Assembly (NCBI GenBank): GCA_941918925.1
Contig: OW799235.1
Span: 36,974,701 to 37,038,700, forward strand
From: Phyto melanocephala
Lineage: Eukaryota > Arthropoda > Insecta > Diptera > Rhinophoridae
DNA: 64,000 bases
Direction of reading: 5' to 3'
In this document: positions 1-64,000 of the stretch, piece by piece
How positions within the stretch are numbered: position 1 is the stretch's first letter
How the letters are laid out: each line of letters begins with the position of its first letter
Position numbers and translations under genes: made by a program
The notes under the pieces: generated by a model
The model's input: only the letters and a program-made list of their open reading frames with translations
Told to the model about the DNA's origin: nothing
Database searches by the model: none

Positions 1-2127
1 AACAGTTGTTTGCCTGATTTTTGTTTCTTCTTATGATTTGCTCTCTGTTACATTAACAACGAACAATTTGATACAAAATATACTAACAAAATACGTGTAG
101 TTTTTTTATAGTTTAACTGTCGTATTCATAAAAAATAAAAATTACCCTTTAATAAACCTTAAATCTTTTTTATGAATGCGGCAGAAAGTCTGCGTTAGAG
201 TAAATATATAATCAATACATTAATATATTTATCAGGTTATTTTTTTTTTTGAGAGAGATTCTATAGCAATTTTTTTATACATGGAATTTGTCATTGTTAT
301 AAATTGAAAATTAATTTTAATATACATATGGAGACTGATAGTCTCATAAATTTGCTTTGCAATCAGCTGATCAGTTGAGGTTTTATCTCGAAAACAATGG
401 AAAGTTACTAATGAAAAATATTACTGTTAATATTGGGCATGGTGAGTTCTTCAAAATTAAAGACTGCAAAAATTTCAAATCAGTCGCGGTTCGCGTGATT
501 CAGTATAAAAACAAAGCGAAACCATCCCATTAAAAGCGTAAACTTTGGCAACTCTAGCACACGTTAAGATATTGTTTGTAATATTTACATATTTCATATT
601 TTTAAAGCTTGTTAGTCAATAAAAAAATATTTTTTTTTTAATTTGCTCCTCACTTATGATTACATACTTAGAAGAAGGACATTTCAGTGCACGCACTTAA
701 TAATTAAACCGTAATACAAACACAATTTATTTCATAGAACCGTACTATATGATGTGATTACTGTCATTAGAAATATAAAAATAAACTTTAGGAATTAGAT
801 ATATTATTAAGTTGTCAAAAAAATATGAACGTATGTAGGTATGTACATATGTATGTGCACATAAATTATTAGAAATGAATTAGACGTTAACATAATTTTT
901 CCATTAACTTGAATTTTTGTTCACATTTTCTTTCTGTTCGGGGCGTTTAATGCTGAAAATTAGGTTTTTATTTTGTGGAAAATTACCTTAAATTTAGGAG
1001 TGTTTGTGGTGTCATTAAAGTTAAAAGCTAATTATCATGTGTTTATTATTCTGAGGTTGATCGTATTTAATAACTACTTTATGAAAGTGCAACCTTTATC
1101 TTTGTTAACATAATACACTACTAATATACAAACATAATATTATTTTTAATATTTTCTTCTAAGTATGTAATTTAAAAATAAGGGTAGCATGTTTTTTTTG
1201 TTTTTTTGTTAAAATTCCTTAAGAAGAAATTGCACGAAAATGTTAATTTTGTTAGACCATGGTTTCCTTTCCAAAATAATTATTAAGTTGGGAAAGTTTG
1301 AAAATAAAAACAGTTATTTTCTTTTTTAGTTTGATCATAATTTCTTTATAATTTTACATAAACTTTTAGTACTCAAATACACAGACCCCCAAGTTGATTA
1401 TTTCGCTTATTTTATATTTAAGGCTGAACCAGAATGGCTTCTGCACTGTTGATGAAGCACGTCTTATTTTATTGTGTACTTTACTGCTTTCCTTTTTTCC
1501 ATGCTTTAAAACAACAAAATATTGTGGTTTTTTTTACGAAATGTATGAAACTTTATTGAAAACATGGTAACATTGTTGAGCGAATAAGTCTCTTGACCCT
1601 GCGATGACTGACAAGGTCCCTGGGGACTTTTAAAGTTTTCACATGTGCAGCATATTAATATAAATTGACCGAATTTTTTAACATTACTTGACTTTTATGC
1701 TTAGAATGGTATAAAGCATTATGTTTCAGATCATTTTTTTTCATATTCCGATATTTTTGACAGATTGAAGACTTTTACTGCGTGGATAACCGACAAGGTC
1801 GCTGGGGAATTTTTATATATTTTCATATATTTTGGTTTGAAGCAAATATGAGTAGAAAAGAATTTAAAATATGGTAAATTAAGTTATATAATTAATTATT
1901 AGTATACCAGACATGATATTAAGGCGTCACAATGGATCATATTGGTCTCCGATTGAGGATGTGAGGGTAAATTTGCAACAACCTTACCTACCTACCATAC
2001 CAGAGATGATAAACTCTCACGCGACCAACTTTTGTAAATAACACTGCACGACAAAAAATCATTTTTTGTCTTCCCGTTAATTAAAACTACGTGAACTATA
2101 TGAATTTTGATGCGTTGAACTCAAATC
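1..2127. other. intergenic, A+T-rich, no gene seen
   Basis: I see no convincing coding region here. The stretch holds poly-T runs, a degenerate MITE near 116-184, and two diverged copies of a short motif (GACAAGGTCCCTGGGGA near 1610 and GACAAGGTCGCTGGGGA near 1792) lying about 180 bp apart. Confidence 0.6.
116..184. mobile_element. degenerate Harbinger-type MITE
   Basis: The left end reads GTCGTATTCATAAAAAAT and the right end reads TTTTTTATGAATGCGGCAG. They are inverted relative to each other and match the ends of the better copies at 12995-13111 and 36759-36872. The interior is shortened. The assignment rests on similarity to those two copies, which have TTA target-site duplications. Confidence 0.5.
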
Positions 2128-2502
2128 CGTTGTCGGTTTTTTTCCATCAGATGGAGATTTTTTTTATTGGCGTGGCAAATTTTTTTACCCAAAATTAGTC
2201 AAGTACGGAGACATATTGTATCCTAACTCGAGAACCAGTCATCCGATTTTCCAAAATAAAACACCAGAAGATGTGTAACAAAATTGTGTTTCTGTTATCG
2301 TTTTGGAATTATTCAGATATTAATGGAGAAAAAATTTTTTTTTCGTGCAAAATTCGTAATATTTTTCAATTTTATTTTTGAAAATCGGATGACTGGTTCT
2401 CGAGTTAGGATGAAATATGTCTCCGCACCTGACTAATTTAGGGGGAAATTTTTGCCACGCCCATAAAAAAAATCCCGATCTGATGGAAAAAATCGACAAC
2501 GA
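2128..2502. mobile_element. foldback element (long inverted repeat)
   Basis: Two arms of about 125 bp (2128-2262 and 2377-2502) are inverted copies of each other and start with CGTTGTCG. Shared blocks include CCATCAGATGG/CTGATGG, TGGCGTGGCAA/TTGCCACGCC and TCCTAACTCGAGAACCAGTC/GACTGGTTCTCGAGTTAGGA. The arms differ by a few substitutions and small indels, so the insertion is not recent. The spacer of about 115 bp has no coding content. It lies just 5' of the piggyBac-like fossil and may be a foldback MITE. The superfamily cannot be set because no target duplication is clear. Confidence 0.7.
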
Positions 2503-2568
2503 CAATATTGTTATAAAAGATATAAAAAACACATTGATTTTATATTTCTTTCTTATTATCGTTAAAAA

Positions 2569-5335
2569 ATGAGTGATTGGCAAAATTTTGACTTAATTTT
2601 AAATCGTCGAGCTCGTTTTCGATATCTGAGTGCGAATGAACAAGAAGCCGCTTTGGAAATATTGAGAATGTATTTAGAACAGGATAAAATGAAGAAGAAT
2701 TTGATTAAGGAGGCGACAACGAATATCCAAATTACGATCCACATGACCAAGCGTCAGATGCAGAAGGCGAAATACTTGTCGAAGTTGCAGAAGAATCAAA
2801 CTCCGATGGAAATATTCAAGGTAATGTTGTTGATAATAGTGCCAGTACTTCGTCGTACTCGAGCACATTATGTTGTAAATTATACTGAACGCAGATCATG
2901 ACCTGCTTCCGGTATTGTTTCTGATCCATTGTCAATATTCACTTTTATTATAACTAACAAAATTGCATATGTTTTCATTCGTGAGACCAACAGAAAAGGC
3001 AACGAATTGGTTTCAGCCTGGAACACAGCACATCCAACAGCAAACCCCAAGATATGGAGTGCTTTATTGCTAAAAGGGTTTCATGCATTCCTCGGTACCT
3101 TATTACATTCAAGTTTGTATCGATCCAAATCTGACCCAGTAAAAGAGTTGTGTAGTGATACATATTTATCCATTTTTAAAGCTGCAATGTTTAAAAATCG
3201 TTTTATTGCTATCACCAAAACCATTCGTTTCGATAACGCCGCTACTCGTGCAGAAAAGTCTTTAGAAAGCAAAATAGCTGCTATTGATGACGTTTGGGCA
3301 ATGTTGATGGTAAACTAAGAGAAACTGTATACGCCGCGTGAATCTCTAACTAATAATGAACAATTGTTTTCACATCGAGGACGAACATGTTTTACCCCCT
3401 AAGCCAGCAAAATACGGAATAAAAAAATGGTGGGTCTACAACTCGAAATCATATTATCCACTAAAGGGTATAACGGGACAACGAGTTGTTTTGAACGCAC
3501 TGTTAATGCGAACAATTTTTCACAACTTTGGAGTTAGCTTTAATTTTTATGAGCAAGGGATTGACTTTCGTAGGGACAGTACGCAGTAATAAAACATTCG
3601 TACCAGCAGATTTTTTAAAAAACAAATCGCGAGAAGTATCATTATCAAGGTAATGTTTATTTTTGTTCATACGTTCCAAAAAAAAACAAAGCAGTTTTAG
3701 TGTTATCAACCGTTCATTACACTAGTAGAGTTAATGAGAAAAATATGAGAAAAAAAACTATTGCTATTTTAGATTACAATGCGAATAAATGTGGTGTTGA
3801 TACTATGGATCAAATGTTGAAAACCTACACTTGTAAACATGCAACAAAACGATGGCCATTGGCAGTGTTTTACAACATGATCGACATAGCTGCTATAGCA
3901 TCGTTTATTATACAGTCGAACTTCCCTATAGTATAGTGAATCTTCACGGGGACAGACAATTATTTCACTATATAGAAACTTCATTATACAGAAATATTTT
4001 TTTTTTGTTTTTTTATTTATTTAAAATAATCAGGTATTTTTGTTTGACATTTAAATACATTTGTCGGAATGTTGCTCTCTATCTTCAAAAAAGTTCGTAG
4101 CAAGGCATATTTATTCATCAGGTACTCTTGTTTCGGCAGCTGATTATTTTTTTCTTTACTTATTTTAAGTTTCAGCTGTCAAAGTCTATAGATAAAAAAC
4201 AAATTTCTCTTCTCTCTCATTAATTTCAAATGTCAAACTTCATATATAAAAAATATTAACAAAAAAATTTTCTCCGAACTGCAATTTCCTGATGAATAAA
4301 TATGTCTTGGTTCGTAGTACATCAAGTGAAGAGGAAACGTGTTCTAATGTAAGTGACGTTTTATCAATATTTGTCCTTACTTCACCACCCAGTTTCTCTT
4401 CATCGTCATCTGATATAATCTGCTGTAATCCACGACTTTCTAAAACACCGCTTGGAATATCTTCATCGGACGGAATATACATATATTTTTCCTTGATGTC
4501 CCTTCTTCAACTTTATTAATTACTAATACCTTTTTTTTAAGAGAAATACTACTCCGGTGCGTCATTTTCGTTCACTGAACTCGGTCAACTGATATTAAAA
4601 GGCAAATCATTAACTTTTTTGTTTTTATTTTCATATTTTGGGAATCCCAAAAATATTACTTTTTTTATAAATTGTGTAAAATAAAGCTGCTAAAAATAGT
4701 TCATTATATGGAGACAAAAACACACGTAAAATGTATTTTTGTTTCCAAAATTTTGTTTATGGTAAAGAAAGATTCACTGTATAGAAATTCATTATACGGA
4801 ATTTGAAATACATTGAAAGTGGAACGAAAAAGCTGTGTTCTTGATTTTAGTTCATAATAGGGAGAACTTCATTATATAGAAGTTCACTATAAGGAAGTTC
4901 GATTGTATATGATATATTGAATCCTAAAACCATCTCAGACAAATGACGCTCATATTTAAAAATATTATCAAAGCAAATAGTCATGAGAAATATGGAGCAT
5001 CGCGCAATTAAAGCCCGCGTTAAAAGATATCCAAAGATACGTATGGCTTTTGAAATATTCGGAGTGGTGGTAAGTTATTATGAATAAACATAAATTTATT
5101 TATTTTATTTCATAACTGTTCTACTTTGCAGGTGCCTCAACCGTCGACCGAAGTTGGCGTACCAGCACTCGCTTCCCGTAATAATCGATTTTCTTATCGC
5201 TTGTGCCGTACGGAATCAAATAGACAACACACAACTGCTTACAAGTGTTTTGTTTGTCTAGAGCCTGTGTGCATTGAACACTTCTCCACCCTAAAGAAGT
5301 GCAATATTCCAGCAGATGTGTGGATGCAAAATATT
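2569..5335 (+). pseudogene. piggyBac-like transposase pseudogene
   Basis: Broken pieces of a piggyBac-type (DDE_Tnp_1_7) transposase follow one another in the correct order. A start-like segment (MSDWQNFDL) begins at 2569. A core segment (RKGNELVSAW ... AAIDDVWAML) lies at about 2990-3315. Then come NNEQLFSHRGR near 3352 and PAKYGIKKWWVYNSK near 3403. The block CGVDTMDQMLKTYTC ... KRWPLAVFYNMID lies at about 3790-3890. A Cys-rich C-terminal domain (YRLCRTE ... YKCFVCLEPVCIEH) spans about 5185-5285. Frameshifts or stops separate the blocks near 2830, 3318-3400, 3590 and 3700. A 993-bp pogo-like element interrupts it at 3913. A likely 62-bp GT-AG intron (5070-5131) precedes the Cys-rich domain, so the source gene was spliced. 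No intact TIRs or TTAA duplications were found, because later repeats have overwritten the 3' end. Confidence 0.85.
3913..4905. mobile_element. pogo/Tigger-like DNA element inserted in the piggyBac fossil
   Basis: The ends are imperfect inverted repeats. The left end reads CAGTCGAACTTCCCTATAG and the reverse complement of the right end reads CAATCGAACTTCCTTATAG. TA dinucleotides flank both ends (3911-3912 and 4906-4907), the TA duplication expected for the Tc1/mariner/pogo superfamily. Subterminal copies of TTCATTATA-type motifs recur inside both ends. A minus-strand frame at 4240-4482 ends in an acidic segment plus SSSLDVLRTKTYLF and may be the C-terminal remnant of a pogo-type transposase. 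That assignment is weak. Removing the element and one TA restores reading across the piggyBac segment, which supports the boundaries. Confidence 0.75.
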
Positions 5336-5365
5336 GGTAGCAAAATAATTAGCGCACATCGATTT

Positions 5366-5776
5366 TTATACCTTTCACACAGTGAACAAGTAAGAGGGCT
5401 ATATTCGGCCGTGCCGAATCTTATATACACTTCACAACGTGTAGTCATGCAATAACAGTAGTTTGTATCACCATTCATCTCATATGCAATATGTACATAC
5501 ATATATAAAAACATCCCATTGTAAAATTATAAATTTACGTAAGTATGTATGTATGTATGTTAAAAAAAAAAAATTTTAACAAAATTAAAAAAAAATTAAA
5601 AAAAAAATTTTTTGGCTCAGCTGGGATTCGATGCCATGCTTACTCTAAGCAGTATATATACATGTTTGTATGTATGTATGTATGTTGTTGTTTTTGTGAA
5701 AAAAAATCGATGTGGTCGTGGTTTTTTGCTCATATCTCAATTGTTTATGTACCGATATTTCTGATTTTTAATACCG
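5366..5776 (-). repeat. dispersed repeat family A, reverse copy
   Basis: It begins with a scrap of a forward 5' end (TTATACCTTTCACACAGTGA). It continues as a reverse copy starting from the family 3' end: AACAAGTAAGAGGGCTATA, the hairpin TTCGGCCGTGCCGAA, then CTTCACAACGTGTAGTCATG. The reverse-strand tRNA-like core (GGCTCAGCTGGGATTCGATG) is at about 5613. The copy stops near 5776, where a forward copy begins. Family A is defined here only by the copies compared within this window. Confidence 0.75.
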
Positions 5777-7192
5777 ATAGGGGAGTCGATTAAGCTCTGA
5801 CCGTCTGTCCGTGTGTGTGTTAAAATCAACTTTTTGAAGCCCCCCAACATCGCTTGGACCCAGGTATTAAAATGTCAGAAATATTCGGGAGTAGATCGCT
5901 ATTGAAAATCAGAAACATCGGTACATAAACAACTGAGATATGAGCAAAAACCCACGACTACCTCGATTTTTTTTCACAAAAACAACATTACAACAACAAT
6001 ATACATACATACAAACGTGTATACTGGTTAGAGAAAACGTGGCATCGAATCCCAGCTGAGCCAAAAAAATTTTTTTTTATTTTTTCTAAATATTTTTTTT
6101 TTAATTTGTTTTTTATTTTTTACTAGCTAATACCCGGTGTGCTTTTTACCCAAAATTTTAGTATTTAATTCATATGGCAGGTGCCACGCCCACTATTGTT
6201 AATGCACCCATTTTTTCCAAAAATGTTTATTCGAATATCAAAGTCGCTTTTGCAAAATTTTAGTACTCTAATCGATATCGTTTTCCAGATATACGAATTT
6301 TAGTATTTAATTCATATGGCAGGTGCCACGCCCACTATTGTTAATGCACCCATTCTTTCCATAAATGTTTATTTGAATATCAAAGTTGCTTTTGCAAAGT
6401 TTTAGTACTCTAATCGATATCGTTTTCCAGATATACGAATTTTAGTATTTAATTCATATGGTAGGTGCCAGGCCCATTATTGATAATTCACACATTTCTT
6501 GCCAAAATGTTCATTTGGGTGTCAAAGTTGCTCTTGCAAAATTTTACTACTCTAATCGATATCGTTTTTAAATATACGAATTTTAGTATTTAATTCATGT
6601 GGCCACGCCTACTATTGGTCCGCCCATTTTTTACCCAAATGTTCCTGTGGATGTCAAAGTTTACCGTACTAAATTTGAAGAATCTAGCTGCATTAACTTT
6701 CGTGATATATAATATTTAATACTTATTCTTTAATAGGGCGTGGCACCCCGCCCACTTACAATTTCAATCCAAAGTATATCCTATAGTTCCTTCCAGACAT
6801 ACATTAAGATTCTGTGAACATTTCAAGGAAATCGGTCCAGCCGTTTAACCGTCTATAAAGCACAAACAAACATACAAACACACATTGATTTTTATATATA
6901 TAGATTTAATATATTATTTATATTTTGATTATTAGTTTTTTTTAATATATTTTTTATTTTTTTTTTGTTTTATATTTATTATATAAACTTTAATAATTTT
7001 TTTTTAAATTTTTTTTTTAATTTTTTTGAAATTTTTTTTTTATTTTTTTTTTTAACATACATACGTAAATTTATGTATGTACGTATTTCATATGGGATGA
7101 ATGGTGATACAAACTACTGTTATTGCATGACTACACATTGTGAAGGGTATATAAGATTCGGTACGGCCGAATATAGCGCTCTCACTTGTTTA
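5777..7192 (+). repeat. dispersed repeat family A, forward copy carrying a Helitron
   Basis: The forward copy starts at GGGAGTCGATTAAGCTCTGA, lacking its 5' end. It continues through AAAATCAACTTTTTGAAG, CAACTGAGATATGAGC and the tRNA-like core (ACTGGTTAGAG ... GCATCGAATCCCAGC near 6030-6060) to long A/T tracts. It ends in TTCGGTACGGCCGAA followed by TAGCGCTCTCACTTGTT. A Helitron is nested in its A/T tract at 6123-6904. With the adjacent reverse copy it forms a large head-to-head inverted repeat. Confidence 0.8.
6123..6904 (-). mobile_element. nonautonomous Helitron, subtype II
   Basis: Read on the minus strand it starts TCTATATATATAAAAATC and ends CACACCGGGTATTAGCTAG, giving the 5' TC and 3' CTAG expected of Helitrons. 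It sits exactly between host A (6122) and T (6905), the Helitron target, with no target duplication. The interior has three or four diverged repeats of about 120-170 bp, each carrying AATTTTAGTATTTAATTCAT and a GGTGCCACGCCCACTATT-like block. No Rep/helicase coding is present. Confidence 0.85.
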
Positions 7193-10100
7193 TTATATAT
7201 CTGCGGCTTCTATCTATAAAAGTTGAAGTTCAATTCCGATTTTCTCAAAAGTAAATATTTTGACATTGGCCCTTGTAGCTCCAAGCCACATATATATGTA
7301 TTGCCTTATTTTACCTAATCTCCATTCCCCAAACTCACTGGTTTACCTGAATCAAATAAACTTTTTTGGATTTGTTTTATGTGTTTTATTGTTAGAAATA
7401 AATTTACGCAGATATTCCGCGGTCACATAGGGCATTTAGCAAATCACGAAAATATGTGTACGATAAAATAACTATGTTTTAAAAATATATATAAAAAAAT
7501 GCACATATGTATGTATATGACATTTGACCGTTGAAAATATTGCTGGTAATTGGTGGGTTAAAATAAGATCAAATTAAAACGAATTGCGAAAGTAAAAAAA
7601 CATTCTATCTCGCGACTTAATTTGGCAACAAATTATATATGAAAAATTGTATCGAAAATCACGTTGCGTTGAAATTCTATTTCCGTTTACTTCTGAACGT
7701 ACAGAAATTATTTCTCCAATAAAATGCAGAAAAACATGGTATTTTAAGTTTTAATAACTTTTTCGTTCATTGTTTTTTTATCTATTTGTTTTTGTATATT
7801 TTATTATTAAAAAAATATATACAAATTGAAATTTTTTTACCTCAAGTGTGGAAAATAATGTCACTTAAATGATCCCCCTGCCTTTGGCTTCGCAATGATG
7901 AGTTAATGTTAAAGCTTAAAATCTTTTAAAATTTGAGGCTGTAGCGTTCAAACTGCTGCAAAAATATAGACCTCAAGTTCAAGGATTGTCTCTAGCTTAT
8001 TTTCATATATCCGTTCCTACAAATAACCCGAAAGAAAATAATCGGGTGTTGAAAAATATAGCGAGCGAACTGATCAATTTATTTCCGCATTTCTGCAAAA
8101 ATTTAACTTTAAAGTACCATTGTGTATCGAGCTAAAACCGGGTCTGTTTTCAAGATACCGCTCTTCATTTACGATTACAACACCTCCCTAATAGTTTTCG
8201 AAGAAGCGAGGCCCAATGATATCTTCAAATATCATATGTCACAACATACTGTACACCTAATAGAACGCAATTGGTGTTTAGGAATGTCGCTTGGAATTGA
8301 GTTTGAGCACTCATAATTATTTTCTATAAAATGATTTTATTTCTGCAGAAAGACCTATTAGTTTTTTTTTTAAATATAATTTTTAAGACCACTGCTTATG
8401 ATTTGGTGTCCCTGTGTGTCCTAAAATTATTTAGGAGCTTGAAAAAATTGTATAAATTTAAAAAAATATATACATATATATTTTTACAAATAATTTTTGC
8501 CTGTAACTTTGCCGATTAATGGCCGATTTGTCCAAAATTTTTCATGAATATTTTCTTGAAATATTTTAATTTTTTTCATAAGAAAAAAATACAGAGGTAG
8601 TCATGATTATTTGCAAATAAGTAATCGCGATATTATGCCGGTTTTTAATACCGAGCTGCTTGCGGTTATTTATGATATTTTGATACTACATACGAATCAC
8701 GTTATGAAGGAGGGCTTTAAATAACTCCTTTTAACATACACACAGGCATACAAAGTAAATTTTCTTTTCAACCTTCATCCAAATAAACAATTTGTGTGAA
8801 ACTTTACACGCATATAGGCTACCTGTGGAAATTGAATTTTTTGAGCAGTGCCACACCTATAAAAAAGAAATATTATTTTTAAACTATTTTTACAACCATT
8901 CATGAATATCTGTGGCTTGTAGCTAAAAGAGCCAATGTCAAATTATTTACTTTTGAGAAAATTAAAATTGAACTTCAGCTTTTATAGATGCTTTTATAAT
9001 GATATTGGCCAGCATTTTTTTTTATGAAGCTGTTCTGGGTTAAGTATGACTTTAGCTGTTTTACCATAATGAAATGGAGCAAGAAAACAAATCTAATGCA
9101 ATGATTAACTCAAAAGAGCAAAAAAGTGACATTGGCCCTTTTAGCTCCAAGCCACAGATATGTTCTCAAATTTACTAATTCTTATTTATTTATTATTTGT
9201 TTATTATTTAATTATTAAACGATAATTCATAAAATTTTAATTCTTAGTGCGAGCAAAATTTTTTGGTGAAAATTTGGTAGAATAATAGAAGAACAAATGC
9301 ATTATCAAAATATTGTTTTCTAGCAGTAATTTTATCATTTTGTGTGTTTTGTATAGAGAACAATGACAGCCAGATGCGAAAAGTTATTTTGGCCATCGAA
9401 GGATTTGATCTACTGACATGCGAAATGGAAGAGTTAAAGGACTAATAAATCTACTGGATAATGAATAAGTGTACGTAAGTATGGCGCAATGTAAAGTGAA
9501 TTCAAAGAAGACTTTTAGAACAAATACGATATCGTCGATCGAAGTTGACATAATTATTATGATTAACAACGCCAGCCAGTACATTGAGCATTTGCATCCG
9601 ATTCATTTTATCGTCTAGCATTTAAGTAAAAGCCCGATATTAAATATAACGGAAATAAATATTATCCGAAGGTGGGTCCTATGGATAAGGAATGTCGCAT
9701 TATTGCTAGGAAAGGAGAAAATTTGTAATAGAGAAATAATTGTTCAATCACCAACAAATAAGCATAATTTTTCCTAGCGATAAGCCAATCAAGATCATTA
9801 AGCTTCCATGGCAGCAGAGTTAAATTGATAAGTTTTTAGAAGCTTTTACATTTAAATAAGCAGTTTAAAGCTTTCACTTGCTTTTATTGTTTCTTAATCT
9901 TTTTTTTTCTTTTCTTTTTATTAAAATTCTATAAACATCTTGTTCAATAAAATTTTCATAAATTGATTGCGGAGAAGATTTATCATGACTTTTTTTTAAA
10001 GGTATAGTTTGATAAAAAATATGAAAAAATTTTTAATCATTACCAAAGATTTTATTTTAATTTTTTATAATTTTAAAATATTGTATTTTCTTTTTTAAAT

Positions 10101-10415
10101 ACATAAATTTATATTTCGGCATAAACAAATAAATATCTTTTTTTCAATATCTATATTTCAACATATTGTTATGAATACAAAAACAATTTACATATGTATG
10201 TATATTTTTTTTTAATATAAAAAAAACAACAAACAAAAAAAATTAATTAAATTGTCAACCAATTAAAAAAACATTAAAGTATAGAGCATCTAACAACTGA
10301 TAAAATAAAAAACGTGACTAAAATTATATTCAAAATTTTATGTCCTAAACAGCATTAAAATTAATTTGTTGTGTTTTTTGTTTGCATTAAAAAAAAACAG
10401 GGAGGGGTTACTTAA
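7193..10415. other. intergenic with diverged short repeats
   Basis: No gene can be supported. A/T-rich DNA contains three copies of one diverged repeat: about 7197-7299 forward, 8911-8993 inverted, and 9120-9166 forward partial. They share TTCTCAAAAGTAAAT and GACATTGGCCCTTGTAGCTC-like blocks. Short open frames near 8122-8316 and 9384-9584 have no recognisable family. Confidence 0.5.
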
Positions 10416-10722
10416 GGCTATAATACACGGCATGTTTTTTACATCTGACTTTAAAATTTGTGAGGCATATGTAAATCTACATGTCTGTCAAAATTGTACT
10501 TTTACGCTGACTGCTTTGCAGCAGCAGAGATTTCTGCCAACGACTGATGTCACATGTTTTTACAGAAGAAAATAGAGCGCACTCTAATTAAAATTTTGTC
10601 AGATGTCTTAACACATGTGTTTTTACAGAAGTAATGTTTTAAAGATAATACACGACATGTTTGTATTAGCAGTGGAGAATTTGACAAGTCAGATGTAAAA
10701 AACATGCCGTGTATTAGCTCCT
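10416..10722. mobile_element. TTAA-flanked MITE (piggyBac-type candidate)
   Basis: The terminal inverted repeats share TAATACACGGCATGTTTTTT followed by ACATCTGACTT (10421-10451 and the inverted copy at 10687-10716). The outermost bases differ slightly. TTAA occurs at both flanks (10412-10415 and 10723-10726), the target used by piggyBac-type elements. An internal motif (GATAATACACGACATG near 10645) repeats part of the TIR. There is no coding capacity. Confidence 0.7.
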
Positions 10723-11246
10723 TTAAATAATCTAACAAAAAAAATTAAAAAACTTCTTTCGTTTTTTAGCTTAAACTTATTTTTCTATTCTATATTAGAA
10801 TGTTCAGCAGTCGACCCATTCGACCGTTTTCTAGTTGTTAATTTCTACCAATTATTTATATAATTTTTATTTCTAACAGTTTTCTGTAAAAAATTCTAGA
10901 ATTTAAATATTAAAAATAAATAATTAAAAATAATAAAAAGGTAAGTATCATATAGCAAGTAACACAACTCTCACCACATCGTTATAGGGCAATGATCTTA
11001 ATATCCTGGAGACACACTCACTTTAACGCGCTACTACTACTATGTATTAATAATATTTAAAAGCTCATAAATTCGCCTAAAATAGATATATGAAGCCGAA
11101 ATTTCGTTAGTGTAGTTGATATACAAATTTGCAAAAGTAAGAAGTGAGTGCCATGCCCACACAAAGTTAATATTACTATTTAAAACCCTCTAGCTATCAA
11201 TCCATACTTTTCAGTTTCCGTAAAAATACAACATTTTGGTACTTTG
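10723..11246. other. intergenic, nothing recognised
   Basis: A/T-rich sequence of 524 bp between a MITE and a family A copy. I see no gene, RNA gene or clear repeat here. Confidence 0.5.
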
Positions 11247-11880
11247 TATACCCTTCACACAGTGAAAAAGGGTATATATGGTTTTGTCATTCCGTGTGAA
11301 ATTTCTACAATTTTCATTTCCAACCTCATAAAGTATATATTTTCTGAAAGTTTATGAATACGGGAGTCGATTAAGCTCTGTCAGTCTGTCCGTGAGTGTG
11401 TGTGTTGAAATCAACTTTTTAAAGCCCGCCGACATTGCCTGGACCCAGGTGAGGTATTAAAATATCAGAAATATTCGGGAGTAGATCGGTATTGAAAATT
11501 AGAAATATCGGTACATAAAGAAATGAGATATGAGTAAAAAACCACGACCACGTTTTTTTTCACAACAACAACATACATACATACAAACGTGGTATACTGG
11601 TTAGAGTAAACGTGGCATCGAATCCCAGCTGAGCCAAAAAAAAATTTAATTTTTTTTATTTTTTATTTTATATATTAGTTATATTTTTATTTTTTAATTT
11701 TTATTTTATGTATTTTTTTTATTATTTGTTTTATATTTATTATTTATATTTTTTTAATATCTTTTTTTATTATTAAAAATTTTTTTTTTTATTTTTTTTT
11801 ATTCTTTATTTGTTTTTCAATATTTTTTTTTTTAATTTTTTTTATTATTTTTTTTTTTCAACATACATACGTTAATTTAA
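11247..11880 (+). repeat. dispersed repeat family A, forward copy, 3' end missing
   Basis: It has the complete family 5' end (TATACCCTTCACACAGTG, then AAAAAGGGTATATATGG), the conserved GTCGATTAAGCTCTG block, and the tRNA-like core (ACTGGTTAGAG ... GCATCGAATCCC near 11598-11632). About 230 bp of A/T tract ending in ACATACATACG follows. The terminal TTCGGCACGGCCGAA hairpin is absent. The copy stops where a LINE fossil begins. Confidence 0.8.
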
Positions 11881-11929
11881 AATTTTACAATGAACAAGCA
11901 AGTTTAATGTTATCCAAAGGTTACAAATA

Positions 11930-12940
11930 GATATACCCCCCTTATCAAAGACAAAAACGGCAGACCCTTAACAAATGAGAAAGTGCAGCTTTCGCGCTGG
12001 CGTGAGCACTTTTAAGAAACGTTTGAGCAGCTTCCGAACAAACCAATACACAACGACAACAACAAGTTTTTACCGTTTTCACGCACTCGCCCATTTATAT
12101 CAATGTGTAGCAACCATCCAACCAAATAGGAGATTGTAGATAATTTCGCATCTTAAAAACGGCAAAGCATCCGGTTGGATAACGTTCCTGCAGAGCATTA
12201 CAAATCCAATCCCAAAGTTCTAGCAAATATTATAAAACCAATAAGTATTTACTGAAATTTGGAATTCATAATTCGTCCTACATGATTGAAAGCAAAGCTT
12301 GATGGTGAAAATTCAAAAAAAAGATTAAAAAGAGTGTAACAACTGGCGTGGCATTTCAATTGTACCTGCTGTCTGCAAAATATCCAACAAGATCCTTTTG
12401 AATCCCGTCACCGAGCCAATTGATCACTAACTGAGAAAAGAGCAAAGCACCTAATATAACTCAAAGCTCTCCTGGTATTTATTGACGTCTTAAAAGCTTT
12501 TGACTCCATTGATCGCAATGTAATTATGCTTGCTCTATAAAGCATGGGAGTTCCGGGAAAAACCTTTTAATACACAAACCGGTGGCAAGCAAGGATGTCT
12601 CCTATCCTATTCACGGTGACATTAGACTGCATATTTTAAAATCAATTTCTTCTAGAAGGTGGGGAATCACGTGAAAGGTCGATCAACATCTTGAAGGCCT
12701 TGACTACGACATAGTTCTGATGATGACATAGCTCTACTCGCTTCAGACAAGGAACATATATAGGCAAAAATCGATATCCTATGCTCTACAGCCGCGACAG
12801 CGGGATTGCGCATCAACGTTAGAAAAACCAAAGCGTGCACGAATAACCATGTTACACATCATCTTACATCATTAAGGTAAACAACGAAGCTATATAGAAA
12901 GTAAACGACTTTAGCTACTTAAGTAGCATAATTACTAGGG
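11930..12940 (+). pseudogene. non-LTR retrotransposon reverse transcriptase fossil
   Basis: Translating across frames gives RT landmarks in order: RWREHF near 11998, a degraded region equivalent to AGLDNIPAEH near 12170-12200, VFIDVLKAFDSIDRN near 12477-12525, GGKQGCLLSPILF near 12580-12612, and DYADDIALLASDKEH near 12715-12750. YADD is the catalytic box. Multiple stops and frameshifts kill it. The motif style fits the CR1/RTE-like group of LINEs, but the clade is not fixed. The 37490-38640 fossil on the other strand appears related. Confidence 0.75.
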
Positions 12941-12945
12941 TGATC

Positions 12946-14117
12946 GATTATTCGACTTTTTTAAGAAGCCAGTTTTCAAATAGTTTGAAATTTAGGGCCG
13001 TATTCATAAAAAATATTTTAGGTTTATTGAAGACTTATTTGACAAATTTCTGTGCAATATCTGTCAAATAAGCCTTTGATAAACCTAAAATAAATTTTAT
13101 GAATACGGCAGTTAGAATTTACAAGAAACCGGTTGCAATTTTGAAAATTGAGAAAAACCCGGTTAACAGGTTCGAATATATAAAATATAATATTTAAAGA
13201 AAAAATTAAAAAATATTGTTCAAAAAGATTATAATAAAAATTATATCTAAATATGAAATTTTTAGAGTTTATAAAAGTTTGGCTGCACAATTACGCAATA
13301 ACTGACATGAATACAGTTGACTAATTTGGTTTTAATTAGTTGAATTTAAGGACAAAAAGTAATCTTTACAAGTAAAATAAAAAAATACAATAAATGAATA
13401 CATAAATAAATAAATCTTTTTATAAGGCTGTTATCAATTTTTGTATCTCCTTCTGTACATATGTAGATCTTTTAAACTAATATGCACTAACGTATTTTGT
13501 TTTGAATAATTTCTGTAATTTTTTAGGCAAGGGAGGAAATCTTTCAAATTTAATTTTAAAAATTCTTTCTTATACCCCTGACAGACATACAAATATAGGC
13601 ATAAACTAGTTTGTTCGATAGTTTAATTGAAATTTAGGTTGACAGACACTCAATGTCATTAATTAAAATTAGGATCTGGAAGGAGAGATTATTGGTTTTT
13701 CTTTATTGTAACTACATTTTTTACCTAAATGTGATCGATCAGCTAAGTTTATGCATCAATTACCTTTAACTTTTAAAGTTAGGTTTATATCCTATAAAAA
13801 AATAATATTTAAGCTTAATTATTTTTCTTATGTTGCATTTGTTTTTTAAACAACAAATAAATTTCTTACAATATTATGGAAGAATATTTAATAGTTTTTA
13901 TTTTCTGATTTTTGGAAACTTTTCGAGTACTAAATATACTATGGTACGATTGGTTACAAAGATATATGAAAATAAACTTAAAAATATCAAAAACCGACTT
14001 TTTCGTATAAAAAACCCGGTGTATTCGATATTCGTAAAATCAACATTTAGAAAAAACCAGCAGAAAGAGGAAAAAACCGGATTTTCCACCGGTTGTAAAA
14101 CCGAGTCGATCACCATG
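12946..14117. mobile_element. degenerate foldback/TIR element
   Basis: The left end (GGTGATCGATTATTCGAC) and right end (GAGTCGATCACC) are inverted. Both ends continue into diverged matching sequence rich in AAACCGGTT and AAAACCCGGT motifs over more than 100 bp. The interior is A/T-rich without a recognisable transposase, and a MITE has inserted at 12995. The right end abuts the 3' end of a LINE. No clear target duplication was found, so the superfamily is unknown. Confidence 0.5.
12995..13111. mobile_element. Harbinger-type palindromic MITE
   Basis: A nearly palindromic 117-bp element with ends GGGCCGTATTCATAAAAAAT and (inverted) CCGTATTCATAAAATTTA. The middle arms contain TTTAGGTTTAT and TTATTTGACA on one side and their inverted forms on the other. 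TTA flanks both ends (12992-12994 and 13112-13114), a 3-bp duplication typical of PIF/Harbinger. It is nested in the foldback element 12946-14117. Confidence 0.75.
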
Positions 14118-14940
14118 GTTGGTTGGTTATCGTGGTAGTTCGCTGCACGCCAACAGTCAAGTAGAGTCTGTATGACTCCGTTTTGACAGGACCACATCAC
14201 TCGTCAGCTTCTAGTGTATCTCAGAATAATATCCAAGAGTAAGGGTACTAGATCCACCCCGTGGCCCTGAGGTATCTCAGTAGATAATTCAGTCCAACTT
14301 CAGATATCGCAGAGAGGCCATCTAGTATATGTTCGCTCAGAAATCTGTGTCTCTTAGCCGCCAGTGCAGGACATTCGCAGAGAAAATGGAAAACCGATTC
14401 CTCCTTCTCTCTATCCAGACAACTGCGACAATGGTCGTTCGATGGGAGTCCGAGCCGACTTGCATGTTTGCCTAACATCCAGTGACCCGTCAATACCGCC
14501 AGCAACCTCGATATGTCCCTCCGACTTCGACTAGTAAGTTGCAATGTACGTCGTGCATCAAAAGAGGGCCACGTAAGCCGTGCCACCTTACACGTGCTCA
14601 GCCCACGCCACCGGAGAAAGTGTCTGGAGATTCTGCTTTTAATAGTCCCCAACGGGATTGTAACTGCAATTGCATTAGAGATATCCAGAGCAGATTCTCC
14701 CCTGGCTAGCTCATCAGCACGCTCGTTACCATAGTGGCCCTTATGCGCAGCAATCCAAACTAGAGTAACGTCAGCCCGCTGACCAAGCCTTGACAGTTCC
14801 TTTCTACATTGGCCAACTAATTTAGACGTAATAATGTATGACCTCAGTGACAAGAGTGCCGCCTGACTGTCGACAAATATACCAATGCTCCCGTGGATAT
14901 TCACCCTAATAATTACCCTTACGGGCGGCTTCAGCGCTGC
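14118..14940 (-). pseudogene. 5'-truncated LINE: RNase H and C-terminal domain (LOA/I group)
   Basis: An open frame of 218 codons (14904-14248, minus) encodes the 3' end of a LINE ORF2. It carries an RNase H-like segment (FVDSQAALLSL, VWIAAHKGHYGNERADELA). A C-terminal region follows with GHWMLGKHASRLGLP, a CRSCLDREKEESVFHFLCEC zinc-knuckle-like motif and a terminal LRYLRATGW. RNase H plus this tail points to the LOA/I group. The reverse transcriptase is missing, so this is a 5'-truncated copy. The retained frame is undamaged. The 3' UTR runs to about 14118 and ends in AACC-type short repeats. Confidence 0.8.
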
Positions 14941-15450
14941 ACAAGTCTCTCAAAACAGAGTAAATAAAGCACGTGGTGATTACGCCTCTTTTAAGGGCCG
15001 ATATTGACTTTGAATAAAACACAAATTAATTATGGAACAAAATATCGGTATCAAATAAATGGCTCGATCAGTGGAACACTAAATGGGTATCAAATAATTA
15101 GTAGAATATAAATAGTTAACCATGTAAACATTCAAAATCAAAGATTGCATTGGAAATAATTAAGAAAATGGCGAAAAGCATGAAAGCTAGGCTAAACAAC
15201 GTTGTTTCATTTGAACTATGTAAACACGTGATACTGAGGGATAATATTAGACGGCGATTATTTTACATATGAGCAGACATGTTTGAATAGTATTTAATTA
15301 CAAATATTTCTTCAATTTACAAAGCCCATTGCATTTTTAATTGTCACAAAATACAGTTTCGGTTTGTTCTCTTATGAATACGATTGTATCTATTATACTC
15401 AGTTTTCTTTTAGATACGTACTAAAAACAACCATATAAGTATTAAAAACA
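14941..15450. other. intergenic, downstream of the first BED/hAT gene
   Basis: About 500 bp of A/T-rich DNA between the truncated LINE and the polyadenylation signal of the minus-strand gene. No further feature is recognised. Confidence 0.5.
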
Positions 15451-15456
15451 TTTATT
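15451..15456 (-). terminator. candidate polyadenylation signal AATAAA
   Basis: On the minus strand AATAAA lies about 62 nt past the stop codon of the BED/hAT gene at 15518. It is the nearest canonical signal. Transcript ends cannot be verified from sequence. Confidence 0.5.
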
Positions 15457-15517
15457 AGTTAATTTTGTAAATGAACTTTAGCATTTCTAGTTTAGTATTG
15501 ACTGCTGTAGATAAATT

Positions 15518-15691
15518 TTAATCTTCATCATCGGAATATTTGTCTGCATGATAGATTCCGAAATGCTCCAGGTTTCCTTCTAGCAAATGTGAATTTAAAC
15601 GAATGCTTACAAGATCATCAGATGGCAAAGGCGATAGTTTTGAAATGGGCTGTGTTTTATAAATATGTGCATAACGATTTTGATTATAGTT
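15518..15691 (-). CDS. exon 2 of the first BED/hAT gene
   Basis: The acceptor TTGCAG on the minus strand is followed by an open frame beginning NYNQNRYAHIY and ending KYSDDED-stop. The paralogue's second exon begins IYNKICYANIY, and both contain RLNSHLL, which confirms the exon. The segment completes the hAT dimerisation region. Confidence 0.8.
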   Translation of the reverse strand, partial: NYNQNRYAHIYKTQPISKLSPLPSDDLVSIRLNSHLLEGNLEHFGIYHADKYSDDED

Positions 15692-18600
15692 CTGCAAGTA
15701 AAAATTAATTAAGTTCCAAATAAATAAATTTTTGTATTTGACCGAATATACATATATATGTCCGTAAATATGAACATAAATAATTTTTAGACCGATTTAA
15801 AATCAAGTAATGAAAGGAAAATAGTAGACAACCATCACTCCTATCGTGAATATTTTTTTTCTCTCGAAATATTTGCCCTGAAATCGTGAATAAATTCCTC
15901 AAGAAAGTTTTCACTTTTATTTCCTACTAGAAAAACCCGGCGCGCGTTGCTACGCCCCTTAATGAATATAAATGCATTCTAAATTTTAATTGAATATCAA
16001 GTGCAAGAAGCTAAAAATAATAACTTTTTTTAATGCGCGTGGCCCTGCCCACTTTTCTAATCACGAAACTCTATAGTGATGACAGCTCAATATGTGTGCA
16101 AAGTTTCAGAAAAATCGATCTAGTGCAAGTAGCTAAAAATGATAACTAATTTTTATGGGCGTGGCACTGCCTACTTTTATTATCACGAAATTGTATAATC
16201 ATGACAGCTCAATATGTGTGCAGTTTCAGAAAAATCGGTCCAGTGCAAGTACGTCAAAATTATAACTTTTGTCTATGGGCGTGGCCCTGCCCACTTTTCT
16301 AATCACGAAATTATATAGTCATGACAGCTCAATATGTGTGCAAAGTTTCAGAAAAATCGGTCCAGTGCAAGTACCTCAAAATTATAACTTTTTTATGGGC
16401 GTGGCCCGCCCACTTTTCTAATCACGAAATTATATAGTCATAACAGCTTAATATGTGTGCAAAGCTTCAGAAAAACCGGTCAAATGCAAGTAGCTAAACA
16501 TGATAACTAATTTTTAAGGTCGTGGCCCCGCCCATTTTTTGCCACCCATAAACACTCCCTGGAATGTGTACAACAACTTGCCAAAGTTTAAGTCCGATCG
16601 GTTTTACAGTTTCGGAGTCTATAGCTAACACACACACACAGAGTTTCATTTTTATATATATACAGGCATGTGATGGAAATCGAAAACGAAGCAATTTTGA
16701 AAGTTCGTTTTAATACTCTATGAATAAATTTTTTGTAATTTTTGTTATATATGTACATAAATATTTCTATATTAAAAAGAATTTTATAACAAAAATTACA
16801 AAAATTTTATTCATAGAGTATTAAAACGAACTTTCAAAATTGCTTCGTTTTCGATTTCCATCACATACCTGATAGATTAACATTGAATGTGCATTATATT
16901 ATATTGAACAGCTGTCTAGTGAAGGTAACAAAAAATGCACGGTAAATTCAAAATACCAATTTTCATTTCGATGGAAATACAAATTTCATGCGAAGAAATA
17001 TTTCACTTCTTATTCACGATAGGGGTACATGTTCTTTAAGAATAGTTTAATTAAGCTATGTTCACATTAGGCAAATATTTAACGAAATAGACGTAAGCAC
17101 TAAAATTTATTAATTTTTGCTCTAAGCAATAATTATCTATTTCACTAAAAATCTTCCGTATTAAAACCAATTCCATTATGTCTAGACTGTAGTATTTTGT
17201 GTAAGAAAAAATCACATAGAATTGCCTAATGTCGACACTGTTTTAATTAAAGAAAATACGCGTGCGTACATATTATTTGAACTTACCTGAGTGGTTGGAA
17301 AAGCAAAACATATCGCGCTTAGTGTGTATATTTCAGGCTGGATATCTTTTTGCTGATTCCAAAACATTAGTATGTTCGTGTCTACCGATTGAAATGGTAA
17401 TTTTAGTTCTTCGATTTTCCTATAAACGTCAGCGGTTCTTGTATCAGTTTCTTTTATGTCTTTACTGAGAAATTCATTTAGGAAGGCGTCCTCGTCATCA
17501 ATACATATTACTGAATCACTATCTTCTTCTTGAGATTGAAGGGCCGTGTTTATGACATCAGCCTTATAGACTTTTGATTGACTCCACAGTTTTTTTAAAT
17601 ATTCCGAGGCTATTGTTTTCTCTGATGTACCTAAGGTATGGTGAAAGCGAGGATCCAAATACAAACAAGCTTCAAAACAGTCTCTTTTTAAAAGTTCTTT
17701 TGATCTTGCTTCAATGGATTTCAACAGGTCAGCGGAAATAGTAGTAACATGAATATTTTCGACATTGGTAGCATGAGCTAGTTTTGCCGTTAAAAGCTTG
17801 TTTTTTAACCATTGAGCGTAAAAATCTCCAAAATGCATTTCTTCGTTGTAGTATTTAAGTATGGATTTTTGCAGACAACTTAAGGATTCACAAAAAGCTT
17901 CAACAAACAGCCATAAATTATCATTGGCATCGAAATGGTCTTCTGGATTTTCAAGTTTAGGAAGTTTTACGTTGTTTAAAATACTGCGGGCTTCCAGTAA
18001 TTTTTGCATCATTTCATAAGTTGAACCCCATTTCCAAGGAGAATCCAGTTGGGGCATATATAAATTATTTGCTTTAAAAATCTCATCAAAACTATTCGAA
18101 TTGTCACCAATGAATTTGACTAAATTGCGACACTCCAAAAATAGTTTACATATATTAAAATTTTTAAAAATGTCAAGTAGGCACAGTTGGGCTATTGAAC
18201 CAATATAACGTTCTACCATTATATCACCAAATTGTATCTCAGGATGTTTTTCAAAGCTTTCGAATTCCTTTATATATTCAGAATTATTTACCACTGTATT
18301 GAACTTTGGTTTGGTATTATCACAACAAATGCGAATAATCTGATTGGAGTCTATATTAAATTTACCCAAAATTTTTTGAAAATGTTTTTCAGTTAATTGA
18401 GAATCATTCATTAGATCTATTACGCCCAGATTGCACGATTGTATCGCCCCATCATCGATATACTGTGTGCTAATACAAAAAGTATTTGGGGGTCCTTTAA
18501 TATCCATATCGACTTTCAGAGACAACAATCGCCAATTTAAGTCATGAGAAAATTCGTCCCGCAAATGATTGGCCACTAAACTAAGAAGTTGCTCAGTTTT

Positions 18601-19632
18601 AATTTCGTCTATAATAAACTCTGTTTTTTCCATATTGGATATAGACTCACAAATGGGTTTTATAAGTGTCTGCATGTTTTTAGAACCAAAAATCTGCGGT
18701 GGTAGACCATCTTCTATAATGAGACCCCATACCGCTGACATTATGATTTGTTTGTTCATTTCAATGGCCAGTAGAGTATTCGATGACTTTGGCTGATCAA
18801 CGGTTCCCGAGGGGCTTTTAGGTTTGGAAACTGTTAAACCTGAAATATCGCATATATTTTTTTCTTCAGATATATTTAATGACGTTTCAACAGTTACGGT
18901 ACTTATTACAGGTTTAGTAGGCTGCAGGCTTTGTCTGGATAATTCCTGAATTGGTGTTATAGACTGTACGTTATGAATGGGGTATTCATTACTAATTTGA
19001 GTTGGTATGATAGATGCCGCACTTTGGATTACAAAATTGTTTATAGTTTGATTTGGTGCAATATTTTGTATACTCTGTGTAGCATATTCGTGGATTTGTG
19101 GTGATGCAATGGTTTGTATGTGTGCACTTGAATGTGCGTGTTCTACATTTGGACCTGTATGTGCATAGCTCAATTTAACGGGGATTATTGTATTTTGTTT
19201 ATTTTCAAGATATTCTTGAACAGGCATCTCTTCATTGGTATCATCGCCAGTAAGATTTATTATATTATGGTCTGCTTTTGCTCTTAATTCTCTCTTGCTA
19301 GTTTGTACAGGTAGCTTTCTCTTTGTAGTCCCTTCTTCGGATTTAAACAATATAATATTATGATCTACCTCTAAATGCTGTATTAGATTACTGCTGTGAT
19401 TGTTTCTTACACTTTTATTGCAACGTTTGCATACTGAAACTTCCTGCCCAGTTTTAGTATGGAAGTAGTTCCACACTTCGACCTTAGCGTTATGTAGTCT
19501 TAGCAAATGTTGTTTCAAACCCCAACAGCGATCACTTTTTATACGTTGCTTGCATAGTTTACACACAGCAATTCCTTCTTCTGCAATATTGTCGAAATAC
19601 TGCCACGCTTCGCTTCTGGGATTAGATACCAT
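15518..19632 (-). CDS. two-BED zinc finger, hAT transposase-derived protein (two exons, 839 aa)
   Basis: Exon 1 is 19632-17287 (782 codons). It ends ACTCAG|GTAAGT in phase 0. Exon 2 is 15691-15518 (57 codons plus stop) after TTGCAG. The protein opens with two BED-type zinc fingers (C24-x2-C27 ... H42-x4-H47 and C68-x2-C71 ... H86-x4-H91), a DNA-binding fold. A linker rich in Q, I, T and S (about 95-290) follows, then a hAT-like body with LDSPWKWGSTYEMM matching the RW-STY motif of hAT transposases. The C-terminal dimerisation region (NILMFWNQQ ... LSAICFAFPTTQ) continues across the intron into SIRLNSHLL. No TIRs bracket the gene and the frame is intact, so a domesticated transposase acting in the nucleus is inferred. 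The partners and target DNA are unknown. The paralogue at 27246-29606 has the same intron position. I do not recognise the orthologue well enough to name it. Confidence 0.85.
15927..16876 (-). mobile_element. nonautonomous Helitron, subtype I, in the intron
   Basis: The plus strand begins CTAGAAAAACCCGGCGCGCG and ends TATATATA ... GA before T (16877). The minus strand therefore has a TC start and CTAG end between A (15926) and T. Four or more ~95-125-bp internal repeats carry GGGCGTGGCCCTGCCCACTT and ATCACGAAATT motifs. The 5' TC terminus is split by a foldback element at 16663-16871. The whole lies in the intron of the BED/hAT gene, which explains that intron's 1.6-kb length. Confidence 0.8.
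16663..16871. mobile_element. foldback MITE nested in the Helitron terminus
   Basis: Two arms of about 87 bp are near-perfect inverted copies. The outer end reads CAGGCATGTGATGG on the left and, reverse-complemented, CAGGTATGTGATGG on the right. The spacer of about 35 bp is A/T-rich. ATA flanks both sides (16660-16662 and 16872-16874), a candidate 3-bp target duplication. The arms are too similar for an old insertion. The superfamily is unknown. Confidence 0.8.
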
Positions 19633-20767
19633 TTTGTGGTGTTTGTTTGATTCAACCGTTTGTTATTTTTTTTATACACAGGCAAATGTATGTATGTAGT
19701 ACAATCAGCTATACTATAACGTCGATTTGTTACAAAAACAATACACACACACGTACATAAGAAAATCAGCACAGAATTCTTTCTGTTTATTACACTCGTG
19801 ATACGTTCCCAACAACGATTGTTTGCACACTAAAATTGAATATCTCATATACTAATGCACTCTTGTGCTCTCTTGTTGTCTTTTTTGAGTTGTTTCTAAA
19901 CTGGGCATAATATTTAAGAGCATACAAAACCAAACATCGCGACGTGCATTAATGTGCTGTTAACAGTATACGTTTGCTCAAGTAAAAACTTCAAATGTGT
20001 ATGGTTTTTGAAGCTACACGTACAATAACAATACAAATGCAAAACTAAAGTTCGTCTTTATCGATTTTTTCATTAAACAGCACATTTGTGTTGTTTATTG
20101 TTTGATTTTTTCCGGTAAATGTTAGCAGTCTTTTCTTGTGAAAAACACATTTTAACTGTTTATCTGCTCAGTGACTGAACAAAGCAATATATGTCGTATT
20201 GCTTCTTTTATTAAAGACATACATATGTACATAAAAACATGTATACTTAGATCTACATGATTTTATTTCTCGCTCTTACGAATCTTGATTAATGAACGCA
20301 AAATAATTTTTTAGGTGTTTAGCTATGCAAAGTCTTATGTGTATACTAATGTAATTACCCCCGAAGTTAATATTTTATCACAAACAAAATTTGATTGTAT
20401 GGTTTATAGGTAGTTAACTAACATAAATAAATATTCGCTTTCAAATTTCATTTTGTATAACACTAGAAAACGTTCTGACTAGCATTTCAGCAAAACGAAA
20501 GTGCGAAGTTCTACAAAAACAACACACCAAAGTTCTGTTGTCAAGTCGAGCCCTCTAAATAAAAAAATGTGTATACATACATATGTATGTATGTATGTAC
20601 ACTAAAATACAAACGCGGCAGCCTTTCTTCTACGTCATGAGTTTAAGCGCATGCCTATTTCGAGTGTAACTAATTATGTAAATATGTTCTGCAAAGTAAT
20701 ATATGCATGTATATGTAATACATATGCATGTGTACGTAGACTTATTGCAATAAAAAATATATTGCAA
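19633..20767. other. 5' flank of the first BED/hAT gene
   Basis: Presumed promoter and 5' UTR region for the minus-strand gene. No TATA box is clear. The motif CTCTTGTGC near 19860 also occurs upstream of the paralogue. A CATACATATGTATG microsatellite lies at about 20575-20600. No other gene is seen. Confidence 0.4.
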
Positions 20768-20771
20768 TTAA

Positions 20772-21379
20772 AGGTGAATTCACCCATTTGTTCTGAACAA
20801 AATTTTTTCCGGAGAATAACATTTTTTCTGAGAGTTTTCTGCAGAACGATTCACACATTTCAGAAAATTTGTCCGAAAAAACAAAGCTGCCATATAATAT
20901 AAAAATGCAAACAGTTGTACAAAGTGGCAGCACCGCTAGCAAACTATGTAAATAAATACAAACGTTAATTATTTCATTAAAATATATATGAAGAAAATGT
21001 CGGATAGAAGAAAACTAAAATTATTATTTTTAATTGTTCACGTCATACAAACATTCTCTTCCTGGTTTTTTTAATTCTTCTATTAATTTTTGAGCAATTT
21101 TTTCATTAAATTCCATTTTAATTGTTAATTTTCGGCAAAAACAATTTTTGTATAATAAATGTACTGACACTGTGTGTTGTGGCAACCAAACTCAATTTTC
21201 ATGTAAATATTGAAAAAAATGGCGTCCCAATTCAGTTTCTTCTGAACAAGAATTAAAATTAAACCAATTCAAGAAAAAACTTTCTGAACATAATAATCTC
21301 TCTCTCTCTCAAAAGTAAAACGTCAAACTCAATATAAAAGAAATTTGTTCTGAACTAAAATTTTATGGGTGAATCCAGC
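20772..21379. mobile_element. TTAA-flanked MITE, about 608 bp
   Basis: Flanking TTAA occurs on both sides (20768-20771 and 21380-21383). The inner ends are inverted: AGGTGAATTCACCCAT on the left and, reverse-complemented, GCTGGATTCACCCATAAAA on the right. Both continue to GTTCTGAAC or GTTCAGAAC motifs. There is no coding capacity. The TTAA target suggests mobilisation by a piggyBac-type transposase. Confidence 0.7.
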
Positions 21380-21383
21380 TTAA

Positions 21384-21912
21384 AACTCACAATCTATACG
21401 CACAAATTGCATACATAATGCTAGGCGTACAATTGCGACGAACGGCGAATCCATCAGTAAAAATTCGCTATGTAAGTTTGTCGTATGGAGTTAGGGTAGC
21501 CAGATTTGAAATTCGAAAAAACACACCACTCACAATGAAAAAGCAGTAAACAAAGAAAAAAACAGTACATTTTTTGTAAGAAATCACAAAAAACAGTAAC
21601 AGCGTTGTTAACAAGCGATGTGCTTTATTAACTATTACAGAATGTTTCAAATTATCTTAGGTTATTTTCACACGGATAAAAATTTGTTTATCAAATATTA
21701 AAATAGACAAATGTTATTGTTTTATAAAAAATATTCATAAAAACAGTACAAATAACAGTGCAGAGTGTGAAAAACAGTACATTTGCGTACGGTTTTGGGT
21801 ATTGTGCATAAAAAAGTACAGTGACAGCGCATAGAGAAAGTGACCTAAGGGTAAAAACCGGTTTTGTTCAGGAGAGTCATTTTAAAGATTAAATGATTTT
21901 TCTATTTTTTTT
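21384..21912. other. intergenic; carries the left arm of a 37-bp inverted repeat
   Basis: There is no gene. At 21821-21857 the sequence GTGACAGCGCATAGAGAAAG followed by TGACCTAAGGGTAAAAA is the inverted partner of 23634-23671. Repeated AAACAGTAC-type motifs occur from 21560 to 21780. Confidence 0.5.
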
Positions 21913-22430
21913 TTATACCCTTCACACAGTGAAAAAGGGTATATATAGGTTTTTCATTCCGTGTGAAATTTCTACAATTTTCATTTCCGACCCCATAAAG
22001 TATATATTTTCTGAAAGCTTATGAATAGAGGAGTCGATTAAGCCCTGACCGTCTGACCGTCTGTCCGTGTGTATGTTGAAATCAACTTTTTGAAGCCCCC
22101 CGACATAGGTTGGACCCGGGTAAGGTAATAAAATATCAGAAATATTCGGGAGTAGATCGGTATTGAAAATCAGAAACATCGGTACATAAACAACTGAGAT
22201 ATGAGCAAAAACCCACGACCACCTCGATTTTCTTTTCATAAAAACAACATTACAACAACAACATACATACATACAAACGTGTATACTGGTTAGAGAAAAC
22301 GTGGCATCGAATCCCAGCTGAGGCAAAAAAATTTTTTTTTAAATTTTTTTAAAATTTTTTTTTTTAATTTTTTTTTTATTTTTTTTTTTATTTTTTATTA
22401 AATATATTATATATATTTTTATTATTATTT
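21913..22430 (+). repeat. dispersed repeat family A, tandem unit 1
   Basis: Forward copy with the complete 5' end (TTATACCCTTCACACAGTG) and tRNA-like core (GCATCGAATCCCAGC near 22305), cut within its A/T tract where unit 2 begins. It is almost identical to unit 2. The main differences are that GTCTGACCGTCTGTCCGTG-type repeats differ in number and one base differs near GGTTTTTCATT. Confidence 0.85.
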
Positions 22431-23160
22431 TTATACCCTTCACACAGTGAAAAAGGGTATATATAGGTTTGTCATTCCGTGTGAAATTTCTACAATTTTC
22501 ATTTCCGACCCCATAAAGTATATATTTTCTGAAAGCTTATGAATAGAGGAGTCGATTAAGCCCTGACCGTCTGTCCGTCTGACCGTCTGTCCGTGTGTAT
22601 GTTGAAATCAACTTTTTGAAGCCCCCCGACATAGGTTGGACCCGGGTAAGGTATTAAAATATCAGAAATATTCGGGAGTAGATCGGTATTGAAAATCAGA
22701 AACATCGGTACATAAACAACTGAGATATGAGCAAAAACCCACGACCACCTCGATTTTCTTTTCATAAAAACAACATTACAACAACAACATACATACATAC
22801 AAACGTGTATACTGGTTAGAGAAAACGTGGCATCGAATCCCAGCTGAGGCAAAAAAATTTTTTTTTAAATTTTTTTAAAATTTTTTTTTTTAATTTTTTT
22901 TTTATTTTTTTTTTATTTTTTATTTAATATATTATATATATTTTTATTATTATTTTTTTTTATTTTTTTTTTTTAATTTTTTTTTTATTTTTTTTTTGTT
23001 TTATATATATTATATATGTATATAATAATTTTTTTTTTTATTTTTTATTTTTTTTTTGTTTTTTTTAACATACATACGTGAATTTACTGTTATTGCATGA
23101 CTACACGTTGTGAAGGGTATATAAGATTCGGCACGGCCGAATATAGCGCTTTTACTTGTT
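22431..23160 (+). repeat. dispersed repeat family A, tandem unit 2 (full length)
   Basis: Full-length forward copy. It starts TTATACCCTTCACACAGTG and has the tRNA-like core near 22806-22850 (GTATACTGGTTAGAG, then GCATCGAATCCCAGC). About 210 bp of A/T tract follow, then ACATACATACG, then TTCGGCACGGCCGAA with TAGCGCTTTTACTTGTT at the end. It serves as the reference copy for the family in this window. Confidence 0.85.
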
Positions 23161-23375
23161 TTTTTTTAATTTTTTTTTTATTTTTTTTTTGTTTTATATA
23201 TATTATATATGTATATAATAATTTTTTTTTTTTAATTTTTTTTTTAAATTTTTTTTTTTTAAATTTTTTTTTGTTTTTTTTAACATACATACGTGAATTT
23301 ACTGTTATTGCATGACTACACGTTGTGAAGGGTATATAAGATTCGGCACGGCCGAATATAGCGCTTTTACTTGTT
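23161..23375 (+). repeat. dispersed repeat family A, duplicated tail
   Basis: A second copy of the last ~215 bp of unit 2, including the A/T tract, ACATACATACGTGAATTTAC and the TTCGGCACGGCCGAA terminus. The two tails are essentially identical, so the duplication is recent. Replication slippage or unequal exchange in the A/T tract is plausible. Confidence 0.85.
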
Positions 23376-23633
23376 AAATTGTTCATTAGGAAAAAAATAA
23401 ATTTTTTTTAGTTTCGTAAAATCAAGTTATTTTGTTAATTTAGTAGGGGAAAAATGAAAATAAATACATTTTACCGTTAGGTCCCTTTCTATTTGCGCTT
23501 AGAATCGTCGACTTCACTTTTATAAAACGCGCATATCTTTGGGAGGGAACACTTTTGGGGCATGGGATCGGTCTCATTCGATGATCAGATGTTGTCCACA
23601 TCAAAAAAAAAAAAAAAAAAAAGTGAAAATTGT

Positions 23634-23671
23634 TTTTTTACCCTTAGGTCGCTTTCTCTATGCGCTGTCAC
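23634..23671. repeat. right arm of a 37-bp inverted repeat
   Basis: TTTTTTACCCTTAGGTCGCT with TTCTCTATGCGCTGTCAC is the reverse complement of 21821-21857 apart from one base. A third, diverged copy in the same direction (GTTAGGTCCCTTTCTATTTG) starts near 23478. The tandem family A units lie between the arms. Confidence 0.7.
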
Positions 23672-23745
23672 ATATAGAGTACAATAACGACGAAAAAACA
23701 ACATCTTTTACAGTTGATAAAATTGTTTACTCAAAGAAAGAATAA

Positions 23746-24136
23746 AAGTAAGAGTGCTATATTCGGCAGTGCCGAATCTTATATACCCTTCACAACGTGT
23801 ACTTATGCAATAACTTTGATCACCTTGCATCTTATTAATATGAAATACGTACATACATACATATATAAAAAAAATTTTAAAAAAATATATAAAAAATATA
23901 ATAAAAATATAAATAATATATAAAATATATATTAATTAAAAAATAAATTTTTTGGCTCAGCTGGGATTCGATACCACGTTTACTCTAACCAGTATACCAA
24001 GTTTATATGTATGTATGTTGTTGTGAAAAAAACGAGGTGGACATGGTTTTTTGCTCATATCTCAGTTGTTTATGTACTGATTTTTAATAGCGATCTACTC
24101 CCCAATATTTTTAAGTCGGGGGGCTTCAAAAAGGTA
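23746..24136 (-). repeat. dispersed repeat family A, reverse copy, truncated
   Basis: Reverse orientation, starting with the family 3' end (AAGTAAGAGTGCTATATTCG) and containing the reverse-strand tRNA-like core (GGCTCAGCTGGGATTCGATA at about 23954). It stops near GGGGGGCTTCAAAAAGG, so the original 5' third is missing. Confidence 0.75.
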
Positions 24137-24261
24137 TAACAGCTAATAGTGTGACTATATGAAAAAAAGATAACTTAATAAACGTAAACATTTGCAAAAA
24201 CACAAATAAAAACAAATTTTTTTAGTTAACTATTTTATATATATTTTAAATATTCTAAAAT

Positions 24262-25335
24262 ATATATAGCTTTGGAATTCCGTTTGTAATTTCTACAATT
24301 TTCATTTCCGACCCCATAAAGTAGATATTTTCTGAAAGCTTATGAATAGAGGAGTCGATTAAGCTTTGACCGTCTGCCCGTATGTTGGGTGAAATCAACT
24401 TTTAGAAGCAACTAAACTAAAATGTGTTCCTCAGATCTGATTATGGTATTAATCTTTTGGAAATATCCGGGAATGAATCGCTATTGAAATTCAGCACAAT
24501 CGCCCCATAAGCGTGTGAGCGAGCAAAAAACCAAGACCACCTCGTTTTTTTCACAATTACAACAACAACATGCATATATACTGGTTAGAGTAAACGTGGC
24601 ATCGAATCCCAGCTGAGCCAAAAAAAAATTTTTTATTTTATATATTACTAGAAAACAATATCAAGTGCAAAAAGCTAAAACTTTTTTTAATGGGCGTCGC
24701 ACTGCCCACTTTTTTAATCACGAAACTGTATAGTCATAATATCAATATGTGTTCAAGGTTTCAGAAAAATCGGTTCAAGTTCTAGTAGCTGAAAATGATA
24801 ACTTTTTTATGGGCGTGGCCCTGCCCACTTTTCTAATAACGAAATTATATAGTCATGACAGCTCAATATGTGTGCAAAGTTTTACAAAAATCGGTCCGGT
24901 GCAAGTAGCTAAAAATGATAACTTATTTTTTATAGGCATTGCCCCGCCCACTTTTTGCCACCCATAAAAACTCCCTGGAATGTGTGCAACAACTTGCCAA
25001 AGTTTGAGTCCGATCGGTTGTACAGTTTTGGAGTCTATAACTAAAACACACACACAGAGAGATTCACTCATATATATGTATGTATATACATATATTTATA
25101 TTATTTTTTTTTTAATTTTTAAAAAAAATTTTTTTTAATTTTTTTTTTTTATGTTTTTAATACATTTTTTTTTTATTATTTTGGTTATTTTTTTTGGGGA
25201 ACACATAAACTAAATTTATAATTCTGCAATGGGATGTCTTGTAAATGTATGGTGATACAAACAATTGTTGCATTACTACACGTTGTGAAATGTATATAAG
25301 GTTCGACACGGCCGAATATAGCACTCTTACTTGTT
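24262..25335 (+). repeat. dispersed repeat family A, diverged forward copy with nested Helitron
   Basis: It begins AGCTTTGGAATTCCGTTTGT and keeps GAGGAGTCGATTAAGCTTTG and the tRNA-like core (GCATCGAATCCCAGC near 24598). It ends TTCGACACGGCCGAA with TAGCACTCTTACTTGTT. The next copy follows directly in tandem. A degenerate Helitron occupies about 24648-25077. Confidence 0.75.
24648..25077 (-). mobile_element. degenerate Helitron, subtype I
   Basis: CTAG follows A at 24647. Two or three internal repeats with GGGCGTGGCCCTGCCCACTT and CACGAAATTATATAGTCATG follow, and the end region GAGTCTATAACTAAAACAC with a decayed TATATATGTATG terminus is present. It is shorter than the copies at 15927 and 25751 and lacks the GCGCGCG block. 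Boundaries on the right are approximate. Confidence 0.6.
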
Positions 25336-26891
25336 ATACCCTTCACACAGTGAAAAAGGGTATATATAGGTTTGTCATTCCGTGTGAAATTTCAACAATT
25401 TTCATTTCCGACCCCATAAAGTAAAAAGCTTATGAATAGGGGAGTCGATTAAGCCCTGTCAGTCTGTCCGTGTGTATATTGAAATCAACTTTTTGAAGCC
25501 CTCCGTTATCGCCTGGACCCGGGTGGGGTATTAAAATATCAGAAATATTCGGGAGTGGATCGGTATTGAAAATCAGAAACATCGGTACATAAACAAAAAA
25601 AGCCACGACCACCTCGATTTTTTTTCACAAAAACAACATTACAACAACAACATACATACATACAAACTGTATACTGGTTAGAGTAAACGTGGCATTGAAT
25701 CCCAGCTGAGCAAAAAAAGTTTTTTTTAAATTTTTTTATTTTATATATTACTAGCCAAACCCGGCGCGCGTTGCTACGCCCCTTAATGAATCGAAATGCA
25801 TTCTGAATTTTAATTGAATATCAAGTGCAAGAAACTAAAAATTATAATTTTTTTTATGGGCGTGGCATTGCCCACTTTTCTAATCACGATATTGTAAAGT
25901 CATAATAGCTCAATATGTGTGCAAAGTTTCAGAAGAATCCGACCAGTGCAAGTACCTCAAAATTATAATTGTTTTTATGGGCGTGGCCCTGCCCACTTTT
26001 CTAATCACGAAATTGTAAAGTCATAACAGCTCAATATGTGTGCAAAGTTTCAGAATAATCGGTTCAGTGCAAGTACATCAAAATTATACCTTTTTTCTAT
26101 GGGCGTGGCACTGCCCACTTTTCTAATCACGAAATTATTTAGTCATGATAGTTCGATATGTGTGCAAAGTTCCAGAAAAATCGGTCTAATGCAAGTACCT
26201 CATAATTATAACCTTTTTTTATGGGCGTGGCCCTGCCCACTTTTCTAATCACAAAATTATATATTTATGACAGCTTAGTATGTATGAAAAGTTTCAGAAA
26301 AATCGGTCTAGTGCAAGTACCTCAAAATTAAAACTTTTTTAGGGGCGGTGCCCCGCCCACTTTTCTTATCACAAAATTATTTAGTCGGGACAGCTCGATA
26401 TGTGTGCAAAGTTTCAGAAAAATTGGTCAAGTGCAAGTAGCTAAAACTGATAACTAATTTTTATGGGCGTTGGCCCGCCCACTTTTTTCCACCCATAAAC
26501 ACTCCCTGGTATGTGTACAACAACTTGCCAAAGTTTGATTCCGATCGGTTTTACAGTTTCGGAGTCTATAGCTAACACACACACACACACAGATTTTCAC
26601 TTTTATATATATAGATTTATATTTTTATTATTATTTTTTTTGTTTTATATTTATTATTTATATTAATTATTTTTTTTTAATTTTTTTTCTTAAGTTTTTT
26701 TTAATTTTTTGTTATTTTTTTTTTTTTAACATACATACGTAAATTTATAATTTTACAATGGGATGTTTTTATATATGTATGTACGTATTTCATATGAGAT
26801 GAATGGTGATACAAACTACTGTTATTGCATGACTACACGTTGTGAAGGGTATAAAAGATTCGGCACGGCCGAATATAGCACTCTTACTTGT
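25335..26891 (+). repeat. dispersed repeat family A, forward copy with nested Helitron
   Basis: Complete at both ends: TATACCCTTCACACAGTG at the start, and TTCGGCACGGCCGAA with TAGCACTCTTACTTGT at the end. The tRNA-like core lies near 25671-25708 (ACTGGTTAGAGTAAACG, then GCATTGAATCCCAGC). A Helitron of 865 bp is inserted in the A/T tract. Confidence 0.8.
25751..26615 (-). mobile_element. nonautonomous Helitron, subtype I (complete)
   Basis: The plus strand runs from CTAGCCAAACCCGGCGCGCG to TTTTATATATATAGA, between A (25750) and T (26616). The minus strand therefore reads TCTATATATATAAAAGTG ... GGGTTTGGCTAG. Six or seven internal repeats of about 115 bp carry GGGCGTGGCCCTGCCCACTT. A stem GGCG/CGCC lies about 12 nt from the CTAG end, as in Helitron 3' hairpins. 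There are no Helitron proteins, so it is nonautonomous. Confidence 0.85.
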
Positions 26892-27182
26892 ATTTTTTCC
26901 TCACTTGGTTACATTTTTAAGAAAATTTGGTTGTAAAACTTTTTAGGTTGTGGCAACGCTGATGCCGAGTAAACTTCAATTGTTCGAAGTTGTAATATCA
27001 TTGTTTTATCAACAATCACACTGCATACTGTGATTCTAAAAATTTTATTCTCTTAAAATACAGAACACGGTAATGCGGAAGCCTTTCTGATATTTTCCAC
27101 TTTCGACTCAATAACATAATTTTTAAATGGAATTGCCTTTAGAACTTAACAGTCAAACATTGTTTGCTTAATAAAATCCACT

Positions 27183-27188
27183 TTTATT
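27183..27188 (-). terminator. candidate polyadenylation signal AATAAA
   Basis: Minus-strand AATAAA about 58 nt past the stop codon of the second BED/hAT gene, at nearly the same distance as in its paralogue. Confidence 0.45.
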
Positions 27189-27245
27189 TTTAAATAATAA
27201 TGAAAAGTTAAATATTTTTTTTTTGAAGCCACTAAAACTAGCAAG

Positions 27246-27542
27246 TTATGGCGAAATTGCGAAAGATGTAGAAGCGATCTCATTATTGCAACTTGCAACA
27301 AGCGTAGATGTGGTATTACTGTCGTCATCACAATCATCGGATATATCATAACACTCGACATCTTTTTCGGACAAAGTCGATGAGTATGATTGATCACAGT
27401 TGAAAAGTTGTAAGTGCGTAAAGGCATTATCTAAGAGGTGAGAATTTAAACGAACATTTAAAAGATTTTCCTCTGTATATGTTGATAGATTTGACTTAAC
27501 ATCCGAACGGTAAATATTTGCGTAACATATTTTATTGTAAAT
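27246..27542 (-). CDS. exon 2 of the second BED/hAT gene
   Basis: Starts after TTAACTTGCAG on the minus strand and encodes 98 residues. The first part (IYNKICYANIYRSD) and RLNSHLLDN align with exon 2 of the paralogue. The last 45 residues, acidic and serine-rich, have no counterpart there. Confidence 0.8.
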   Translation of the reverse strand: MYNKICYANIYRSDVKSNLSTYTEENLLNVRLNSHLLDNAFTHLQLFNCDQSYSSTLSEKDVECYDISDDCDDDSNTTSTLVASCNNEIASTSFAISP

Positions 27543-29606
27543 CTGCAAGTTAAAAGAAAAAATTATATATAATAGTTATTATTATAATTATGGTTTATTA
27601 GTTATAAACATTTTATAATGCAATGCATTTTAAAATATATGTTAATAAGAAGTGTTATACAATATTTTGAATTCAAGCTATATTATACAAATATGTGTAA
27701 TTTTAGATTAACACCTAACCTCTGTTGCTGGTAAAGCAAAACATATTGAGCTCATTGTGTGCATTTCGGGATTATCAACTTTCTGTCCCTTCCAAAATGA
27801 TAAAATATTTGCATCTGCCAGTTGGAAGGGTAGTTTAAGATCTTCAATTTTCTGGTGAACGGAATTAGTTTTTGTCTGAATATCATGACTAAGAAATTCA
27901 TTTAAGAACTCATCTTCATCGTCGTCAAACATTTGTTCCGTTGTTTCCATAGATTCTAATTCATCAGCAATATAAAGTTTGGCGCGACTCCATAATTTCT
28001 TTAGGTATTCGATAGCATTTGCTTTTTGTTCAATGTTAAGTGTGCGCTGAAATCTTGGATCTAAAAATATACATGCCGCAAAGCGATCTTGACTTAATAA
28101 TTCTTTTGATCTTTTCTCAATTGCTTTAATTACTTCCGTCAAAATCAACACTGTGAAATCGTCTGTTTCATCAGCTTTTACTAGTTTTTGCGTTAGAAGC
28201 TTACATTTTAACCATTGTGCGTAAAAGTCGCCAATATGTAATTCCTCTTCATAGAACTTTAAAATGGACTTTTGTAAGTAAGCTGTTGACTTACAGAAGG
28301 CTTCAATAAATGACCATAATTGGTCGTTTGAATTGACTTCATCATCACCGTCTTCCAATTTTTCAAATTTTATATTTTTCAAAACTTCACGAGCATCGTA
28401 CAAATCCTGCATCATTTTATATGTGGAACCCCACTGCCATGGTGAATCCAGTTGTGGTATATTTAACTTATGCTGATCAAATAATTCCCGGTAGCCATTT
28501 GATTTATTATTTAAAAACTTTATTAAATTGCGGCACTCCAAAAACGTCTGTAATATACTAGAGTGCTTAAAAATGTCCAACATACATAATTGGGCGCTAA
28601 CTCCCAAATATCGCTCGACCTTGATATCTCCCAATTTGATCTCGGGGTATGACTCAAACTGTTCAACTTCTTTTAAATATTCTGAGTTTTTAACCTGCTG
28701 ATAATACTTTTGTTTTGAATTGTCCCAAAAAACAGCTATAATCTGATTGGAATCAATGTTAAATTTATATAAAATTGGTTTGATATGTTCTTCTTTTAGC
28801 TCACAGTCTTCATCTTTTAAATCAATTATGCCTAAAAATCGTGTTTGTATTTCTCCATCTTGAATAAAGCGAGTACTAACGCAAAACGTTTTAGGCGATG
28901 CGTTTAAGTCTGTATAAATTTTCACACATAACAAACGCCAGTGTAGATCGTTGGAGAAATCATTGCGTACGAAATTAGCTAATAAATTAATAATTCTTTC
29001 GATTTCATTTTCATCAACTTTGAATTCTGTACACTCTTTATCGGAAATGGCTTCGCACATTGGCTGCAATATCGCCTTAAAATGTTTTGATACAAACAGA
29101 TGAGGTGCTAAACCGTCTTCAACAATTAATCCAATTACTGCGCGAATTATTGTCTTTTTCTGCATTTTAATGTAAAGTAGTCCTCTTGGACGTTTCTCGC
29201 CATTGCACTCCCGTTCCATCATTTTACGCTTGGCCACTCTGAGCACTGCTGTTATTCGATCTTCATCATAAGGCAGTGGTGAAGGTGTTTTAATAGTCCG
29301 CTGTTTATCATCTTCCGGTAGATGCACTATGATACCATGGGATCTGCGCATATGTAATCTTAAATTGCAGAGACGATTCTTAAGTCGATGGTGGCATGTT
29401 ATACACTCAGCTATATTTTCGATAGCATCAATGTTAAAGTACTTTTTAATTTCGTTTCTATTTGTGTGGATCTTCTTTATGTGTAGTTTTAAATTGTAAC
29501 TGCGATTGCTCCTTAAACGTTGCTTGCACAACTTGCACTCTGCCATTCCCTCCTCCACGAAATTGTTAAAGTACTTCCATAGTTCACTATCGGGTTTTAA
29601 AGCCAT
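27246..29606 (-). CDS. two-BED zinc finger, hAT transposase-derived protein, paralogue (two exons, 727 aa)
   Basis: Exon 1 is 29606-27720 (629 codons), ending ACAGAG|GTTAGG in phase 0. Exon 2 is 27542-27246 (98 codons plus stop) after TTGCAG. The intron is 177 bp. Two BED fingers (C24-x2-C27 ... H42-x4-H47 and C68-x2-C71 ... H85-x4-H90) are followed by a short basic linker (AKRKMMERE ... KRPRG). The hAT-like body has LDSPWQWGSTYKMM and AQWLKCKLLTQKL, and the C-terminal region NILSFWKGQ ... SSICFALPATE continues as IYNKICY ... RLNSHLL in exon 2. The paralogue matches over most of the body but has about 200 more linker residues. An acidic tail (ECYDISDDCDDDS) extends exon 2. The intact frame and shared splice site argue for a retained host gene of nuclear DNA-binding type. 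The biological role is unknown. Confidence 0.85.
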
Positions 29607-30770
29607 GACTCTTCCGTATAAATTGAATTGCTTTTTTCACACAGTTTTTAACAAATTTTAGGAAACCAAATAGTACACAAAATTTCGTAAACAAAAGAAA
29701 CACTCTTCATACGTTACACTATTATCGAAGACTCAACAAGCACTAATAGTAATCGGCTTGGAAAATAAAAATTTTTTTAAACATTCTCTTACACTCTTGA
29801 GTTTAATATTTCTTTTATTGTTGTATTGCGAGCTGCTTATAAATTTCATTATTTTCTCTGAGTTGCTACATCATATGTGTGAAATTGACGTGATTGTTTT
29901 GCTCTTGTGCCTGAGAGTAAAACTAATGTAGTATACGAGCATTGAAAAGTACTACTCTCTTTTTTTTGTGTTTGATGTCAGTGTTGCCTTAAAGTTTATT
30001 TTAAACAAATGTATGTATATTGAATAAATTATATGTATGTAGATACCAAACGTATTAATGTATATATACATACATATGTATCTATTTATGTCTGTATCTT
30101 TTATTATTTACAGAATACATTCGTGAAGTCAAGAGAATTCTTTATTGATATGTTTTTTTAGAATCAGGGTTTTCAATTTGTTTTCGCTTCCATCGCCAAG
30201 TTGTTAGTTAAACGACGCACTGTGTTGCGGCTAGTGGAAAAGTAACTTTTTTCCGATTATTTTTTTCATTGTTTTTAATGATGCAATTTTGTCACAGACA
30301 TTCCAAGTAAACAAAAAACACATAAAGCTTATTTTTAAGTTGGCCCGTTGATTTTTAATTGATTTTAGAAGTCAAATATACAAAATTTTTACGAAAAGAG
30401 GGGATTTCAGGGCTGTATTCAAAATGATCTCATTTGATTTTGGTGACAGATATTTTGATTCGGAAAAAAAATCTGCCTTCGGACAAGTATCTTCTGTAAA
30501 AAAAAAGGAATGTTGTTTGAGACATTTTCATATGCACCTTTTTTAGAGCGAAAACCCGACTAATGGTCCATTTTTCCTTAAAATTTGGGTTAGGTAAGCA
30601 ATATCTAAAAAGTCCCAGAGAGTCTCAGTTCCAAACCACTACAGAAATGTTACATAATTTGTTTTCAACGAACTGTGAAAAAATCAGCTGCCCATACCTG
30701 CCCTCCTGGGAGTTATAGCGATTTTAGTATATCACTCTCAATATTTATTCCATAGAAATAGAACGGGAAT
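29607..30770. other. 5' flank of the second BED/hAT gene
   Basis: Presumed promoter and 5' UTR for the minus-strand gene. CTCTTGTGC near 29902 is shared with the flank of the paralogue. A weak MITE-like segment (GGGCTGTATTCAAAATGATC) begins near 30411. No gene is seen. Confidence 0.4.
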
Positions 30771-30779
30771 TCTCGGAAA

Positions 30780-31347
30780 CACTTATTGAATAATTTAATC
30801 ATATTGGTTTTCGGGTGACTTTCCGTCATCCCACGTCAAATTTTTATTATTTTCAGACCGGTTTCGACTAATCGCCATCTTTAGTGTTTTCTTTTTGTCA
30901 CTAATTAGTCCGCTTGTGTGTCCGTCTTTATATAATGTTTTCTTTTAGCTTGTGGTGGTACCTTTCTCTCTCTCTGTTGTTTTACTATTTTATTTTCTCT
31001 CTTTCTTACGTCTTGGTAGTTTATTTTCCTGCTTGGTATATTGTGCGCGCTTATGCTATCCTCTTATATGTTTTCAGTTATCAGAATATTACATCAGAAG
31101 AAGTGTTTATTTGCTCATTTATTATTATTTATTATTATTATATTATTATAATTTTTATTGTTAGATCCAGGTAGTTAATGCTGTTGTTCTCTTGTTTCTC
31201 CATTGTGAATACGATGTTTTTGTGTTGTTTGTTCAATAAGTTCATGATCTCCTCCTCGTTATCTTTCTCCACTATGCATATAAAAGTGCAATGAAGTTCA
31301 CTGTGGTTTACATTATAATTTTGACAGTCAAGAATTATGGAATACAT
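30780..31347 (-). pseudogene. Penelope-like element remnant (RT fragment and 3' region)
   Basis: A minus-strand frame (31347-31138) encodes MYSIILDCQN ... CTFICIVEKDNEEE ... HKNIVFTMEKQENNSINYLD followed by LTI. The block of an H, FTMExE and xxLDLTI is characteristic of Penelope-like reverse transcriptases. The rest of the RT and the GIY-YIG nuclease are absent or decayed. About 250 nt further on the same strand is a decayed hammerhead-like motif (30855-30886), consistent with a Penelope long-terminal-repeat-like end. An unassigned plus-strand frame at 31337-31591 abuts it. Confidence 0.55.
30855..30886 (-). ncRNA. decayed hammerhead-like motif
   Basis: Minus strand order: CTAAAGA (consensus CTGANGA with one change), T, GGC-GATTA-GTC as helix II with one G-T pair, GAAA, and CCGGTC with a minimal helix III and a GTC triplet. 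Helix I is almost lost. The arrangement, including the extra T after the first box, matches the better copies at 32011 and 32508. Confidence 0.4.
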
Positions 31348-32010
31348 TAAAATTTCCTATCAGGAACTGCATGAGTTGATGCAACAGAGTAAAACTAGAA
31401 ACGTGGACGATGTTTTGGAATTGCTTGATCATGAGCATGGAGTGAAAAATAGTTTAATATTTCCAAACATAAAAGATAAATTGAAAAAGTTCGTCAATAA
31501 GTACAATGCACGTCTTCAAGAGTTTAACAGGAATAGTATCTTCAAAGTTTTTTTTTTATTCTACATCTATTCTAGCACTACACAAAAATGAGCATAACTC
31601 TCAAAAATCAAAGTTATCTTTTTATATATAAGTAGCTTTGTCATTCCGTTTGTAATTTCTACAATTTTCATTTCCGACCCCATAAAGTATATATTTTCTG
31701 AAAGCTTATGAATAGAGGAGTCGATACGTGTGTTGGTTGAAATCAACATTTAGAAGCAACTATTTGTTCCTCAGATCTGTGTATTGAATCGCTATTGAAA
31801 TTCAGCACAATCGCCCTATAACTTTCTGAGACCACCTCGTTTTTTGCACAATTACAACAACAACATACATATATACTGGTTAAAGTAGACCTGGCATCGA
31901 ATCATAACTGAGCTAAAAAAAATTGTTTTTATTATATTTTTATATTAGGCTATAAGTTCTATGTGATAATGACAGAATATCTAGGAAAAGTTAGTCATCC
32001 GATACTAGCT

Positions 32011-32058
32011 GAGTGGAATGCATTTTCGAAACCAGCTACGGTTTCATCATCAGCACTC
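32011..32058 (-). ncRNA. type I hammerhead ribozyme, unit 1
   Basis: Read on the minus strand: GAGTG (helix I 5' strand), CTGATGA (core box 1), an extra T, GAAACC-GTAGCT-GGTTTC (helix II, six pairs, 6-nt loop), GAAA (core box 2), AT-GC-AT (minimal helix III), TTC cleavage triplet, then CACTC (helix I 3' strand, five perfect pairs with GAGTG). Predicted cleavage is between plus-strand positions 32016 and 32015. The only departure from consensus is the T between box 1 and helix II. The very short helix III is typical of Penelope-like and retrozyme hammerheads, which usually act as dimers. Confidence 0.75.
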
Positions 32059-32507
32059 TTTTGATCAGAGCTACAAATGTTGTGTGTAAATATCAACTAT
32101 TTAACTCAGTATTTATTGAAATTTGAAATATAGAATTATTTGTTCTAATTGATTTATGTATTTCATATAACATTGAGTTAGTACGAAATCTACCAACATC
32201 TGTTTTTCCTGTATTCTTTTTGCACGTCATTACCACAGGTAATTAATAGTTGCCTTTAGCTACAGATCCACAGATGTCGCTAAAGCAATTTTTGCAATTA
32301 TGCAGTTTCATTATATGTCACATGTGTTCTAAACAAGATGGTATTAGTTGAACAATGTTTTTATTTTTACACCATGCCCTGTGTTTGTTGTATTTTTAAA
32401 GTATTACATTTGAACTTTTTAATTTGTATTATATTTTTATATTAGGCTATAAGTTCTATGTGATAATGACAGAATATCTAGGAAAAGTTAGTCATCCGAT
32501 ACTAGCT

Positions 32508-32555
32508 GAGTGGAATGCATTTTCGAAACCAGCTACGGTTTCATCATCAGCACTC
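32508..32555 (-). ncRNA. type I hammerhead ribozyme, unit 2
   Basis: Identical to the unit 1 motif and exactly 497 bp away, with the same core boxes, helices and TTC site. Cleavage at both sites of a tandem minus-strand transcript would release a 497-nt monomer. Confidence 0.75.
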
Positions 32556-33306
32556 TTTTGATCAGAGCTACAAATGTTGTGTGTAAATATCAACTATTTA
32601 ACTCAGTATTTATTGAAATTTGAAATATAGAATTATTTGTTCTAATTGATTTATGTAGTATTTCATATAACATTGAGTTAGTACGAAATCTACCAACATC
32701 TGTTTTTCCTGTATTCTTTTTGCACGTCATTACCACAGGTAATTAATAGTTGCCTTTAGCTACAGATCCACAGATGTCGCTAAAGCAATTTTTGCAATTA
32801 TGCAGTTTCATTATATGTCACATGTGTTCTAAACAAGATGGTATTAGTTGAACAATGTTTTTATTTTTACACCATGCCCTGTGTTTGTTGTAGTATCGGA
32901 TGACTAACTTTTCCTAGATATTCTGTCATTATCACATAGAACTTATAGCCTAATATAAAAATATAATACAAATTAAAAAGTTCAAATGTAATACTTTAAA
33001 AAAAAAAAAAAAAATAAAAATTGTTTTTATTTTACATAATATTTTTATTTTTTTTTCATTTTTTTTCATTTTTTTTTTGTAATTTTTTCTATTGTTGTTT
33101 TTGTTTTTAATATATTTTTTTGTAATTTTTTTTTGGAAACACGTACGTAAACTCAATTTATAATTTTGCAATGGGATGTTTTTATATATGTATGTTTTTT
33201 ATTTTATATGAGATGAATGGTGATACAAACTATTGTTATTGCATGACTACACGTTGTGAAGTGTATATAAGATTCGGCACGGCCGAATATAGCACTCTTA
33301 CTTGTT

Positions 33307-34230
33307 ATTATTAAAATGATTATTTGCAAAGTTTAGTTTAAGGCGAATTCATACAGGTGAAATTATCAGCCCAGCTGATGGGGAAACTAACACAAACTAT
33401 TTAGGAAATTATTGTAATTTCTTTTCATTATGATAATATTGGTATGGTTCAATTGTGTATGGAACAAATTATCGTCCAAATGGCCGACGCAACCTCGGCA
33501 GTACACTTCCATCTGATGGTCAAAATTTTGAACGACAATGTTGATTGAGAAATGCGCAAAAAAACTTGACGTTTAGGTGTGGTTCACATTTAACATCGGC
33601 CCTTAAAATTTAGCCACCTTTTATAAGCCCATAATACAACTACATATGTACCTTACAAAAAACAATAAATTAATATATAGATCATATCTAGTAATTAAAA
33701 ATTTACCCCCTGTGTATTTGCTACTAACGAAAGGGAGGAATAGAGTAAATTATGTAAAAGTTTCAAATCAAAGATGGCGTCGAAAATTATAGAGCACAAT
33801 GGCGTACATATAACATTAAATCTGAAATCTAGGCTAAGCTACGATGTGGTCACTATACTAATGTACCTGAATATAACATTCATACTTGTTTAAAAAATAT
33901 ATTTGTCAGGTAAAAATATGTAACAGAGTCCACATTTATAAGCGAATTATGTGACATTATTTACATCTTAATTTTGAGGGAAGAAATATGCAAAAAAGAG
34001 CCATAAAATGAAGAGTTGAGGATGTAAAAGTTTCACAATAATATGTCATCCTGCACACATAATTTAAGTATTTCATGCATTACATTGCTTATTCCATATA
34101 ATGATATAAAAAGTGACGGATACTTACCGGCCCCACCACCACAGAAACTGCATGACACATTTTCACTCACCAACTCGTTTACTATAAAAACACAAATAAA
34201 CAAAAACGATACATGTTCAAAACTTGTGTG
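33307..34230. other. intergenic with a MITE fragment
   Basis: No gene is seen. TTTAAGGCGAATTCATACAG with GTGAAATTATCAGCCCAGCT (about 33339-33380) resembles the inverted segment at 44728-44785 and is probably a MITE end. The rest is unassigned A/T-rich DNA. Confidence 0.45.
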
Positions 34231-34637
34231 ATGGTATATAGATTTTGTCATTCCGTTTGTAACATACCGAATTATTACTTTTAGACCTAATACAGTATAT
34301 ATTTTCTGAGTTTTGTTCTTAATTTAGGACGATCTAGCTATCTCTGGGCGTATGTCCATATGTCCGTCTCATTAGAAAACGATATAGCTCGAACAGAAAA
34401 AGATAGGGTCATGAATATTCCAGAATATTTCCTGTACATACAAAATTTTTGCTATTAAAAATGGGCCAAGTCGATGTTCTACGAAGGCAGTTATAGCTTG
34501 TAAGTAATGCAAGAGTAGGTCATAAAAAATAACTTTCTCGACATCAAATACCGATGCGATTGCGCTTAAACTACTAGACAAAAATGGTGGTGGGTATCAA
34601 AAATTTGCCACAGCCGAGTATAGTGGGCTTACTTGTT
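34231..34637 (+). repeat. family A-related dispersed repeat, distant variant
   Basis: It begins GTGATGGTATATAGATTTTG with TCATTCCGTTTGTAACATA and contains ACAGTATATATTTTCTGAG and a TGTCCATATGTCCGTC block. It ends GCCACAGCCGAGTATAGTGG with GCTTACTTGTT. It keeps the start and end motifs of family A but has a different middle and no tRNA-like core. Confidence 0.6.
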
Positions 34638-35954
34638 TTTTTAATTAACATTAAGAAACACTAGAATTTTTGTTATAATTTTGTAAAAAATTTGCGCAAA
34701 TTTTAAAATTTTTTATTTTCTTTTTTTAAATATAAAAAACACTAATAAATAACATTCATACATTCATATTAGTTAATATTGATTACATATTTTTAAAATT
34801 ACATAATTATTTTGTTTTATTATAAATACATAAAATAAAAACTAACATTTTGCAAATATCTCAAGCATTTCTTAAATTAGAGTTTTTATTTCAAATAATT
34901 AAAGAAAAAAAAACTTATAGAGAAAAAATACTTTCATTAAAAAAGTTTTAAGCAAAATTTCGGTTTTTTTAGTATTGAATTTACAATCATATTGTTAATA
35001 GTTTTTTAGAACTTAAGACTAAAAACCTAATCAGTATCACATTTTACATGAGTTTTTCTTTCAATGTATGTAGGTATGTATGTATGTTCATACGTATACG
35101 TATATAGATTTACTTATGTATAGTTTTAATTTAAATTGTCGCTTGAAGCGGCTTTTGGATTTCTACATTATTTTTGGGCCGAAGATGCGTGTTTTTTAAT
35201 TTTGCTTTTCTTGAACTGTTTGATTTTTAAGAGTCTTCAATTAAATACTCTTATTGATTTTTTTTTAAAGAAAATAGTGTTGTTTTCTGTTTAATAATTA
35301 TGTTTGTATTTTGTAGGCTGTTGTAACAATTTGTCAAAAATGCGTGAGATCATCAAACAATTATTTGTTTGCCAAGCCATTTATTAACGTTTTTTATTTA
35401 TTTTTTTTTCAAATTCTTAACGAAAATCATAAACTAAACAACAAATGTTAAAATAAACTCGCACAGCTGCTTAGTCAAAAACAATTTTCATTCAATTGAA
35501 TTTTATTGCATGTTTACATATGCACCTATAAATATAATTTGAAAAACGCTTTTCAATAAAAAGCTGTTGTAGTAGAAAGAACTCAGAGCAATTATTCACA
35601 AAAACGCACGAAAAATACATATTTCGAAGTTATTATTTTATAGCAGTGACGAGTAAGTATAGGTGGGACAAATTCAAAATACTTGTTGTTTTCTTTGTAG
35701 TAATTAAAAATCGTAACTGTCTTATCGCATAGGGATCTATTTTTATAAACTCTTTAACACTTTGCCGTGATTTAAATTCTAATTGCTGGTTTTAAACTGG
35801 TTTTTAAAAAATGTTTCACGCTTCTTAATTAGAATATTTTTATCAGTGAAAATTATTATTAACAACAAAGTGATTTGATCTCTGTATGACCGCTGTAGCG
35901 AATCATTTAGCTCTATTGTTCTTTTATTTACCAATACTTGCGCCATAAAAACAC
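34638..35954. other. intergenic and probable 3' UTR of the charybdis-like gene
   Basis: A/T-rich, with a GTATGTATGTATG microsatellite near 35070. Minus-strand AATAAA signals occur (for example 35923-35928, very close to the stop codon, and near 35500), but the true transcript end cannot be set. No other gene is seen. Confidence 0.45.
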
Positions 35955-36529
35955 TCAATTGCTGTCGTGAGAATAAAGTTTACGTTTGTTGATGGTATAA
36001 TCAGGACTAATAGTTATAGTCCTTGAAAGACCTTTTATAAACTGGGGCAATAACGAGGTCCAGCCTCTTTTATCCTGGCGTAGTGTTAGATACACTTCAA
36101 ATGTGGACACCATTTCGTGATCCAATTTTAATTTAGCAATTCGCTTAACAATATTTATGTCCTCTTCGTATTCTACGAACACGGTGCAGCCGCGTATACC
36201 ACAGGGTTCTCGTTCCGAGACACGTACAATATCGGTGGCTATGCGTTGAGTGAGATCACTGGGTAATGAAACTTCGGTACAGGTAAGATTGCGAGTTTTG
36301 GCCGATCGCAATTCAGCCAGTAAAAGTAAAGAAAGTTCATTTACCGCTGCCGCATCAATTCTATCACAGTCAATTTGTTGTTCATCTTCTGAAGCATAAT
36401 GGTATTCTGGTGGTATTTGTTGCGGTTGTTTCCGTTTTTGTTGCACTTGATGTTTTTGCACGGTATGGTTACGCTGTTGGTGAATGTGGTGGGAGTTTTG
36501 TGCGTTATTGCTTAAAGATCTTGACCAAT
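35955..36529 (-). CDS. chrb: exon 2 of the charybdis-like gene
   Basis: Holds the entire REDD1 domain and the stop codon. Its start is fixed by the acceptor TTGTTTTTAG|ATTGG on the minus strand and by phase agreement with exon 1. Confidence 0.9.
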
Positions 36530-39500
36530 CTAAAAACAAGAAAATAAAAAAAAACACACAAATTATTTACGGGAAGTTATATAAAAAAATAACGTATTTA
36601 CATAAATATAATAAACAATCATGAAATATGTACATAGATAGTTTAATTGTATTATAAATTGTAATTAAAAAACAATCAAAATCAAAAACGCACTGTGGGG
36701 CCAAATGCCAAAACTGTTGAAATCTTTTTTTTATATAAAATAATTGCTTAAAGTCTTAGGGCCGTATTCATAAAAAATATTTTAGATTTATTAAAAGCTT
36801 ATTTGACAGATGTTGTAGAGAAATTTATCAAATAAGCCTTCAATAAACCTAAAATATTTTTGAATACGGCCCTTAATTCACTTATCTGTAGTTGACATTA
36901 TTATATTCCACTGGAAAAAGATAGATTTTTTTTATTATTTTATGGTAAAAATTATATTCACTTGAATAAATGAAGCAAACAATATTCTTTCTTATTTGAT
37001 GCATTACAAAATGTAACTCTTATTGCATAGAAATTATCGAGCAGACATGTCAAAAAATCAGTCACACATATTTAACACATCACACTTTTAACGTACACAC
37101 AAGAAAAGATTAAATCTTTATAAATCCTTTAAATGTCAATCTTACTCTCTGGATTGCTTGTTTTGAAATGGTAACAGGGTCCTGATAACCAAACGTGAAT
37201 GGATTAAGCCTACTTCTTATACGGACAAAAACATACAAAATTATGTATTTTTTATGGCGATAATCGCCATAAAACTGTTTATTATTGGAACAAGGACGGA
37301 TGCTCTCTAAAAGGATTTTAATAATTTCACAGGTAGAAAGGATTCAAGTCAAATAATTGTTAGTTTTCAGGAGAAGACAAAAACGTAATAAAAACTGTAT
37401 TATCATAAAGTTACTTCTTTTGTAAAACTATTATTTTTGATACTATTGCATTAAATTTTTGTGTCAAGTTGTTTTTCTGTGAGAAATGTAGAAATTACTT
37501 ATTTTATTTCGCGGTTGTCCTGGCCATCGACTTCCTTGTGGGTTTAAGTCCAAAATGTTCTTCTTCTGCAATTGAGGACTGCCTAGGTCTTAACCACAGC
37601 TCTGTGTTGTAGGTACTCTTTGGACAAAACACTCGAAGAATGCGACGTAAACAACGATTAATTAAGTCTTAAAGATTTGAGCATTAGCGGTAGGGACATT
37701 CCAGCTTTCACTGCCATACAGCAGGACTGGTTTTACATTAGCGGTAAAAAGCTTAATTTTTGTGTGCAGTAAAATGTTAGGCGATCGCAAAATTTTTGCT
37801 TAAGGTGCCAAAAGCTTGCTTAGCTTTGGAAAGCGTGTATTCGATGACTTACTGGCTGTCACCATTGTTAGATATATAGCTTCCCAGGTAACAAAAACTC
37901 TGAACTTCTTTGATTTTCCCTCCATTCCATTCAGCTCGAAATTTGCCGTGCATGTGCTATTTAGGCACATTGATTTGGTTTCGGTTGAGTTAATTTGCAA
38001 TTCCGCTGCGCTTGTTTTTAATGCAATTTGGTTTTGCATCTCTTGGGTCTAAGTAAAGCTGTTCGAGAGCAAGCAAATGTCATCTGGCGGTCTACTTTGC
38101 AGAATGGAGCAGTTCATTAAAAGCACACTTGAAATCAATAAACAGGGGTGATTGCCATTCGTTTCATTATTCAACAATAGTTCTAAAGCATAACCATTGA
38201 GGCATGAATTCTGCTTGCTCGTTGCGTAAGTTCGGTTCGACTACAGCTGCAATGCGTTTGTACAAGATCTTTGAAATGACTTTGTTCGCAACATTAGGGT
38301 GTGTTATACCCCTTGAATTTCTATAGACCATAAGGTGTCTTCCTTCGGAAGAATGAAAGTGATGCCTTCTTTCTGGTTCGACAAATGGTTTGAGGATTTC
38401 CGTGGCTAGATGTTTATTGCTCTTAAGCGCTCTGGAGCGATGTTGTCGGGACCAGCAGCTTTGCTCGATTTAAGTTGGCCGATTTCTGCCTCAATCTCAT
38501 CACTTCTATACTAACGTCGTTTCTGGGTGAGTGCTGATGTCTACAAAATTCATGAGTTGGATTGATGTTTTTTTGAGGAGGTTTTTATAATGTTCTTCCC
38601 AGGCGGCTAGTTAGGTCTAGGTGAAGTACATTAGGACACCATTTGAGTTCTGAATTGGTTTTGAATTGGAATGAATGCAACCAATCTTGGTGATTTTCTA
38701 AAGGTCTTTGTGCATTGGTGGTGAGGTTGTTTTATGAATAAGGTAGTAAAATTGCAAACATGACGAATACAGTACTTTATATTTATTTAAATCAACTTTA
38801 TAAACAGTTTTGTTCTGGCACTTTAATTTTTTGCTTTCAACTGGGAAAATATTTTAAATAAATACTTGAAAAATTTTAAATGTTATTTTTACAAAAAACC
38901 TAATAAATTTGTTTCCAGAAATACTATGGATATATATATTTATATGAATGCACACGCAAGTAAAAAGTAATTAGAAAATTTATGACTGTATAATCTAAAC
39001 AAATTCTATATGTCTATTAACATTTTCCTTTTGTTTTTTTTTCAGAGAATAATTTGCAACGTGTATGTTAAGTATTTCAAATATACACATACACAGTTCT
39101 ATACATATAAATCAGAGAATGTCAAATTTGTGGAATTACTTGAATAACTCATGTTTACAAGTTCTTGTTCATAATCAGTAAATTGAACAAAAACACACTG
39201 TTCAACAAAATGAACAGTTTCTGTGTCATTTACTGATTTGTGGAAATAGCCAATACGTAAGTATAAGTATATGGTGAGTGTATTTACTTAAATGAATAAT
39301 AGTTGACGTGAACAAAGGCAGTCTCTGGTATATATGTATATGTAAATATATGTCTAAACGTTAACTTATTGGCTCAGAGAGAGATTTTTTAACAAAAAAG
39401 TTTTTTTTTTTTAACAAATTCATATAAATTACGAAAATTTTATTTATGTCGATCATTTATTTGATAGACATTATAATGTTATTAGCATGTCAGCAAAGCA

Positions 39501-42500
39501 TTGAACTCAATTAATTAAAGTATTGACATATCTTAAATGCTAATAAAATTATTAACGTATGTTTAATTAATATTATTAATATTTACTACTATTGATAAGC
39601 TACCGAGTACAATCTTTTTAAACTTAAATACATGTGTGTAAATAAACATGATTATATTCACGACAACACGGCTACATGGCAACACGACCACAGTTGTAGC
39701 TGTGGCCAACATAGGCTAATTTCTATGTTCGTAAGCTACAAACAGCTGTTCATATTGTAAATAGTTTATTGTCACACAACGTGTCCGATAGGTTGATAGC
39801 CGCGGCCAAGTTCATGAAGATATATTGTGCTCTACCCGCAGCCGAGTTTTAGGCGAATGGTAGTAGGTACACACTTTACAACGTGTTTATTAAACACATT
39901 TGTCACCATTCAAATAAACTGCAATCCATAATTAAATCATGGCAAAATCATACATTTTCAGATCTTGCTCGTTTCCAATAAACTAGTCCATTAAAATAAA
40001 CAACGATTCACAATGTTCATTCAACATCAATGCAACCAGATAATATCGAAACTTTTTAAATTTTTTAAACCTCGAATTAAACACGAAATGAAAACATTAA
40101 CACGACTACACATTAAGCATAAATATGTTCCAAAAAGTGTGTATTTGCTGTAAGAATTAAAAATATTGCCAGAATGTAAAATTCGAAAATTAAGTACAAG
40201 TACAAGTATTAAGTAAGTAAGTAAGTCACACGTTGTGTGACATTCACACGAGAGTGGAAGTGTATAAGTTTGTCATTTCGTTTGAAATTTCTACAATATT
40301 GACTTGAGACCATATGAAGGTTATATTTATACTCTGAATACTTATAGATAGAGAAATTGATTTAGCTAACTCCATCAGTCCGTGGTATAGTATCAATTTT
40401 TTACTATCGAAAATCGATTATGTAGACACATTACGAGCTGAGATATGAGCAAAAGAACACGATTGCTTCTGCTTTTACCCAAATAAAGATACATTTTGCA
40501 GCTCTTATGGAATTTCTTAAGACGCATAAACAAATTATGTCCCTCTGGCAACATTTTCAGAAAATCTTGGTTGCATGGGCCATTTACCGGCAAAGGTATT
40601 AGCTAACAAAAATTGTTTAAGAAAAAATGTCAATTAGAAGTTCAGTTTATCGATTTGCTTAATAAACTTTTTGTCAAATTTTCACCAAATAATTGTCACA
40701 TATGGTCTTAAAATTCTTAATGTTGAAAGGTAACAAAATTGTCATACAAACTACTAAGATATAAGCAATAAACCACTAGGACTTTTAATTTTTTCCTTAA
40801 TTCAATTTTAATTTTTTACACGAAAATCTATTAAGATTAACTCCCGGATAAATGTTTGCCTAACTTTTTACATGTATATACAATACATGTAAAATACTTC
40901 TTTAGTGAAAATATTTAGTCCAATTGCTCTATTGATTTTTAAGGATATAAGAAAAAAATATTCTTTTAACATAAGCTGTTAAACAAAAAAAAGAAAATAA
41001 CTGTGTGAGGACTATAAGAGATACGGCACACCCGAATATAGCGCTCTTACTACTTTTTATTTTGTTTGTTGTGTTTTAAAAATTTTAACTTTTAAAGCTT
41101 TGCATAAGAAATTTATACCAAAATAAACATTTTTATTTATCTATAGTTTTTTCTTTCGTCTAAAGCAAGCTTTCAGTTATTGCCGTTGTTGTTTGCAACG
41201 TAGCCGCCATCGCTGACTATATCTTATCATCTTATTATAATGTTGCTGCCGTCTTAAATATCGGGTGTCCCAACTAGAACGCAATTTTTAAATTTGGCGC
41301 CATTCGAAGTGTCATTGTTTGACATTTGAACAATTGTTATTGTTTGCTAGTAGAAGGTACGAGGTTAGTAAAAATGGAGCGCTACACGAATGAACAACGC
41401 ATTCTCATTGTGAAATTGTTTTACCAAAATGGTGAAAGTTTTGCGGCTACAGTTCGCAAATTGCGATCAATTTGGAGTCACAATAATCCTCCAGAAGAGT
41501 CAACTGTAAAGAGATTAATGGATAAATTTGCCGAAACTGGGTCTGTTAGTGATGTAAAGACAACAACGCGCCTTCGACCAGGTCGATCGACCGAAAATGT
41601 CGCAGCTGTACGTGATGATGTCGCTCAAACTCCATCCACCTCAATTCGACACCGAGCTCAGCAAGTTGGTGTCTCCAAATCCACTATGCAGCGAATTTTG
41701 ACGAAAGATTTGCATCTTCATGCATACAAACTTCAATTGACTCAGGAATTGAAGCCAGCTGACCATGGACAGCGATTAAGCCGACGATGACTCAAGCCTT
41801 AAAAGAGGCAATATATCGTGCCATATGCACGATATATTGTTCCATACATAACCTCATTCTGTCTCCTTTACGATATAATAAAGTTTCACGATCTTTTTTT
41901 AAATATCTGTGTTTTATTTAAAATTTAAAAATTGCGTTCTAGTTGGGACACCCGATATAATTAAGTAACTGACTACGCGGCAACGATTGCAGACAATAAC
42001 TTTTTTAAGTTTGCAAACTAAATATTTAGTTTGTGTGGGTCAGAGAGAAATAGAGTTTGCAAACTTTAATTTTTGAGTCTGAGAGCTGTCAAAATACAGT
42101 TCTCAAGGTATCGAGTAACTGAAGTGTTAAAGGATTGAGTAACCATTGAACCAAATACCCAATGCCTAGTATATATTTAACTACCCAAAACGTTGTCAGA
42201 ACTTGTATAGATACTAGGTTAGATTTGATTTATGTGCTGTTTTTAAAATCCGAACGATTGCTTTGCATGTTTTTTGTTATTGTAACAAAAGCAATTTACA
42301 CGCAAAAGCATCACTCAAAGCTCCACACTCCACACAATATGTAAATACAATTTTATCCAAATAACCTGAAAAATCAATTATTTTTAAATGCCTTTGAGAG
42401 CATATTACTATATATGTATATTATATTCATAAGTATAATGCAAATAGTTGCCGTAACCGCAATTTTTAATAAATATTTCTTTGATACTATACGATTTCCT

Positions 42501-43502
42501 TACATTTTCCTTAGAGCAGATATAATATATTTTAGTGATTACATCTATTTGATCAAATAATTGCCTAATGTAAACATACATTAAGAGATATTTACATAAA
42601 ATAGGGACATGCGTACTAGTTTTCAAGTTGTATTAAAGATCGAAAAAAAAATAACATGGAGGTATTGATGGATCTACTGTATTGCTAGTATAATGATGAA
42701 TTTGAATTATTCTTGAAAACTTTTAAGACTATTTTTGAATATTTTTTACTTAAGTCAAATTGTCAAATACACGTTAAACATTTTAAATTAATGGCACGGT
42801 TTTTTTTTTTAATAATTACTATTATATAAGAGAATTCTAGGTCTTGAACCTACACTTTTTTAATTGTAGGCTTATTGTAATGCTATTGAAAACATATTGA
42901 CGTCAATATTATTTCAAGAAATTTCTATTAAATATATAAAAATTTGTTAGTGTTCTTAGTAGGTATTTTTTCAAAATTGTAAACTAACTATACAATATTG
43001 TTTGATCCCTTGATGCCTTAAAAAATAGTTATAAATTTATTTAAATCAGTTTATATCATTTTTTTTTTTTGGAAACTTGATTATTTAAAACTTTCAATTC
43101 GAATAAATAAAAACTCAAAACGAGTGGGTGTCAAACTTTTAATCATAAATTAAAACAGCTTTTAAAATTTTAATAATAACAAAACGAAATAGATATAAAA
43201 ACTTTAGAATATTAACATAAATTTACTACATATACATACATAATTCGATAAAAATTTCCTACAAAGAAAAATAAGGTAACAACAAGGTGACGTCAAACAA
43301 ATAAAAATATATGTCAAGGCCTAATTAAAAAAATAAGAAATTATGTTAAACATTTAATTATTAAGAATGATAGCACGTGCCTTAGAAAAATTTAATACAA
43401 TTAAATTTATTATTTGATAAGAGACTTACTTTTAATTCTTGCTGCTGTTATTTCATTGTAATGCTGATCATTGTATTGATTTTGTACTGTCAAAACTTCC
43501 AT
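35955..43502 (-). CDS. chrb: charybdis/scylla-type REDD1 (DDIT4) homologue, two exons, 215 aa
   Basis: Exon 1 is 43502-43430 (24 codons plus 1 base). It starts ATG, MEVLTVQNQYND, and ends AAAA|GTAAGT. Exon 2 is 36529-35955 after TTGTTTTTAG, joining in phase 1 as NWSRSLS. A Q/H-rich linker (about 35-65) precedes the RTP801 C-terminal domain (about 85-205). Diagnostic strings are VNELSLLLLAELRSAKTRNL, TCTEVSLPSDL, REPCGIRGCTVFVE and STFEVYLTLRQDKRGW. REDD1 proteins are cytosolic stress-induced inhibitors of TORC1. The fly members are scylla and charybdis. The MEVL-type start suggests charybdis and not scylla, and this choice is an inference. The 6.9-kb intron is loaded with transposons. Exon 2 and its splice sites are undamaged. 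A TATAAAAG box lies about 700 bp upstream of the start codon. Confidence 0.88.
36759..36872. mobile_element. Harbinger-type palindromic MITE
   Basis: A 114-bp element, GGGCCGTATTCATAAAAAAT ... TTTTTGAATACGGCCC, with TTA duplicated at 36756-36758 and 36873-36875. It is the cleanest of the copies in this window and lies in the intron of the charybdis-like gene. Confidence 0.85.
37248..37272. repeat. 25-bp perfect palindrome
   Basis: TTTTATGGCGAT and ATCGCCATAAAA are inverted around one central base. It is located in the charybdis intron. It could be a hairpin or the footprint of an element. Confidence 0.6.
37490..38640 (-). pseudogene. non-LTR retrotransposon RT fossil
   Basis: The minus strand encodes, with frameshifts, DEIEAEIGQLKSSKAAGPDN then IAPERLK (about 38500-38430), later VKPVLLYGSESWNV (near 37720-37690), and NRCLRRILRVF followed by NTELWLRPRQSS (about 37660-37570). 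These are the entry region and C-terminal region of a LINE reverse transcriptase of the same style as 11930-12940. No intact frame exists. It sits in the intron of the charybdis-like gene, in the same orientation as the gene. Confidence 0.7.
38641..40226. other. intron DNA, nothing recognised
   Basis: A/T-rich intron sequence of the charybdis-like gene. There is no coding segment, RNA gene or clear repeat that I can support. Confidence 0.5.
40227..41053 (+). repeat. family A-related dispersed repeat, variant
   Basis: It begins with CACGTTGTGTGACATTCACAC, continues GTGTATAAGTTTGTCATTTC and GAGCTGAGATATGAGCAAA, and ends ACGGCACACCCGAATATAGC with GCTCTTACTAC. The tRNA-like core is absent. Substantial divergence suggests age. 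It lies in the charybdis intron. Confidence 0.6.
41374..41790 (+). pseudogene. truncated mariner-type transposase, DNA-binding half
   Basis: 138 codons, intact over the two helix-turn-helix motifs, then cut by the internal deletion. DNA binding could persist, but no catalytic triad is encoded. It might act only as a repressor of transposition, which is speculation. Confidence 0.8.
41809..41839. repeat. 31-bp perfect palindrome at the deletion junction
   Basis: CAATATATCGTGC, loop CATAT, GCACGATATATTG: a 13-bp perfect stem with a 5-nt spacer, just after the truncated transposase frame. Confidence 0.8.
41958..43429. other. intron 5' part, nothing coding
   Basis: Intron DNA of the charybdis-like gene. 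It holds a 20-bp palindrome at 42014-42033 (CAAACTAAATATTTAGTTTG) beside two GTTTGCAAAC palindromes. Nothing else is recognised. Confidence 0.5.
43430..43502 (-). CDS. chrb: exon 1 (coding) of the charybdis-like gene
   Basis: Short coding exon of 73 nt from ATG to a consensus donor (AAAA|GTAAGT). The frame MEVLTVQNQY ... TAARIK joins exon 2 in phase. It lies 6.9 kb from exon 2 with no competing candidate seen between. Confidence 0.75.
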
Positions 43503-44640
43503 ATTGAGGGGCTTTAAACTGTTTATTATTAATTTTATTAATTTAATAAAATTTTTATTTAGTGTGTGTTAATAATGCTTAAATAAATTTTTGTTAAAAT
43601 TGTATTTTATCACAATTGGCAGGCAGGCTTAAATTGTATTAAATTTAAATTTTTTTCTTCTTGGTTAACGAATAAATTAAGCTGAGTTTACAATAAACTG
43701 AATAAATTTATTTAATTTTAAATTGTTATGATCATCGTTGTTGTTTTTAATAACAATAAATTGAATGGCCACTTTATTTATATTTTTATTATCATTTATT
43801 AAGTATGATTTAAAAAGTTTTATTATTTTAAAGAAATGTTTTTATTTTTAGGTAAATTTTGAGTTGTGTTTTAAATTTCAATACGCTCTCTGATATTCGA
43901 ACTGAATTTAAAAAAAAATGAGTAGATTCTTAGGTCCCAGTTGCACAGTGTTTTTCTTTAGCACTTAGATTAATTTTTTAATTTTTATTGACAAATAGTT
44001 AAAGGCACACAAGTATTTTTTTTATTTTCGTTTTGGTTGATTGAATTTCATTGTTGTTATTTTCTATTTTTATATATATTTTGTATTGTGAAAAGAACAA
44101 CGTAACGTATCTTATCTAAAGGGTATTTAACAATATTTTTTGATGTGTTGTGAATATCAGCAGTGTTTCAAAGCAACTAACTAGTTAACAGCTGTGTTGG
44201 GAGACTTTTATACTCGTACATAATGTTCAATTCAACACTACCCATCAAAGTATACTTTTGAAGTATACACGCGCCAACATACTAAAATAATTTTATTTTC
44301 TCTGTAGTCTAGTGTAAATTTGTATGTTCGTCTAATTGTATATATTAGCAGTTAAAACAAGTTGAAATGCAAAAAAAAAAACAAAATGAACAAACATATG
44401 TATGTAGTAAAGAGTAGGTATATTGAATATATAAAAAAACAAATTCAAAAAAAACACACACAAAAAAAACGAAAAACAAAATAATCATAAGTTTGCTGCT
44501 TGTGCTCCTCCATATGGAGGAACATAGTATGAGTAAATGAAACAAAAACGAACTAGAAGACAAAAAGATCGGTGAAGAACGAAATTTTATTTCGCTGCTT
44601 TTTATAAAAATTAATTTAATTTGGACTTGAAAAGCAACTA
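43503..44640. promoter_or_regulatory. chrb: 5' UTR and promoter region of the charybdis-like gene
   Basis: Minus-strand TATAAAAG at 44213-44206 is followed about 30 bp on by an initiator-like TTAGTT (near 44178-44173). This suggests transcription from about 44178 and a 5' UTR of roughly 675 nt. A GCGTG core, the hypoxia-response element core, lies upstream at about 44268-44272. REDD1 genes respond to hypoxia, but a single 5-mer is weak evidence. A CTCCATATGGAG palindrome lies at about 44508. Confidence 0.45.
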
Positions 44641-44727
44641 AGGGCTGTTAGCAATAAAAAAAATTAACCTACAGTTAACACTAAACTCAAAATTTAAACC
44701 TTGGTTAGCCAAAACCCATTAACACAA
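44641..44727. mobile_element. partial end of a Harbinger-like element
   Basis: AGGGCTGTTAGCAATAAAAA ... GGTTAGCCAAAACCCATTAA matches the left terminal repeat of the element at 44865-45444 with few changes and ends abruptly at AACACAATG. Confidence 0.7.
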
Positions 44728-44864
44728 TGATGATCAGCTGATCTAAATTATAAGTTCACCTTATTGAATTCGCCTTGATTATAATTAAATAAATTGAGAT
44801 ATGATTAAAATAAAAACAAAAATATTTATTTAATAAAAAACATGGGCTCGATATCAAGCTCTTA

Positions 44865-45444
44865 GGGCCGTTAGCAATAAAAAAAATTAACCTACAGTTA
44901 ACACTAAACTCAAAACTTAAACCTTGGTTAGCCAAAACCCATTAACACAAAGTTCAGTTATCTTATAACTTTTAGATTATTTTGCCAAATTTCAGTTAAA
45001 TTTAACCGAGTACTATTTGGCGTTTAAGTTCTTAACCTGGAAGAAAATATTTGATGTTTGAATTAAAATATATTATATTTTTGCTATTTTTAAACAATTG
45101 AAAGATGCCTCTACGATTAAAAAGATTTACACATTTGTATAATTTATATAAAATAAATACTTCTTATGGTATTAAAAGAAAATATAACCACAGAAGTCGA
45201 ATGGATGATTTTAATTTACCTGATGCAGAGTTTTTCATAAGATATCGTTTATCTAAGAGAATTGTTAAATTTATAGCAAAAATTATTTCAAAATACATTC
45301 AATCACAAATTAATAGGTAAGTAAATAACAAACAAAAACAATATTTATCTAAATGCGGTGCAGTTTTTTAGGTTTTGGCTAACTAAGGTTTAAGTATTGA
45401 GTTTAGTGTTAACTGTAGGTTAATTTTTTTATTGTTAACGGCCC
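44865..45444 (+). mobile_element. Harbinger-like element with transposase exon remnant
   Basis: Inverted repeats of about 75-85 bp: GGGCCGTTAGCAATAAAAAA on the left and TTATTGTTAACGGCCC on the right. The flanks are TTA (44862-44864) and TAA (45445-45447), so a 3-bp Harbinger-type duplication is possible but imperfect. A 71-codon frame at 45105-45320 (MPLRLKRFTHLYNLY ... DAEFFIRYRLSKRIVKFIAK) resembles the N-terminus of PIF/Harbinger transposases and stops just after a GTAAGT splice donor. The catalytic exons are absent. Confidence 0.65.
45105..45320 (+). pseudogene. Harbinger-like transposase N-terminal exon
   Basis: The DDFNLPDAEFFIRYRLSKR pattern (an acidic patch, then F-x-x-x-Y-R-L-S-K) matches the N-terminal segment of Harbinger transposases. 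A GTAAGT donor at the end suggests it was exon 1 of a spliced transposase. Nothing downstream completes it. Confidence 0.5.
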
Positions 45445-46752
45445 TAAATACATTAATTTTTTAATAAATTTATTAGCATATGGGTGCACATTAAGAATTT
45501 ATATTTATGTATACATTTCTTTTTCTTTTTGAAATTCATTCATAATAATTGATAACTACAAGTTAACTAACTCCTGCCTATTGTTAACGAACATTTTTAA
45601 TTTATAGTTAAAGTTTCAGTTTAAGCTTACTGAAAGTTAGTAAACTTTTACGTTTAATTTATTTAACTGAATATTATGTTAATAGGCCTAAGTGAAATTA
45701 AAATGATTTAGTCTTTCGGTTACTTTGCAAATCCTAATAATAAAATGCCAGTAAACGCGTCAAGCGGAATTTATTAAACTTTTTTATTTTGCTCAATGAA
45801 AACTACAGTTTTTTTTAGCAAAACAACGATATTTTATCAGAAATAATCATAGATTTATATGTATCGTAGATATTAATTCTTGTCGAATTATTGATATGCC
45901 GAATGTCAAATTTTCTGATATATAAAAAATTTTTACTTAAACGAGAAGATATTAAAATACATATGTATGTATTTGTTGATCTTTTTTTCACAAACAATTA
46001 TGTAGGGTGTTTCTGTATACTTACATATTAATTCGTACGCACTTACATAGTTTTTATTGATTAATTCACAACGTATCTTAGGAGTTGTGTGTTGTAAGAA
46101 ATTATCTTTAATATGAATAGTAATGAAACATATGTATATAAACGCAAAATATAATATACATATACTTTTGCACTCTGAAATTTCATATAAAAATTTGTGT
46201 TTCGTCAAATATTAATATAGAATACGAAACTATTGTAAAATTACACGACATACAACTCATACAGTAACAAACAAGCAACTCAAAACGAAATGTAATTTAC
46301 GAAAATGTTCAAAACAATCTTGCTCTATAGAAAAAAAAAACTTTATAGAGTTTACTTAAGAGAATTATTTTTTGAAAAATTATTGAAGAAAGCTTAAATA
46401 TATGTGATTTTACACACATTTCTAGATTAGTAAAAAAAACTACCTGGTAACACATATGTATACTGTTTTCAGAATACGTGGTCATGTTGAGTTATCATTA
46501 AAAATGTGTTTTGCTTTTTATAGGAAAAAGCGACACGTATAATTTTTGTTCATCTTTACGATTGTATTTTTTGAACAGCACATTGTTAAACATCTCTGAC
46601 TTGAAGACCCAATTAGATCACTTTTCTCAACGAAAAATTTGAGAAAAGTACCTAGATTCTAGAAACTTTTTGTGCAAACAGTCACGAATGTAAACGTACT
46701 AATAAATGCTCTCGCTAAGTTTGTAAACAGTATTACCACAATTAAAAAATTA
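45445..46752. other. intergenic, nothing recognised
   Basis: A/T-rich sequence with short open frames on the minus strand that resemble no family. No RNA gene is seen. Confidence 0.5.
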
Positions 46753-49210
46753 CACAGTACAACACATGATTTGTCAACTCAATTCTGTTAACTGTATGTG
46801 AAATTAGACCCAAAAAGAAGAATTTCTGCATCATTCGTTTTGTCTTCTTACCTGCGATTTGAAGTTAATATCGATTTGAAGTTAGTACTATCGTATAGGG
46901 GAATTTATCACGTTTTAGGCCCTGTTGTTTGACATAGCTCGACAACCACTAGCCCAATTTAGTTGAAATAAATTTTAAAAAATTAAGAATTACAATTCCC
47001 TTAATCTGTTCATATATTGTTTTCCTATACAAGTAACACTTTCGAAGTTAAAAATGAATGTATGAAGGGAAAAAATTATTTTTTGCCTAAAAATTTAAAT
47101 TTTTATTTTTTTTTAAATACATAAAAAATCCAAAATGGAAAAAAGTTTCAAGTCTAGTTATTTTTTCGCAAAGTCACATAACCTATGAGCAAAATGAGAC
47201 AAAGATCATAAAAATCGATGCACGCGTTTCGCTTTTATTCGCAATTGAGTAAATGTATGAATTTCAAAAATCAGTTATAGCCACCACACTTAAAATAAAA
47301 ATAAAAATATAAATTAAAAAATTATCATGCAAAAAAAAACTTTATTTATAAAAACTTAATGAAATTAAAATAATATGCAATTAATACGCAATTATAATAT
47401 GCATAAAAACAAAATTTAGAACATTTTTTCAATTATTGGCAATATCCATCCATGTAGAAGTTGACGCTTGTGGTTCTGATGATCTTGTTTTCTTCGTAGG
47501 TTGTTCATATTCATGGTCTGAGTCTGTATCGTCATCCGAGATACACATACTATTCAAGGGCGTGTTTCTTTCACTGTGTCCACCAATTTCAATGTCTTCA
47601 TCTTCGGTGCTTTCTTCAAACTGCATAATTGTGGAACTCCACCAACAAACCTCCGCAAGCAATGCATCCAATTTTTTGCTTTTGAACCGCTTTTCAAATG
47701 GCATGGTCACCTGGTGGAACCTCTCTCCTTGTTCGTCTGATTCCTGAGGTGATTGTGCCAAAAAAGTATCGAGGTGGTGGTGCAAGAAATGCAATTTCAG
47801 CGTCATGGATGCACCGATTTTTTCGAAATAAAACAGCAACCTGTCCACTCGTTGCTGTATCTCTACTCGCTGGACACGGTTCTTTCCTAGAACGCCTTCT
47901 ATTACTTCTTTCAATGCGTTCCATGCATGTTGGTGGTCGTGATGCTCTGAAAGCAAATGTGTGAAAGAATCACTTTTGATCAATTTCCGAATATCAGGTC
48001 CATTGAGAATACCTGTTTTAAATACATAAGAAAAACGAAAAAATTATTGGTAATGCGAATGTATAGAAATTAACAAATTTAGATATGACAATATTGAAAT
48101 ACAGAGTACGATACGTACCGTTTTTAATTTTCTCATCACTGAGTTTCGGAAATATGGATTTCAAACAGTCAAAGGCGCCGTTAACTTTTTTGACCACCAC
48201 TTCAACGAATGATATATTTTATGTTTTGTTGTTATTCACTTTTAAAAAACTGGAGAAAAATCACTTTTACTGTTCGCGTTCGTCGGCACTGGCTGAATGC
48301 CAAAAATCGATCAATGCACACCTATAAATACTACGTATTTTTGAATATTTTACTGCCAGGTACTTATAAAATGGGCGCATATTTTAAGGGCGGCTGGCTA
48401 TATACCTGATTCAGCACTTGTACGTTTCAAACTGTGCAAAACTTTCAAAATAATGACCACCCTTAAATGTGGGTGCAATTTCTGTAAAAAAATCATATAG
48501 GTAGCCACCGGAAAAACCAAAATAATAAAAAGGTCCACTTTCCGTTTAATTGTCCACGTACGTTTATTACCGCAATCATAAAAATTAATAACCTTTTGTT
48601 TATTCCTTTTTTTTTTAATTCTCAGAATCATGAAAAAGGTGTCAATGTTTTCTCCAAATAATGTTGTGCATATCTCGAGCAAATTTTCGAAATTCATACA
48701 TTTACTCAATTGCGAATAAAAGCGAAACGCGTGCATCGATTTTTATGATCTTTGTCTCATTTTGCTCATAGGTTATGTGACTTTGCGAAAAAATAACTAG
48801 ACTTGAAACTTTTTTCCATTTTGGATTTTTTATGTATTTAAAAAAAAAAAAAATTTAAATTTTTAGGCAAAAAATAATTTTTTCCCTTCATACATTCATT
48901 TTTAACTTCGAAAGTGTTACTTGTATAGGAAAACAATATATGAACAGATTAAGGGAATTGTAATTCTTAATTTTTTAAAATTTATTTCAACTAAATTGGG
49001 CTAGTGGTTGTCGAGCTATGTCAAACAACAGGGCCTAAAACGTGATAAATTCCCCTATACGATAGTACTAACTTCAAATCGATACTAACTTCAAATCGCA
49101 GGTAAGAAGACAAAACGAATGATGCAGAAATTCTTCTTTTTGGGTCTAATTTCACATACAGTTCACAGAATTGAGTTGGCAATCAATTAACTGAAAAATG
49201 TTGTACTGTG
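46753..49210 (-). mobile_element. 2.46-kb element with ~515-bp terminal inverted repeats
   Basis: The left repeat (46753-47265) and right repeat (48689-49210) are inverted and nearly identical over about 510 bp. They differ by an indel near the outer end and a few substitutions. The ends start CACAGTACAAC and are flanked by TTA on both sides (46750-46752 and 49211-49213), a candidate 3-bp duplication. The interior (about 1.4 kb) holds one spliced minus-strand frame (47429-48200). TIRs starting CAC plus a 3-bp duplication would fit the CMC (CACTA-Mirage-Chapaev) group, but no transposase domain is visible. Confidence 0.75.
47429..48200 (-). CDS. C-terminal half of a repetitive arthropod protein family, spliced (221 aa)
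   Basis: Exon 1 is 48200-48119 (MVVKKVNGAFDC ... DEKIKNG), with donor ACG|GTACGT. Exon 2 is 48012-47429, with acceptor AAAACAG, starting ILNGPDIRKLIKSDS. The intron is 106 bp and the phases agree. The strings LKLHFLHHHLDTF and SDEQGERFHQ, then MPFEKRFKSKK and LLAEVCWW, are hallmarks of a multicopy family of unknown function found in many arthropod genomes. This is family recognition from memory, with no search done. Full-length members have a longer N-terminal half with a CxxC-rich segment that I do not find here. The acidic tail (SDDDTDSDHEYEQ) is followed by KKTR. Its place between long inverted repeats suggests mobile-element cargo. Confidence 0.65.
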
Positions 49211-49213
49211 TTA

Positions 49214-49935
49214 GTAAAGCAAATCAATTAATCCCCTTATTTTTTTATTAATCTCTTTCCCCCAAATATTTATCACGATATTTTCTTATTTTGATGATTT
49301 TTTTGTATCAAAAGTTTCAAAAAGGCACTACAAATGAGAAAAAGTTATTTAAAAATATGTCTGTTGGTATATTTATGTATGGATATGCATATACATACAT
49401 ACTTATGTAGGTACATATTTGCATACTAATGTAATTGTATGTGTGAATGCTTATTCAAAACATTAAATTAAGAAAACATCTAAAAACCAGTAGTAGTTTT
49501 CTGCACTTAAATTTGAATAACAAATGAAGAAAAACAAAAAATAAAAAAAACACGAAAACAACCGCAGCTAACGCATGTTAAATTTGTTTTTAGAAAAAAT
49601 ATTTTGTTTGGTAAAAAGCGATGAAAACAAAATTGAAATTATAATATCGAACTGACTTGCCTACAAAACGTGTACATAAATTATAGAATATTTATAATTG
49701 TAATAGCTGTATATGTACATATGTATGTTTTCTGTTTTGAACAATGAAATGTCAAATAAGGTACTACAGGTTCTTCTTTGGTTCAGTTGGGAACCTGAAA
49801 ATATAATGAGTGGATAATTGAAAGTAAACTTTTATACGAGTATTAAATCATATTTCATATTAATATGAGGAAAGACTTTGATCAAATTTTAACAGATACA
49901 TTTTATCTGCGCTATTTTTTTTACCCACCACCAAA
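49214..49935. other. intergenic, nothing recognised
   Basis: A/T-rich, with a CATACATACATACTTATG microsatellite near 49395. There is no gene. Confidence 0.5.
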
Positions 49936-50190
49936 AAAATGGCTTGGGGGTATATTAATTTTGTTATTCCGTTTGTAACCTATATTAATATACAGCTTAT
50001 GTCCCATTATATATTTTTTGAGTCCTTGTGTTATTTATTGGACGATCTAGCTATGTCCGTCCGTTGAAAATTCGATGGGGTTTGAACAGATTTCCTATTT
50101 TTCTATACATTAAAAATCTGCTCGTTGCTTGAATTTTTTTTCTTCCAATCACGTATTAGGTTGCTGCTGAGTTTCATCGATGTCTTAAAA
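49936..50190 (+). repeat. family A-related repeat, truncated
   Basis: GGGGGTATATTAATTTTGTT with ATTCCGTTTGTAACC and the GACGATCTAGCTATGTCCGT block match the variant at 34231. The 3' half is missing or too diverged. Confidence 0.5.
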
Positions 50191-50640
50191 CCATCCGTCA
50201 TATTTAATATTGCCGGTTCTTTGAGCTTGTATTTTCTCTGAGAGACTTGGTTATTATTTTCAATATCTACGGTTTTAAGCGGACCGTTGCTATTACCAAA
50301 TTATGGTCACTTGCTATATTAGCTTCTCTTTTGTTTCTCACGCTTAAATGAGATCCTCGTAACTCTCTCCTGATGTTGATATGGGCAATCTGTTTTAATT
50401 TATATCATTGTCACATCCCTTTCACTTTGCGTTTCTTATGGTGTGAGAATAACGATTATTCCTCTTACACGTCTCCAGAAATAGTTTAATATTATCAGTT
50501 CCGCGTTACACTCGTGTTATATGCACGAACTTGGGAATTCAAATGTCCCATCCTACTCTTGCATTAGAATGAATAGCTTAAGGTGTAATGGATTATTATT
50601 AGATTAAGCACATTTTAACACATTCATCTCCTACCTTTTT

Positions 50641-51272
50641 TATACCCTTCACCTGTGGTGCACAGGGGTAAATATAGCTTTGTACTTTCTACAATTCTCT
50701 AATCGGTAAGGTTATATATAAAATTTTAAAGTTATAGTTATATATAAATTTTTTTTTAAATATTCATATGTATATCCCAAAAATTTACAAACGATAATCA
50801 ATTTCTTTTAGCTTCTAGACAATCGAATAGCGCCACACTATCATGTTGGCCGCCACTACAGAATGGCGGACAATAAATTTATGTATGGTGTTTTAAAATG
50901 TAACTTCTTGAACACCCTCAGCATTGGTATCAAATAAAAAAAATTACCAGTAGAATACAGTAAATTATTAAAAAATGTAAAATCCAAGATGGCGTCTAAA
51001 ACGAAATGGCGGATTAAATATTTTTAACCCCATAAAAATGGGTGTCAAATGAAAAGGCTTGACTAGTAGAAAACAGATAACTACGTAAAAATTCAAAAGC
51101 GAGGATGACGAAGGAAAAAATAAATAAAAATGGCGTATGACATGATATATAGTTTAAGCTACGATGTGGGATTATACCTATGTTCATGATGGTGAAGGAT
51201 ATTATTAGATTCGGCACGGCCGGATTGACAAAGTAAATATACCTTCACATAACCTTTTTGCGGTGAGTATAA
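50641..51272 (+). repeat. family A-related repeat, diverged copy
   Basis: Begins TATACCCTTCACCTGTGGTG and ends ATTAGATTCGGCACGGCCGG, keeping both family termini. The middle contains AAAATCCAAGATGGCGTC-type sequence and lacks the tRNA-like core. Confidence 0.6.
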
Positions 51273-51420
51273 AAAAATCTGTTTAATTTATTTTTTTTCT
51301 TCTAAATATTATCAGTAATACACTGTGATAAATTTAATCAAACGTTATGGACTCTTTTAAATCATAAATGTATTCATACATGAATACATTCAGAGAAACA
51401 TTTTTTTATTTATATAGAGA

Positions 51421-52050
51421 CTAGCTAATACCCGGTGTGCTTCGCCACCCCAAATTTTAGTATTTAATTCATATGGCAGGTGTCACGCCCACTATTGTTA
51501 ATGCACCCATTTTTTCCATAAATGTTTATTTGAATATCAAAGTTGCTTTTGCAAAATTTTAGTACTCTAATCGATATCGTTTTCCAAATATACGAATTTT
51601 AGTATTTAATTCATATGGTAGGTGCCACGCCCACTATTGATAATGCACCCATTTCTTGCCTAAATGTTCATTTGGGTGTCAAAGTTGCTCTTGCAAAATT
51701 TTACTACTCTTATCGATATCGTTTTCCAAATATACGAATTTTAGTATTTAATTCATGTGGCCACGCCTACTATTGCAAGTCCACCCATTTTTTACCCAAA
51801 TTTTGTGTGGATGTCAAAGTTTACCGTACTTAATACTTATTCTTTAATAGGGCTTGGCACCCCGCCCACTTACAATTTCAAACCAAAGTATAGCCTATAG
51901 TTCCTTCCAGACATACAGGAAGATACTGTGAACATTTCAAGAAAATCGGTCCAGCCGTTTAACCGTCTATAAAGCACAAACAAACATACAAACATATAAA
52001 CATACAAACATACAAACATTCAAACACACATTGATTTTTATATATATAGA
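51421..52050 (-). mobile_element. nonautonomous Helitron, subtype II
   Basis: Plus strand CTAGCTAATACCCGGTGTGC ... TTTTTATATATATAGA between A (51420) and T (52051). The minus strand starts TC and ends CTAG, with a GGTG/CACC stem about 13 nt before CTAG. The interior repeats match those of 6123-6904 closely but one fewer copy is present. Confidence 0.85.
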
Positions 52051-54552
52051 TAGAAGATAGATAGATAGATGAAATAGTTTGCAACGATTTAAGTCATATA
52101 GTGAAGTACTATTAATTAAAAATTTTAAAGTTTACTTCACAACATTGTAGAATTAAATAAATACTTAGTTCTTTCATTTATGTCAATTGTTATTGTATGC
52201 CACTTAAATTAAACTTATGTACTTGCAATATAGATTAGTATAAATTGTAGTTATTGGGGGAAACGACTACTATGCAATACAAATATAAAATTAGAAGAAT
52301 TAAAATAAATGAATCTGTTTATCATATTTAAGTATTTCATTTATTTGTTGCAATTTAAGTTGTAAATATTGTATTAATTTAAAATGTGGTTATAATAAAA
52401 ACGACAGTGGCTTTACGAGTACAACATATACATATATTGTATTTATTTATTTCAAATATATAAAGATGAAAAAAAGGGGATAATTGTGATGATGACGTAT
52501 TTTGTTATTGTTTATAATATTATAATTTGTTTTCATCTCTACTTTCACCACACTCACCGGCTAGAATAACGGCACAATTCGAAATTGATTTTATAAGAAA
52601 GATATGTACGAGCAAGTGTTTGGATTCGTTTATAAAAAGTGTTGTAAACAGCAGGCATTTGGACGGTTTTAAGGAATATGTATAAACTCTTATGGATTAA
52701 AACTGCTATCATACATATCATTGAGTGTAACAGCAACCATAGGCACAACTTTAAGTGACTAAAGTGTTATAAAACTCATAGGATGCAGTTAGACATTTTG
52801 AGCAGAAAACTTTTATTTAGTGAAGCCCGTTTTTAAAATTTACCAGAGTAAAAAGTTCTTCACTTAGGCTGAAAGACTGACTACAAGACTTTTGTACATG
52901 TTGCTTGTTAATACAATCAACTCATTTATTCACAAGAAGCCCTAAGTATCGTATTTTCATATTTTCCCATTAATTAAAAATTGTATGTAAAGTATTGCAT
53001 TGTTTATTAGAAACATTTTAAGTATTTAAAAATAGATTTTATCTTCATTGTAAGGTTCATAAAATGTTTTGAAAACTGGAGGGGTGTAGGGTAGAACACA
53101 AATTTTCCATATATGTATTTTAAGTCTTTCTCCTTAAGGTGATATATCCAAAATGCAGAGCCATCTAGTGTAGTTTTATAAAATATCTCATAAAGTAATT
53201 TTTAAGGAATCTCATCAACGGGATATTGGAGCTACTGATACTAATAACATTTTATTAAAATATTTTTTTTTATTAGAAAAGTGATTCAATAAATTAAAAT
53301 TATTTAAAAAGTTAAAGAAATTTTATTTAATTTGTAATGTTATTTAATTTAATAAATATTTTCTTAATTAAAACTATTAATTTTCATTTAACTAATAGTA
53401 TCATTTTAATAATAAGAGTAAAATCAAATAAATTTTTGATTAATAATATTAATTCTTAATTGACTAAATAATATATAATATATATTACGTATCTTTAATA
53501 TTACTTCGAAAGAACTAAACTTCATAAATGCACAACAAAAAAAATATACAAAAAATTTTTAACATAATATAACGGTACTATTTTTACAAGTTCACACAAA
53601 AACGTGCTACCGTCGTTGACATTACTGTCGTTAAAATTTTTTAAATAACAATAAACCCACTTTATTATTATTATTATTATTATTATTATTTAACGTTGAA
53701 ATAACAACCATTCATAAATGGTTAATTTTTGACAACATCATGAAAGTCACATTGAACATACTTATTAAGTTTAAAGTAATAATGGTTTAAAGTAACTGAT
53801 AAGCACAATTTTTTACTTAGTCCACTTTCATAATTAAGGGCACACATTTCCTACAATAGAACTCTAAGCTTGGGTATTTAACTTGAATTGATTAGAATAT
53901 GTTACCTTGATACTCCTACTTTAACTCTCACCTCCCATTGTTAGCACACTCTTCTATCCTGTGTATTTTGTATATTGTTAAAGATTTTAAATTGTAAAGG
54001 GAATTTGTGATTTTATATTATACTGAATGTAAATTGGAAATGCCCGACACACTAAAATGTGACTGGTATGAGTGTGTCAATTCCAGTTTCAACAGATTAT
54101 TTTGACCGATTCTCTATTCTATTAACCGATTCTATTTACTCGATCAATATGAAACTTTCACTCACTTACTTAACGCAGAACAAAATAAATACGAATTTCA
54201 ATTACGAAATTAATAATAATAAATTAAAGTTTTATTTGATTTTGCTCCAATCATAAAAATTCACTAAATGAAAATTAATAGTTTTAATTGAAAAAATATT
54301 GCAAGAATTTCAATTAAAACAGTATTAAAGTATTGACTAAAATTTCTACAATTTAATTATTTAAATCATTCCTATAAATAAAACTATTTATTAATGTTAA
54401 TAAAGTATTTATTGTATCTGTAATATAAATTATTGAATATGTTTTAAATAAAATTACCCGAAAGGAAAATATGAATATTTTTTATACATTTATTTTTAAC
54501 ATACATACATACATACATACATACGAAAAATAGGTAAATTAATTTTTATTAA
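52051..54552. other. intergenic with an ATT microsatellite
   Basis: No gene can be supported. (ATT)n runs from about 53663 to 53690 and CATACATACATACATACATA lies near 54503. A short frame after an AG at about 52566 (ITAQFEIDFIRKICTSKC) is unassigned. Confidence 0.45.
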
Positions 54553-54985
54553 CATATATATTCGGCCGTGCCGAATCTTATATACCCTACACAACGTGTA
54601 GTCATGCAATAACCTTGTATCCACTTAAAAACATCCCATTGTAAAATTATAAATTAAGTTTATATGTATGTATGTTAAAAAAAAGAAAAAGAAAAAAAAA
54701 TTAAAAAATACTAAAAAAAATATAAATAATAATAATAAATAAAAAAAATTTTGACTTAGCTGGGATTCGATGCAACGTTCACTCTGACCAGTATACCACG
54801 TTTGTATGTATATATGTGTTGTATGTTGTTATTGTAAAAATAACGAGGTGGTCGTGATTTTTTCTCATATCTCAGTTGTTTATGTACCGATTGTTTTGAT
54901 TTTCAATATCGATTTACTCCCGAATATTTCTGATATTTTAATACCTCACTTAGGTCCAGGCAATGTCTATTCTATTTTCCTAATA
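54553..54985 (-). repeat. dispersed repeat family A, reverse copy
   Basis: Starts at the family 3' end (TATATTCGGCCGTGCCGAAT) and includes the reverse tRNA-like core (ACTTAGCTGGGATTCGATGC near 54755). It stops at CACTTAGGTCCAGGCAATG, where half of a Harbinger-type MITE (to about 55050) begins. Confidence 0.7.
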
Positions 54986-54986
54986 T

Positions 54987-56180
54987 ACAGATGTTGTAGA
55001 GAGATTTGTCAAATAAGACTTCAATAAACCTAAAATATTTTTTATGAATAAAAATATAAAACAGAAAAAACATTCGAATATTATTTAACTATTTTGAAAA
55101 TAATTATTTGAAATAAATAATAAAAAAACAAATAAGAGCGCTATATTCGCCGTGCCGAATCTTATATACCCTTCACAACGTGTAGTCATGCAATAACAGT
55201 AGTTTGTATCACCATTCATCCCATATGAAATACGTACATACATATAAAAAAAATACATATATAAAAACAACCCATTGTAAAATTATAACTTTACGTATGT
55301 ATGTTAAAAGAAAAAATAAAAAAAAATAAAAAAAAAAATTAAAGAAAACTAAAAAAATTAAAAACAAATTTAAAAAAAAAATATAAAAAAATAATTAAAA
55401 TATATCGTCTAAATTTCTTGATCTTTTTTATTGATTATATATGATTTTTCCAAGCTTGAGATCAACTTTTTTAGTTTTTTTATAAAAAATATTTTTTATG
55501 AATAAAAATATAAAACAGAAAAAACATTCGAATATTATTTAACTATTTTGAAAATAATTATTTGAAATAAATAATAAAAAAACAAATAAGAGCGCTATAT
55601 TCGCCGTGCCGAATCTTATATACCCTTCACAACGTGTAGTCATGCAATAACAGTAGTTTGTATCACCATTTAAAAATAAATAATTTAAAATAAATAATTT
55701 TTTATAAAAAAACTAAAAAAGTTGATCTCAAGCTTATAATAATTAAAATATATAAAGCAAAAAAAATAAAAAAAATAATAAAAATATAAATAATATATTA
55801 AATAAAAAATAAATAAAAAAACAAATAAGAGCGCTATATTCGGCCGTGCCGAATCTTATATACCCTTTACAACGTGTAGTCATGCAATAACAGTAGTTTG
55901 TATCACCATTCATCCCATATGAAATACGTACATACATATAAAAAAAATACATATATAAAAACAACCCATTGTAAAATTATAACTTTACGTATGTATGTTA
56001 AAAGAAAAAATAAAAAATAAATAAAAAAAAAACTAAAAAAATTAAAAACAAATTTAAAAAAACAATATAAAAAAATAATTAAAATATATATAAAGCAAAA
56101 AAAATAAAAAAAAATTAAAAAAAATTAAAAAATATAATAAAAATATAAATAATATATTAAATAAAAAATAAATAAAATAA
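54987..56180. repeat. rearranged mosaic of family A tails
   Basis: A 185-bp segment is duplicated exactly (55032-55216 and 55486-55670). A 39-bp perfect inverted repeat (55452-55490 and 55697-55734) flanks the second copy. A third tail copy lies at about 55817-56005. Each carries AAGAGCGCTATATTCG, the CCGTGCCGAATC half-hairpin and CTTCACAACGTGTAGTCATG. A MITE half (54987-55050) is fused to the first copy. The pattern indicates recent local duplication and inversion. Confidence 0.75.
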
Positions 56181-56182
56181 AC

Positions 56183-56790
56183 AAGTAACAGTGCTATATT
56201 CGGCCGTGCCGAATCTTATATACCCTTCACAACGTGTATTCATGCAATAACAATTGTTTGTATCACCATTCATCTCATATAAATTTTAAAAATTTTTTTA
56301 AAAAAATTAAAAAAAAAATATAAAAAAAATAATAAAATATAAATAATATATTAAATAAAATAAAATTTTTTTGGCTCAGCTGGAATCCGATGCCATGTTT
56401 ACTTTAACCAATATGTATGTAGGTTGTTGTTGTAATTGTGAAAAAAACGAGGTGGTCGTGGTTTTTTGCTCATATCTCAGAAAGTTATGGGACGATTGTG
56501 CTGAATTTCAATAGCGATTCATTCCAGGATATTTCCAAGAGATTAATACCATATACAGATCTGAGGAACATATAGTTGTTTCTAAAAGTTGATTTCAACC
56601 AACACACGGACAGACGGGCAGACGGACAGACGGACAAACGGACAGACGGTCAGAGCTTAATCGACTCCTCTTTTTATAAGCTTTCTGAAAATATATACTT
56701 TATGCGGTCGGAAATGAAAATTGTAGAAATTACAAACGGAATGACAAAGCTATATATACTCTTGTGCACCACAGGTGAAGGGAATAATTA
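56183..56790 (-). repeat. dispersed repeat family A, reverse copy, near full length
   Basis: Runs from AACAAGTAACAGTGCTATAT through GGCTCAGCTGGAATCCGATG (about 56371) and an expanded GGACAGACGGACAGACGG tract (about 56605-56650) to CACAGGTGAAGGG at the original 5' end. Confidence 0.75.
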
Positions 56791-56814
56791 AAAAAAAAAT
56801 ATAAAAAAAAAAAA

Positions 56815-57222
56815 AAAATTTTTTTGGCTCAGCTGGGATTCGATGCCACGTTTTCTCTAACCAGTATTCACGTTTGTATGTATGCATGTTGTTGTTATAA
56901 TGTTGTTTTTGTGAAAAAAAATCGAGGTGGTCGTGGGTTTTTGCTCATATCTCAGTTGTTTATGTACCGATGTTTCTGATTTTCAATACGGATCTACGCC
57001 CGAATATTTCTGAATATCCAAGCGATGTCGGGGGTCTTCAAAAAGTTGATTTCAACATACACACGGACAGACGGACAGACTGACAGAGCTTAATCGACTC
57101 CCCTATTCATAAGCTTTCAGAAAATATATACTTTATGGGGTCGGAAATGAAAATTGTAGAAATTTCACACGGAATGACAAACCTATATATACCCCTTTTC
57201 ACTGTGTGAAGGGTATAAAAAC
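56815..57222 (-). repeat. dispersed repeat family A, reverse copy (5' two-thirds)
   Basis: From the reverse tRNA-like core (GGCTCAGCTGGGATTCGATG at about 56825) to the complete original 5' end (CACTGTGTGAAGGGTATAA). It lacks the A/T tract and terminal hairpin. Confidence 0.8.
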
Positions 57223-59611
57223 ATGTGTAACAATAAATACTAGCTATCACTATTAGCCTTAGGACCTCCAATAGCAATATGAATCTTTTGATGATCTAAT
57301 TGCAAGTCTGGTAATAATATACACAATATATACATACATATGTATAAGTAGTAACTATGCTTGTTGTTATACATCTGCATAATTTTTAAAAATCAATGTG
57401 TAAAAACAATGCCAATTAATATAACCCAGTTGGTCAAGTCATAGAGCGTCTTTTATAGTAAAATGAAAATCTGACTACTAAATAATTTATGTTTAAAAAT
57501 TTCTGTTAATATTCAATAAATGGAACAGAAGTACGCAGTTCAACACAAAGAGCAGTGTAATAGCGAAACATTTATTAACTACTTTTCTAAATGGCTGAGT
57601 GAAATTGAAGCAGACTTGTTTTATTTTTACCTAGCGTTTACACATGCCGCTAACAGTTCGAAAAACTCAATGCACTTACAATTTTTGAAATTGAACAGTG
57701 TCATGCCACTAAATGTCAAAACGATAAACAATGTTACCTATTTTAAATTTAATGCAAATTTACTGGATTATTGTAAATTTGTAATTAAAGTTTTAACTTG
57801 TTAAATGTATTATTTTGATATATTTTTTTAAATGCGTATAAAAAAACAAATTTGTTAATTATTGACCATTATTATTATTTATTAAAATACTAATAATATA
57901 TGTTAAACACTTTCCCAAAAATTCGCCTATGATGAACTGGGTAACTCTATTTAAACAAAACAAACAAAAAGTAAATATGGAGGCAAAATTAAAACAATAG
58001 GTTAGGTTAGGTTGAAAAGCAGGGGCATGTTGTGCGCTCCATATGAATAGAATAGTTAGAATAGAAGAGAAAGAGAATCAGACCAGTCCAGAGTCTCTCA
58101 ATAATAAGAAAATGTTTTGGAGTTCACGCTTTGACGACATTTTGAAAATGAAGTTGCACTCGCATGTGTAAACAGAAAAGCAAATGGCAAGAGATTCGAC
58201 TATTTCGATAACAATACGATACGTATACAACAATTGCATGCCACTACTTGCATGTGTAAATGCAAGGTTAATCATTTCTGTGCAAAAATAACATTTAAGA
58301 AATGTTGTATTGTTGCTTTTGTATTGAGTTTCTCTCTTATTGTAAGTCTATTTTTGTCTCTTTTACTTTTACAGTACGACTTATTTTTATATTGCGTTGA
58401 ATTTTTGGTTGTTTTAAAAAGTAAATGAACGGGGCTGAGTAAAGAAAATAACGATAAAACATTTGACTGAGTTAAATAAAACAGCCAGTACTTGCTAATG
58501 AGAATAAATTCATTGTTTAAAAAAAAGAAAATAACTAAAAAAATAAGTCATGCTTGAATTAATATGAACTTTTGGTCACTTAAACAAAGTCAGCGTTTAA
58601 TATGAGTACAAACGTTGGTATGAATTTGATTTAGTAAGCTAGAAACAAACAACTAATTATTACAAGATAGCTACAGTATTTGTAATTTGCATATAAAACA
58701 ACAGAAATAACAGCACTAAACCTAAGCCTATAATTTGCATTTATTATTACAGAAACAACAATAAAAAATAATTTAAATACTAATAAAAATAGCAGATTAA
58801 AAGATTTATAGGAGGCAGCTTATTTTTTATTTTTTTAGTTTTTATTTTTATTATTTTTTTTTTTCAATAAAAAAGCTTTATCAGTACAAATATGAGAGTA
58901 TTTAACTTAATGCTTGAAATATTATTAGGAAGGTTCACAAAAAAATTTATATATCATAAATTTTGAAATTTTAAAAGTCCTAATCTAACTATACGAGTAT
59001 CAATCAAGAGCGTAATTATTGAGTGTAAAATTTCATTGATGTTTAACTGATCTTTTACTTTATTTAAGTTTCCAATTAAGTGGGAATTGTTAAATATCGA
59101 TTATTGCGTACCAAAGTTTAGTTCTGTTTTCCAATAAAATTTACATGAAATAATGGAACGATTTAAGAAAATTGCATAAGACTTCTCAGACAAAAAAATT
59201 TATTTTCTTTTAGTTTTGACAGGTGCTTTTTTTACAAGGTTCACAGGGTATTCATCTTTAGGGTCAAGGTATGTTGATTTTAAAAAAGGTTTAAGTAATG
59301 TGTTTTCATATGGCAAAGGTATACTAATAAGTGTGAAAGATTTTTAAACATTCTGATAGCTTATCAGCTGTCATAAAACATATGTATATTATTATGTAGT
59401 GTACAAAGCGTGGTCGAAAAAAACACAATCAAAGCGTTGCCGCGTTAAAGTCTCTTTTGTTCCTTCAGCTTTAGACGGATGTTCTTTGATATCTTAAGGA
59501 TAAATATCAGGTATTGTACATGGTAGTACCATCTATAACCATGTTTGACTTGTCCTTGCTCGAAATGTGACTTTTTTTTTTATAAAAAAATTGTATTTGA
59601 TTATTGCTTAT
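57223..59611. other. intergenic, nothing firmly recognised
   Basis: A 94-codon plus-strand frame at 57520-57804 has no recognisable family and no clear splice sites or regulatory context. GGTTAGGTTAGGTTG occurs at about 58001. Otherwise A/T-rich. Confidence 0.4.
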
Positions 59612-59852
59612 CGATGCCTTACTTTCTCAACCTCGTATCTTAAAAATAAAATTTTTCAGGAGAAAAAAAAACGCTTCATCTTTTTATACTTTGGTGTTTG
59701 GTTAAAAGTTTAAATGCAATTATTAAGGTATTTATATATATTAGTAGTAATAATATAATAATCTTTTTTAATAAAAGCATAAAACAATCGTTTGATATGA
59801 AAAAGTCAAAACCGTATTTTTTAAGATACGAGGTTGAGGAAGTAAGGCATCG
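59612..59852. repeat. inverted repeat pair, arms about 36 bp
   Basis: CGATGCCTTACTTTCTCAAC with CTCGTATCTTAAAAA (59612-59646) is inverted at about 59816-59852 with one mismatch. The spacer of about 170 bp is A/T-rich. It is a possible foldback MITE. Confidence 0.6.
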
Positions 59853-59862
59853 TTATGTATTA

Positions 59863-61751
59863 AGAGGTCTAATGATATGCTACGGTCCAACGGACAGATG
59901 AGAAAGTGTTTTCACATGCAGATTGTTTTTTTATTAATATATAAATGCATAAGATTGGGAAGTCTTGGAAAAAACTTAATTCAGTTAAGTCGTCAAATAC
60001 ATTTTCATCGAGAATAATTTATAAATTTTTCAAAATATGGAAACATTTGTTCATATTATGTAAAACATATACGGGGAAAAGTTTGTACCAATTTTTAACT
60101 ACATTACGAACATGGATTAAAACTAGGTTTGCCTAAAGTAAAGCAAAGTTGTGAGAAGTAGTGTCGAGGGATGAATTCGGGTCAGTATTTTGAAAGTTAT
60201 AAGCACAAAAGTTGTTACTAATACATACGTATTATACGTATATATACGCATTAAATATATGACGGCAAACAAACAGTAAAATTCCCAGGATAAAATTACA
60301 TTCCACAACGATAAGTATTTGATGCAGTCAACATCAATAAATATATACATATTATAGGGTCGTAGTATAAATTATAGGGCTTTGGACAAATCCACTTTGG
60401 AAACAACGTTAAAAAAATTAATTATAAAATCTTAACACTATATCAATAATTGTTTATTTATTGATAAGATAATATGTGTTGAAAAAATTAAAAAAAAAAA
60501 TAATTGTTAATATTTTATGGCTGTTGTTGTTTGTTTTCGCTTTTGTTTTTTTTTTTTTTTTTTTGTAATTATAACAAATGAAAGCACTGAATTACATACA
60601 GTACGAGACGGTTGTATACTTACATACACAGCCAAGCAATTAAATATATTATAGTCACATATTATTATCATTCAAATTTCAAAATCTATATTTAGCAAAA
60701 AGAAAAATAAAAAAATGAAAAGCAAATATCAATATATCATGATAGGAACAAAAAGGCAGTTTAGTTAGGGGTAGGTCTAGAAAAATTAGTATACAGTGGG
60801 TGAGAATGCAATATAAATTGGAAACATATAAATGCACATACATATATATACAAATATCGATTTTTGGGTATGATTGATCGTTTATCAATAAACTAAGTAT
60901 TAGAACCTTTGTAATTTGTTAATTAGTTTGTATGTCAATGACAGAGAAAAAATGAAAATAGCCAAATTTAATAAAACACTAATACAAAAAAGTTTCGAAG
61001 TCATTGGCTATTAGTTAAAGTACAAAAAAAGTTTATTTTGCAAGTAATAAAGTAAAAATTTTACTGAAAAACTATAAACGAATGGGAATGTAATTTAAGC
61101 ACTAAAATGCGTTTTAACTTTAAAAAAGCTAAAGTTTTTTCTAAAATTAACACAAAAAAACGCTAAAGTCTGATGTTTATTGCTAAAATTTGCTTTTTTT
61201 AATCTTCTTTTCCATTCATTTAAAGCTAATTTAAATTAAAGTTAACTTTGATTTTTTTTATAACAAATTTGGTAATAATGACCTTTTATTTCAAAATCAT
61301 TTCCATAAACAATTGACGTCAGTGCTTCCTTTACTGTTATTATTGTTCATAAATTACTCATAATTTAGTAGGTCAGTTTTCTTTAAACCTCATACAGGCA
61401 GCTACTAAACACTTATTTTAAAGCTTATTAATATACTTTTTAACTTTTGTTTTGAAAATTAATAAATAAATTTGATTCCAAAGAAAAAATGCGGCACACA
61501 GATATTCGTTGACTTAAGTATAACCATTGAAAAGAATATTACATCTCTCAGGGTCACTTATTTTAAAAGTGTTTTCTTATTTTTGGAATATTGAGGATGA
61601 CGTGATTTATAATGTAAGTAATATATGCTTTTATTACTTGTGGATGTACTGCATCTCTGAAATCAACTTAACCGGAAGAAAGAAGAAAATCATTGGTCAA
61701 AGACAAGTTTATGGTTCATTTATGTTTGGTGATAAATTGTGTGAATGCAAA
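59863..61751. other. intergenic, nothing recognised
   Basis: A/T-rich, with a poly-T run near 60548. No gene, RNA gene or clear transposon end is seen. Confidence 0.5.
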
Positions 61752-61849
61752 AAAAAACAAGTAAGAGTGCTTAGTATATTCGGCCGTGTAGAATCTTATA
61801 TACCCTTCACAAGGTGTAGTCATGCAATAACAATTGTTAGTTTCACCAG
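61752..61849 (-). repeat. dispersed repeat family A, tail fragment
   Basis: AACAAGTAAGAGTGCTTAGT with ATATTCGGCCGTGTAGAATC and CTTCACAAGGTGTAGTCATG. It is cut at GTTAGTTTCACCA, where the 3' end of a LINE begins. Confidence 0.75.
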
Positions 61850-64000
61850 GTTTGTATGCCAAGGTCAACCAGGAGTGCGTGACTTTAACACGCTAAAACA
61901 CCTCGGTACACTAGCCCAAAATCCCTGCGGAACTACCACAAAGCTATACATCGCAGGGGGGGAAGGTACAACACCCAAACTATAAGATCCTATTACGGAT
62001 TTTCTCAACCCTAAGAAGTTCAATGAGAACCAATCTAGCATACTCACATACATACTCCCAACTGCGTGCAGAGGACAACATAATCTCCACTATATTACTG
62101 TGATCAACACTACGGCCTATCATCTCCTCAAGGTGTATTCTCTCCCTATCAAAACGCGAGCACGAAAAGAATACATGTTTAGCATTCTCCTCGACATTAC
62201 CATCATAACTCGGACAAAACGGAGAAGTATCATGACCAAATCTGTATAAGTAAGACCGAAAACAACCGTGTCTACTAAGCAACTGCGTAACATAGAAGTC
62301 CAGATCCCCATGTGTTCGCTCGAGCCATGGGACTAAGTCAGGAATAAAAGAAAACGTCCATCTACCCTTCTCTGACAAGGACCATCGCCGCTGCCACTCA
62401 GCAATCGTTTCAATATCTGAGAAGCCTCTGATCCGAAGATCAATTGGCATCATTCCCGCAATCACCAATGCTGCATCATCTGATACAGTCCGGAAAGCAC
62501 AAATAACTCGCAAAGCAGCCAGTCTATATACTGGGCTTATAATTCCCCTATAGGTCTTCAACCCAAGAGCCCGAGACCAGATAGTTGATGCATACATAAT
62601 CACACTCTTAACTACTCCAGCCAGAAGTTTCCGACGTAAGTACTTTCGGCCTCTCGTATTTGGCATTATACGAGACAGAGCAGTATATGTTCTCGAAGAC
62701 TTCTCAGCAATATATAACAGATGATCCTTAAAATATAAACGACAATCTATCATAACCCCAAGATATTTAAGCGAAGGTTTCGTCTCAATACAACACGATC
62801 CCACATTCAATTTCACAGACTCCATTGACCTACGGCTGGATATCAAAATCGCCTCTGTCTTTTGGTCAGCGAGCCCCAAATTAACAGATTCCAGGAGCGC
62901 ACAATTCCTATGCTTGCATTAGCAATGGTCGTAATCTCCACTAACTCCCTAGCAACACATATCAGGGCTATGTCATCGGCAAAACCGACAATCTTAGCCC
63001 CATCGGGAAGAGACACACGGAACCGAACCCTGTGGGACCCCACCTGTGATATAATGCTGTCGCATGCCCTTGTCGGTTTCGTACAGCAGGATTCTGTCAC
63101 GGAAGTAATCCTTCACTATAGCCAACAAGTACTCAGGAATCGCTAAACGCGTGAGAGAATTCACTATAACCTCCCAGTTCGCCGAGTTAAATGCATTCCT
63201 GACGTCGAGCGTTACCACTACGCAATACTCCTTTGTGCCTTTCCTCCATCGTTTGCCCTCAATCGCCGCAGTGGCCGTATGAACCACTACGTTCAAAGCA
63301 TCCACAGTCGATCTTGCCTTTCTAAAACCGAATTGATTATCAGATAGACCTCATACGCACTCAACATATTCCTCTAGTCTCCTACAAACTATGCTTTCCA
63401 ACAGTTTCCCAAACGTATCAATCATACAGAGTGGTCGGTAGGAGGAAGGATCCTCCTGAAGTTTTCCCTGTTTCAATAACAAAACGAGCTTTTGCCTTTT
63501 CCACATACTCGGAAATATATAATGGCGTAAACATGAATTGATCAAATACTTGAAAGTCTTCCTTACTACCGCATTCGGGATGCCATCCAAGCTAGGGGTT
63601 TTCCCGTCCCTAAATTTGCCCATGGCAGCTTCAACCTCAACTGTCGTGACAAGCGGAAAGTCAAATACCATATGAACCGTATCAGTCTGCCAAGATGTCA
63701 CACCTTGGTAAGGAAATAAGTGATCCACTATGCGCCTAAGTACTTCAGCATCCTTAGGTGGTGGAGGATTTAGACACTTTAGCTTTTTTGTTACCAGCTT
63801 ATAAGCCAGACCCCATAGGTCGTTTTTAACCACTTCACACATCTGTATGAAACATGCCCTCTTACTCCTACTGATCGTCATTTTCAAGGATTTGCGGATG
63901 CGCCTATATTGGTCACGGTGCTCGTCATTCCCCGGCCTACCTCGGCTTCTAGTATACCGTCGTCTAGCCCGGATACATTCCGACCGTAGTTGAGAAATTT
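61850..64000 (-). pseudogene. R1-clade non-LTR retrotransposon, 3' half, dead copy
   Basis: The minus strand is ORF2 running off the right edge of the window. An open frame enters at 64000 (ISQLRSECIRARRR) through ERHRD-like and MTISRSKRACFIQM to FRDGKTPSLDGIPNAVV and SSYRPLCMIDTFGKLLE. It meets an in-frame TGA near 63351. RT continues FGFRKARSTVDAL, LDVRNAFNSANW and GGVPQGSV, then a deletion with frameshift near 63025. FADDIALICV is the catalytic box, and a second frameshift lies near 62870. The C-terminal region (YASTIWSRALGL ... AFRTVSDDAALVIAGMMPID ... RHGCFRSYLYRFG) has the R1-type zinc-binding tail and no RNase H. A 3' UTR of about 130 nt ends at 61850 within a family A tail. Confidence 0.85.

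Follow-up and report, generated by a model that had tools for sequence, protein, structure and literature searches.

The window, i.e., the whole stretch of 64,000 nucleotides analysed here, comes from the calyptrate fly Phyto melanocephala. It holds an insertion with the same 16-mer, AAAAATTGTTTTTATT, at both borders; the left copy of this target-site duplication occupies 31918–31933 and the identical right copy 33016–33031 (no strand is assigned to either). Since the duplication flanks the whole structure, the borders 31934–33015, given already in an earlier reading made from the letters alone (the sequence-only reading), are those of one insertion, and they fall exactly between the two 16-bp copies.

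A tandem array of ~1.94 units of 497 bp lies on the minus strand at 31926–32892. It reads right to left, its 3′ end is at a position that we call site A, and its first 8 bases (from 31926) coincide with the left duplication as microhomology. At 32891–32892 the array meets head to head an inverted partial unit on the plus strand (32891–33011). This partial unit covers unit positions 9–129, counted, as throughout, from the cut of the hammerhead ribozyme (HHR); it is 97.5% identical to that part of the unit and has no HHR. Its 3′ end is at a second position, site B, and is followed by a short A run reaching 33015. The two-unit tandem array described earlier is present on the minus strand, but it is not a plain dimer, as the inverted third partial unit had been overlooked.

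Each full unit carries on the minus strand a hammerhead, GAGTG-CTGATGA-T-GAAACC-GTAGCT-GGTTTC-GAA-AATGCATT-C^CACTC. The inner parts of the two ribozymes stand, letter for letter as first reported, at 32011–32058 and 32508–32555, with predicted cuts between 32016 and 32015 and between 32513 and 32512, respectively. Both were located by exact sequence and by our model R1, which scored the first at 51 bits, a copy that is in the model’s seed. The two sites had been placed exactly one unit apart. The hammerheads are indeed 497 bp apart, but a 3-bp indel between the two units makes the spacing 497 on one side and 500 on the other.

On the minus strand at 32412–32456, past the HHR cut, we placed a putative initiation hairpin, GAACTT...AAGTTC, using the strand positions, the insertion ends and the predicted fold; its copy in the inverted partial unit is at 32939–32983 on the plus strand. 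The loop of this putative hairpin holds site A, and site B is ~20 nt past it. Directly past site B there is a box, ACAC-n8-GTGT (32369–32384, minus strand), read from the alignment and present in four aligned subfamilies.

The tandem units, with a G+C content of 29.6%, are non-coding, as the sequence-only reading had said: the longest ATG frame is 45 aa, and no frame for a reverse transcriptase or GIY-YIG endonuclease is present. By eye, we noticed no LTR, primer-binding site or polypurine tract in the units.

Elsewhere in the window, the neighbour gene at 35958–36566 (RTP801_C) is scylla, with the best named relative in Calliphora vicina (83%), followed by Lucilia (79–80%). Two related-looking minus-strand frames with BED zinc fingers, 17212–19662 and 27708–29636 (816 and 642 aa), are probably transposon-derived. 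Tandem repeats with a 142-bp unit lie at 6154–6603 and 51453–51761, and those with a 122-bp unit, at 15997–16539 and 25824–26486, hold the empty site of one of the insertions considered below (L041). Frames at 2566–3936, 14248–14949, 41323–41790 and 61980–63350 are remnants that we take to resemble piggyBac, a non-LTR RNase H, a mariner and a reverse transcriptase; of these frame-based assignments, the RNase H was checked by domain.

Hammerhead ribozyme and family

Helix I is the open helix of the ribozyme and helices II and III are closed, which is the type I topology; there is one extra nucleotide (T) between CTGATGA and helix II. The core boxes and helices are as claimed in the sequence-only reading, except that helix I does not end at 5 bp. 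The 5-bp helix is followed by an internal loop and then by an outer helix I, TCTGAT/ATCGGA. With these parts included, hammerheads 1 and 2 span 31998–32069 and 32495–32566 on the minus strand, again 497 bp apart. The palindrome AATGCATT of helix III suggests that two units could form a double hammerhead.

We searched with a descriptor of the type I fold that required CTGANGA, a helix II of ≥4 bp, GAAA, a helix III of ≥2 bp, UH and a helix I of ≥4 bp. It matched the window at the two hammerheads only; 400 Markov-random 64-kb sequences gave 7 matches. A looser pattern, CTGANGA..GAAA..TH, was not above chance in the window (16 matches compared to 14.8 expected). The search with the Rfam type I hammerhead proposed along with the sequence-only reading came back empty: the window had no hammerhead match at gathering scores and none at E up to 10, and RF00163 had none at E up to 10 among the 73 of 57,102 genome candidates that were scored. 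This miss fits the extra nucleotide and the very short helix III. A viroid hammerhead with one nucleotide too many in its core is reported by De la Pena and Flores (2001, cited in PMC6155905). A collection of viral sequences contained no exact match to an HHR pattern. A weak snoRNA match (18.2 bits, with a gathering score of 50) was taken as chance.

In the nearest-neighbour model, a non-hammerhead pairing of the 48-nt core was favoured, −14.6 compared to −8.9 kcal/mol for the hammerhead. With the outer helix added the gap became smaller (−16.4 and −13.2 kcal/mol, respectively), and the minimum-energy fold had helices I and II with the core bases mispaired. The outer helix I was 98.3% paired in 10 distinct rows from four subfamilies; its covariation among the retrozyme subfamilies was not significant (159 of 500 shuffles). 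An alternative outer pairing, TAGCT/AGCTA, was dropped for TCTGAT/ATCGGA once the subfamilies had been seen; it still underlay the 48-nt core fold and the test of HHR variation described at the end of this section.

We searched the genome (739.8 Mb, 9 contigs) for the 38-base HHR core and found 7,333 matches at ≤3 mismatches, while the 38 bases just downstream of the HHR had 768; reversed-pattern controls gave 0 in both cases. The ribozyme is therefore common to copies with diverged neighbouring sequence, although a single adjacent 38-base segment was compared. Random drift of the core boxes with the flanking sequence conserved, which the sequence-only reading had named as evidence against its proposal, is the reverse of the pattern seen with this one segment. 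Copies occur across five large contigs, and many consist of no more than 1–2 units.

Eighteen stretches (L096–L113), picked by the exact HHR core alone so that their core identity is due to selection, sorted into four subfamilies. S1 is the window type (L109 and L110); S2 has 6 stretches with a unit of ~510 bp, 84–87% identical to S1; S3 has 4 stretches with a unit of 556–559 bp; S4 has 6 stretches, three of them from one array, with a unit of 572 bp. Compared with the S1 unit, S3 and S4 had a long match only around the HHR (unit 387 to 52–54, 82–83%), some also having shorter matches elsewhere in the unit. By eye, the initiation box GAACT...AGCC, with AGTTC later, was seen in all four subfamilies where the copy extends that far, and ACAC-n-GTGT past site B in six aligned copies. 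For the outer helix I, S1 and S2 have TCTGAT/ATCGGA, S3 has ATCCCGA/TCGGGAT and S4 has ATTCCGA/TCGGGAT. Nine other arrays measured had unit lengths of 499–572 bp, with 497 bp in the window. The few parts retained by all subfamilies, despite bodies that are unrelated, make a short list of candidate cis-signals.

Nearest-neighbour copies differed by 0.00–1.35%, i.e., recent copies are nearly identical, and the window element belongs to an abundant, young mobile family. The retrozyme-like family postulated from the letters is borne out in being non-coding, tandem, dispersed, duplication-flanked and with the HHR kept more widely than its neighbour. Judged from genomic DNA, this fly has a new family of animal retrozymes, with units longer than the published ones; in the open-licence PubMed Central literature that we searched, no type I retrozyme family was found described for a fly.

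Two short diverged matches to the part of the unit around the HHR were observed as well, at L050 (1404–1470) and at L049 (1619–1647), the latter inside a small palindromic sequence. Weak matches of 29 and 68 bases near L036 and L011 were considered as fossils and left out of the counts. Among S1-like copies the HHR varied less than the rest, with 0.0027 compared to 0.0120 changes per site and locus; the difference was not significant (32 of 394 segments were as low; Fisher p = 0.11), and conservation of the HHR within this sample is suggestive only.

Insertion ends and resident Penelope-like elements

To characterise the insertions we used the loci that matched the window unit best (38 of 2,014 candidates scored), so the sample lies near subfamily S1. 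These are 38 of the 40 loci L009–L048, L025 being a repeat of L047 and L029 a continuation of L009, and they contain 39 insertions, 27 one-way and 12 head to head.

All 51 of the 51 3′ ends fell at unit positions 82–100 (site A, 28 ends) or 119–129 (site B, 23 ends). The two sites are ~35 nt apart, both downstream of the HHR cut, while the 5′ ends were scattered across the unit. One-way insertions ended at A in 15 cases and at B in 12. Among head-to-head insertions, 11 of 12 combined an A end with a B end; with the one-way A/B frequencies, and with the exception L009 left out, 11 of 11 mixed pairs would arise by chance with a probability of ~4e-4. L009 has ends A and A and is set in a palindrome with reverse-complement flanks. 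A diverged S4 array was also mixed, with L112 ending at A and L113 at B (by eye). As for L009 itself, its head-to-head retrozyme array (1133–6508) with mutually reverse-complement flanks is either a genomic palindrome or an assembly fold-back.

Duplications above the 95% level of a mismatched-flank null were found for 18 of the 39 insertions: 10 of the 11 head-to-head insertions outside the palindrome, compared to 7 of the 27 one-way insertions (Fisher p = 6e-4), and L009. The head-to-head duplications were 10–16 bp long. The script missed the duplication of L047 (AAATATTAC, found by eye), and the match scored for L031 sits 25 bases off and is probably chance. Comparison of the one-way insertion L041 with the known empty version of its repeat showed no duplication and one base fewer.

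The stem GAACTT/AAGTTC (in PLEs, introduced below, GATCT(T)/(A)AGATC) would close a loop with site A, and 5 of 7 sequences were predicted to fold with it; the folding energy of the predicted initiation hairpin was not unusual. MAFFT offsets the strands of this stem by one column between retrozyme and PLE, so the stem was compared by eye and left out of the covariation counts.

Penelope-like elements (PLEs) reside in the same genome. There were 118 GIY-YIG matches, mostly weak and near the cut-off, several of them in frames of 843–859 aa that stand in tandem at ~3.06 kb. One of these frames, at L063, contains a reverse transcriptase domain (E = 1.5e-9) and a GIY-YIG domain of ~22.5 bits, the latter seen only in the genome GIY-YIG search. 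Eight PLE matches in direct orientation, mostly ~3.02 kb apart, lie at G000 C1:71691407–71716075.

A hammerhead was present in 10 of the 14 PLE loci examined, as TTTCC-CTGAAGA-A-GCTACC-CAATGT-GGTAGC-GAAATATC^GGAAA or close variants. As in the retrozyme, there is one nucleotide after CTGANGA, a 6-bp helix II, a 6-base loop and a palindromic helix III; the palindrome is ATAT in the PLE, compared to AATGCATT in the retrozyme. Between the two hammerheads 7 of 12 pairs were compensated (reached in 0 of 500 shuffles, with one retrozyme row set against the PLE rows), and RNAalifold applied to both kinds together found helices I and II unaided, with 6 compensated pairs; in either case the compensated pairs represent a single contrast, retrozyme against PLE.

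The ends of the PLEs follow the same rule. In a selection of head-to-head PLE pairs taken from neighbouring GIY-YIG matches, 17 of 18 were mixed, with one end without a tail and the other with a tail; in the remaining pair, L092/L093, the ends were not assignable. L083 was judged tail-bearing by eye because of one changed base in its box. The tail-less ends were at about +64 to +74 after the HHR cut (five pairs measured), the tailed ends at about +100 to +106.

The PLE initiation region aligned best to unit positions 57–122 in 5 of 6 PLE segments, for which 0, 3, 8, 18 and 100 of 500 shuffles were at least as good; the sixth segment, L061, matched elsewhere in the unit, with 205 of 500 shuffles as good. 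With a shorter version of the region, 3, 38 and 104 of 400 shuffles were as good for three segments. The distance of site A from the cut differs (82–100 in the retrozyme compared to 64–74 in the PLE), and among the PLEs sampled in this genome none was found with an initiation sequence near-identical to that of the retrozyme.

The geometry of the retrozyme ends, as mapped in these copies, is that of PLE initiation in published descriptions. The protein of an anole PLE cuts and extends both strands in vitro and prefers AT-rich DNA; reverse transcription starts inside the RNA at two adjacent sites, which bound the ‘tail’ of genomic copies (PMC11167929). The anole HHR is described as cut at +26, with one start at 111–118 of the ORF, i.e., 85–92 nt past the cut (PMC11167929). 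A tail at one of two inverted pseudo-LTRs is reported for PLEs (PMC3846280).

Could a LINE with L1-like twin priming move the retrozyme, the A-rich initiation sites merely mimicking a poly(A) tail? The ends do lie in A-rich stretches, several with short A runs, and twin-primed L1 insertions also show duplications of ~7–16 bp with head-to-head inversion. Twin priming, however, does not predict that the two outer ends of an insertion use a pair of fixed internal sites, each once, a rule that the resident PLEs do follow in 17 of 18 pairs (one not judged). PLEs and retrozyme are also alike in HHR design and initiation region. Judged from the retrozyme and its resident PLEs, a LINE is an improbable source of the enzyme.

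This likeness also speaks for another explanation, in which the unit would be no separate retrozyme family but what decay has left of a Penelope pseudo-LTR, either a solo or a tandem PLE fragment. An internally deleted PLE has indeed been amplified in this genome as a 926-bp unit. However, blastn of the unit against PLE DNA gave no homology outside the HHR beyond short low-scoring stretches. Moreover, the nearest-neighbour distances are those of a unit that is not decaying, and four subfamilies retain the same parts. A pseudo-LTR origin of this kind we consider very improbable.

The deleted PLE (L075, G000 C2:133170230–133181844) lacks ~2.1 kb of the frame and forms a head-to-head array with units spaced ~819–926 bp, each with an HHR. 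It is a possible step from PLE to retrozyme.

Template and proposed cycle

Unit divergence was 0.23% within loci (208 unit pairs, 50 of which compare two adjacent insertions in L009) and 1.21% between loci (5,570 pairs). Among within-insertion polymorphisms, 59 of 71 had an allele absent from all other sampled insertions. Unit spacing differed on average by 0.35 bp within arrays and by 42 bp between them (9 arrays); in the same close-neighbour part of the HHR-core matches listed, 8 of 8 both-orientation groups were head to head. The arms of an inversion keep the unit length; in one case each arm has four units of 572 bp.

Tandem layout and homogeneity inside arrays are also features of ordinary satellite DNA, in which unequal crossing-over homogenises the units and the hammerhead would be a passenger, and some hammerhead repeats, those of cave crickets among them, were first described so (PMC2837043). 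Still, the copies lie on five large contigs and many have 1–2 units, all 51 ends fall at two fixed sites, and unit length is equal on both inversion arms. The fixed ends, together with duplications that exceed the null for all but one of the 11 head-to-head insertions outside the palindrome, already contradict the satellite explanation, to which we give almost no credence.

In every sampled insertion the sequence continues across the cut site to the following unit; in the template, therefore, the HHR cut junction was joined. Read-through, homogeneity and constant spacing are as predicted for rolling reverse transcription of one circular monomer, and as sequence patterns they are consistent with it without being proof. 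Alternatively, the template might have been a linear multimeric transcript of an old array, with the hammerhead dispensable for movement. In vitro the anole PLE still used HHR-dead RNA, and unprocessed RNA was its main substrate (PMC11167929). Linear copying, however, should pass on unit-to-unit differences, whereas the within-insertion polymorphisms were mostly private (59 of 71); the units of one array do not change in length, even across an inversion, and the HHR is conserved across subfamilies. We consider a linear template unlikely, though it deserves more weight than the explanations by a satellite, a pseudo-LTR or a LINE.

What the DNA itself shows is a conserved HHR, initiation fixed at two sites, the pairing of A with B, duplications, homogeneity within insertions and the same rule in PLEs. 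In our opinion the insertion in the window is quite probably a single retrozyme, non-coding and non-autonomous, that lives as a parasite of a PLE and is moved by the PLE enzyme. We infer a cycle in which tandem arrays would be transcribed, paired hammerheads would cut the transcript to monomers, and a host ligase, as in published animal retrozymes, would close the monomers to circles. The reverse transcriptase/GIY-YIG endonuclease, presumably given by one of the PLE families, would bind the stretch after the HHR and cut both strands of AT-rich DNA. cDNA synthesis would begin internally on the RNA, at either of the two sites, as the footprints support, and would circle the template one or more times until a random stop, in agreement with the scatter of the 5′ ends and the uniform length of the units. 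Where the two cut strands are both extended, one from A and the other from B, the cDNAs would join head to head, as the pairing of the ends supports.

A more specific proposal, which we put forward tentatively and with slightly less than even confidence, is that a head-to-head insertion is made by one PLE complex extending both strands of one break, A on one strand and B on the other. There would then be two sites because two strands prime, one per subunit, and the retrozyme would be a minimal parasite that keeps the hammerhead for circles, the initiation hairpin and the box past site B. The strict one-A-one-B pairing in both retrozyme and PLE hints at why PLEs have two start sites. Here the PLE signature lies in the insertions themselves. 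Since the same genome has both young copies by the thousand and PLEs whose open frames are long, the question of mobilisation is testable in one species.

Comparison with known systems

The fly retrozyme resembles PLEs with minimal hammerheads in pseudo-LTRs, for which tandem and head-to-head copies with a tail on one inverted end are described (PMC11167929, PMC3846280). Shared as well are internal initiation at two sites, AT-rich targets, an HHR upstream of the initiation region, and target duplications, given as 8–10 bp for rotifer PLEs (PMC3846280). Unlike PLEs, the retrozyme has no reverse transcriptase or endonuclease and its body is unrelated; its HHR is canonical, with an internal loop and outer helix I, compared to the minimal hammerheads described for PLEs.

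Cervera and de la Pena (2020) named PLEs as strong candidate movers of animal retrozymes (PMC7229834). Metazoan non-LTR retrozymes are described there as small, dispersed, non-coding and G+C-poor tandem repeats that carry a type I HHR with a short helix III, have duplications of >4 bp where these are present, and co-occur with PLEs (PMC7229834), and in all this the fly family is similar. The fly units are longer, 497–572 bp compared to 170–400 nt, a published range that is descriptive and not tied to mechanism, and the fly HHR differs in having one more nucleotide after CTGATGA, before helix II. The fly retrozyme forms head-to-head arrays with a two-site PLE footprint, and the accessible part of that account describes none for metazoan retrozymes (PMC7229834). 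RNA circles are reported as demonstrated for metazoan retrozymes (PMC7229834); for the fly family they are predicted.

Among insects, the pDo500 satellite of Dolichopoda cave crickets has a tandem unit of, by its name, ~500 bp, an HHR more conserved than the rest and a potential double hammerhead (PMC2837043). It differs in being described as satellite DNA, and the portion of that source available to us mentions no insertion footprint. Hammerheads are reported in dipteran genomes, the housefly included (PMC7936874); those are type III and kin to the hammerheads of HDV-like agents, and tandem retrozyme units are not mentioned in the accessible part of the report.

Plant LTR retrozymes are likewise non-autonomous, with a hammerhead in tandem repeats and a proposed circular RNA intermediate (PMC4918200, PMC7229834). 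Theirs, as described, is a type III HHR with LTR features and 4-bp duplications (PMC7229834), while the fly retrozyme has a type I HHR, no LTR features seen and longer duplications. The retrozyme class is known already; the footprint evidence and the one-A-one-B rule are what most deserve attention here.
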